Positions 1-38,487 of a DNA stretch of 38,487 bases are shown in pieces. Origin of the DNA: Oscillospiraceae bacterium. Lineage in GTDB: Bacteria > Bacillota > Clostridia > Oscillospirales > Ruminococcaceae. Under the pieces are notes generated by a model. It was not told where the DNA came from. It saw only the letters and a list, made by a program, of their open reading frames with translations, and ran no database searches. The position numbers and the translations under genes are program-made. Positions within the stretch are counted from its first letter, which is position 1; each line of letters opens with the position of its first letter. Location: NCBI GenBank assembly GCA_022508825.1, contig JAFLUI010000006.1:1-38487 (forward strand). Reading direction: 5' to 3'.

Positions 1-341
1 CCCGCATCGCCATCATGGACAAGGGCAAAAAGATCGCCGAGGGCACCAAGGACGAACTGAAAAGAATGATAAAAAATACCGAGACGGTCCACATCGAAGT
101 CCTGGGGCTTTCGGATAAAAATCTTGAAGAGATCTCTTCGCTTTCCCATGTTTATAATACGGAGTACGACGGCGAAAAGCTCACCGTTTACTGCTCCGGC
201 GGAAAGCACAATCTTATAAGGATACTGGACTTTTTGCAGAAAAACGACATCAGCTTCGGCAGAGTTTATTCCGAGCTTCCCACCCTCAACGATGTGTTCC
301 TTGAGATCACCGGCAAGGCGCTCCGTGATAAGGAGGAATAA
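1..341 (+). CDS. ABC transporter ATP-binding protein, C-terminal fragment
   Basis: This is the last part of a nucleotide-binding subunit cut by the window edge; the open frame runs in from base 3. It reads RIAIMDKGKKIAEGTKDEL, the usual strand after the H-loop in DrrA/CcmA-type ATPases, followed by the roughly 80-residue C-terminal extension of multidrug and antibiotic exporters. Walker A, signature and Walker B motifs lie outside the window. The stop is 2 nt before the next ATG and contains that gene's AGGAGG site, so it is translationally linked to the two permeases downstream. The likely role is powering export of a small molecule or lipid-active compound; the substrate is unknown. Confidence 0.85.
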   Translation, partial: RIAIMDKGKKIAEGTKDELKRMIKNTETVHIEVLGLSDKNLEEISSLSHVYNTEYDGEKLTVYCSGGKHNLIRILDFLQKNDISFGRVYSELPTLNDVFLEITGKALRDKEE

Positions 342-343
342 AT

Positions 344-1474
344 ATGTTTCTGCACAACCTGAAATACGAAATAAAAACAGGACTCAGGGCAAAGGAGCTT
401 ATTTTCTGGCTCATGATATTTCCCCTTGTTCTGGGGACGTTTTTCAAAATTGCCTTTGACGGCATCTATGAAAAGACCACTCAGTTTTCTACCGTCCCTG
501 CCGCTGTTGTGGAGATCAAGGAAAACGAAATTTTCCGCTCCGTCATTGACTCGATAGAGGACGCAGACGAGCCCCTTTTAAGCGTCACATACACCGACGA
601 GGAAAAGGCTCTTGAGCTTCTTAAAAACGGAGACGTTACAGGAATAATTTATGTGGACGACAAGCTGTCCGTCACCGTCGCCGGAGAGGGAATCGAAGAG
701 ACGATTCTTATTTCCTTTGTAGAGCAGTACACCACTCAGGAAAAGATAATAAAGGATACTATAGAGAAAAACCCTTTTAAAATTTCGGATGTTGTTTCCG
801 CCATGTCAGAGGAAACAGATATAATAAAGCAAATTCCTCTCACCGACGGAAACACCGATAATTTTGCACAGTACTTTTATAATCTTATCGCTATGGTGGC
901 ACTGTACGGCACAATTACCGGTCTCCACATCACTATCGGAAATCAGGCAAATCTTTCGGCTCTGGGAGCAAGAAAGAACTGTTCCCCCACTCCAAAATCA
1001 ATAAGCCTTGCCGCAAGTCTTCTGGGAAGCTATCTTGTACAGGCGGTATGCATGATAATATGCGTCACCTTTGTTGAATTTGTGCTGCAGATCGATCTGG
1101 GCAGCAAGCTCCCTCTTGTATATCTTGCAGCTGTCATCGGCGGCATGACCGGAGTCTCTATGGGCTTTTTCGTGGGCTCTATAGGAAATATGAACTATGG
1201 AGTCAAATTGGGTATATCCATGGCAGTTTCAATGTCCTGCTGCTTTTTAAGCGGTCTTATGGTGGGAAATATAAAAATGCTGATAGCGGAAAAAGCACCG
1301 TGGGTCAATGACATAAATCCTGCCGCTGTTATATCAGACAGCCTTTACTGTCTGAACATCTATAACGACTATGAAAGATTTACCGTAAAGATCATCTCCA
1401 TGCTTATAATATCGGCAATTTTTGTACTGCTTGGATTCGTTCTTTCAAGGAGGAAAAAGTATGCAAGTCTTTAA
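344..1474 (+). CDS. ABC-2 type transporter permease (first of pair)
   Basis: A 376-residue membrane protein with ABC-2 permease architecture: one N-terminal helix at about residues 18-36, a large extracytoplasmic domain at about 37-175, then a cluster of five or six helices (about 180-370). It starts at the ATG 7 nt after AGGAGG. The ATPase upstream ends 2 nt earlier and the next permease overlaps by 14 nt, giving an ATPase-permease-permease order like the linearmycin-resistance (LnrLMN) type of exporter. That comparison rests on layout and size, not on a search. The exported substrate cannot be deduced. Confidence 0.8.
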   Translation: MFLHNLKYEIKTGLRAKELIFWLMIFPLVLGTFFKIAFDGIYEKTTQFSTVPAAVVEIKENEIFRSVIDSIEDADEPLLSVTYTDEEKALELLKNGDVTGIIYVDDKLSVTVAGEGIEETILISFVEQYTTQEKIIKDTIEKNPFKISDVVSAMSEETDIIKQIPLTDGNTDNFAQYFYNLIAMVALYGTITGLHITIGNQANLSALGARKNCSPTPKSISLAASLLGSYLVQAVCMIICVTFVEFVLQIDLGSKLPLVYLAAVIGGMTGVSMGFFVGSIGNMNYGVKLGISMAVSMSCCFLSGLMVGNIKMLIAEKAPWVNDINPAAVISDSLYCLNIYNDYERFTVKIISMLIISAIFVLLGFVLSRRKKYASL

Positions 1475-2630
1475 AACATTCATGAAGATAATCAGAAGCA
1501 AAATGGGCGTTGCAATGATATATGTAGGCGTGTTTCTGGGGATATCCATACCAATGGCGACATCAAGCACATCATCGGAAATGTTTGCGCAGCAGACAAA
1601 AATAGATATATGTATTTTTGATGAGGACAACACCTCCGAAAGCAGAGCGCTGACTGATCTTATCGGACAGCGCCAGAATATCGTTCAGCTGGAAAATGAC
1701 AGAGACGCTGTCATTGACGCTCTTTACTACGCCCGGGCAAATTACGTGCTTATTATAAACGAGGGCTACGCTGAAAAGCTTGCGTCCGGGGACACCGATG
1801 AGCTTTTCGGAAACTATCATATGCACGACAGCTACGCCGAAGTCTTTATAGGACAGTTCCTTAACGAGTATGTAAGCTCCGTCAGAGCATATATTGCAGG
1901 AGGAGAAGATATTTCTTCCGCAATAGAAAAAGCAGAGAAGGCTCTTTCACAGGAAACAGAAGTACGGACGGCAAGCTTTGAGGATGTGGGAAGCGCAGAT
2001 TATCCTATCAGATTTTCATCCTATTTCAGATATATGCCCTATGTGCTTATCTCGGTGCTGATAAATGCTCTCTGTCCTGCGCTTCTGGCTATAAACAGGA
2101 ATGACATCCGCTTCCGCACAAACTGCTCCTGCGTGAAGCCCGCTGCACATACACTCCAGATATTTGCAGGCAGCGGTATTTTCGTTCTTCTGGTATGGGT
2201 GATATTTGTTGCGACGGGAGCATTTATGTACGGGGGTATCTATCAGGGAAAAGCGTGGCTCGCGGTGTTAAACAGCTTTATATTTGCACTTGTGGCAGCG
2301 TCTATTGCGATATTTATCTCCACTCTCAGTCCAAGTCAGAATATCGTGAATCTAATTACTCAGGTGATAGGACTTGGCATGAGCTTCATGTGCGGAATTT
2401 TTGTTGATCAGTCCATACTCAGTGACGGCGTCCTTGCAGCAGCAAGATTTCTTCCCGCATACTGGTATGTCAGAGCCAACAATATGCTTGCAGGAATAGA
2501 CGCTTTTGACTCTGCGCAGCTGACGGAATTTCTTGTCATAGAGTTTGCCTTTGCAGCAGTGCTTGCGATACTTACCCTGCTTGTCCGCAGACTGAAATAC
2601 AGCGGAGTGTCCGCTTTGAAGGTGAATTGA
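1461..2630 (+). CDS. ABC-2 type transporter permease (second of pair)
   Basis: A 389-residue permease with the same plan as its neighbour: N-terminal helix at about residues 15-35, extracytoplasmic domain to about 190, then five or six helices including the segment around YMPYVLISVLINALCPALLA. I chose the ATG at 1461 because AGGAGG lies 7 nt before it; an in-frame ATG at 1422 has no such site. It overlaps the upstream permease by 14 nt, so translation is probably coupled. The two permeases presumably form the membrane heterodimer served by the ATPase at the window's left edge. A strong terminator follows immediately. Confidence 0.8.
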   Translation: MQVFKTFMKIIRSKMGVAMIYVGVFLGISIPMATSSTSSEMFAQQTKIDICIFDEDNTSESRALTDLIGQRQNIVQLENDRDAVIDALYYARANYVLIINEGYAEKLASGDTDELFGNYHMHDSYAEVFIGQFLNEYVSSVRAYIAGGEDISSAIEKAEKALSQETEVRTASFEDVGSADYPIRFSSYFRYMPYVLISVLINALCPALLAINRNDIRFRTNCSCVKPAAHTLQIFAGSGIFVLLVWVIFVATGAFMYGGIYQGKAWLAVLNSFIFALVAASIAIFISTLSPSQNIVNLITQVIGLGMSFMCGIFVDQSILSDGVLAAARFLPAYWYVRANNMLAGIDAFDSAQLTEFLVIEFAFAAVLAILTLLVRRLKYSGVSALKVN

Positions 2631-2668
2631 AAAACATCCCCGATCAATCGACCGGGGATGTTTTTTTG
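2631..2668. terminator. Bidirectional intrinsic terminator between convergent operons
   Basis: A perfect 12-bp stem (AAAACATCCCCG at 2631-2642 with CGGGGATGTTTT at 2653-2664) and a 10-nt loop, with T runs on one side and A runs on the other. It ends the plus-strand permease operon. It also overlaps the stop codon of the convergent CPBP gene, so it probably serves both strands. Confidence 0.9.
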
Positions 2669-3507
2669 CTTTGACGGAGCATTAAAATAAAGATCACCGC
2701 ACCAAGAATAAATGTGGGTATAAATATCACCATAAAAAGCCAGGAGCCTTCCGTATTCTCCGGATAGTCATTTGCGAACAGCGGCGTAAGATTTGCACCG
2801 TTATTGACAGCGTGGGCAATAGCCGCAGGATATACCGAGCCTGTTTTCTTTGTCAGCCACATCAGCACCGCTCCGATGAATATGCAGAACAGACACATCA
2901 GTATGACGCCAAGCCATGGGAAGCCCCAATAGTCCGTTCCGAAATTGTGTCCCACAACGGTGAGTGGAGCGTGCCATACTCCCCAGATGATGCCTCCGAT
3001 GATAACTGCTCCGGGAACACCTACAAGCTTTTCCAGCTTAGGATAAAGATAGGCTCTCCAGCCGAATTCCTCGCCGAAGCAGTAAAACGCCTGTGGAAGT
3101 GCCGCACTTATCAAAGTCAGTGAAGCTCCGACCATGAACATGGGAGAGTACTCTTCAAAGCTTGCCCCGAAGTCAAGCCTCCCGAAGAAAATACTTACAA
3201 GCATTCCGCCTATGATGCTTCCCACCGCGGGAAAAAATGCTGCAAACAGATAGTATTTTACGTTCTTCTGCAGATGCAGGTGAAGATAGCTTTCTGCCCA
3301 GCCTTCCTTTGTAATAAGACGGGTGAGAACGTTTGCGATAGCGGGCGTAAGCATGGTATACAAAGTTATGATCGTATATTTCGGTGAGAAAAAATACTCT
3401 TCAAAGCCAACGGTCTTAGTCATAATAATTTCAGGTATCCATGTGATTACAAATGCAATAAAAACAAATATCAGGATACGCTTTATTTCCGCTTTTTTAT
3501 TTGTCAA
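2644..3507 (-). CDS. CPBP family intramembrane glutamic protease
   Basis: A membrane protein of about 287 residues with the CPBP (Rce1/Abi-like) motifs in order: EEFGWR (the double-glutamate/arginine motif, near residue 149 counted from 3516), WGVWHAPL, and HAVNNG. About eight helices are visible. Bacterial CPBP proteins often give bacteriocin self-immunity or process peptides, and they commonly accompany ABC exporters, as here. There is no ATG near the 5' end. A TTG at 3516 directly abuts AAAGGAG, whereas the TTG at 3507 lies 9 nt after it and is preferred. Its 5' end overlaps the 3' end of the upstream permease, making it the last gene of the GntR-ABC operon. The catalytic residues look intact; the substrate is unknown. 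Confidence 0.85.
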   Translation of the reverse strand: MTNKKAEIKRILIFVFIAFVITWIPEIIMTKTVGFEEYFFSPKYTIITLYTMLTPAIANVLTRLITKEGWAESYLHLHLQKNVKYYLFAAFFPAVGSIIGGMLVSIFFGRLDFGASFEEYSPMFMVGASLTLISAALPQAFYCFGEEFGWRAYLYPKLEKLVGVPGAVIIGGIIWGVWHAPLTVVGHNFGTDYWGFPWLGVILMCLFCIFIGAVLMWLTKKTGSVYPAAIAHAVNNGANLTPLFANDYPENTEGSWLFMVIFIPTFILGAVIFILMLRQSKKTSPVD

Positions 3508-4213
3508 ATTCCTCAACTCCTTTCAGATAGAGCCTGCAGGATATTTTGTAAGAAAGATAATACAGAGCCGCAGCAGCAAAGGGGAATATCCCCTGCACTA
3601 AAAACACCCAGTCGGGAACATTGCCCTCCATAAAATCGGTGAGCATCCGGTACAGTCTGTCCATAAGACCCGCTCTGAATATTGACAGGTCTCCGAACAA
3701 AAGGTAAAGTATGACGGCAAAAATTATCACAAGCACAAAAAACGCCTTGACCATGTTTCCCCTTTTTGTGCCGAACCTCACCCAGAAGGGTATCTCAATT
3801 GCCCTCAGGAAAAGCTGTATGTATATCAGCTGAACAGCGATCTGCGCGACCATGCTGTCCTCTGCAAAAATGCAGAGAGCGCAGTCAGCGATAAAGCAGT
3901 AAATAAAGCATATTCCCGAGGTCATAAAAACCACGGTATATTTTGTCCAGAGCATCCCGCTTACGCTTTTGGGTGTGGCGGAAACAAAGTACGCCCATTT
4001 TTTCTGCTCATCGCTCTGGAAAAATATCTGCTGTATTGCGCCGGTCAGGAAAAATACTGCCGCCGTAAAGGCTGCTTTGTACAGAAGGATAGTGCTTTCC
4101 GGTTCGTCTATCACTGCTTTTATTGGCATGATAAGCAGGACGAGAGCTATCCCGCAGCCAATAAGAAGCATGAACCTGTTCTGACGGAATTCCTTGTATA
4201 ATAATCCGTTCAT
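3497..4213 (-). CDS. ABC-2 type permease-like membrane protein (operon gene 4)
   Basis: A 238-residue protein with six predicted helices and no large extracytoplasmic domain, resembling the ABC-2 subunits of YtrABC-like operons. The ATG at 4213 is chosen because it overlaps the upstream stop as TGATG and follows GAGGAGGGAG; a longer frame starting at 4294 has no good site. It is presumably a partner of the permease encoded by 4998-4213 and of the ATPase before it. The family is not certain, since these short permeases diverge strongly, but position and topology fit a membrane subunit of the exporter. Confidence 0.7.
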   Translation of the reverse strand: MNGLLYKEFRQNRFMLLIGCGIALVLLIMPIKAVIDEPESTILLYKAAFTAAVFFLTGAIQQIFFQSDEQKKWAYFVSATPKSVSGMLWTKYTVVFMTSGICFIYCFIADCALCIFAEDSMVAQIAVQLIYIQLFLRAIEIPFWVRFGTKRGNMVKAFFVLVIIFAVILYLLFGDLSIFRAGLMDRLYRMLTDFMEGNVPDWVFLVQGIFPFAAAALYYLSYKISCRLYLKGVEEFDK

Positions 4214-4998
4214 CAGCTCTCCCTCCTCTTTAACATCTGAATGCATACGAAAAATCCCACTGCTAATATCACTATCGTAAGCAGGGGCATCCATACCAGC
4301 ACCTTATCATGAATTTCTTTTAAAAAATCCATCAACCGTTCCTGAAGCATAGTCAGCTGCTGGTCAGAGTCAAGATCGTCTGCCTCTGTCGCCATAGCCA
4401 CTTCAGCTCCGATAGCCGTCATTTTTGCCATAATAGGAAGCATTATAGCCGCTATAACTATAAAATATCCCGCCATGCCGGACACCTGAAATTCCTTTTC
4501 AGACCTTGCCCTGAGCATCATAGGCGCACGCAGCACATCTACGATGAGCCAGAAATTCACCAGCAGGAAAAAATTAAATATCTGCTCTGTGCCGAATGAC
4601 CGTCCCGCAAAAGCAGCAACTATACAGCCGTTTATTACCGACAGCAGCATTGCCGCGCAGAAGGCTCCCAGCTTTATGATGTATTTTACAAGGACTCTTT
4701 TTGCGGGAGTAACAGGCAGGGAATAGGCAAATATACGCCAGTTGCTGCGGTAGTCGGACTGAATCACTCCCGGGTCGTCCAGTATTGAAAATGCCCCGTA
4801 TGCGACTAAGTAGGTGAAGACATAGTATGTGATGGTGTTAATAAACCCATGACTTTCTTCATCAAGCACAGCAAGATTTCCGTAAAGCATACTGAGTCTG
4901 ACCAGACTGCACAACAGTATAAAAAGCAGAACTACGAGAATGTTCGTTATGTAGAATTTCCGGGCGATATAAAGCTCCCGATAGATAAGACTGCCCAT
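4213..4998 (-). CDS. ABC-2 type permease-like membrane protein (operon gene 3)
   Basis: A 261-residue membrane protein with about six helices, beginning MGSLIYRELYIARKFY, the amphipathic elbow-helix start typical of short ABC-2 permeases. A hydrophilic stretch rich in Asp and Gln (about residues 200-235) precedes the last helix. The ATG lies 1 nt after the ATPase stop with GGAG upstream, and the stop overlaps the next start as TGATG, so ATPase and both permeases are translated in a chain. It is probably one half of a heterodimeric export channel for a peptide or lipid II-binding antibiotic, by analogy to YtrABC-type systems; that function is inferred. Confidence 0.72.
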   Translation of the reverse strand: MGSLIYRELYIARKFYITNILVVLLFILLCSLVRLSMLYGNLAVLDEESHGFINTITYYVFTYLVAYGAFSILDDPGVIQSDYRSNWRIFAYSLPVTPAKRVLVKYIIKLGAFCAAMLLSVINGCIVAAFAGRSFGTEQIFNFFLLVNFWLIVDVLRAPMMLRARSEKEFQVSGMAGYFIVIAAIMLPIMAKMTAIGAEVAMATEADDLDSDQQLTMLQERLMDFLKEIHDKVLVWMPLLTIVILAVGFFVCIQMLKRRES

Positions 4999-4999
4999 A

Positions 5000-5878
5000 T
5001 TATGACCACTCCTTTTTTGTACGGTTCACATAGTAGACCATTATATCTTCAAGGGTGGCAGGGTCGATGACAAGTCCCGAATATTTTTTGCTGATAGCTT
5101 CTCTGTCGGACACCATGACCTCCGCTCCGAAATCGTTAAGACGGGCGCTGATAATATCCGCAGGGTCTATCTCTTTATAGTCGGACTTGCCGCATTTGAT
5201 GATGCCGTGCTGTTCGAGAATTTCGTCCTTGTATCCGGAGATGAGAATTTTTCCCCTGTCGATAAAGGTGACGCTGTCGGCGACTTTTTCAAGGTCGCTG
5301 GTTATATGGGAGGACATTAAAATGCTGTGGTTCTCGTCCTGTAAATATTCAAGAAAGATGTCCAGTATCTCGCTGCGGACTACCGGGTCAAGACCTGTTG
5401 TGGCCTCGTCCATTACAAGAAGCTCCGCGCCGTGGGAAAGAGCGCAGGCTATCTGCAGCTTCATTTTCATGCCCTTTGAAAACTGTCCTATCTTTTTCTT
5501 TCGGGGAAGCGCAAGACGGTCAAGATACTGGGAATAGACCTCGTTGTCCCATTTTGAATACACCCCGGACAAAATCCTTGCCATCTGGTCGGCGTTAAAA
5601 ATATCGTGAAATGGAAGCTCGTCAAAAACAACAGCGATACGCTCCTTGATGGCGATCTCGTTTTCAATATTGTCCATGCCAAGCATACTGACGGTGCCCC
5701 CGTCTTTTTTTATTATGTTAAGCATAGCGCGCATGGTGGTGGTTTTTCCTGCGCCGTTCTGTCCGATAAAGCCCATGATGCTCCCCTTGGGGACATTGAA
5801 GCTTATGCTGTCCAGTGTAAAGCCGTCGTATTTTTTTGTAAGATCCCTGATCTCCACTGCATTTGCATAATCAGTCAT
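5000..5878 (-). CDS. ABC transporter ATP-binding protein (YtrB-like)
   Basis: A nucleotide-binding subunit with a complete motif set: Walker A GQNGAGKT (about residues 39-46), signature SKGMKMKL, Walker B LLVMDEATTGLD, and H-loop SSH. A C-terminal extension of about 80 residues follows, as in YtrB-like exporters paired with GntR regulators. The start at 5878 is preferred because GGAGGAG lies 6 nt upstream; the ATG at 5893 sits inside the preceding gene without a site. It overlaps the regulator's stop codon by 8 nt, so repressor and transporter are made together. The signature lacks the usual LSGGQ wording, which is normal for this subfamily. Confidence 0.9.
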   Translation of the reverse strand: MTDYANAVEIRDLTKKYDGFTLDSISFNVPKGSIMGFIGQNGAGKTTTMRAMLNIIKKDGGTVSMLGMDNIENEIAIKERIAVVFDELPFHDIFNADQMARILSGVYSKWDNEVYSQYLDRLALPRKKKIGQFSKGMKMKLQIACALSHGAELLVMDEATTGLDPVVRSEILDIFLEYLQDENHSILMSSHITSDLEKVADSVTFIDRGKILISGYKDEILEQHGIIKCGKSDYKEIDPADIISARLNDFGAEVMVSDREAISKKYSGLVIDPATLEDIMVYYVNRTKKEWS

Positions 5879-6257
5879 TGCCGTCTCCTCCATTGTACAT
5901 TATCTCCAGAATTTCTTTCAGCTCGGAAAGCTCCAGTCCGCAGAGTCTGGACTTTTCACACGCTTCCGACAGAAGCTCCTCGATCTGTTTCAGCTGCTCC
6001 TCCCGGAACAGCTCCTTGTTCTGCGCTTTTACAAAGCTGCCCTTTCCGGTGTAGGACTCGATAAAGCCCTCCCGTTCAAGATCCTCATAAGCACGTTTCG
6101 TTGTAATTACGCTGATCCTTAACTGCATGGCAAGATTCCGCATTGAGGGAAGGGCGTCCCCCTCCTTTAATGTGCCGTCCAGTATCATCTGCTTGATCTG
6201 GGCGGATATCTGGCTGTAGATCGGTTCGCCGCTCGAATTGCTTAGAATGATATCCAT
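5871..6257 (-). CDS. GntR family transcriptional regulator, YtrA subfamily
   Basis: A 128-residue regulator: winged helix-turn-helix at about residues 10-76 (PIYSQISAQIKQMILDGTL then LPSMRNLAMQLRISVITTKRAY), followed by only about 50 residues of helical dimerisation domain, the hallmark of the short YtrA subfamily. It is the first gene of an operon with an ABC ATPase, two permeases and a CPBP protease. A perfect palindrome at 6275-6290 sits on the predicted transcription start, so it very probably represses its own operon until an antibiotic or envelope signal appears. The ribosome site is GGGGAG just upstream of the ATG. Confidence 0.92.
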   Translation of the reverse strand: MDIILSNSSGEPIYSQISAQIKQMILDGTLKEGDALPSMRNLAMQLRISVITTKRAYEDLEREGFIESYTGKGSFVKAQNKELFREEQLKQIEELLSEACEKSRLCGLELSELKEILEIMYNGGDGND

Positions 6258-6274
6258 TTTAATGACTCCCCTAA

Positions 6275-6290
6275 ATTGTATATATACAAT
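6275..6290. promoter_or_regulatory. Putative GntR/YtrA operator palindrome
   Basis: ATTGTATATATACAAT is a perfect 16-bp palindrome located from about +1 to +16 of the predicted minus-strand transcript, between the promoter and the gntR start codon. Binding here would block transcription directly. The assignment to this regulator is inferred from position and symmetry. Confidence 0.7.
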
Positions 6291-6296
6291 ATATAC

Positions 6297-6325
6297 ATTA
6301 TACTATATCATTTTCCAAATGTCAA
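6297..6325 (-). promoter_or_regulatory. Consensus sigma-A promoter of the gntR-ABC operon
   Basis: On the minus strand there is TTGACA (6325-6320), a 17-nt spacer, and TATAAT (6302-6297), a perfect match to the housekeeping consensus. The predicted start is near 6290. A promoter this strong is expected to need repression, which fits the palindrome next to it. Confidence 0.88.
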
Positions 6326-6354
6326 TAGGTAAAACGATATTTTTCCATCAATAC

Positions 6355-6383
6355 TTGACTTTTTTTTCTTATGGAAATATAAT
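6355..6383 (+). promoter_or_regulatory. Sigma-A promoter of ppk1
   Basis: TTGACT (6355-6360), a 17-nt spacer and TATAAT (6378-6383) lead into a leader of about 45 nt before the ppk1 start. It is divergent from the gntR promoter, and the two -35 boxes are about 30 bp apart. Confidence 0.85.
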
Positions 6384-6433
6384 ATAATTAGTATATTATG
6401 CTCAGAGCAGCATTTAACGGAGGTCTCTTATTT

Positions 6434-8569
6434 ATGGAACAATATTACGACAACAGAGAGCTGTCATGGCTTAAATTCAACGAAAGAGTGCTGGAGGAAG
6501 CAGGCGACAAGACCGTTCCCCTTTGCGAAAGACTCATGTTCGCAGCTATCTTTCAGTCCAACCTTGACGAATTTTTTATGGTGCGGGTAGGCTCACTTTA
6601 CGACCGTATCCTTGTTGATGACCACGCAAAGGACAACAAGACAAATATGACCTGCAAGGAGCAGCTTGACGCCATCTTCAAGCGCACTGCAGAGCTTTTC
6701 ACTGTCCGTGACGAAACATACAGAGGCATCATGGCAGAGCTTGAAAAGCACGGCGTTGAACAGGTGAATTTCAAGCAGCTGGATCAGCAGGAGGAGGGCT
6801 ATCTGAAGGTGTATTTCACCTCCGAGATACAGCCGCTTATCTCCCCCCAGATCATTGATAAAAAGCACCCCTTCCCCTTTCTGAAAAACAAGGAGATATA
6901 TGCTGTCGCACACATTGAATCAAAGTCCTCTGTAAAGCTTGCCTTCGTTCCCGCAAGCGGTGCATTTTCAAGAATAATTTTCCTGCCCGGCTCAAAAAAC
7001 CGGTTCATGCTTGTAGAGGATCTTATCCTCCACTATATGCCCCTGATATTTGAAAATTATAAAATTCTGGACAAATCCCTTATGCGCATAACAAGAAATG
7101 CAGACATAGACATGGAGGAGGCTCTCTACGACCATGACGTTGACCTGCGTGACATGATGTCCGAGCTTCTCAAAAAGCGGAAGAAGCTCTCTCCTGTACG
7201 TATGGAACTTTCCCGCAAGCTTGGCGCTGATGCGGTAGCATACCTCTGTGAAAAGCTGGAGCTTAAGCAGGAGCAGATCTTCCGGCTCAAGACCCCTCTT
7301 GACCTTTCCTTTGTGTATCCCCTCCGCAGCCGTCTGGAGGAGCGTCTGCCTCTTCTTTTCTACGGCAGAGCAGACCCCCAGCGCTCGATCGAGGTCATCA
7401 GGGAGGAGCGCATGATACCCCAGATCGCAAAGCGGGACATTCTTCTTTCCTATCCGTTTGAATCCATAAAGCCTTTCCTGAGACTTCTTGTGGAGGCTGC
7501 CCACGACCCTGCCGTGGTGTCAATAAAAATAACCCTCTACCGTGTTGCTTCCGACTCCAAGGTGGTGGATGCTCTTATTACCGCTGCCGAAAACGGCAAG
7601 GACGTGCTGGTGCTTGTTGAGCTCCGTGCAAGATTCGACGAGGAAAACAACATCGGCTGGTCCCAGCGTCTTGAAAGAGCGGGATGCAATGTTATCTACG
7701 GTCCCGAGAGCATCAAGGTACACTCAAAGCTGCTGCTCATAACACGTAAGACCGGCAGCGGAAAGATACAGTACATCACTCAGATCGGCACAGGAAACTA
7801 CAACGAAAAAACCTCCACCCTCTATACCGATCTCAGCCTTATGACTGCAAATCAGGACATAGGCGCGGAGGCGTCCATGGTATTCAACGCTCTTGCAACA
7901 AACACCCTCGTTGAGCATACTGCTCATCTTTTAGCCGCTCCCCTTTGTCTCCAGAACCGTATCATAGAAATGATCGACGCTGAGATCGCCGCAGCGGAAA
8001 GAGGCGAGGAAGCCTACATCGGACTGAAGCTCAATTCCATTACCGACAAGGATCTTATCGACAAATTAGTGGAGGCATCCCAAAAGGGAGTAAAGATCCG
8101 CATGGTCATAAGAGGCATATGCTGTCTTATTGCAGGAGTGGAAGGAGCCACGGAAAACATTGAGATCACCAGCATAGTAGGACGGTATCTTGAACACAGC
8201 CGCATATACATTTTCGGAGCGGGAGAAAACAGGAAAATATATATCAGCTCCGCCGACTTCATGACCCGGAACACCATCCGGCGTGTGGAGATCGCAGTGC
8301 CTATCTACGACCCTCATGTGCGGGAGCGCATCATGCATATTTTTGATGTTATCACAAGCGACAACGTTAAGGCTCGTAAAATGCTCCCCGACGGGTCCTA
8401 CTCTCACTTCGGCAGCGAGGGAAGCGAGCCTGTGGATTCCCAAGCGGCATTTATCAGGGAGGCATATGAAAATGATGCGAAGGTAGCTGCCAGAATTCCT
8501 GAAAAGACAAGACCGCCCATGCCTCACCACGCTCAGAAGGTAAAGGTCCGTATAAGGAAAAAGCAATAA
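6434..8569 (+). CDS. ppk1: Polyphosphate kinase 1
   Basis: A 711-residue cytoplasmic enzyme that reversibly polymerises the gamma-phosphate of ATP into inorganic polyphosphate. The length matches the PPK1 family. The N-terminal domain opens with the family's NRELSWLKFNERVLEEA. The two C-terminal phospholipase D-like domains carry the essential histidines: H430 in KVHSKLLLI (the autophosphorylated position) and H588 in EHSRIYIFGAG. The ATG at 6434 follows GGAGG by 10 nt; an in-frame ATG at 6398 lies almost on the predicted transcription start and has no site. It is monocistronic, between its own promoter and a strong terminator. No exopolyphosphatase gene is nearby. Confidence 0.97.
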   Translation: MEQYYDNRELSWLKFNERVLEEAGDKTVPLCERLMFAAIFQSNLDEFFMVRVGSLYDRILVDDHAKDNKTNMTCKEQLDAIFKRTAELFTVRDETYRGIMAELEKHGVEQVNFKQLDQQEEGYLKVYFTSEIQPLISPQIIDKKHPFPFLKNKEIYAVAHIESKSSVKLAFVPASGAFSRIIFLPGSKNRFMLVEDLILHYMPLIFENYKILDKSLMRITRNADIDMEEALYDHDVDLRDMMSELLKKRKKLSPVRMELSRKLGADAVAYLCEKLELKQEQIFRLKTPLDLSFVYPLRSRLEERLPLLFYGRADPQRSIEVIREERMIPQIAKRDILLSYPFESIKPFLRLLVEAAHDPAVVSIKITLYRVASDSKVVDALITAAENGKDVLVLVELRARFDEENNIGWSQRLERAGCNVIYGPESIKVHSKLLLITRKTGSGKIQYITQIGTGNYNEKTSTLYTDLSLMTANQDIGAEASMVFNALATNTLVEHTAHLLAAPLCLQNRIIEMIDAEIAAAERGEEAYIGLKLNSITDKDLIDKLVEASQKGVKIRMVIRGICCLIAGVEGATENIEITSIVGRYLEHSRIYIFGAGENRKIYISSADFMTRNTIRRVEIAVPIYDPHVRERIMHIFDVITSDNVKARKMLPDGSYSHFGSEGSEPVDSQAAFIREAYENDAKVAARIPEKTRPPMPHHAQKVKVRIRKKQ

Positions 8570-8582
8570 GCAATGCCCAAAT

Positions 8583-8634
8583 AAAAAGCTGCCCTGCAAA
8601 GGTCTGATGACCTGTAGGGCAGCTTGATTTTTTA
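8583..8634. terminator. Intrinsic terminator after ppk1
   Basis: AAGCTGCCCT (8586-8595) pairs with AGGGCAGCTT (8616-8625), and an inner AGGTC/GACCT extends the stem. A T-rich tail follows on the plus strand and a T run also follows on the minus strand, so it can end both ppk1 and the convergent chemoreceptor gene. Confidence 0.85.
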
Positions 8635-8653
8635 TCGGACCTGATTATTTTTA

Positions 8654-10045
8654 TCAGGTTTTCATTTTCTTCTGACTTAATGTTCTGAGCTGGTTTGCAA
8701 CAACATTCATCTTAGTAGCCGTATCAGCAACAGAACGTGCAATATCGGTGCTTTCCACAGCAGTCTGTGCGTTCTGGCTGATGACCTGAGAGATCTGCTC
8801 AAGCTGTGCCTTTACGGCCTCTATAGACTGAGTCTGACGCTCTGTAAGCTCTGCTATACCGCTGGCGTATGCAACGCTGTTCTCGGAGGTCTCAATTACT
8901 CCGCTCATCTTTTCAGCGACCTTTTCCGCAAGAGAAGTACCCTTTCCTACCGCCTCGATGGAGGACTGTATAAGGATAGAGGAGTGCTTTACTGCTTCAC
9001 CGCTCTGGTTAGCAAGATTTCTTACCTCATCCGCAACTACTGCGAAGCCTTTTCCTGCTATACCTGCACGGGCAGCCTCGATAGCTGCGTTAAGAGCAAG
9101 AATATTTGTCTGGAACGCTATATCCTCGATAGTATTGATAATACCCTCAATCTTGCGTGAGGACTCTGTGATCTCAGCCATTGCCTCCAGCATATTCTGC
9201 ATTTCCATGTTGCTTTCATGAACGATATCTGTGCTCTTTCTGGCAGCAGCCGCGGCGTGTTCCGCTTCATCAAGACCCTTTGAGATCTCTGCGGATATTT
9301 CATCCACACTTTCGGTGATGCCCACGATGGACTGCTCCTGCTCCTCGGAAGCGCTGCTTATCCTGTCGGCGATCTCCAGCATAAGATTTGAATTGCCTGT
9401 CACCTGTTCAGATATCTCTGCAATGTTGTCCACTATCTGCAGCTGGCGGTCCATCATCTTGTTGCTTTCGTCCACCTTTTTCTGGACCTCGTCAAGCAGA
9501 TCCTCCGTTTCATTGTTTGCATAGTTGGCTTTATTTATGAATCCCAGACTGCAGTTTACCAGATAAAGTATGATAGCTGCACCCACATTTATTCCCAGCA
9601 AGCCCTTTAATATCTGACTCATATCTGCGCCGCCGTAGATAAAGTCATTAAGGAAAATTCCAACAATAGAGGGAATATTCATACATACCCAATGGATATA
9701 GATGTTTTTTCTGTCAAAATAAATTCCTGACATAGCCATAGATGCTACCATAAGAGGAAATACGGTATGCATCTCATGCTTCACTATAGACATTACGATT
9801 ATTATAAGCAGCTGAACTATTGAAAGAAGAGTACCCCTTGTAGTAGTGTTGGTTTTATCCTTCAGATATACAGTTATACCCGAGGCTCCCAGACCCACAA
9901 CTGCGATCATAGCACCTACAAAGAGAAATCCTGTTGCCATATTCAGAATACCAAAGGCAACGGAAACACAAGCAACAAAAATAATATGTATTTTGACCAT
10001 TTTCTCTGAAGCCATGCCTTTTGAAGCGATTTTTATTTCTGCCAT
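8654..10045 (-). CDS. Methyl-accepting chemotaxis protein with six-helix membrane domain
   Basis: A 463-residue chemoreceptor. Residues 1 to about 170 hold about six hydrophobic helices with only short loops and no periplasmic-type ligand domain; a coiled coil and the methyl-accepting signalling domain follow (about 200-460). The highly conserved hairpin tip that binds CheA and CheW is present ([20 protein letters not shown], then [13 protein letters not shown]). There is no recognisable HAMP domain. Signals are probably sensed inside the membrane or through the helices. It has its own promoter and lies 13 kb from the che operon, which is on the same strand. Confidence 0.95.
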
Positions 10046-10087
10046 AATAAGCCTTCTTTCATGGAAAATAAAATATCAGGTGATAAT

Positions 10088-10116
10088 ATTATAGCAGATT
10101 TTTTCCGCAAAGTCAA
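10088..10116 (-). promoter_or_regulatory. Sigma-A promoter of the chemoreceptor gene
   Basis: On the minus strand there is TTGACT (10116-10111), a 17-nt spacer and TATAAT (10093-10088), about 43 nt before the receptor ATG. This is a housekeeping-type, not sigma-28-type, promoter. Confidence 0.82.
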
Positions 10117-10147
10117 CAGTTTTGACAAAATATATAGTAAAATCCGA

Positions 10148-10777
10148 TCATTCATCAGTATGCTGTTTATTTTTATAAGACTCTTTTTTATATGACGGTG
10201 AAACATATAAAACCTGACTTTCATGCGTAGTCAGATCCGTTTTTTCCTTGTACAGCAAAGTATATGATATATGCTGTTCTGCATAATCCTTTTGTGATCT
10301 GTCTCTCGTAAATGCAGAACGGCAGAAATATGTATCGGGACGTTTGTTGTCTTTTGAAATAAAAACATACATATTTTTTATTTCATCGCTGTTTTTAAGT
10401 ATATAATCGACTTCTATCAATGAAAATGTATTTGTTCTGTTATTAAATTTGAATACTGTTTTGTTGCTGTCTAAAAAGCTTTCCAGTAAAGATACAAAAT
10501 TTATTCTTTCTTTGATTTTTAAATAATTTCTGCTCATTAAAATGTGATCTTGAAAATCCTCGTCACACTCTATCCTGTTAAAGATTTTTTCTCTGTCATT
10601 ATTTAACTCGGGCAGATCGTCAAGATATTGCAGCCCTGATAAATGGAAAAAATTATTTTTAGTAAAATAAAGCCTGATGTCCACAGATCGGTTTTTCCTG
10701 CCAATAACAAAATGATATGACACATCAAGCAGCTTTTTATATGCTGACAGACTTTTTAACAAATCATTATTATCCAT
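10148..10777 (-). CDS. PBECR4-like domain protein (putative nuclease-fold)
   Basis: A 209-residue soluble protein. Its N-terminal half (YHFVIGRKNRSVDIRLYFTK, then NNFFHLSGLQYL) resembles, from memory, the PBECR4 family, a phage-linked group predicted to share the Barnase/EndoU/colicin E5/RelE nuclease fold. The conserved FxHLxGL element is clear. The C-terminal part is charged. The ATG at 10777 follows TTGGAGGA at good spacing; a longer frame to 10873 would read through the structured leader. The gene is AT-rich compared with ppk1 or metG, and no partner immunity gene is adjacent. Nuclease activity is not demonstrated; it could be a standalone toxin, a prophage relic or a defence effector. 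Confidence 0.55.
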   Translation of the reverse strand: MDNNDLLKSLSAYKKLLDVSYHFVIGRKNRSVDIRLYFTKNNFFHLSGLQYLDDLPELNNDREKIFNRIECDEDFQDHILMSRNYLKIKERINFVSLLESFLDSNKTVFKFNNRTNTFSLIEVDYILKNSDEIKNMYVFISKDNKRPDTYFCRSAFTRDRSQKDYAEQHISYTLLYKEKTDLTTHESQVLYVSPSYKKESYKNKQHTDE

Positions 10778-10795
10778 TTTATCCTCCAAATTAAT

Positions 10796-11006
10796 AGGGA
10801 GCCCTGCTTTTGGCAAAGCTCCCTGAACATTTTCTTTCGGCAAAAGCCTATCCAAGTTGTGGTAAATGTACAACCCTTATCAAGCTGACAGCATACTGCC
10901 CCTTGGAACAGAAATGCTGCTTCATCACTTCACAAAGCCGCTACGACTGTTAAGTTTCGTCGGCTCTGACCGAAAACTCATGTTTTCTGACAGCATCTCT
11001 GCTGCT
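10796..11006 (-). ncRNA. Putative structured leader or small RNA upstream of the PBECR4-like gene
   Basis: About 210 nt of non-coding sequence begin at a consensus promoter and end in a hairpin (AGGGAGC/GCTCCCT arms at 10796-10824) just before the next gene's ribosome site. Several stems can be drawn on the minus strand: GAAAAC/GUUUUC; AGCCGACGA with UCGU-AG-CGGCU; GUUGU/ACAAC; and GGC-UUUU-GCC. The segment AUGCUGUCAG occurs twice (10996-10987 and 10894-10885), and CAGCAU at 10919-10914 could pair with either copy, a switch-like arrangement. The U-tract after the last hairpin is weak, so this may be an attenuated leader or a discrete RNA. It matches no class I can name. Confidence 0.5.
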
Positions 11007-11012
11007 ATATAT

Positions 11013-11041
11013 ATTATACCCGATTTATCCGATCATGTCAA
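11013..11041 (-). promoter_or_regulatory. Consensus promoter for the structured RNA and PBECR4-like gene
   Basis: On the minus strand there is TTGACA (11041-11036), a 17-nt spacer and TATAAT (11018-11013), a perfect consensus, beginning only 18 bp after the stop of the preceding GNAT gene. No ORF starts within 200 nt, which points to a functional RNA. Confidence 0.85.
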
Positions 11042-11059
11042 TACCCTTCGGCATTAATT

Positions 11060-12094
11060 TCACAGCACCGCTGCCTCCATGCCTATCTGACCCGAGACCC
11101 CCGACGCCTTGTCCCAGACCACTTCATAAAGCCTGCTTCCGTAACGGACGGTCTTCATTTTATCAAGAGCCGGACACAAAGGATGGCTTTCAAACCCTCC
11201 CCATATAAGCAGGGAAAACTCCGCCTCCGCCGCCACGGAGCGCAGGAACCGGCTGCAGAGCCCCGGGTCATTGTCTTTTACATAAAGATAGGACACCGCC
11301 CCGTGCTTTATGACCTCCCCCGCCTTCGGAAAAGCAGGATACCCTGCAAGCCTTGTGGGAAGCTTTGACAGCAGCTTGTAGACCCCTCCGTAGGAGCACA
11401 TCTTATACTGCTTGTACCTGCTCTGATCTCCAACGAAGCAGCAGGCTGTTATCTCTCCGTGTTCGTCCCTGACACAGTAAAAATCCTTTTCTCCAAGGCC
11501 CGGATATTCAGTATCCGCAGGTGTAAAATTCAATTTCAAGAAATAAGTATCCAGTAAATTCTGAAAACCCTCCCGGTTATTTTTTTCGAGGGGCAGTATT
11601 TTTTTACCCCCATGGAAGCAGTAGGTGGTGTAGTGTCCGAGGTAACGGTACTCGGGCATATTGCGCCGCTTTTTCTCCAGCATTTTTATGACGGGGGTGT
11701 TGTCGTCCAGAATGGTGGTGTAGACGCATCTGCAGTCTGAGAGTATCTCCCCCATAAGCTGATATGCCCTTGTCAAAAAGTTTATCCGTCCCCGATAATC
11801 GGGATGGACTTTCAGTCCCGTCAGATAGGCGCAGTCCTCAATTTTGCCGTTCAGATATTCCTTGCGTATCACCGAGCCGCCCACTGCTGCTGTGCGGTGC
11901 TCATTGTTGTCAATGATGACCAGTACCTTTGCTTCCTCCCCGTCTGCCTGAAAGGACTCCATGGGACTTTCTCCCCGCAGATACTGGACGCTTAGCCCGC
12001 CGTCAAAGCCGCCGCTTTCAAAAATAAGACGGATACCCTCGTTGTCCCCGCTGTCAGCAAGACGGAGGGTATAACGATCATTTAGGAAGTTCAT
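11060..12094 (-). CDS. GNAT family acyltransferase, two-lobed
   Basis: A 344-residue protein. The N-terminal half (about 8-160) has a GNAT core with the acyl-CoA-binding motif A, YLTGLKVHPDYRGRINFLTRAY. The C-terminal half (about 175-335) looks like a second, degenerate GNAT lobe. I use the ATG at 12094 because GGAGAG lies 7 nt upstream; it overlaps the preceding radical SAM stop by 17 nt, so the two are translationally coupled. It is the last gene of the radical SAM/GH3 cluster, where acyl or acetyl transfer to a pathway intermediate is a reasonable but unproven role. The family is fairly clear, the substrate is not. Confidence 0.72.
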   Translation of the reverse strand: MNFLNDRYTLRLADSGDNEGIRLIFESGGFDGGLSVQYLRGESPMESFQADGEEAKVLVIIDNNEHRTAAVGGSVIRKEYLNGKIEDCAYLTGLKVHPDYRGRINFLTRAYQLMGEILSDCRCVYTTILDDNTPVIKMLEKKRRNMPEYRYLGHYTTYCFHGGKKILPLEKNNREGFQNLLDTYFLKLNFTPADTEYPGLGEKDFYCVRDEHGEITACCFVGDQSRYKQYKMCSYGGVYKLLSKLPTRLAGYPAFPKAGEVIKHGAVSYLYVKDNDPGLCSRFLRSVAAEAEFSLLIWGGFESHPLCPALDKMKTVRYGSRLYEVVWDKASGVSGQIGMEAAVL

Positions 12095-13409
12095 CAAGAT
12101 TCTCTCCGATCGGGACGTACATTTTCTGGTCGATCTCCTCTCCAAGACGGAGGTTCATTCCCCAGAACAGTCCCCACATAAGCGGACTTGTCCGTCCCAG
12201 AGAAGCAAATCCCCTGCTTAAAACGGTCTTGGGAGCGGAAAACTCTTTTCTTGCCAGACGGCATAATTCACTGAGCCTTTCCGCAGAAATTTTTTCCGGA
12301 CGGAAGGACAGCTCCCCGTAATGGTAGCCGTCCGCAAGCCACCATTTGTCGTAAATGAGACGGTCGCTCTCCTTAAGACGGTTATACAGCGCAGTGTTGG
12401 GAAACGGCAGAAGATGATTAAAAGCCGCAGTATAAAAATTGTGCTTCTTTGCAAATTCAAGAGCGTCCTGCACGGTGCTTTCATCGTCGTTGTCATAGCC
12501 GAAAACGAACGTCGCATAAATTCCGATACCCGCGTCATGGACACGCTTTACAAGCTCGTCCCTTTCCCCTAAAGCGTAGTTGAAGGACTTGTTCATCTGC
12601 TGCAGATTTTCCTTGTTCAGGCTCTCAAATCCGATGAGGATAATTTCACAGCCGCTTTTTTTCATAGCCTTTAAAAGCTCGGGATTTTTTGCCATGGACA
12701 GCGTTCCCTGTCCTGCCCATTTTATATTGAGGGGGGCGATCTTTTCAAAAAGAACCATGGCATTTTTATGGTCTGCAACAAGGTTGTCGTCCACCAAAAA
12801 GAAGTATTTGTGCGGTGAATTTTTAATGTCGTCCGCCACAAGGTCATGAGAGCGGCAGTAATATTTGCTGCAGTAAAATTTTGAGATGGAGCAGAACTCG
12901 CAGTTGTGGATACATCCCCGTCCCGTTTCAACAAGGGAAACCGGCAGATATTTTTTGCCTGTAAAAATGCTCTTGTCCGGCTGGATGTCATACTCCGCCG
13001 TACCTCCATGATATATCTTTTGCAGACGGTTATTGCGCACATCATCAAGCATGGTCTTCCAGACCGTTTCCGCATTTCCCACCATGACGCTGTCGCAGTA
13101 CTCTGCCGCTTCCTCCGGACACATAGTCACATGGTACCCGCCCATCACAACAGGGATGCCCCGGCTCCGGAATTTCTCCGCAATGCGGTAACACCTCTTT
13201 GCGGTGTAGGTCTCGGTGGTGATGCATACAAGGTCTGTTTTGGTCTCGTAGTCAATAAGCTCAATGCGGTCGTCGAAAAGCTCCGTCTCAATATCGGGAG
13301 GGGTGAGAGCTTTCAGCACGGCGATGGTCAGCGGCTCCATTTTCCATGTGCCGATGTATTTCTGCCCCGGCTTTTTCCCGATGGCAGGGAGAATAAATGT
13401 TATTTTCAT
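12078..13409 (-). CDS. B12-binding domain radical SAM protein, paralogue 1 (subtype A)
   Basis: A 443-residue protein: N-terminal cobalamin-binding Rossmann domain (about 1-130, with VMGGYHVT near 88-95) and a radical SAM domain with CxxxCxxC at C166, C170 and C173 (GRGCIHNCEFC). This arrangement is typical of class B radical SAM methylases and BchE-like enzymes, which alkylate or cyclise unactivated carbons using SAM and, usually, cobalamin. The C-terminal part carries the subtype-A signature (PFPNTALYNRL, then a WWL motif) shared with the proteins encoded at 17995-19344 and 19319-20641. It overlaps the following GNAT gene. An RBS is weak at this ATG (AGGAGCATG-like context), so the exact start is probable rather than certain. 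Confidence 0.9.
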   Translation of the reverse strand: MKITFILPAIGKKPGQKYIGTWKMEPLTIAVLKALTPPDIETELFDDRIELIDYETKTDLVCITTETYTAKRCYRIAEKFRSRGIPVVMGGYHVTMCPEEAAEYCDSVMVGNAETVWKTMLDDVRNNRLQKIYHGGTAEYDIQPDKSIFTGKKYLPVSLVETGRGCIHNCEFCSISKFYCSKYYCRSHDLVADDIKNSPHKYFFLVDDNLVADHKNAMVLFEKIAPLNIKWAGQGTLSMAKNPELLKAMKKSGCEIILIGFESLNKENLQQMNKSFNYALGERDELVKRVHDAGIGIYATFVFGYDNDDESTVQDALEFAKKHNFYTAAFNHLLPFPNTALYNRLKESDRLIYDKWWLADGYHYGELSFRPEKISAERLSELCRLARKEFSAPKTVLSRGFASLGRTSPLMWGLFWGMNLRLGEEIDQKMYVPIGENLDELPK

Positions 13410-13454
13410 AATAAGATCATGCTCCTAAGAAAAAGTTTTGTGCAGGGGGAAGAT

Positions 13455-13958
13455 TTACAAAATATATTCGTTGTTTAAGTCTGTCAGGTTGTATATATCT
13501 TTTTCAAGAAAATCATATATGTTCAGCGAAAACGGATGTAACTGTTTTCTGATAGAATTTAAAAAGTAGATAATCCCGTCACTGTCAATTAACCAATCAC
13601 CAATAATGTCATATCCAATACCTAAAAAAAGAATACTCTTCCCAATTTCAGAGCTTAGTTTTTCAAGTTCACTATTATTGGAAATATCATAATTGAAATA
13701 ATCAAATTCTATTATATGTAAATCTTCGCCTAAACCAAGTTCAGTGTGTAAATTTTTTATTGTCGTTCCCTCTAACACCTCAATTATTTCAAATGCCTTT
13801 GGAAATATTTTTTCAATTGCAACTTGCGGGAACAAATTTGAATTTATACTTCCATCATATATTTTCGCATAAATGTCGCTTATATTTATTTTGTGTTCGG
13901 GAGTCCAGCCATTTTTTATCAGCAACTCATTTTTTAATAAACGCTTTATGTCTAACAT
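13455..13958 (-). CDS. SUKH-3-like immunity protein
   Basis: A 167-residue, acidic, AT-rich gene lying between two radical SAM genes. The start (LLIKNGWTPEHKINISDI) and the end (SSEIGKSILFLG, then LIDSDGIIYFLNS) fit the SUKH-3 immunity fold, where a GW near the N-terminus and a late LIDxxGxIY strand are typical. SUKH proteins neutralise polymorphic toxins, but no toxin gene is present here. Base composition is clearly more AT-rich than its neighbours, suggesting later acquisition. The ATG is preceded by AAGGTG. The family call is from memory of the pattern and could be wrong; the ORF itself is well supported. Confidence 0.6.
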   Translation of the reverse strand: MLDIKRLLKNELLIKNGWTPEHKINISDIYAKIYDGSINSNLFPQVAIEKIFPKAFEIIEVLEGTTIKNLHTELGLGEDLHIIEFDYFNYDISNNSELEKLSSEIGKSILFLGIGYDIIGDWLIDSDGIIYFLNSIRKQLHPFSLNIYDFLEKDIYNLTDLNNEYIL

Positions 13959-13974
13959 AGCTTAACACCTTATT

Positions 13975-15309
13975 TTATAATACCGGTATATCCGAATTGT
14001 CGCACATGACTTCCTTGGTGAATTTGTGCCACTTGTCAGCGTAGCCCTTATATCCTAAATTGACGGGTATTGACAGCCACGGACTGTGCCTGAACGGCGC
14101 AAGACGCTGCATGATATTCCCCGTGGAGTAGGTGTCCCGCCATGCTCTGTCCGTGCCCTCTTCAAGCTGCTCCTTTGTCATCAGCTTGGGCTTGTACACA
14201 CAGTGCTGGACATCGTACATTGCCCAGTTCCGCTCCACGATGCGCCCCTCCTTTTCAAGCTGAGTGTAATATTCCGTCCTGGGAAACGGAGTCAGGATAG
14301 AATAACGGGGAAGGTCAATTTTTGCCTTCACCACCATTTCTACGGTGCGGTCAAAGACGCTCTCGTCCTCCTCGTCGCCGCCGAATGCAAAGCAGCCCTG
14401 TACCAAAATTCCGTTGTCGTGGAGACGCTTCATAAGCTCCACATAGCTCTCCACCTTGTTGACACCCTTGTGGATAAACTGCTGGGACTCCTGTGTAATG
14501 GACTCGAACCCGATAAGCAGACCCTTGCACCCGCTCTTACGGAAGACGGTTATCATTTCATCATCAATTCCCACAGAGGACGTCACCAGACCCAGCCATA
14601 TCACTTTTAACGGTATCATTGCTTTGAAAAGCTCCAGCGCATAGTCCCTGTCGGTAAGCAAATTCACGTCCGGGAAAAGAACGTGCTTTGTGTGGAGGGC
14701 TTCTATCTCCGCGCATACTTCATTGACGGGACGCTTGTACACCCTCTTTCCAAACGCCGCAGGATAGGCGCAGAAGCTGCAGGTATGACAGCATCCCCGG
14801 ATAGCCTCCACCGTATTTATTGTAATGTACCGCTTTTTATTAAGAAGCTCCCGCCTTGGAGTTGGTCTGCCGTCCATTGTAAAGTCGCAGTTCTGGTGAT
14901 AGAATTTTTTATGCTCTCCCTTTATGTAGTCGTGGATAAACTGGGGAAAGGTCTGCTCGGAAAATCCGGTAAAGACCACGTCTGCGTGTTCTGCCGCTTC
15001 CTCCGGCATCATGGACGGATGCACCCCTCCCATAAAGACGGTCTTGCCCTTTTTGCGGAAATAGTCCGCATAGGCATAGCATCTTGGAGCCGTTCCCGTA
15101 ATGCAGGTAATTCCGATAAGCTCCGCGTCGATGTCAAGAGGAATTTTCCCGGCGGTCTCGTCGTATATCACCACGTCTGCCTCCACGTCCTCGGGGACGA
15201 GAGCCGCAAGGGTGGTGAGGGTCAGCGGCGCATAGTGCAGTGACTTCCCGAAGCTCCCCGAATATCTGTGCATCGCTCCCGCGGGAGCAAGCAAAGCGAT
15301 TTTAAGCAT
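13975..15309 (-). CDS. B12-binding domain radical SAM protein, paralogue 2 (subtype B)
   Basis: A 444-residue protein with a cobalamin-binding domain (about 1-140; FMGGVHPSMMPEE near 92-104) and a radical SAM core with C173, C177 and C180 (RGCCHTCSFC). The C-terminal region (TPFPRTEYYTQLEKEGR, then NWAMYDVQH) differs from the WWL type and matches the paralogue encoded at 20641-21939, defining subtype B. The ATG at 15309 is preferred: AAAGGAAG precedes it and the GH3 stop is only 4 nt away, whereas the upstream ATG at 15327 lies inside the GH3 gene. The reaction is probably C-methylation or another carbon-centred radical step on an unknown substrate. Confidence 0.9.
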   Translation of the reverse strand: MLKIALLAPAGAMHRYSGSFGKSLHYAPLTLTTLAALVPEDVEADVVIYDETAGKIPLDIDAELIGITCITGTAPRCYAYADYFRKKGKTVFMGGVHPSMMPEEAAEHADVVFTGFSEQTFPQFIHDYIKGEHKKFYHQNCDFTMDGRPTPRRELLNKKRYITINTVEAIRGCCHTCSFCAYPAAFGKRVYKRPVNEVCAEIEALHTKHVLFPDVNLLTDRDYALELFKAMIPLKVIWLGLVTSSVGIDDEMITVFRKSGCKGLLIGFESITQESQQFIHKGVNKVESYVELMKRLHDNGILVQGCFAFGGDEEDESVFDRTVEMVVKAKIDLPRYSILTPFPRTEYYTQLEKEGRIVERNWAMYDVQHCVYKPKLMTKEQLEEGTDRAWRDTYSTGNIMQRLAPFRHSPWLSIPVNLGYKGYADKWHKFTKEVMCDNSDIPVL

Positions 15310-15313
15310 GGCG

Positions 15314-16825
15314 TTACTTCCTTTCAAAATATTTTCCCCAGTCTGTTTTTCTGCTGAGATAGGCAGGCTTGATATCCCCCAGTCTCATGCCCTCAGAGGT
15401 GAGCCGTTCCAGATATTTTTTAGCCGGGTCTCCTTTGACTTTGCATACCTCTGCTCGTCTTAGCTGTCCGAGCTGACGGCAGTAATTGTAGTGATAGCTT
15501 TCACGGAGGGCACCGTCAAGAATTTCATCGGTGATACCCTCTGCTGTTGTATAAAAACAGTACCCCTTCCCATCGGGAGCAAGGAGACAGAAATGATCCG
15601 TGATGCCAAGCTTTTTGCAGACATTGCGGACAAACTCCTCCGTCAGCTTTTCGCCGCACAGATCGGAGGAAATGCCGCTCCTGCGCAGGAATTTTATCCG
15701 CGGGGGACTGTCGGGATATACCTCAATTACCTCCACGATGTCCCCTATCTGATATCTGTAAAATCCTCCCCCGGTAGTGACTATTATTTCATACTCACCG
15801 GGAGTTAATTTTTCCGCCGTGATTATCTCCCCATCGGAAAGTCTCCTGAACTCAAAAAAGTGGGAATATATACTGAGCCTTGACCCGGTTTCTCCCGTCA
15901 GAGGAAAGGAGAAAAATCCCTCCGTTGCAAGCAGGCCCTTTGGCTGGATATACACTTCCGGGAAGCGCTTTTTTATCTCCCCGATGTCGTCTGCGGCGCT
16001 GCCGTCCGCCCAGCAGCTTATTATTTTCAGATCGGGAAAAATAATATCGAACCGGTTTTCTTTTGCACCGTCCATGACCTGCTCCCGCCTGTCACCCGTC
16101 AGCAGAGACACAAGCTCATTTATATTGTCTCTGATAAAGTCACAGAGTATTGTCAGAAATGTTGGATTCCACACGGATATAAGAGTGAGAGACTTGCAGG
16201 CAAGAAGCTGCGAAGCGGTCTGAAAATAAAAGTCCTCCATACTCCCGGAAAATTTGACAGAGCCGTCCACCGCAAAAAGCTTTTTCATCACCGCCTGTTC
16301 AAGCCGTCCGAAATAGGCGGTGTCCTCCTCAAAACCGATTGGGATGCCGCTCTTTGTATAGCTCTTGCCGTCGGTCACGGGAGTGATCGACCAGTAGCTC
16401 ATGCCGTCACAGACGCCCTCCACATTTTTGTAGATGTCATAAAGCCATGGACGTATCCCCCGCTGAAATTCCCTCTGCAATGCTTTTGTGTAGGGGACAA
16501 GCTTTTTCCCGCCCGATGACCCGCTGGTAGGCTCCAAAAGAGTCACATCTTCTGCGGTCAGGACATTTTTCCTGCCCTCGGAAATTTCATTTATGTAAGG
16601 CTCGTAATCCTCATAAACGGTGAGGGGGACTTTTTCCGCAAAATCCTCGTAGCTTTTTATTTCGGAGAAGCCGTATTTTTCCCCGTAGACCGTCCCTGCA
16701 TTTTTCCGGAGCAGATCAAGGAGGTATTCATTTTGCACCCACTCCACACTGCATGGCTTCATGAACCGTTTGTATTCGCCCCGGTACAAAAGACGGCATA
16801 AATAATTTAATGTCCGGACGCTCAT
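15314..16825 (-). CDS. GH3-type acyl-acid amido synthetase
   Basis: A 503-residue member of the GH3 branch of the acyl-adenylating (ANL-like) superfamily. Visible motifs are the ATP loop TSGSSGGKKLVPYT (residues 100-113), TEGFFSFPL, YRYQIGDIVEV, and GEKLTEEF near the C-terminal lobe. Plant GH3 enzymes adenylate a carboxylic acid and couple it to an amino acid; bacterial members are poorly characterised. The length is slightly shorter than plant enzymes, as usual for bacteria. It shares a 4-nt ATGA overlap with the upstream GNAT gene and is 4 nt from the next radical SAM gene, so it is firmly part of the cluster. It suggests that the pathway makes an acyl amide or an activated acyl intermediate. 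Confidence 0.88.
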   Translation of the reverse strand: MSVRTLNYLCRLLYRGEYKRFMKPCSVEWVQNEYLLDLLRKNAGTVYGEKYGFSEIKSYEDFAEKVPLTVYEDYEPYINEISEGRKNVLTAEDVTLLEPTSGSSGGKKLVPYTKALQREFQRGIRPWLYDIYKNVEGVCDGMSYWSITPVTDGKSYTKSGIPIGFEEDTAYFGRLEQAVMKKLFAVDGSVKFSGSMEDFYFQTASQLLACKSLTLISVWNPTFLTILCDFIRDNINELVSLLTGDRREQVMDGAKENRFDIIFPDLKIISCWADGSAADDIGEIKKRFPEVYIQPKGLLATEGFFSFPLTGETGSRLSIYSHFFEFRRLSDGEIITAEKLTPGEYEIIVTTGGGFYRYQIGDIVEVIEVYPDSPPRIKFLRRSGISSDLCGEKLTEEFVRNVCKKLGITDHFCLLAPDGKGYCFYTTAEGITDEILDGALRESYHYNYCRQLGQLRRAEVCKVKGDPAKKYLERLTSEGMRLGDIKPAYLSRKTDWGKYFERK

Positions 16826-17514
16826 CTGAACAACAGCTCCGGCACCCGCTTTTTCAGATACCCCTTGTCAATGCGTGCAAGACAGGCAAGGTCGTTGCCG
16901 TCAGTATGTCCCGGATTTGCATTGCAGAAAAAAGCGATGTCCTTATTTTTTATCCGGTGGGAGTCCACGTCCGCAACCCCCGAACGGAGCTTGTCCTTTA
17001 CGTGCTTGTATTCGATAACTCCCGTATCCGGATTATATTCCTCCGGATATAAAAGGCTTGCATAAGCATTGATAATTTTCTGCTCATACTCGGGAGTATC
17101 CGTCTGACGGTTAGGGTAAAACTCCTTCCAGAAAGCGGGCAGTATCCTGTAGGTTTTATATCCCTTGCAGATAAGGAACCAGTAAAATTCCCCATACTTC
17201 TCCGCGTAGTCGAACCAGAAATTCGCCCAGACCTTGAACAGCTCTATCTCACCCCAGTGGTCTTTATGTATTATGGTGTCCCCGGAAAACATACCGTGAA
17301 TTTCCCTGCCGTCCACGGTCACGGACATGACTTTCTGGGTAGTGAATCCCACTAAAGTTTCTTCATCGTAGAGGACAAGACAATAGTCCTTATCTGAAAA
17401 ATCCCGACGGAAAACGTCTTCGTCCATATTATCGTAGAACTCCGTCATAAGAGCATACATGGCGGAAATTTCTTTTTCGGTACACTTTTCTATTGGCTTT
17501 ACAAGACCTTTCAT
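16822..17514 (-). CDS. GNAT-fold acyltransferase-like protein
   Basis: A 230-residue soluble protein. The N-terminal half fits a GNAT fold: strands around YCLVLYDEETLVGFTTQK, then FSGDTIIHKDHWGEIELFKVW, which corresponds to the beta4-alpha3 acyl-CoA region. The remainder (LICKGYKTYRILPAFWKEFYPN) fits the C-terminal strands and a substrate lid. The classical RGxG loop is replaced by HWGEIE, so catalytic competence is uncertain. Its stop overlaps the GH3 start by 4 nt, the tightest link in the cluster, suggesting that the two act on the same acyl intermediate. AGGAGG precedes the ATG. Confidence 0.62.
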   Translation of the reverse strand: MKGLVKPIEKCTEKEISAMYALMTEFYDNMDEDVFRRDFSDKDYCLVLYDEETLVGFTTQKVMSVTVDGREIHGMFSGDTIIHKDHWGEIELFKVWANFWFDYAEKYGEFYWFLICKGYKTYRILPAFWKEFYPNRQTDTPEYEQKIINAYASLLYPEEYNPDTGVIEYKHVKDKLRSGVADVDSHRIKNKDIAFFCNANPGHTDGNDLACLARIDKGYLKKRVPELLFR

Positions 17515-17531
17515 AAATTCCTCCTTTTATA

Positions 17532-17804
17532 TTATCCAAACGGACGAATAGGACCGCTGCTGAGGTCTATTATCAATTTTATTATCAGTAATGTATAATA
17601 AAAGGACGGCATAATTAAAATAAGTAAAAATATTTTTATCTTTTCCAGTTTCGTCATGCTTTTTATAAAATAAACTGACGATAAAATATCTCCTGCGAGA
17701 ATAATTAAAGGTACGATTTTATCAACCGCCAGCAAAAAACAACTAAGAACAGTTGCTGCCGCAAGAATTAAAATACTGACGATATATGTTTTGAATATTT
17801 TCAT
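17532..17804 (-). CDS. Small membrane protein of unknown function
   Basis: A 90-residue hydrophobic protein with three predicted helices (about residues 5-25, 28-48 and 58-80), starting MKIFKTYIVSILILA. The ATG at 17804 has GAGG upstream, while a longer frame to 17873 would run into the hairpin repeat. It is AT-rich and not recognisable as a known family. It lies 17 nt upstream of the GNAT gene, so it is transcribed with the cluster's second half. It might be a membrane anchor or immunity factor, but nothing in the sequence proves this. Confidence 0.6.
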   Translation of the reverse strand: MKIFKTYIVSILILAAATVLSCFLLAVDKIVPLIILAGDILSSVYFIKSMTKLEKIKIFLLILIMPSFYYTLLIIKLIIDLSSGPIRPFG

Positions 17805-17827
17805 AAACAAAAACCTCTTTTTTGTAA

Positions 17828-17987
17828 GGGGAAGCCCTCTATCGCAGGGCTTCCCCTCTTGAAAACAGTCCACAGGACTGTTTTCAATTCACCCCTTGCG
17901 GAGCTCCTGACGCAATGCGGGGCTTTGCCCCACACCCCACCAGAGGCGCTGCCTCTGGACTCCGCCAAAGGAGCGCAGCCCCTTTGG
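17828..17987. repeat. Intergenic cluster of five perfect hairpins
   Basis: There are five inverted repeats in 160 bp: GGGGAAGCCCT/AGGGCTTCCCC (17828-17856), GAAAACAGTCC/GGACTGTTTTC (17861-17885), GGGGCTTTGCCCC (17919-17931), CCAGAGGC/GCCTCTGG (17940-17958) and CCAAAGG/CCTTTGG (17965-17987). The last three with their GC-rich spacers look like an intergenic repeat I recall as common in Ruminococcus-type genomes. No long T-run follows in either direction, so these are not classical terminators. It separates the first three radical SAM genes from the rest of the cluster. Confidence 0.75.
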
Positions 17988-17994
17988 AAACCCA

Positions 17995-19344
17995 TTATTC
18001 TTTATTATCAGATTCTAAACCAAATCTCAGTCCCTGCTTTTTAAAAACTTCCTTGCGGAACAGCGGATTGTAAATAAGATATGTCATAAATCTGTAGGGA
18101 GTCCTCATGTTTGTGTGAATTTCAAACGCCCTTGTAAAAATAGACCCGGGACTGTTGAACCGTCTCCGGCAGTCAAAGGATATCTCCGTCAGCTCGTCCG
18201 CAGTCATATTCTTCGGAACGATGCTTGAATAATTGAAACGGTAATCCTCATGGAGCCACCATTTCCCGTCATAGAGCAGACGTCCCTCCGCTTTCATCTT
18301 TTCATAAAGGGGAGTGTTCGGATATGGCATTAAAATATTGAACGCCGCAAAGGTGAATTTGTTCTTTATTGCGAAATCACAGGTGGCGCGTATGGACTCC
18401 ACCGTGTCGCCGTCATGACCCACGGTGAAAGCCGCCCATGTCTGCAAGCCCCACTGTCGGAGCTGCTCTATCTCGGAGGCGTACATATTTGCAGAGCCCT
18501 TACGGTTGGTACCCTTGTTCATATCGGAAATACACTCGGGAGAGATGGATTCAAACCCGATAACCAGACCCAGACACCCGCTTTTAACCATCAGCTCCAT
18601 AAGCTCCCTGTCCTGCAGCATATCCATACTGCCCTGACTTACCCAGTGAATTTTCAGAGGAATAAGAGCCCGGAAAAGCTCCTTTGCCTTCTCCCTGTTG
18701 CAGACAATATTGTCGTCAACGAAAAATAATAATTTTCTTTTCTGGGATTTTATTTCCCTGACTACCTCGTCCACAGGACGGCAGTAATGGTGGGCATCAA
18801 AATAAACAGAGGACGCACAGAAGCTGCACTTATGACTGCACCCTCTTGAAAACTGCAGCAATGTTATGGGAAGATACCCCTTGCCCTCGAAAATGTCCCG
18901 TCTTGCAATTATCCCCTGCTGGGGACACACCGGCTGAACGGCGGTATATTTTTCTTTCAGGCAGCCGTTTTTGCAGTCCTCTATCATATCCTTCCAGACA
19001 GGCTCTGCGTCCCCTATCATTACGCAGTCGCAGTGCTCCGCCACCTCGTCGGGAATGAGCATTGCGTGCATACCGCCCATGACGGTCTTTACGCCCCGCT
19101 TCCGGTACTCTGCGCTGATCTCGTATGCCCGTCTTGCAGTGAAGGTCTCCACGGTAATGGCGACAAGATCGGTGGGCTCGTCATAGGGAATTGGCTCCAT
19201 GCGGTCATCGTACATCACAACCTCCACGTCCTCCGGCGTAAGAGCTGCAAGGATGCCAAGCGGCAGAGGCTCCATACGTCCCTCGTCAACATAGAGACTA
19301 TGCTCCCGTCTGCCGATATTAGGCTTTATCAGTGTCAGCTTCAT
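17995..19344 (-). CDS. B12-binding domain radical SAM protein, paralogue 3 (subtype A)
   Basis: A 449-residue protein with a cobalamin-binding domain (VMGGMHAMLIPDE near 88-100) and radical SAM cysteines C169, C173 and C176 (SRGCSHKCSFC). It is strongly similar in plan and wording to paralogue 1, including MEPL in the first 30 residues, DDRMEPI, and a C-terminal PYPNTPLYEKM plus WWL motif, so the two arose by duplication. The ATG lies inside the 3' end of the upstream paralogue (26-nt overlap), implying coupled translation. The reaction and substrate are unknown. The stop is directly beside the hairpin-cluster repeat. Confidence 0.9.
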   Translation of the reverse strand: MKLTLIKPNIGRREHSLYVDEGRMEPLPLGILAALTPEDVEVVMYDDRMEPIPYDEPTDLVAITVETFTARRAYEISAEYRKRGVKTVMGGMHAMLIPDEVAEHCDCVMIGDAEPVWKDMIEDCKNGCLKEKYTAVQPVCPQQGIIARRDIFEGKGYLPITLLQFSRGCSHKCSFCASSVYFDAHHYCRPVDEVVREIKSQKRKLLFFVDDNIVCNREKAKELFRALIPLKIHWVSQGSMDMLQDRELMELMVKSGCLGLVIGFESISPECISDMNKGTNRKGSANMYASEIEQLRQWGLQTWAAFTVGHDGDTVESIRATCDFAIKNKFTFAAFNILMPYPNTPLYEKMKAEGRLLYDGKWWLHEDYRFNYSSIVPKNMTADELTEISFDCRRRFNSPGSIFTRAFEIHTNMRTPYRFMTYLIYNPLFRKEVFKKQGLRFGLESDNKE

Positions 19345-20641
19345 TCAGTATCCCTCCCAGCAGCTCGCCGTTTTTCTTGTGTATCTCCCGTCTGGAAATA
19401 AAATTTATCATCAGGAACACAAACAGGTTTTCAGGAGTCCAGTTGTGTCTGCTCCCGAAAAGACGTTTTATTATACACCGCAGAGAATAAAAATCCGTCC
19501 GCATTTTCATGCACCCGTCCCGCAGTTCCTCGGGAGACATATTTTTCGGCAGATAAGCGGTGTCCCCGTAACGGTATTTGTCCGACAGCCACCACTTTTT
19601 ATAAAGAAGCCTGTTTTCCTGCTCCATGCGTTTATAGACACCCGTCCCCGGCATAGGGATAAGGGCGTTGAAATTTGTCACGGCGATATTATTTTTCACC
19701 GCAAAATCATAGGTCTTTTCAAACACATCGGGCTTGTCCGCGTCAAGACCCATCACAAATGTGCCGTAAATCAGCATACCGTGCCTGTAGATGTTCTCGA
19801 TGACCTTTTCATAGTCAGACGCCGCATTTGCAGACTTTTTTATCTCCTTCAGACTTTCGGCGTTGAGGCTCTCGAAGCCCATAAGCACAAGGATGCACCC
19901 CGACCTTTTCATTTCGGAGAGCAGCTGGTCGTCCCTTGCCGCGTCCATGCTTATCTGACACGCCCACTTCTTTTTCAGGGGGGCTATCACTTTAAAAAGC
20001 TCCATAGCGGACGCCCTGTCATAAAATAAATTATCGTCCACGAAGAAAATTATTTTTTCCTTAGACCGTCTGAGTTCCTCTGCTATCATCTCCGCAGGCT
20101 TGCGGCGGACGCATTTATACATGGTCTTGATAGAGCAGAAATCACAATTGAATTTGCATCCCCGGGATATCTGATACACTCCGATGCCGTAATATTTATG
20201 ACGGTACACCTCCGGACAGTCAGGCACGGGACGCAGCGGCAGAGACTCGCTCGAACAGTACCTTTCCTTGGGACGTCCATTCTGACAGTCATTCAAAAAA
20301 TCTCCCCATGTGTCCTCGGCGTCACCTATAATGACAGTGTCCGCATAACGGAGCATTTCCTCCGGCATAACACTGGCATGGAAGCCACCCATGACAATGA
20401 TATTTTTATCGGTGCGGTATTTTTTCGCAAGGATATATGCCCGCTTCGCGGTGTAGGTCTCCACGGAAAAAGCGATGATGTCCGAGTCTATTTTCTCGGG
20501 GAGCTTTTCGACACGCTCGTCCAGAAATTCAATTTCAAAATCGGAGGGGGTAAGACTTTTTATTATCCCGAACAGGATAGGCTTCATAGCGTCCGAGCTT
20601 ACCCGCTCAAACATATTAACTCTTATAAATGTAATTTTCAT
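19319..20641 (-). CDS. B12-binding domain radical SAM protein, paralogue 4 (subtype A)
   Basis: A 440-residue protein with a cobalamin-binding domain (VMGGFHASVMPEE near 83-95) and CxxxCxxC at C162, C166 and C169 (SRGCKFNCDFC). It belongs to subtype A by PMPGTGVYKRM and KWWLSDKYRYG in the C-terminal region. Compared with paralogues 1 and 3, its N-terminus is shorter by about seven residues. The start overlaps the upstream stop as TAATG and the end overlaps the next start by 26 nt, so three radical SAM genes form a translation-coupled chain. By family, it is expected to be an oxygen-sensitive cytoplasmic enzyme with a [4Fe-4S] cluster and cobalamin. Confidence 0.9.
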   Translation of the reverse strand: MKITFIRVNMFERVSSDAMKPILFGIIKSLTPSDFEIEFLDERVEKLPEKIDSDIIAFSVETYTAKRAYILAKKYRTDKNIIVMGGFHASVMPEEMLRYADTVIIGDAEDTWGDFLNDCQNGRPKERYCSSESLPLRPVPDCPEVYRHKYYGIGVYQISRGCKFNCDFCSIKTMYKCVRRKPAEMIAEELRRSKEKIIFFVDDNLFYDRASAMELFKVIAPLKKKWACQISMDAARDDQLLSEMKRSGCILVLMGFESLNAESLKEIKKSANAASDYEKVIENIYRHGMLIYGTFVMGLDADKPDVFEKTYDFAVKNNIAVTNFNALIPMPGTGVYKRMEQENRLLYKKWWLSDKYRYGDTAYLPKNMSPEELRDGCMKMRTDFYSLRCIIKRLFGSRHNWTPENLFVFLMINFISRREIHKKNGELLGGILNEADTDKA

Positions 20642-21939
20642 TATCTGTACTTCTTATCAATTCCGAGATATTTGAATCCGATATTTGCCCCCAGCAGGAT
20701 AAAAACATAGGCGTTTTTTCTCCATGGAGAGGTAAATGTGCGGCGCAGGACTCTTTTCCAGCTGTAGGCTTCCTTCCACACCTGACGGTAAATTTCATTC
20801 AGACGCTCCGCGGTCATATTTGTGGGACGGAACACCGCATTGTGCTGATTGTAGACGCTCCAGTCCTTTGTGGTGAGCCTGCCGTCCCGTTCATATTCGG
20901 TAAAAAGACGTGTCCCCGGATAGGGTGTGAGGACTGCAAAGCGGCATATGTCCAGCCCAAGCCTGTCCACACGCTCTGGGAGGGCGAGAAGCTCCTCCTC
21001 GGTGTCGCTGTCAAAGCCCAGCACAAAGCAGCCGTTTACAGCAATGCCGTGACTATGTATGTTGTCGATGATCTCCTTGTATTTGTCCGTCTCACGGAAC
21101 CGCTTTCCCACGCTTTTTAATGAACTCTGATTAAGGGACTCCAGTCCGATAAGGACGCCTCTGCAGCCGCTTTCATAGGCTGCCTGCATAAGCTCATGGT
21201 CATAACCGAAATCAGCAGTTGCGTTGGACGCCCACAGAATTTTCAGTGGCTTCATTGCTTCCATAAGAGCCATTGCATACTCCCTGTCCGCAAAAAAATT
21301 AGGATCATAGAAAATCAGCAGCTTGGTTTTAAGACTGCGTATCTCATTTATGACATTTTCAATGGGACGGGGATCGCTTTTCCACATTGTCCGCATGGAG
21401 CAGTATTTGCAGACATTTCCGCAGCCCCGGTTTGCAGTCATTGCAGGTATTTTCAGCTTTTTTCTGTTAGTGATCTTATCTCTTGCGGGTATGGGAAATT
21501 CCGCCGCACAGACATTGAAATTACAGTATCGGGGCTTGGGCGTCCCTGCAATGAAGTCGCCTATAAATTCGGGGACGGAAATTTCCCCGGGACCCATAAT
21601 GACAGTATCGCAGTGCTCTGCCACCTCGTCGGGAAGAGCAGTTGCATGGTATCCCCCGCAGACGATATAGGAGCCCCGCTTTCTGAACTCATCACAGTGT
21701 CTGTAGGCAGAAAATGCAGAGGAGGTCTCAAAGGTTATCATAATAAGATCATAATGCTCACTGTCGTAGTCCACCCGCTGGGAGTTTTCGTCCACAACGT
21801 CTATTTTTTCAAAGGCACCCTCCGGTATCAGAGGATACAGCGCCGCCAGCGTCAGGGACGGATAGGAAAGCAGGTTCGAGAATTTTCCTCTGTAGGATGT
21901 TTCCTCCGAATTCCATGCGTGTATCATAAGCAGCTTCAA
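20641..21939 (-). CDS. B12-binding domain radical SAM protein, paralogue 5 (subtype B, first gene of cluster)
   Basis: About 432 residues, with a cobalamin-binding domain (VCGGYHATALPDE near 93-105) and C173, C177 and C180 (NRGCGNVCKYC). Subtype B is shown by TPYPGTRLFTEYERDGR and DWSVYNQHN. The start is probably a TTG at 21939: GAGGAGG lies 7-8 nt upstream and the resulting MKLLMIHAW matches the start of the other paralogues; an in-frame ATG at 21996 overlaps the promoter -35 box. It is the promoter-proximal gene of the cluster and lies just after the sigma/anti-sigma genes. Its substrate may be the same as that of paralogue 2. Confidence 0.88.
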   Translation of the reverse strand: MKLLMIHAWNSEETSYRGKFSNLLSYPSLTLAALYPLIPEGAFEKIDVVDENSQRVDYDSEHYDLIMITFETSSAFSAYRHCDEFRKRGSYIVCGGYHATALPDEVAEHCDTVIMGPGEISVPEFIGDFIAGTPKPRYCNFNVCAAEFPIPARDKITNRKKLKIPAMTANRGCGNVCKYCSMRTMWKSDPRPIENVINEIRSLKTKLLIFYDPNFFADREYAMALMEAMKPLKILWASNATADFGYDHELMQAAYESGCRGVLIGLESLNQSSLKSVGKRFRETDKYKEIIDNIHSHGIAVNGCFVLGFDSDTEEELLALPERVDRLGLDICRFAVLTPYPGTRLFTEYERDGRLTTKDWSVYNQHNAVFRPTNMTAERLNEIYRQVWKEAYSWKRVLRRTFTSPWRKNAYVFILLGANIGFKYLGIDKKYR

Positions 21940-21967
21940 AGCGAGTCCTCCTCTTACTATTTTTATT

Positions 21968-21996
21968 AGTATAGCACATTCTGCCCTTAATTGCAA
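21968..21996 (-). promoter_or_regulatory. Promoter of the radical SAM/GH3 cluster
   Basis: On the minus strand there is TTGCAA (21996-21991), a 17-nt spacer and TATACT (21973-21968), about 30 nt before the TTG start of the first radical SAM gene. It lies right after the anti-sigma stop, and no terminator is visible between them, so read-through from the sigma operon is also possible. Confidence 0.75.
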
Positions 21997-22001
21997 CCAA
22001 T

Positions 22002-22226
22002 TCAGGTCATATCAATACTGCGGAGACCGTCCTTTATGCCCGGACTGTGCGCCGCTGCCACTGCTGCCACCGATGTTGTAAGGACTACCGCCAGTGCAAT
22101 GCAGGCGGTGCCTATCTGACGGCGGCGGTCTTTTATTTTTTTTGCTCTTGCAACCACCTCAGAGATATCCTCTGACAGGTCGCTTTCACTTTCGATCTCC
22201 GACATGATCTCGTTATACTTATTCAT
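22002..22226 (-). CDS. Short anti-sigma-like single-helix membrane protein
   Basis: 74 residues: an acidic cytoplasmic segment of about 40 residues (SEIESESDLSEDISEVVARA), a basic stop-transfer KKIKDRRR, one helix (IGTACIALAVVLTTSVAAVAAA) and only about 15 residues outside. It overlaps the sigma factor gene by 8 nt with AAAGGAG 7 nt before the ATG, the usual layout of an ECF sigma with its membrane anti-sigma factor. Typical partners have a large external sensor domain, which is missing here, so it is either a minimal anti-sigma factor or a truncated one. There is no zinc-binding HxxxCxxC motif. Confidence 0.65.
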   Translation of the reverse strand: MNKYNEIMSEIESESDLSEDISEVVARAKKIKDRRRQIGTACIALAVVLTTSVAAVAAAHSPGIKDGLRSIDMT

Positions 22227-22704
22227 AAACATTCTCCTTTTCATCTGCGAGGTATTTTTTTAGTTTTTCTCTGCCCCGCTGCAGACGAGTAGTGACTGCA
22301 GTGGTGCTTATGTGCAGGATATCACCTATTTCCGCAGCGGTGTACCCCATATAATAATGGAGGTGTATCACCCCGCGGTATTCAGGCTTGAGCTGTTTCA
22401 GAGCCTCCTCAAGAGCGACCGCATCGTCCCGTTCATCGCTTATGCTGATGTTGTCGGGAAGCTCCGCCCTTTGTCTGAAATATCCTGACTTAACATGATT
22501 TTTGCTGAGATTTATTGTTATCCTTATCAGCCATGCCTTCTTCCCCTCCTGGTCGGGAAAGGGCTTGGCGCGAAGATACAGCTTTACAAATGTCTCCTGG
22601 ACGATATCGTCGCAGCAGGACAGGTCTCCCGTACAGCTGTACGCAAGCCTGAACAGCATACTGCGGTATTGTTCCATATCCGCTTTCAGCTCGTCATTGG
22701 TCAT
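22219..22704 (-). CDS. ECF-type RNA polymerase sigma factor
   Basis: A 161-residue sigma-70 family protein with the two ECF domains: sigma-2 at about residues 8-75 (LAYSCTGDLSCCDDIVQETFVKLY) and sigma-4 at about 100-155 (LKPEYRGVIHLHYYMGYTAAEIGDIL, then TAVTTRLQRGREKLKKYL). The ATG at 22704 follows AAAGGAGG; a frame extending to 22773 has no such site. It is transcribed with the short anti-sigma-like gene and lies immediately upstream of the radical SAM cluster, so it may control that cluster, although the cluster also has a housekeeping-like promoter. The inducing signal is not deducible. Confidence 0.92.
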   Translation of the reverse strand: MTNDELKADMEQYRSMLFRLAYSCTGDLSCCDDIVQETFVKLYLRAKPFPDQEGKKAWLIRITINLSKNHVKSGYFRQRAELPDNISISDERDDAVALEEALKQLKPEYRGVIHLHYYMGYTAAEIGDILHISTTAVTTRLQRGREKLKKYLADEKENVYE

Positions 22705-22822
22705 TGTGAACGACCTCCTTTCGCTTTTTCGGACGTCCTGTATATAAAACAATTCAGAAATGGATTTTGTCACAGAGTAATCGTATAATTTTATTTTGTA
22801 TCAAAAAGCAAGGCAAAAGGTA

Positions 22823-22851
22823 TTGTATAAAGCAATGCAATATGGTATAAT
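22823..22851 (+). promoter_or_regulatory. Promoter of the small antitoxin-like gene
   Basis: TTGTAT (22823-22828), a 17-nt spacer and TATAAT (22846-22851) lie directly before GGAGGAG and the ATG at 22875. The transcript leader would be only about 15-20 nt. Confidence 0.75.
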
Positions 22852-22874
22852 ATATACGGAGGAGCGATACTATA

Positions 22875-23048
22875 ATGCAAAAAACTTATATTGATGTCAC
22901 ACAAAAACCTACCCCGGAGCAGATAAAAATGCTTGAAAAAGCTGAAAAATTGCCTGCCGTTCCAGATGACGACTGTCCCGAGCTTTCAAAGGACGAGCTT
23001 TTTCAGTTCAGAAGAATATCCGGTGAAAAAAGAGCCGCTGCACAATGA
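22875..23048 (+). CDS. Small orphan antitoxin-like protein (57 residues)
   Basis: A complete mini-gene with promoter, GGAGGAG ribosome site and terminator. The 57-residue product contains TPEQIKMLEKAEKLPAV and DDDCPELSKDELFQFRRI. This wording recalls, from memory, short antitoxin-like proteins of Firmicutes (PELTxEQLxxFRRx pattern), but I know no fixed family name. The C-terminal region that usually follows in longer relatives is absent, and no toxin gene is adjacent; the next gene is cheB on the other strand. The last codons lie inside the terminator stem. It may be an orphan antitoxin or a remnant. The coding call is good; the function is uncertain. Confidence 0.6.
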   Translation: MQKTYIDVTQKPTPEQIKMLEKAEKLPAVPDDDCPELSKDELFQFRRISGEKRAAAQ

Positions 23049-23066
23049 CCCGTGCAGCAGCTCTTT
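23029..23066. terminator. Bidirectional terminator between the small ORF and cheB
   Basis: AAAGAGCCGCTGCAC (23029-23043) pairs with GTGCAGCAGCTCTTT (23052-23066) with one mismatch and an 8-nt loop; A runs and T runs flank it. It ends the convergent small plus-strand gene and the minus-strand che operon. Confidence 0.85.
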
Positions 23067-23071
23067 AATTA

Positions 23072-24250
23072 TCAGTTCCATCCATCGGTAAGACGCCTGC
23101 AGATAGTCTTTCCGATGTTGGGCAGTGCCTGCTGCTCACAGCAGGCTCCCAGCTTGTAAGCCTCCATAGGCATACCGTAAACAACGCTGGATTCCTTATC
23201 CTGCCCGATAGTATGTGCGCCGCTCTGACGCATTTTCAGCAGACCCTTTGCACCGTCTGCGCCCATTCCTGTCATAAGCGCACCGATGCCCTTGTTTCCT
23301 GCTGTTTCCGCAAAGCTGGTGAACAGCACATCCACCGATGGGCAGTGTCCCGACACCTTTTCTCCTGCATAACACTTTACATAGTAGCCCTTTGCATCCT
23401 TTTTAAGCTCCATCTGGAACCCCCCTGCAGCAATAAGACACAAGCCCTGTCTGAGCCTGTCGCCGTCTGCGGCTTCCTTCACCGTTATTGTACAGCATTT
23501 GTCCATGCGCTCACTGTAGAGCTTTGTAAAAACAGGAGGCATATGCTGTACCACCAGCACAGGAGGCATTGTATCGGGAAAAGATCTCAAAACACATTCC
23601 AGAGCGTCAGTGCCTCCCGTAGAAGCGCCCAGCGCAACGATATAGCCTTCCCTGCAGCGTGTGGAAAGCCTTGATATATCGTCCTTTGAGGGGAGATTCG
23701 GAATGACCCTTCCGAATTTTTTCCCGCTTTCCGCCATCAGCTGCGCAACTCTGTCCGCCTCTCCATTCGCTGAGACAGCTGAAGCCGCGGCAGATGCTGC
23801 ATTCACTGCATTTTTTGCAGCAGGCAGAGGGAGAGAAACTACCCTTGGTACCTTTCTTGCGGCTATAGCTACCTTTGAGCTCAACAGTGTATAGAAGGTC
23901 TTATTTTCGGACAGGCTTTTCGGCTTCATAAGAAAGCCTGCAGCTCCTGCGTCAATAGCTTCCTTTTCCTTTGCCATCCCTGATATCATCACACACGGTA
24001 TGGGATACTGCTTCATAAGCTGCTTAAGAAAAGTGATGCCGTCCATTTTGGGCATGATAACATCCATCACAAGCACGTCGGGCTTGCACGCCATTATCTT
24101 ATCTCTGGCTTCAAATGCGTCAGCAGCCTCCCCCACCACTTCAATATTGGAGGTGTCAGCAAGACCCGCTTTTAAGGAGACCCGGAATGCAGCCGAATCG
24201 TCAACTACGAATATTTTTATTTTGGATGTCGGATTCATTCTCTCGATCAT
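23072..24250 (-). CDS. cheB: Chemotaxis protein-glutamate methylesterase CheB
   Basis: 392 residues: a receiver domain (about 9-130; acidic pocket D17-D18, phospho-acceptor D63 in VMDVIMPKMDG), an Ala-rich linker (about 140-200) and a C-terminal methylesterase domain with the catalytic triad S210 (GASTGGTDAL), H236 (QHMPP) and D332 (MTGMGADGA). It removes methyl groups from, and may deamidate, chemoreceptors. It is the last gene of the cheA-W-R-B operon. The start is uncertain: GGAG lies 13 nt before the ATG at 24250, and a second ATG at 24238 has only a weak site. The 122-nt gap from cheR contains a large hairpin. Confidence 0.95.
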   Translation of the reverse strand: MIERMNPTSKIKIFVVDDSAAFRVSLKAGLADTSNIEVVGEAADAFEARDKIMACKPDVLVMDVIMPKMDGITFLKQLMKQYPIPCVMISGMAKEKEAIDAGAAGFLMKPKSLSENKTFYTLLSSKVAIAARKVPRVVSLPLPAAKNAVNAASAAASAVSANGEADRVAQLMAESGKKFGRVIPNLPSKDDISRLSTRCREGYIVALGASTGGTDALECVLRSFPDTMPPVLVVQHMPPVFTKLYSERMDKCCTITVKEAADGDRLRQGLCLIAAGGFQMELKKDAKGYYVKCYAGEKVSGHCPSVDVLFTSFAETAGNKGIGALMTGMGADGAKGLLKMRQSGAHTIGQDKESSVVYGMPMEAYKLGACCEQQALPNIGKTICRRLTDGWN

Positions 24251-24286
24251 CGATTCGGCACGTCTCCTTTCATATAAATTTGATAA

Positions 24287-24330
24287 GGGGCATAGCCGCG
24301 GTCAGCTGACGCTTGACCGTGGTTATCCCC
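24287..24330 (-). repeat. Large imperfect hairpin in the cheR-cheB gap
   Basis: GGGGCATAGCCGCGGTCA (24287-24304) pairs with TGACCGTGGTTATCCCC (24314-24330), giving about 15 paired bases around a 9-nt loop. It lies before cheB within an operon and lacks a T-run, so it is more likely an RNA-processing or attenuation element than a terminator. Confidence 0.6.
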
Positions 24331-24372
24331 CACTAAAAACTGCGTGTTTCTCCGTCATAAAGGCGGGGCCGG

Positions 24373-25218
24373 TTAAATTCTTCCGCCTGAGCCCGGCTTC
24401 GGCGTTGCCGATGTCCTTCTGTAGATCGCAGGCTTGATGTATGTATACTTCGTATTTCTGCCTACGCTTTCCGCATGGCCTATAAACAGGTATCCGTTTT
24501 CTCTTGTAACGTCAAAGAATCTTTCCACAAGAGCATTTTTAGTCTCCTGCTCAAAATAGATCATAACATTGCGGCAGCTTATGAGGTCGTAAGGCTTCTG
24601 AGCCACGATCTTATCCATAAGATTGAACTGCTTGAATGTGATCTGCTTTCTGAGACGGTCAATTACCTGATACTCAGTGGCACTTTTTTTGGTAAAGTAC
24701 TTTGACAGCCAGTTCTGGGGGACATCTTTAAGCATATCAATGGTATATATACCTGCCTGAGCTGTTTTGAGCACTTCAGTATCAAGGTCTGTAGCCAGCA
24801 GATTGATCTTCCAGGACGCTGCCTTTGTTCCGAAATAATCATCGATAGTCATCACTATACTATATGGCTCCTGCCCTGTAGATGATGCAGCACACCATAA
24901 ATTCAGTGAGCGTGTAGATGAATATTCCTGTTCAAAATAAGGAAGGACAGTGCTTTTCAGGAATTGGAAATGCTCCGGCTCACGCATAAAAAATGTATGG
25001 TTTGTAGTGAGCTTGTTTACCAGCTGCATTGTTTCCTTACCTGTCTTGTCAGCAAAGGCAAAGTCAATAAATTCCTTGAAATCCTTGAAGCCGCGGGTAG
25101 ATATCATATTTGAAAGTCTTCCCTCTATAAGTACGCGCTTTTTCTCAAGGTTTATGCCGTAATTTTTTTTCATGTACGTAACGAGGCGGTTGAAATCCTC
25201 GTCAGTAAGCTTCATCAT
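24373..25218 (-). CDS. cheR: Chemotaxis protein methyltransferase CheR
   Basis: 281 residues that methylate receptor glutamates using SAM. The N-terminal helical domain (about 1-70) is followed by the family motif TTNHTFFMREPEHF (about 71-84), the SAM-binding stretch LWCAASSTGQEPYSI (about 107-121) and SCRNVMIYFEQE. The start overlaps the cheW stop as TGATG, with a second ATG directly following; either would give the same protein less one residue. No tetratricopeptide or receptor-tether module is present. It works opposite to CheB in adaptation. Confidence 0.95.
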   Translation of the reverse strand: MMKLTDEDFNRLVTYMKKNYGINLEKKRVLIEGRLSNMISTRGFKDFKEFIDFAFADKTGKETMQLVNKLTTNHTFFMREPEHFQFLKSTVLPYFEQEYSSTRSLNLWCAASSTGQEPYSIVMTIDDYFGTKAASWKINLLATDLDTEVLKTAQAGIYTIDMLKDVPQNWLSKYFTKKSATEYQVIDRLRKQITFKQFNLMDKIVAQKPYDLISCRNVMIYFEQETKNALVERFFDVTRENGYLFIGHAESVGRNTKYTYIKPAIYRRTSATPKPGSGGRI

Positions 25219-25715
25219 CAGACACCACTCCCATCGTCATTGATAAGCTTATAGCAGTCAATAAGCAGTCTTATTCCGCTTTCAAGATTGATAAGCGACT
25301 TTATGTAACGGTTTGCATTTACATTCTTTGAATCCGGGGTGTTGCTTATATCGCTGGCGTCGACGCTGATAACCTCCTGAACTCTGTCAACGATGATACC
25401 CACCTGATTTCCGTCATCAAACTCGAGAACAATTATACAGGTCCTGTCGTCATAGGGAATCTCCTCGATGCCGAAGCGTTTTCTTACGCTGATAACGGGA
25501 ACTACCCTTCCGCGGATATTGATAACGCCCTTGATATGATCGGGGATCTTCGGTACCACTGTGATCTGCTCGATCGTAATTATGTCCTTTACATAAATTA
25601 CTTCGATGCCGTAGATAGTCTCACCGATGCTGAAAGAAAGCACCTCACTGCTGTCTATGATATCAGCAGCGGCATCGCCGTCAACAGGTGCTGCAACGTT
25701 GTTGTTTTCTTCCAT
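25218..25715 (-). CDS. cheW: Chemotaxis coupling protein CheW
   Basis: 165 residues forming the two SH3-like barrels of CheW (LSFSIGETIYGIEVIYVKDI, then INIRGRVVPVISVRKRFGI, and IIVDRVQEVISV). It physically links receptors to the CheA kinase. The N-terminal 25 residues are an acidic Ala/Asp tail not seen in the core family. It sits 58 nt downstream of cheA and overlaps cheR by one base, showing a single operon. AAGGAAAG is upstream of the ATG. Confidence 0.95.
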   Translation of the reverse strand: MEENNNVAAPVDGDAAADIIDSSEVLSFSIGETIYGIEVIYVKDIITIEQITVVPKIPDHIKGVINIRGRVVPVISVRKRFGIEEIPYDDRTCIIVLEFDDGNQVGIIVDRVQEVISVDASDISNTPDSKNVNANRYIKSLINLESGIRLLIDCYKLINDDGSGV

Positions 25716-25773
25716 TTATGCTCTTCCTTTCCTTAACGCCGGACTAAAGGCTGAGCCCGCGCTTATTTTTTAA

Positions 25774-28230
25774 TTAATAATCCCTTACAATATTACTTAC
25801 GTCAAGAATTATAGTAATAGAACCGTCACCCAGTATTGAGCAGCCGGACATTCCGTTCTGCTTTACATTATAGTTGCTGAGCAGCGGTGAGAAGGGCTTC
25901 AGAACTACCTGCTGCTCACCGATAAGCTCATCGGCAAAGAGGCAGGCGCGCTTTCCGTCAGTCTCTACAAGGATAACTATGCCCTCAAACAGATCCTCCG
26001 TAACAGGTTCAAGCTCATACAGCTCATACAGTCTGATAAGCGGATAGCACTCGCCGCGGAGCATTATCATCTCTCTGCCGCTTGTATCCTTTACAAGCTG
26101 CTCGGGGCTTACCTTGAAGGACTCACAGATGGAGTTTATGGGGATAGAGAAGATAGAAGGCCCGACTGTGATCTCCATGCTGTCCACGATAGACAGTGAG
26201 AGCGGGATCTTTATAATGAACTTTGAGCCCTCGCCGTACTTGGATTCAATAGATACCGTTCCGCCGATCTTCTCGATGTTCTTCTTAACAACGTCCATTC
26301 CAACGCCTCTTCCGGAGTACTCCGTTACCTGCTCGTTGGTGGAGAAGCCGGGAAGCATTATCATGTTTACTATTTCCTTGTCGGTATACTCGCTTGCAGG
26401 CTTGCTGAGTATTCCGTTTCTCTCAGCCTTTGCAAGGACTGCCTCGGGATTGATGCCCTGACCGTCGTCTGCAACAACTATGATTACCTCACCGGAGGAG
26501 TTGTACGCAGAAAGCGTGATCTTGCCCTTAGGCGACTTGCCTGCAGCGATTCTGTCCTCAACATTTTCCTCGATGCCGTGATCCATGGAGTTGCGGACCA
26601 TGTGCATAAGCGGGTCGTTGAGCTGGTCGATGATAGACTTGTCTACCTCGGTCTCCTCACCCTCGAAGATAAGGTCAACATCCTTGCCAAGCTTTACCTT
26701 CATATCTCTTACGATACGGGTCATTTTATTGAAAGCGCCGGAAACGGGCACCATTCTTATGGACATTACCGCATCCTGAAGGTCGCCGTTGAGCTTGCGG
26801 AGCTGCCTTGCGGATTTCTGGAAGTTATCCAGTCTCAGACCCTTAAGGTCGGGATTGGATGTTACCATAGCCTCGGTGATAACGATCTCACCAACAAGGT
26901 CAAGGAGCGTATCCAGCTTGTTGAGGTTAACAGAGATAAGGGACTGCTTCGCTCCTCCCCCTCCGCCGCCTCCTGCCGCAGGCTTGGAAGCTGCAGGAGC
27001 AGCAGCGGGCTTAGCTGCAGGCTTGGGAGCTGCCTGTGCGGCAGGTGCTGCAGGAGCTGCGCTCTGTGCAGGAGCTGCAGGCTTGGGAGCTGCCTGTGCG
27101 GCAGCGGCTGCTGCGGCGGCTGCACCCTCTTCAGTTCCCTCATCGGGAGCTGCAGGAGCGTTTGCATCTATCACCTCATAGGATTTTACGCTGGGAGTGC
27201 TCTCAATAGCCTGGAAAACAAGCTGGGGCTTTTCGGATCTGAAATGTACGATAAAGCCGTCCTCGGCAATGACCTTTGCAGTCTCGGGATTGCTTTCGAT
27301 ATCGGCAGGCTCAAATGTAACGCTGTCACAAACGTCGCGGACGTTGCTTACAACCATTACAGCGCGGAGATTTTCCATCTTGCAGTCATCCTCAAAGTGG
27401 ATCCTTACAGATGTAGCGTCCACATCTGCAGCAGCAGCGCTTGCGCCTGAGCCTCTCTGCATCACTTCATAGTCCTTTACGTTGGGAGTATTCTTTATAG
27501 TATCGAGAATCTCGTCTATGGAAACTCCGCTTGCGGGACAGAAGTTCACCTCGAAGCCTTCGTTTACGATAGTCTGGGCTGTATCGCCGTTTGTTTCGAT
27601 ATCAGCAGGTGAATATTCAAGCTTTGAGCAGGAATCGCTTATACGGTTTATTACCAGTATAGCCCGGAGATTCTCCATCTTGCAGTCTTCCTCAAAGCGT
27701 ACCTTTACAGAAGTAAAGTCCGCAGCAGATACTGTGCCCGAAGCAGCCTCAGGTGCTGCCTGTGCAGGTGCAGCTGCCGGCGCAGCGGCAGCCGGTGCAG
27801 CGGCGGGAGCAGCTCCTCCGCCCTTAAGTACAGCGGCAAATGCGTGAATCTTGTCGATCTGCTCGTTGAAGTCAGTAGCGGTATACTCATCCTCCTGGAT
27901 AAGCTCTATCTCCGCTTTCAGCAGATCAGAGGCAGTAAATACCAGATCATAAAGATCATTCATTGAAGAAATAACAGGATTATCCTCACGGATAATATAG
28001 AACATGTCCTCAATAGCGTGAGCAAGCTTTGACATATTGTCAAGACCCATCATAGCAGAAGAACCCTTGATAGTGTGCATGGTACGGAAGATCTCATTGA
28101 TCTCCTCCTCACCGAAGCTGCTCTCATTTTCTGTTTTCATAAGGACCTGGTCAAGCTGTTCAAGAAGCGATGTAGTCTCAAATACATACGCATCCGCCAT
28201 TGCTTCCATGCCTTCCTCAAATTTTGCCAT
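25774..28230 (-). CDS. cheA: Chemotaxis histidine kinase CheA with two P2-like domains
   Basis: 818 residues. Domains: HPt with phosphorylated H52 (MHTIKGSSAMMG); Ala/Pro linker (about 137-168); two homologous P2-like units at about 172-257 and 272-354, each opening with a VRF/IHF-E-DCKMENLRA pattern; a second Ala/Pro-rich linker with a run of seven glycines (about 357-427); P3 dimerisation; the ATPase with N box (MVRNSMDHGIE), DDGQGIN and GRGVGMDVV; and a C-terminal CheW-like domain. P2 units normally dock CheY or CheB; most CheA proteins have one. It is the first gene of the operon, from a good promoter at 28340-28368. No cheY gene is in the window. Confidence 0.97.
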   Translation of the reverse strand: MAKFEEGMEAMADAYVFETTSLLEQLDQVLMKTENESSFGEEEINEIFRTMHTIKGSSAMMGLDNMSKLAHAIEDMFYIIREDNPVISSMNDLYDLVFTASDLLKAEIELIQEDEYTATDFNEQIDKIHAFAAVLKGGGAAPAAAPAAAAPAAAPAQAAPEAASGTVSAADFTSVKVRFEEDCKMENLRAILVINRISDSCSKLEYSPADIETNGDTAQTIVNEGFEVNFCPASGVSIDEILDTIKNTPNVKDYEVMQRGSGASAAAADVDATSVRIHFEDDCKMENLRAVMVVSNVRDVCDSVTFEPADIESNPETAKVIAEDGFIVHFRSEKPQLVFQAIESTPSVKSYEVIDANAPAAPDEGTEEGAAAAAAAAAQAAPKPAAPAQSAAPAAPAAQAAPKPAAKPAAAPAASKPAAGGGGGGGAKQSLISVNLNKLDTLLDLVGEIVITEAMVTSNPDLKGLRLDNFQKSARQLRKLNGDLQDAVMSIRMVPVSGAFNKMTRIVRDMKVKLGKDVDLIFEGEETEVDKSIIDQLNDPLMHMVRNSMDHGIEENVEDRIAAGKSPKGKITLSAYNSSGEVIIVVADDGQGINPEAVLAKAERNGILSKPASEYTDKEIVNMIMLPGFSTNEQVTEYSGRGVGMDVVKKNIEKIGGTVSIESKYGEGSKFIIKIPLSLSIVDSMEITVGPSIFSIPINSICESFKVSPEQLVKDTSGREMIMLRGECYPLIRLYELYELEPVTEDLFEGIVILVETDGKRACLFADELIGEQQVVLKPFSPLLSNYNVKQNGMSGCSILGDGSITIILDVSNIVRDY

Positions 28231-28548
28231 AAAAACACCTACCTACTTTTTAATCAGTTTGATAAAGGGGCTCTGAGCCCCATAATAGTTAATACACATT
28301 GGGACACAAAATGCCATAGTATTTCTATAATACATTTTAATTATACTATAGAAAAAGCTTTACTTCAAGAGTAAAATGTGATATAATAAAAACAACAGAG
28401 AAAAAATTTTTAGTGAATTTTTGTTAATAATCAACAAATATGATATTTTTTTGAAGAATTTAATAATTTTTTAGTAGAAATTTGTATTGTTTTGTGATAT
28501 AATGTTATGAGGTATAATTTTACATAGCGAAGGAAGGTAAGAAAAAGT
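28231..28548. other. Divergent control region between cheA and the FliK/FlhB-like pair
   Basis: 318 bp without an ORF. It contains the cheA promoter, a leader hairpin GGGGC-tctga-GCCCC (28267-28281) close to the cheA start, a very AT-rich middle, and two TATAAT boxes on the plus strand (28498-28503 and 28513-28518) before the AAGGAAGG site of the next gene. No -35 box of good quality at 17 bp was found for the plus-strand direction. No sigma-28 (TAAA-15-GCCGATAA) sequence was recognised. Confidence 0.6.
28340..28368 (-). promoter_or_regulatory. Promoter of the cheA-W-R-B operon
   Basis: On the minus strand there is TTGAAG (28368-28363), a 17-nt spacer and TATAAT (28345-28340), giving a leader of about 100 nt before cheA. 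This is a housekeeping-type promoter. Confidence 0.78.
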
Positions 28549-30420
28549 ATGTCCGAAATGCTGAGGGTAACTACTCCGGTAGCCCCGCGAGAATATAACC
28601 CTAACCAGGGCAATACCAGACCGCAGGCTCCGGAACAGGTATTTGAGCTGGGCAACGTTGACTATGTTAATAAAACCAATGAGCGGGACGAACAGCTTGG
28701 AGAGCAGAACCTTAAAGACCAGACAGGCGCAGGAATGCCGAAGCTCCAGGCGGATATCGCCAAGGATCCTGCTCTTTCCGCAGTTCTGCTGAAAGGACTT
28801 GTGAGCGGGAACGCAATAGCAGCCCTGCAGGCGTCCGGAAATGCGGAGCTCCTCAATAAAGTGGCGGAATTTGCCAACGAGATAATGCTTCTCCCCAACA
28901 CCGACAAGATCGCCGAGGATATGCTCCGTCAGCAGGACGAGTCCACTATTTTCAGCGGAGAGCTGTGGGCTGAGCTCAAGGAAATGCTGACAGAAATGAA
29001 CGGCACCCCCCTGGGCGAGGAAATGAGTCTGGCGATCCTTGACTTCATCAAAGCCACTGCATCTGCAGACGCAAGGGACGGAGTGCTTATGTCCATATCC
29101 GCAGGACTGCGCTATCTTTCCACCGAGACTGCCCAGAGCCGCGAGCTTGTTGACCTGCTGAACCAGACAGCCGACAAGCTTAATGCGGAAAATTTCTCAG
29201 AAATAAAAAACGATGTGCTTGCTCTGGTAAACTACCTTGAAAGCAGTCTGCTGCTCAATGACAAGACAAACAGTCTTATGTCGCTGATAACATACAATCT
29301 TTCACGGTTCAACAGTGACAGCAATGCAGTCGCCGAAAGCTTTCAGGCGATCGTGAATATGGCTCCCGACCAGGAAACCGCAGAAAAGCTAACCGAGCTT
29401 TTCTCCAAATTTATTGACAATTCAAGGCTTCCTCAGGATGTAAAGCTTGCCGCTATGAGCAACGATGACTCTCCTGCTTCCGCAGCGCTCAGATCCATGA
29501 CAATGCTTACAGAGCGTATAGCAAATGCAGTCAATTCGGGAATAAAAGGACTTGATCCCGAAGCGCTGAAGGAGCATCTGAACAATATCGAAGCCTCCCT
29601 TGCAGAAAGATCGGACGCTCCTGCCGTTACCGAAGCTGAAATGGAGGCTGCATCACACAGGGGTATGTCTCCCTCCGAAGGCACAGAAGTACTTAAAGAA
29701 ATATTCTCTCCCATACTGCCAAACAACATGAAGGGCGGACTGAACACACTATTAAGATCCTTTGAAAACGACAGAAACCTGAATACTCTTATCGACCGTC
29801 TAAGTGTTATAGTAAATAAGGTAGACGACCTTGACAGCAAGGTGGCGCTTGCTCAGAGCATAAACGCGGTACTTTCCGATATGGCGCTTGCAGCGGGAAT
29901 AAGCTACCGTCCCCCTACAACAATGGAAAATATGCTGGACTTCCTTATAAAGAACATCAACGACCCGTCATTAAAATCGCTGTCCGCAATGAACAGTCCC
30001 GAGATGCTGCAGGGGCTTCTTACAGCCCCCGGAGTATTCACTCCGCTGCTGCATTTTCTTGTACCTATGAATATGGACGGTCTGAAGGCCTTCGGAGAGC
30101 TGTGGGCTGACCCTGACGCCGGCAGGAACGAGGACGGAGAAAGCGACCGCCAGCTGTTCCTCTGCTTTGAGATAGAGGAGGTAGGCTATTTTGAGCTGGA
30201 AATATACACCCGGGGCAAAAATATAAATGCCTCCCTGCTTTGTCCCGCAGGCACCGAACAGGATTACTCCTCACTTAAGGATACAATACCTATTATAGCA
30301 TCCTCCTGCGGCTACAGAGCGGATAACCTTTCCATAAAGCCGCTTGTGAGGAAGCGCGATCTTACCAATGTATTCCCCAAGCTCAACGAAAGGAGGGGCG
30401 GTCTGAATGTCAGTGTATAG
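28549..30420 (+). CDS. FliK/YlqG-like protein
   Basis: A 623-residue, mostly helical protein without a signal peptide or membrane helix. The N-terminal 60 residues are polar and Gln/Asn-rich, the middle is helical, and the C-terminal part (FEIEEVGYFELEIYTRGKNINASLLC, then DTIPIIASSCGYRADNLSIKPL) resembles the C-terminal domain of flagellar hook-length control proteins. It overlaps by 14 nt a gene for an FlhB-C-terminal-like protein, the same pairing as ylqG-ylqH in Bacillus. The role is probably flagellar export-related, but the FliK match is remote. AAGGAAGG precedes the ATG. Function moderately uncertain. Confidence 0.6.
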   Translation: MSEMLRVTTPVAPREYNPNQGNTRPQAPEQVFELGNVDYVNKTNERDEQLGEQNLKDQTGAGMPKLQADIAKDPALSAVLLKGLVSGNAIAALQASGNAELLNKVAEFANEIMLLPNTDKIAEDMLRQQDESTIFSGELWAELKEMLTEMNGTPLGEEMSLAILDFIKATASADARDGVLMSISAGLRYLSTETAQSRELVDLLNQTADKLNAENFSEIKNDVLALVNYLESSLLLNDKTNSLMSLITYNLSRFNSDSNAVAESFQAIVNMAPDQETAEKLTELFSKFIDNSRLPQDVKLAAMSNDDSPASAALRSMTMLTERIANAVNSGIKGLDPEALKEHLNNIEASLAERSDAPAVTEAEMEAASHRGMSPSEGTEVLKEIFSPILPNNMKGGLNTLLRSFENDRNLNTLIDRLSVIVNKVDDLDSKVALAQSINAVLSDMALAAGISYRPPTTMENMLDFLIKNINDPSLKSLSAMNSPEMLQGLLTAPGVFTPLLHFLVPMNMDGLKAFGELWADPDAGRNEDGESDRQLFLCFEIEEVGYFELEIYTRGKNINASLLCPAGTEQDYSSLKDTIPIIASSCGYRADNLSIKPLVRKRDLTNVFPKLNERRGGLNVSV

Positions 30421-30700
30421 AGGAAAAAAGCCCAGCAATGCCGCTGTAGCACTGAAATACAATCCGGAAAAGGACTACACCCCTATAGTAGTGGCTTCGG
30501 GACACGGTCATGTGGCTGAAAAGATAATCAATCTTGCAGACGAAAACGGAGTCCCCGTCTATCGGGACGATTCCGCAACTGCCCTTCTTACGATGCTTAA
30601 CGTGGGACAAGGCATCCCCCCAGAGCTTTATCAGGTTGTGGCGGGGATCTATGTTCAGGTCATGCAGATAGCTAAAGAAAACAAAAATAAGATAAAGTAA
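30407..30700 (+). CDS. FlhB C-terminal-domain-like protein (YlqH-like)
   Basis: 97 residues matching the cytoplasmic C-terminal domain of FlhB/EscU: VALKYNPEKDYTPIVVASGHGHVAEKIINLADENGVPVYRD, then a helical end (IPPELYQVVAGIYVQVM). The autocleavage motif NPTH of full FlhB is replaced by NPEKD, and no membrane domain is present, as in YlqH-type stand-alone homologues. It may act as a substrate-switch accessory of the flagellar type III export gate. It is coupled to the preceding gene by overlap, with GGAGG inside that gene's end. It lies opposite the che operon, which supports a motility link. Confidence 0.85.
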   Translation: MSVYRGKKPSNAAVALKYNPEKDYTPIVVASGHGHVAEKIINLADENGVPVYRDDSATALLTMLNVGQGIPPELYQVVAGIYVQVMQIAKENKNKIK

Positions 30701-30714
30701 ATGGAGGGACAGCC

Positions 30715-31053
30715 ATGCAGGATACTGCAAGAAATTTGCTTCAGCTTTATGTTGAAGACCTGAAAAGCATTTACGGTCAGCATCTTCGGACAGTGATTCT
30801 GTATGGTTCTTACGCAAGGGGCGACTATACCAAGGATTCAGATATTGATATTATGATTTTAGTTGATCTGCCTGAAAAAGAGATATCAGAAAAAAGCCGC
30901 ACACTTTCAGATGTCACATTCGATTATAATTTTGACCATGATTTAGAGATCATGCCTATAGTAAAGAATACAGAGCACTTCAACAAGTGGCTGCGAGCCT
31001 ATCCATTCTATAATAATGTAAAAAGAGAGGGGATAGAGTTGTATGCAGCCTGA
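30715..31053 (+). CDS. Minimal nucleotidyltransferase (MNT-type antitoxin)
   Basis: A 112-residue nucleotidyltransferase of the DNA polymerase beta superfamily with intact GSYARGDYTKDSDIDI (residues 31-46), containing the GS motif and the Mg-binding aspartates D43 and D45. Its stop overlaps the following HEPN gene by 11 nt, making a classical MNT-HEPN module in which the nucleotidyltransferase neutralises the HEPN RNase, in studied cases by AMPylating it. It starts 14 nt after the FlhB-like gene with GGAGG, so it may be co-transcribed with the upstream pair, an odd operon mix. Confidence 0.88.
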   Translation: MQDTARNLLQLYVEDLKSIYGQHLRTVILYGSYARGDYTKDSDIDIMILVDLPEKEISEKSRTLSDVTFDYNFDHDLEIMPIVKNTEHFNKWLRAYPFYNNVKREGIELYAA

Positions 31054-31459
31054 GCTTGACGACATCGGCGGTGCAAAGGAATTAGCCAAATACAGACTGA
31101 CAGCGGCAAAAGAAGATCTGGCGGCTGCAGAAAGCAGTCTGGAAGATAATTTTTACAGAAGCGCCAACAACAGAGCATACTATGCAATATTCCGCGCTGT
31201 CTCCGCCTGTCTTGCGCTTGAATTCAAGTCATACAAGCAGCATTCTCAGGTTATAGGATGCTTTAATAAGGATTTTGTTCATACAGGAATTTTCCCAAAG
31301 GAAATAAGTCGAAAGATCAGTCGGGCACAGGAAGTCAGGCACGCCAGTGACTACGATGATTTTTATGTTGTCGGCATTGAAGATGTAAAGGAGCAAATTG
31401 ATACTGCCAAAGAAGTAGTAGCTATGGTAGAAAAATATTTACAGGATAAAATAAAATAA
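31043..31459 (+). CDS. HEPN domain protein (UPF0332-like toxin)
   Basis: 138 residues forming a four-helix HEPN fold: YRSANNRAYYAIFRAVSACLA (about 38-58), then RAQEVRHASDYDDFY (94-108). R94 and H100 fit an RX4-6H RNase motif, and RHASDY is the usual UPF0332 signature. Such proteins are HEPN RNase toxins or their inactive relatives. The preceding minimal nucleotidyltransferase overlaps by 11 nt and is its probable antitoxin. A GAGAGGGG sequence is upstream of the ATG. The unit ends with an intrinsic terminator 1-2 nt after the stop. Confidence 0.85.
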   Translation: MQPELDDIGGAKELAKYRLTAAKEDLAAAESSLEDNFYRSANNRAYYAIFRAVSACLALEFKSYKQHSQVIGCFNKDFVHTGIFPKEISRKISRAQEVRHASDYDDFYVVGIEDVKEQIDTAKEVVAMVEKYLQDKIK

Positions 31460-31460
31460 T

Positions 31461-31492
31461 GGGGCGCCCTCTTGCAGGGTACCCCTTTATTG
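31461..31492. terminator. Bidirectional terminator between the HEPN gene and the TatD gene
   Basis: GGGGCGCCCT (31461-31470), a 5-nt loop and AGGGTACCCC (31476-31485) form a 10-bp stem with one mismatch and one wobble. T-rich sequence follows on both strands; it abuts the TatD stop codon. Confidence 0.78.
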
Positions 31493-32257
31493 CATTTTAT
31501 AGAATAATTTCAGTGTATTTTCGGTAGTCTGCTTCGCCACAAACTCGGGGGAGACCCCTTTCACCTCGGCGATCTTCTGTATAATGTAGATTATCATACT
31601 GCTGTCGCACCGCTTGCCCCGGTTCGGTTCGGGAGCCATATAGGGACAGTCCGTCTCCAGCATGAGCCTGTCAAGAGGGACAGCCTCCAGCGCCTCGATA
31701 GCCCGCCTTGCATTTTTAAAGGTAAGTACCCCTGTAAAGCTGATGTTCATTCCAAGGTCAAGAACCTGCCTTGCAGTCTCCGCCGAGCCGGAAAAGCAAT
31801 GCATGACGCCGTTTACCTTTCCGCGTTCGCGAAGGATGGTCATGGTGTCCTCCGTTGCGTCACGGGAGTGTATAACAACGGGCAGGGAAAGCTCCTCTGC
31901 AAGGTCAAGCTGCTCACGGAAAATTTTCTTCTGCAGCTGGGGATCATAGCCCTCATAATGATAGTCCAGACCGATCTCCCCGATGGCAGCGGTCTTGGGA
32001 AGCTCTGCCCACTTTTTCAGAGAGTCAAGATAATCGGCGGGAGTCCCCTCCACGTCCTCGGGATGGATGCCCACCGCCGCATAGACAAAGGGATATTTTT
32101 CAGCATACTCCACCGAAAGACGGGAACGCTCCATATTGCACCCCATATTTACGATGCTCCGCACTCCTGCACTGTGGATGCGTTCAAGAAGCTCGTCCCT
32201 GTCCTCGTCAAACTGTTCGGCGTCATAGTGAGCGTGGGAATCGATATATTCCAGCAT
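31487..32257 (-). CDS. TatD family metal-dependent DNase
   Basis: A 256-residue TIM-barrel hydrolase of the amidohydrolase superfamily. Metal ligands in order: H8 and H10 (DSHAHYD), E94 (GEIGLDYH), H130 (VIHSRD), H153 (MHCFSG) and D203 (ETDCPY), all intact. The length is normal. TatD enzymes degrade DNA with a 3' to 5' preference and may act in repair or DNA turnover. AAGAAGTGG lies upstream of the ATG at 32257. In many genomes tatD lies after metG; here metG is nearby, at 33696-35645 on the opposite strand. Confidence 0.95.
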   Translation of the reverse strand: MLEYIDSHAHYDAEQFDEDRDELLERIHSAGVRSIVNMGCNMERSRLSVEYAEKYPFVYAAVGIHPEDVEGTPADYLDSLKKWAELPKTAAIGEIGLDYHYEGYDPQLQKKIFREQLDLAEELSLPVVIHSRDATEDTMTILRERGKVNGVMHCFSGSAETARQVLDLGMNISFTGVLTFKNARRAIEALEAVPLDRLMLETDCPYMAPEPNRGKRCDSSMIIYIIQKIAEVKGVSPEFVAKQTTENTLKLFYKMQ

Positions 32258-32302
32258 ATTTCCACTTCTTTCATATACTATATGTAATAATTTTAGATTA
32301 TA

Positions 32303-32566
32303 TTACATATTCTCATATTCCGTTTCGGAAGTCTCAGTGACGAGCTCGCTTTCACTCACGGCGGGTTCGGTTGTCAACTCACCTGTAACGGTCTCTGACT
32401 TTACATCAGTTTCGGACGCTTCGGGGACAGCCTCTGTCTCCGAGGTTACGGAAAGGTTCATATCCACGGCCTCTGCCGTTTGCTCTTCGCTGTCTGCAGA
32501 GCTGTCAGAAACTGTGGATACAAGGGCAATAAGTATAAGCATGAAAGCAGTAAGTTTGTTCTTCAA
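32303..32566 (-). CDS. Small secreted acidic Ser/Thr/Glu-rich protein
   Basis: About 87 residues: a signal peptide (KNK, then hydrophobic LTAFMLILIALVS, possible cleavage near SADS) and a low-complexity tail rich in E, T, S and V with imperfect SETE/TETSE repeats. There is no cysteine at the cleavage region, so it is not an obvious lipoprotein. The start is likely TTG at 32566, which has AAGGAG 8 nt upstream; the GTG at 32575 directly abuts that site. The function is unknown; it may be a secreted or surface-bound linker-like peptide. The coding status is moderately supported by signal peptide and composition. Confidence 0.55.
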   Translation of the reverse strand: MKNKLTAFMLILIALVSTVSDSSADSEEQTAEAVDMNLSVTSETEAVPEASETDVKSETVTGELTTEPAVSESELVTETSETEYENM

Positions 32567-32707
32567 AATTGTCACTCCTTAAAAAATATAGATATCTGAG
32601 CCATATATTATTTTACAGTTTCCCGCTCCAAGATACAATCGGCAATATATCCAAACTTTATCCACCGTCAGAGCGGAAATTCAAGATAAAAACTTGGTGA
32701 AAAGTAT

Positions 32708-32736
32708 TGACAAATGTAATTTTATATGTTATTATA
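32708..32736 (+). promoter_or_regulatory. Promoter-like sequence P1
   Basis: TTGACA (32708-32713), a 17-nt spacer and TATTAT (32731-32736). No gene starts downstream within 400 nt, and no terminator was found before P2. Confidence 0.6.
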
Positions 32737-32916
32737 AAGAGTATTGAATTTATCGTATAGTGTTCGGAATTTGTGGTTTTAACAATATGATGGGTTTTAT
32801 TTTTCCACAATTTCTATTTATTGATTAAAACCTGAAACAGAAATCTATAAATCTTACAGTTTTGGGCAGTGTTTTTTGTGCAAGTATACGAATTCCAAAA
32901 ATCTTGCTAAAACCTG

Positions 32917-32945
32917 TTGACTATACAGCAAAAATAGGTTATAAT
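32917..32945 (+). promoter_or_regulatory. Promoter-like sequence P2
   Basis: TTGACT (32917-32922), a 17-nt spacer and TATAAT (32940-32945), leading to a short unit closed by two terminators. Confidence 0.75.
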
Positions 32946-32951
32946 AAATAC

Positions 32952-33076
32952 GATGTTAGAAATCGTCTAATACATTCAATTAGTTTAACATCCGTTTTGT
33001 TGTCTCCTTTCTTTTGTTCTACACATATTTACTTATTTCATTTCATCTGCAGGGCTCGTTGCCCTGCTATTTTTTT
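32952..33076 (+). ncRNA. Putative small RNA of about 125 nt
   Basis: A self-contained transcription unit from P2 to the first terminator, with no ORF longer than five codons at its start. GATGTTA (32952-32958) pairs with TAACATC (32986-32992), and a smaller TTAGA/TCTAA stem is nested inside; a pyrimidine-rich single-stranded stretch (TGTCTCCTTTCTTTTG) follows, then the terminator. A CU-rich loop can in principle bind ribosome sites. It was not recognised as a named RNA. Confidence 0.5.
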
Positions 33077-33103
33077 GTGCAGGGTATTTCCCTGCTGTTT
33101 TTT
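33049..33103 (+). terminator. Tandem intrinsic terminators
   Basis: T1: GCAGGGC (33049-33055), TCGTT loop, GCCCTGC (33061-33067), then a T run. T2: GCAGGG (33079-33084), TATTT loop, CCCTGC (33090-33095), then TGTTTTTT. The two share almost the same stem, so T2 looks like a duplicate of T1. They insulate the sRNA-like unit from the next promoter, which starts at 33116. Confidence 0.88.
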
Positions 33104-33115
33104 GTATGAGTATAT

Positions 33116-33144
33116 TTGACAAAAATGCTATTTCGGGGTATAAT
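33116..33144 (+). promoter_or_regulatory. Consensus promoter of the small membrane protein gene
   Basis: TTGACA (33116-33121), a 17-nt spacer and TATAAT (33139-33144), a perfect consensus, 28 nt before the ATG of the next gene. The leader is only about 20 nt and contains AAAGGAGG. Confidence 0.88.
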
Positions 33145-33171
33145 AAGTATGCAAAAAGGAGGAATTATACA

Positions 33172-33642
33172 ATGCTGATGAGACTCATAATAGTCGCAGG
33201 AACTATTATTGCAGGAATCCTGCTTTTTGCTGTAGCTCTGATTTTCGGCGAAACAGGATGTGTGGTCTTTATATTCGCCTTGGCAGCACTGGGGCTTGTC
33301 TATATGGTTCTTGATCTGCGCAAACGCATTGATATAATAAAAAACGGAGTCACTGCACAAGCATCGCTTGATACATCAAATTCCCTGTCAGATTATCTGA
33401 TGCCCGAAGCAAAATATATTTATACTGCCGAAGATGGGAAAAAATATGAATTTAAAAAGGAGTTTACTGTCCTGAATCCAAATTTGTATGCCCAGCCGGA
33501 AATAACCGTTTACTATAAGTCTGACAAGCCGCAGGTCTCAGTACATAGATCCTGTATCGGAATGAGAATAATATACCTTATATGTTATATCATTCTTGCA
33601 GCACTTGTAATTTCATGTTTTGCAGTTGTATTTTTGGTTTGA
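33172..33642 (+). CDS. Small membrane protein, DUF3592-like
   Basis: 156 residues: two N-terminal helices (about 3-20 and 26-45), a soluble beta-rich domain (about 60-125, PEAKYIYTAEDGKKYEFKKEF, then PEITVYYKSDKP) and a final helix (about 132-155). This plan and the KPxxxxVHR-type end resemble DUF3592 proteins, whose function is unknown. The ATG at 33172 lies 9 nt after AAAGGAGG; an in-frame ATG at 33106 lies before the promoter and is excluded. It has its own strong promoter and is 53 nt from metG without a clear terminator, so read-through into metG is possible. Confidence 0.6.
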   Translation: MLMRLIIVAGTIIAGILLFAVALIFGETGCVVFIFALAALGLVYMVLDLRKRIDIIKNGVTAQASLDTSNSLSDYLMPEAKYIYTAEDGKKYEFKKEFTVLNPNLYAQPEITVYYKSDKPQVSVHRSCIGMRIIYLICYIILAALVISCFAVVFLV

Positions 33643-33695
33643 TTTTTTAAAGCATAACCATTATCATAAATATAAAACTCAGGAGGAAAATAAAA

Positions 33696-35645
33696 ATGTC
33701 AAACAAAACCTTTTACATCACTACCCCTATCTACTATCCGTCGGGCAATCCCCATATCGGACACTGCTACACTACTGTAGCCTGCGACTCCATCGCCCGT
33801 TATAAGCGAATGCAGGGTTATGACGTTATGTTCCTTACCGGCACCGACGAGCACGGTCAGAAGATCGAGGAAAAAGCCGCCGAAAAAGGCGTCACCCCCA
33901 AGCAGTATGTGGACGAGATCGTGGAGATCTTCAAAAAGCTCTGGTCCTATATGAATATCAGCTATGACCGCTACATCCGCACCACCGACGACTACCATGT
34001 GGAGGCGGTACAGAAGATTTTCAAGGCTCTTTACGACAAGGGATACATCTATAAAGGCGAGTATAAGGGAAAATACTGCACCCCCTGCGAAAGCTTCTGG
34101 ACAGAGTCCCAGCTTGACGAAAACGGATGCTGTCCCGAATGTCACCGGGAGGTAAAGGAGTCCAGAGAGGAAGCCTACTTCTTTAAAATGTCCCCCTTTG
34201 CGGACAAGATCGAGAAATTGCTTCTCGAGACCGACTACCTCCGTCCCAAGACCCGCGCTGTGGAGCTTGTCAACAATTTTATAAAGCCGGGACTTGAAGA
34301 CCTGTGCGTATCAAGAACGACCTTCAAGTGGGGCATCCCCGTCACATTTGACGACAAGCACGTTGTTTACGTCTGGATAGACGCCCTCTCCAACTATATC
34401 TCCGCTCTTGGCTACGAAAACGGTCAGTATGACGACTACGAAAAGTTCTGGCCCGCGGACGTCCACATGGTGGCAAAGGATATTATGCGCTTCCACGCAA
34501 TAATCTGGCCTGCAATGCTCATGGCTCTTGAACAGCCTCTGCCGAAGCATCTTGCAGTCCACGGTTGGATAACCTTCAACGGTCAGAAAATGAGCAAGTC
34601 CCTTGGCAATGTGGTAGACCCCCTCATTTTAGGCGAAAGATACAGTCCGGACGCTATCCGCTACCACATCATGCGTGAAATGGCTCTTGGCGCAGACAGC
34701 TCCTTCTCCAACAAGATCATGATAGACCGCATCAATTCCGACCTTGCAAACGATCTTGGAAATCTGGTGTCCCGCACCGTGGCAATGGTGATAAAATATT
34801 TTGACGGCACCCTCCCTGCCGAGCGTGAATCAGACCCTCTTGACGAGGAGCTTATCTCCATGTCCAAGTCTCTCCGGGACGGTGTTGACAAGTTCGTGGA
34901 CGAGACCCAGCTCAACAACGCTCTGGCGGAAATTTTCAAAGTGATAAGCAGAGCCAACAAATATATCGACGAGACCGCACCGTGGGTACTTGCAAAGGAC
35001 GAGGCAAAGAAGACCCGTCTTGCCACAGTGCTTTACAATCTGCTGGAATCTATAAGGATTTCCACTACCCTGCTGTCCTGCTTCATGCCGTCCACAATGC
35101 CCAAGGTGTGGGAGCAGATAGGCGCAGACGAAAGTCTCATCAGCTATGAGAATGCAGGAAAGTTCGGAGTCCTCCCCGCAAATGTCACCGTTAAAAAGGG
35201 AGATGTGCTTTTCCCACGTCTTGACATCGAAAAGGAGACCGAGGAGCTTAACGCCATCATCCTCAAAAATGCTCCCAAGGAGACACAGGACACCGACAAG
35301 GCAAATCTTGTTCCGTTAGGAGACACCATTAAAATTGAGGATTTCGGCAAAGTCGACCTGCGTGTGGCAGAGGTCAAATCCTGCGAAAAGGTACCAAAGG
35401 CAAAGAAGCTTCTGTGTCTGCAGCTTGACGACGGTTTCGGCACAAGACAGGTAGTATCGGGTATTGCACAGTGGTACTCTCCCGATGATCTTATCGGAAA
35501 GAAGATCATTGTTGTTGCAAATCTTGCACCCGCTAAGCTCTGCGGAGTGGAGTCCAACGGAATGATAGTCGCCGCCGATGTTGATGATGCTGCCCGTGTC
35601 ATCTTTGTTGACAAGGATATACCTAACGGAGCGAAACTCAGATGA
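33696..35645 (+). CDS. metG: Methionine-tRNA ligase
   Basis: 649 residues that charge tRNA-Met. Class I signatures: HIGH at 20-23 (NPHIGHCYTT) and KMSKS at 298-302. A zinc-type knuckle occurs as CTPCESFW and CCPECHRE (four cysteines). The anticodon-binding domain ends near 500, and a C-terminal tRNA-binding EMAP/Trbp111 domain starts near 545 (KIEDFGKVDLRVAEV). The length is the standard dimeric bacterial form. CAGGAGG lies 9-10 nt before the ATG. No T-box leader was seen upstream. A terminator follows immediately. Confidence 0.98.
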   Translation: MSNKTFYITTPIYYPSGNPHIGHCYTTVACDSIARYKRMQGYDVMFLTGTDEHGQKIEEKAAEKGVTPKQYVDEIVEIFKKLWSYMNISYDRYIRTTDDYHVEAVQKIFKALYDKGYIYKGEYKGKYCTPCESFWTESQLDENGCCPECHREVKESREEAYFFKMSPFADKIEKLLLETDYLRPKTRAVELVNNFIKPGLEDLCVSRTTFKWGIPVTFDDKHVVYVWIDALSNYISALGYENGQYDDYEKFWPADVHMVAKDIMRFHAIIWPAMLMALEQPLPKHLAVHGWITFNGQKMSKSLGNVVDPLILGERYSPDAIRYHIMREMALGADSSFSNKIMIDRINSDLANDLGNLVSRTVAMVIKYFDGTLPAERESDPLDEELISMSKSLRDGVDKFVDETQLNNALAEIFKVISRANKYIDETAPWVLAKDEAKKTRLATVLYNLLESIRISTTLLSCFMPSTMPKVWEQIGADESLISYENAGKFGVLPANVTVKKGDVLFPRLDIEKETEELNAIILKNAPKETQDTDKANLVPLGDTIKIEDFGKVDLRVAEVKSCEKVPKAKKLLCLQLDDGFGTRQVVSGIAQWYSPDDLIGKKIIVVANLAPAKLCGVESNGMIVAADVDDAARVIFVDKDIPNGAKLR

Positions 35646-35650
35646 AAAAC

Positions 35651-35690
35651 AGCCGTACCGGGATAATTTCCTAGTACGGCTTGATTTTAT
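35651..35690 (+). terminator. metG terminator with AGCCGTAC stem
   Basis: AGCCGTAC (35651-35658) and GTACGGCT (35674-35681) form an 8-bp stem with a 15-nt loop, followed by TGATTTTAT. The same stem sequence recurs before pckA's end (37821-37850) and as a half copy at 35803-35813, indicating a local repeat family. Confidence 0.75.
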
Positions 35691-35825
35691 AAATGTCATA
35701 TTATGATTTTCTTACCTGCCCCCTTGATAGGGGGCTAAATGTTCTGATATAATTTATTTTTTCTAACGGTGGGGGTAGATACGGGTCAAGGCTCAGCCTT
35801 GCCGATACGGCTGATATTATTTATA

Positions 35826-37058
35826 TCATTGACTCGTCATCATTACAGTATCCATATCATGCACTATCTTTTCGTTAAGCTCCCCGTTGCCCGCCATTTC
35901 CATCATTATAGAAATAGTCTTTTCATGGGACATACCATCTTTATATGGACGCTTTTCCGTCAGCGCCTGATATATGTCGATGCACGCCATAAGCTGTTCC
36001 TCAAAGCTGAGCTTATCTCCAGGCAGTCCTCTTGGATATCCCTTGCCGTTGAGCTTTTCGTGATGGTTGGACGCCCACTCTAAAATATCCGGGATGTCCT
36101 TTATCTGACTGAGCACATAATATGTTGCGGCAGCATGGTTCTTCATCTCCGTAAATTCATCCGCAGTAAGCTTTCCCGGCTTTTCAAGGATGTCGTTTGA
36201 GACCACCAGCTTTCCTATGTCGTGCATTGCCCCTGCAAAATAATACCGTATAGCCTTCTCCTTGTCAAAGCCGTAGTAATTAGCCATAAACTCCGCCTTG
36301 TCAGCCACCCCTCTTGAATGGGACTGTGTAAACTCGGATTTATAGTCTACTATCTTTGCAAACAGGTCTGCTATGTTATGTATCTCCTCGTCCGAATAAT
36401 CACAGATGATGGTCTGCATCTCCTCATGGAGATATTCAAGCACACCCTTATCCTGCAGATAGGATATGTTTTCAAAGTCCACCGACTGCAGAAATAACTC
36501 TGTTGCTTTTTCCGAAAACAGCTTCCCCGACTGAGACCTTACCCACTCCCGGAGCTCATTAAATTCCTGCTCCGTCATAACGGTGAGACGGTACTTCATA
36601 TCTATGATATCCGCCAGATGGAGTATCTGTGATTTTAATGTAGTCTCGGAAGCATTTTTCTTCAGAGCCCCCGTGCCGTCGGCATTTTCATGATGGTAGA
36701 GAATGATGTCCTTTACATCTGTGCGGAAGGGCAGCAGACGGATATTCCTCTCCCCGATAGTACAGTGACGATGATGCATTTTAGTTTCAGCATAACCGGT
36801 AATAGCGGAGACCTGAACGGCTATCTCCTGAGACATCAGCTCCTCATGGATAAACTCCGTCAGGGCGTTGTCATGTAGTATGCAGCAGCCCACAAAATCC
36901 CGGAGCTCCTCCTCTTCAAAGCCGGCTCCCTTTCCCATTAAAACGCCAAGACAGGCTACTCGTCTGCAGTGTCCCGTATCAAGTCCCAGCAGCTCTGTCT
37001 CCACCTTATCAAGGGCGAACGACAGTGCATAGAGCATATCCGTCAGATCAAGCTTCAT
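35826..37058 (-). CDS. Tandem HD-GYP domain protein
   Basis: 410 residues without transmembrane helices. The C-terminal unit is a complete HD-GYP domain: HDIGK at about 279-283 and HHEKLNGKGYP at about 332-342, expected to hydrolyse cyclic di-GMP or a related dinucleotide. The N-terminal unit is a degenerate copy: HD at 62-63 is kept, HHENADGTG (122-130) lacks the YP, and HDIGK is replaced by LHDNA, so it probably senses or scaffolds. The ATG at 37058 follows AAGGATGG; the longer frame to 37088 is less likely. It lies between metG and higBA as a single minus-strand gene. A GC-rich hairpin CAAGGCT/AGCCTTG (35787-35801) lies beyond its stop. Confidence 0.9.
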   Translation of the reverse strand: MKLDLTDMLYALSFALDKVETELLGLDTGHCRRVACLGVLMGKGAGFEEEELRDFVGCCILHDNALTEFIHEELMSQEIAVQVSAITGYAETKMHHRHCTIGERNIRLLPFRTDVKDIILYHHENADGTGALKKNASETTLKSQILHLADIIDMKYRLTVMTEQEFNELREWVRSQSGKLFSEKATELFLQSVDFENISYLQDKGVLEYLHEEMQTIICDYSDEEIHNIADLFAKIVDYKSEFTQSHSRGVADKAEFMANYYGFDKEKAIRYYFAGAMHDIGKLVVSNDILEKPGKLTADEFTEMKNHAAATYYVLSQIKDIPDILEWASNHHEKLNGKGYPRGLPGDKLSFEEQLMACIDIYQALTEKRPYKDGMSHEKTISIMMEMAGNGELNEKIVHDMDTVMMTSQ

Positions 37059-37095
37059 ATTACACACCATCCTTATAAAATATTGCAATTAAAAA

Positions 37096-37395
37096 TTATT
37101 TATTTGTATCAATAGGAACAACAGCAAGGGTCTTTCCAAGAGGTGCAAGCACCTTTAAAACCGTGTTAAGGTTTGGTATTGAAGTGCCGTTTTCTATTCT
37201 TGCAATGATCGGCTGCTTGACTCCGCTCAAGGCTTCCAGTTCTCTTTGCGTTAATCCCTGTTCCTTTCTGGCTTTAGCTATCTCACCTATCAAAGCAACT
37301 CTTAAATTACATTCTGCTATTTCCTCCGGTGTAAATATTTCGCTTTCAACGTCCTGCCATGTAGTATATTCTTTACCGTTAAGTTCAATACTCAT
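37096..37395 (-). CDS. higA: HigA-type antitoxin, XRE family
   Basis: A 99-residue protein with a helix-turn-helix (about 45-95: EQGLTQRELEALSGVKQPIIARIENGTSIPNLNTVLKV). It starts with the short N-terminal stretch of HigA-like antitoxins. It overlaps the toxin gene as ATGA (4 nt), and the toxin comes first, the reversed gene order that defines higBA. It is expected to bind the toxin and the promoter at 37774-37802 and repress it. The HD-GYP gene begins 38 nt after it; the stretch between has only weak transcription signals. Confidence 0.88.
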   Translation of the reverse strand: MSIELNGKEYTTWQDVESEIFTPEEIAECNLRVALIGEIAKARKEQGLTQRELEALSGVKQPIIARIENGTSIPNLNTVLKVLAPLGKTLAVVPIDTNK

Positions 37396-37751
37396 TTAAG
37401 ACCGCTCCTTTCACGAAAATCTTCCAACTCTCTTTTTGCCTGTTCAATTTCTCTCTTTGGTGTCTTTTGGGTCTTCTTTGTAAATTGATGCAGCAGCACA
37501 AATTTACCGTCTACAAGACCTGCAAAAAGTATCCTGTCGCTTATAGGGCGAAGCTCCCATATGTCCCCGTCAAGATGCTTCATATACGGCGCTCCCATTG
37601 TTGCGCCATATGTTTGCAATACTACAATATACTCCTGCACTTTTTTAAGTTTTATCCTGCTGTCCTTGCTGTTAGAATTTGCAAGCTCCCTGATAAAATC
37701 AAGTACCGGTTTATTGCCTTTGCCGTCCTCATAAAATATTATCTCATGCAA
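37392..37751 (-). CDS. higB: HigB-type toxin, RelE/ParE superfamily
   Basis: About 119 residues: HEIIFYEDGKGNKPVLDFIREL start, a conserved VVLQTYGATMGAPYMKHLDGDIWELRP core and a lysine-rich KKTQKTPKREIEQAKRELEDF tail, the pattern of Gp49/HigB ribosome-dependent mRNA interferases. There is no ATG; a TTG at 37751 is preferred because AAGGGAA lies at good spacing and it gives the usual MHEIIFYED start. A GTG at 37760 directly abuts the site. The promoter is 20-40 nt upstream. Together with higA it is a type II toxin-antitoxin module. Confidence 0.86.
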   Translation of the reverse strand: MHEIIFYEDGKGNKPVLDFIRELANSNSKDSRIKLKKVQEYIVVLQTYGATMGAPYMKHLDGDIWELRPISDRILFAGLVDGKFVLLHQFTKKTQKTPKREIEQAKRELEDFRERSGLK

Positions 37752-37773
37752 ACATTTCACTTCCCTTAACAGT

Positions 37774-37802
37774 ATTATACTTTAAAGTTATCAAAATGTC
37801 AA
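37774..37802 (-). promoter_or_regulatory. Consensus promoter of higBA
   Basis: On the minus strand there is TTGACA (37802-37797), a 17-nt spacer and TATAAT (37779-37774), a perfect consensus 23 nt before the higB start. An antitoxin operator may overlap it, but no clear palindrome was found. Confidence 0.85.
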
Positions 37803-37820
37803 TAGACCTTATACAAAACC

Positions 37821-37858
37821 AGCCGTACCGGTTTAATTCCCGATACGGCTGAATTATT
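37821..37858. terminator. pckA/intergenic terminator with AGCCGTAC stem
   Basis: AGCCGTACCGG (37821-37831) pairs with CCCGATACGGCT (37839-37850) through AGCCGTA/TACGGCT with a short internal mismatch. T-rich sequence follows on the plus strand. It lies after the pckA stop in the direction of pckA transcription and just upstream of the higBA promoter. Confidence 0.65.
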
Positions 37859-37888
37859 TTAATTATCTGAGGTGAGCCCCCGGAGCGC

Positions 37889-38487
37889 TTACAGCTTAGG
37901 ACCTGCAGCAACAAGTGCCTTGCCTGCATCGTTGCCTGTGTACTTCTCGAAATTCTTCACGAAGCGGCCTGCAAGATCCTTTGCCTTGTTTTCCCACTCT
38001 GAAGCGTCGGAATAAGTATCACGAGGATCAAGAATTGCAGGATCAACGCCGGGCAGAGAGGTGGGTACCTCAAAGTTGAAATAAGGAATGGTCTTGGTCT
38101 CTGCCTTAAGGATAGAGCCGTCCAGGATAGCATCGATGATGCCGCGGGTGTCCTTGATGGAGATACGCTTGCCGGAACCGTTCCAACCGGTATTTACCAG
38201 ATATGCCTTAGCTCCGCTCTTCTGCATCTTCTTTACCAGCTCCTCGCCGTACTTGGTGGGGTGCAGCTCAAGGAATGCCTGACCGAAGCAAGCAGAGAAT
38301 GTAGGTGTAGGTTCGGTGATTCCGCGCTCTGTACCTGCCAGCTTGGATGTAAATCCGGACAGGAAGTAATACTGTGTCTGCTCAGGTGTCAGGATGGACA
38401 CGGGAGGCAGTACGCCGAATGCGTCAGCGGAAAGGAAGATAACGCTCTTTGCGTCGGGACCCTTGGAAACAGGACGCACGATCTTCT
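37889..38487 (-). CDS. pckA: Phosphoenolpyruvate carboxykinase (ATP), C-terminal part
   Basis: The 3' portion (about 199 residues) of an ATP-type PEP carboxykinase cut by the right edge; the reading frame is open to the last base. Visible family motifs are [42 protein letters not shown] (arginine/threonine-rich adenine-binding region) and [17 protein letters not shown]. In anaerobes this enzyme usually works in the carboxylating direction, making oxaloacetate from PEP with ATP formation. The C-terminal end (AAGPKL) is intact. The active-site P-loop and metal ligands lie outside the window. Confidence 0.95.

Follow-up and report, generated by a model that had tools for sequence, protein, structure and literature searches.

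A conserved operon of five class-B radical SAM enzymes, a GH3 ligase and two GNAT acyltransferases, and its possible lipid-like amide product

Five class-B radical SAM (rSAM) genes, a GH3-family acyl-acid amido synthetase and two GNAT acyltransferases stand together in a 38,487-nucleotide stretch of DNA from a gut-type Oscillospiraceae bacterium (contig JAFLUI010000006.1; the window), raising the question of whether they form one pathway and what that pathway might make. All eight pathway genes lie on the (-) strand between positions 11060 and 21939, in the order R5-R4-R3-gnatF-GH3-R2-R1-gnatA. The operon opens with R5 (20641..21939), whose non-ATG start codon is supported by orthologues and which overlaps R4 (19319..20641) by 1 nt; R4 in turn overlaps R3 (17995..19344) by 26 nt. 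The stop of gnatF (16822..17514) and the start of the GH3 gene (15314..16825) share an ATGA at 16822-16825, the joint that an earlier, sequence-only reading had described, and R2 (13975..15309) follows after a gap of 4 nt when its conserved start (15309) is used. That reading also had the last rSAM gene, R1 (12078..13409), coupled to the second GNAT, the final operon gene gnatA (11060..12094), and the two do overlap, by 17 nt when the conserved gnatA ATG (12094) is taken as the start. It had placed all the genes correctly, but its tandem of five rSAMs is in fact an interrupted array, with R5-R4-R3 and R2-R1 on either side of gnatF-GH3.

Two further (-)-strand ORFs are inserted into the window's copy of the operon. 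The first, between R3 and gnatF (17532..17873), encodes an apparently hydrophobic product of 113 aa that has no Pfam match and no counterpart in five syntenic relatives. The second, between R2 and R1 (13455..13958), is a weak match to SUKH-3 (E 0.0035) and is missing from relatives, while locus L035 carries a different insert, of 341 aa, at the same R2/R1 junction. Both ORFs are lineage-specific, and probably neither is part of the pathway.

The operon itself is a real, conserved system. The GH3 is present in the 84 loci compared, from which nine weaker GH3 matches in other Clostridia (about 210-244 bits) were left out, and 65 of the 84 carry it together with both GNATs, R1 and R2. In Bacillota the order seen in the window hardly varies and the median gaps run from -20 to +11 nt, while the flanks differ; such repetition of gene order and gap lengths across dozens of genomes excludes a chance association. 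No conserved neighbors were found flanking the Bacillota operon, so the flanking genes give no functional clue. Many genomes thus pass the check that the sequence-only reading had proposed for its cluster, having three or more of the rSAMs together with the GH3 and the two GNATs. The independent occurrence of the genes that would have refuted that reading is not borne out, as every R3 orthologue detected comes from a genome with the GH3 (3 of 298 genomes of the family).

The system, with the same partner enzymes, extends to at least six bacterial phyla. Rearranged forms of it are found in Chloroflexota, Planctomycetota, Deferribacterota, Leptospiraceae and Gammaproteobacteria, as well as on a Citrobacter plasmid, and the gnatF-GH3-gnatA triad was seen in every phylum examined. 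Named or cultured carriers include Ruminococcus flavefaciens 007c, Ruminococcaceae bacterium P7, Alkaliphilus serpentinus LacT and a Citrobacter portucalensis plasmid. A megablast search with the Citrobacter cluster returned a single plasmid, its own, and nothing in E. coli genomes.

The GH3 protein has the domains of its family (PF03321, 136.8 bits; GH3_M, 52.5 bits), and a profile search links it to plant GH3/JAR1 structures (1e-21 to 1e-26). The adenylation motifs TSGS, ATE, YRYxxGD and GDIK are invariant among close relatives, and core residues are kept across phyla. Judging from the family and these intact motifs, the enzyme would activate a carboxylic acid with ATP and then join it to an amine, giving an amide. 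A described relative, OlsH, makes N-acyl-ornithine, and in the OlsH/OlsI ornithine-lipid pathway of Singulisphaera a GH3 likewise shares an operon with an acyltransferase, with ATP driving the conversion of an acid and an amine to an amide lipid (PMC12493201). The resemblance is limited, however: on the OlsH equivalog NF052613, whose cut-off is 620, the window GH3 reaches 34.9 bits (distant relatives up to 75.5), its acyltransferase partners are of the GNAT type, and rSAMs have a central place in the operon.

Both GNAT assignments are based on predicted structure, all Pfam matches being sub-threshold. gnatF, which in the majority of clusters lies immediately 5' of the GH3 gene, at a median distance of 1 nt, is modeled (pLDDT 95.9) as a single-domain GNAT acyltransferase with a degenerate acyl-CoA loop. 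Foldseek matches it to AAC(2')/Eis, and structure comparison with GNATs gives VIA Z up to 12.4; no specific relative emerged by fold or profile, and the AHL synthase LasI was dropped as a lead, being one of many GNATs with similar Z. The gnatA model (pLDDT 93.9) is a tandem GNAT whose nearest structures are N-myristoyltransferases (NMTs), and as predicted its two GNAT domains are in the NMT arrangement: over residues 1-344, 284-294 residues align with NMTs at VIA Z 19.7-21.5 and rmsd 3.5-4.1. In this alignment model residue 344 falls opposite the final NMT residue, and the C-terminal Leu is found in 68 of 70 gnatA relatives. In NMT the C-terminal residue is the catalytic base, and among GNATs only NMT uses a C-terminal carboxylate for catalysis (PMC4964394). 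The predicted fold and conserved C-terminus suggest that gnatA may transfer an acyl chain of probably considerable length onto an amine, possibly with its own C-terminal carboxylate as the base. The likeness to the eukaryotic enzyme, which covers the full-length tandem fold and the conserved terminal residue, does not extend to sequence (~11% identity) or to setting, gnatA being bacterial and part of a biosynthetic operon. Sequence profiles searched against the PDB detected no NMT, only weak single-GNAT matches, and there was no NMT Pfam match.

All five rSAMs are complete, as the sequence-only reading had held, with CxxxCxxC and GGxH in each and PF04055 scores well over the cut-off (R5, 56.4; R4, 61.7; R3, 62.0; R2, 69.3; R1, 50.8 bits). 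Among orthologue rSAM ORFs longer than 380 aa, 295 of 302 have CxxxCxxC; the 7 exceptions comprise ORFs truncated or over-long at the N-terminus, so that the motif was sought in a displaced stretch, together with one whose motif contains an undetermined residue. The B12-binding-type N-terminal domain is matched mostly over its second half, with PF02310 scores of 26.4-35.3 bits against a cut-off of 32.1 that is reached in R4 (35.3) and R2 (34.3) and missed in the other three (26.4-31.9). By motif and N-terminal domain the five meet the criteria for class-B rSAMs, with cobalamin binding and use unproven on this sequence evidence; many cobalamin rSAMs bind base-off cobalamin without a histidine ligand (PMC13331322).

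In a phylogenetic tree R1 to R5 form separate cross-phylum orthologue groups, which rules out a recent tandem duplication as the origin of the array. R5 is a clade of its own, sister to R2, and is found in Oscillospirales clusters; the cluster on the Citrobacter plasmid has a divergent relative of it. R4, also its own clade, is 69-74% identical to its syntenic orthologues and R1 78-84%; R3 is among the most conserved genes, at 82-85% identity in other genera, and R2 reaches 82-86% in other genera, with the C-terminus CDNSDIPVL conserved in close relatives. No named rSAM family (hopanoid, ladderane-type, BchE, PhpK and others) was matched over its cut-off, the best being HpnJ at 98.8 against 577.6 bits, and membership of a known housekeeping family, which would have refuted the sequence-only reading, is not borne out. 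HpnJ, HpnR, the ladderane-type rSAM and BchE share the class-B architecture with its B12-binding-type N-terminal domain, but the window proteins fall far below those families' cut-offs, are five paralogues accompanied by a GH3 and two GNATs, and lack hopanoid, ladderane or porphyrin genes in their operon. BchE, itself an rSAM, is the anaerobic equivalent of an O2-dependent cyclase.

We interpret the locus as a dedicated biosynthetic operon with gnatF-GH3-gnatA as its core and an rSAM-tailored, lipid-like amide as its product, an interpretation with roughly an even chance of being correct. Conservation, orthology, predicted folds, motif integrity and the accessory-gene pattern are its direct evidence; substrates, step order, product and cobalamin use are inferred. 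Besides the steps suggested above for the GH3 and gnatA, gnatF might add a second acyl group or load the substrate, and the five specialized rSAMs, with no need for oxygen, would oxidize, cyclize or otherwise functionalize unactivated product carbons. In other phyla, Rieske and desaturase-type oxygenases would take over part of this tailoring. Some Gammaproteobacteria and Burkholderia have the triad without rSAMs and with these oxygenases instead, while 64 Bacillota/Deferribacterota-type loci have no such O2 enzymes. In the other loci the numbers of rSAMs and O2 enzymes are negatively correlated (rho -0.70, weakening to about -0.5 with its sign kept when borderline loci are added), an inverse relation that rests on few, partly related loci and has exceptions (L139, L144, L145, L177, L178). 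We raise only tentatively the broader idea of an undescribed class of bacterial amide lipids, made by a GH3 and an acyltransferase with an NMT-like C-terminal carboxylate base and tailored in anaerobic (multi-rSAM) and aerobic (Rieske/desaturase-type) editions that intergrade across phyla.

A lipid-like amide is the most likely product; the NMT-like fold predicted for gnatA and the PAP2, FA_desaturase and MMPL partners in other phyla speak for it. A lipid is not required, however. The cluster FA_desaturase members resemble GntB, an arginine hydroxylase, and the double GNAT NAT16 is an acetylhistidine synthase that works on free histidine (PMC12219266). The GH3 could instead couple a small acid to an amino acid, with GNATs acetylating or acylating the product and rSAMs or oxygenases functionalizing the scaffold of a soluble, non-lipid amide natural product or alkaloid. 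The aminoglycoside enzyme AprD4, a radical SAM diol-dehydratase, would fit such chemistry, being by profile the best solved relative of R2 (6fd2), R3 and R5/R2, although the window rSAMs score at most 62.5 bits against its cut-off of 500 and their operon has no aminoglycoside genes. We consider a soluble product possible but unlikely, as PAP2 and membrane-bound partners recur, an MMPL exporter adjoins one cluster, and the gnatA fold resembles NMT more than it does other double GNATs.

Somewhat less probable still is the version of the sequence-only reading, in which the rSAMs would use cobalamin to methylate carbon or form C-C bonds, making a branched or cyclized acyl chain that the GH3 would couple to an amine. 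The B12-binding-type domains and GGxH of all five, the weak similarity to the lipid-acting HpnJ, HpnR and ladderane-type rSAMs, and a cobalamin riboswitch in the genome are in keeping with it. No named methylase family reaches its cut-off, however, and AprD4 is not known to depend on cobalamin. The Rieske and desaturase enzymes that join or replace rSAMs elsewhere fit oxidation better, and the distribution of O2-dependent enzymes favors oxidation no less than methylation. Modification of a short precursor peptide, although peptides are NMT substrates and class-B rSAMs are known (by family names) in RiPP pathways, is very improbable, since no conserved small ORF lies inside the clusters or within 450 nt of them (the only recurring ones are pieces of core genes, of accessory genes or of one flanking gene) and Bacillota clusters have no conserved neighbor; the absence of a carrier protein, ketosynthase or precursor peptide noted in the sequence-only reading is upheld, with no Pfam sign and no recurring precursor ORF.

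We found no published description of the system in the literature searched (GH3 with rSAM, Ruminococcus B12-rSAM clusters and NMT-like bacterial enzymes; subscription journals were outside its scope), and the combination of four or five dedicated rSAMs with a GH3 ligase and an NMT-like acyltransferase is absent from those papers. The system is apparently undescribed; its single enzymes belong to known superfamilies and the novelty lies in the system, compact, widespread and without a named product. Its presence in named and cultured bacteria makes direct testing possible, and the oxygen-free and oxygen-dependent chemistries around one triad offer a natural comparison. Since the operon recurs among Clostridia of rumen and gut, what it makes may actually be present in those communities and have gone unnoticed.

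The operon runs from 21939 to 11060 on the minus strand of one contig (C169) of a 2.9 Mb assembly in 212 contigs. Its order is R5, R4, R3, a 113-aa ORF, gnatF, GH3, R2, a SUKH-3-like ORF, R1, and gnatA, where R1 to R5 are class-B radical SAM (rSAM) genes, gnatF encodes a single-domain GNAT, GH3 an acyl-acid amido synthetase, and gnatA a tandem GNAT. All 5 rSAM proteins carry CxxxCxxC and GGxH and match PF04055 far over its cut-off, and the GH3 product is an unambiguous member of its family; both GNATs score below threshold in Pfam, their identity being confirmed via structure prediction. The gene content given by the sequence-only reading holds, but its run of 5 tandem rSAM genes does not: gnatF-GH3 divides the five, and 2 more ORFs are inserted, the SUKH-3-like one (13455-13958) between R2 and R1 and the 113-aa one (17532-17873) between R3 and gnatF. 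Immediately downstream, a drum RNA (RF02958, 79.7 bits, 10822-10930, minus strand) overlaps the start of a PBECR4-type nuclease ORF (10148-10873; PF18813, 2e-32). An ECF sigma factor gene and a short one resembling an anti-sigma factor (22002-22773, minus strand) adjoin the 5' end and are possibly a local regulator of the operon; this pair was not seen beside the operon in relatives.

Among 397 genomes of the same family searched for GH3, 27 gave some match and only 6 an orthologue, namely the window genome and 5 from other genera (60%-66% identity). These 5 relatives share an identical gene set and order, 3 being truncated on the R5 side where the contig stops, and all lack the SUKH-3-like and 113-aa ORFs. 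Presence is patchy, since no other same-genus genome drawn had a GH3 orthologue; an R3 query found orthologues in 3 of 298 family genomes, all with GH3. A GH3 alignment, used to search 84,980 species genomes, returned 78 loci. About fifty loci of rumen and gut Clostridia have, within the reach of their contigs and with a few losses, the order R5-R4-R3-gnatF-GH3-R2-R1-gnatA; Mucispirillum and more remote Clostridia mostly keep this order minus R5. GH3, R1, R2, and the two GNATs occur together in 65 of 84 loci carrying GH3 (a few are duplicates, and many of those short of the full set end at contig edges). Median gaps between neighbouring operon genes are −20 to +11 nt, and no conserved partner was found among the genes flanking Bacillota operons. 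The operon is thus a unit preserved while its surroundings change. Its junctions tolerate insertion. One relative (L035) has a different insert (8080-9105) at the SUKH-3 junction, and extra ORFs occur at junctions in some lineages (the window, L035, L090, and L124), mostly around R2.

The portion retained nearly everywhere is the triad of gnatF, GH3, and gnatA. GH3 profiles match plant GH3 structures (1e-21 to 1e-26), with the adenylation residues conserved. OlsH, a lyso-ornithine lipid synthetase and the closest characterised bacterial GH3, couples a fatty acid and ornithine using ATP (PMC12493201), but the window GH3 is not an OlsH by score. The gnatF product is a confident single GNAT by predicted structure, with no specific relative found. 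A second GH3 type (L036, 5673-7349, and L037 to L046; 25%-44% identity, often over partial protein) is present in other family genomes, one of the same genus as the window; its genes often adjoin ORFs of approximately 540 to 585 aa, a separate uncharacterised GH3 context.

For gnatA, structure prediction confidently gave a tandem GNAT (pLDDT 93.9). N-myristoyltransferases (NMTs) dominate its Foldseek matches, with a TM of approximately 0.6 versus approximately 0.5 for other double GNATs, and fill the best 50 rows in VIA (Z 19.7-21.5), where the alignment runs to residue 344 of the model and, on the NMT side, to the last residue of the chain (496 in human and 455 in yeast, for example). The catalytic base of NMT is its C-terminal carboxylate (PMC7048800), a mechanism stated to be unique to NMT among GNATs (PMC4964394); in NAT16, a double GNAT that makes acetylhistidine, the C-terminus falls short of the active site (PMC12219266). 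A C-terminal Leu is present in 68 of 70 gnatA relatives, in the pattern acid-x-x-x-Leu-COOH. The NMT-like fold, aligned C-terminus, and conserved Leu support the prediction that gnatA carries out NMT-like acyl transfer to an amine, although sequence profiles against the PDB gave no sequence-level kinship to NMT.

Maximum-likelihood analysis of 71 rSAM proteins taken from diverse loci gave a tree with R1, R2, R3, R4, and R5 each in a separate group crossing phyla; they are therefore ancient, specialised paralogues. The split into 2 supergroups, R2/R5 and R1/R3/R4, is fully supported; the R1 group overall is weakly supported (85/56), and R5 candidates outside Oscillospirales (L096, L094, and a Citrobacter plasmid) are distant and unsurely placed. 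NCBIfam likenesses are to the HpnJ, BchE, PhpK, ladderane-type, and AprD4 families, none of whose cut-offs was approached; AprD4 is the best solved relative. Sequence alone cannot decide whether these enzymes bind cobalamin (PMC13331322). The window genome has one cobalamin riboswitch.

Clusters in several other phyla carry additional genes. Those of Chloroflexota have an FA_desaturase-type gene, a SPASM-type rSAM, and a Rieske protein; those of Planctomycetes and Leptospiraceae have Rieske, SnoaL-like, FA_desaturase, and PAP2 proteins and an uncharacterised protein that resembles an alpha/beta hydrolase by eye, without a Pfam match. One Planctomycetes cluster has a 140-aa ORF directly before R2 (L146, 8060-8479, minus strand), by eye like a KAS III N-terminus, also without a Pfam match. 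An IncF plasmid of Citrobacter portucalensis (L147, NZ_CP134684.1, 51417-63512) carries gnatF-GH3-R2-R1-gnatA-R4-R3-PAP2-SnoaL plus a fifth rSAM and a desaturase. The plasmid is mobilizable and its host came from a gull; no near-identical copy of the cluster was found on any other plasmid or in the E. coli genomes searched. An MMPL-family gene adjoins a Chromatiales cluster. Other Gammaproteobacteria have the triad with only R1, R2, and some accessory genes (L174), or these without a detected gnatF (L177). L173 has the triad without R1 to R5, alongside a Rieske protein, 2 desaturases, and an NQR2/RnfD-FG-GAP-UnbV membrane protein, and L172 and L176 are similar; the triad of Burkholderia arboris is accompanied by Rieske and desaturase matches but by no rSAM. 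None of these accessory genes occurs in any of 64 Bacillota/Deferribacterota-type loci. Across 15 other loci, rSAM count and Rieske plus desaturase count are inversely related (rho −0.70); adding 1 to 6 borderline loci gave −0.51 to −0.46 (permutation p 0.02-0.03), in each case uncorrected for relatedness.

This is a conserved, dedicated biosynthetic system spanning phyla, neither covered by any named family in the libraries searched nor described in the literature searched, and that it constitutes a conserved, dedicated pathway is close to certain. The simplest account is that the triad would assemble an amide, which rSAM enzymes would tailor by oxidative or other C-H chemistry in anaerobes, with O2-dependent enzymes partly replacing or supplementing them elsewhere, by analogy with BchE and its aerobic counterpart. 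Substrate, product, cobalamin use, and role remain unknown. An amide product is probable. A lipid-like one, which we favour only slightly, is suggested by the resemblance of gnatA to NMT in fold and by the PAP2, membrane desaturase, and MMPL neighbours; the desaturase-type arginine hydroxylase GntB and NAT16 show that the product could still be small and polar. Whether the rSAMs are mainly oxidative or cyclising rather than methylating is evenly balanced, and methylation remains possible.

In the rSAM-free triads, a protein of approximately 910 aa directly follows gnatA (L172, 7017-9728; L173, 5315-8074; L176, 11767-14502). In L172 and L173, Pfam identifies an NQR2/RnfD-like membrane part, FG-GAP repeats, and a UnbV/ASPIC domain, and the protein perhaps supplies electrons to the oxygenases.
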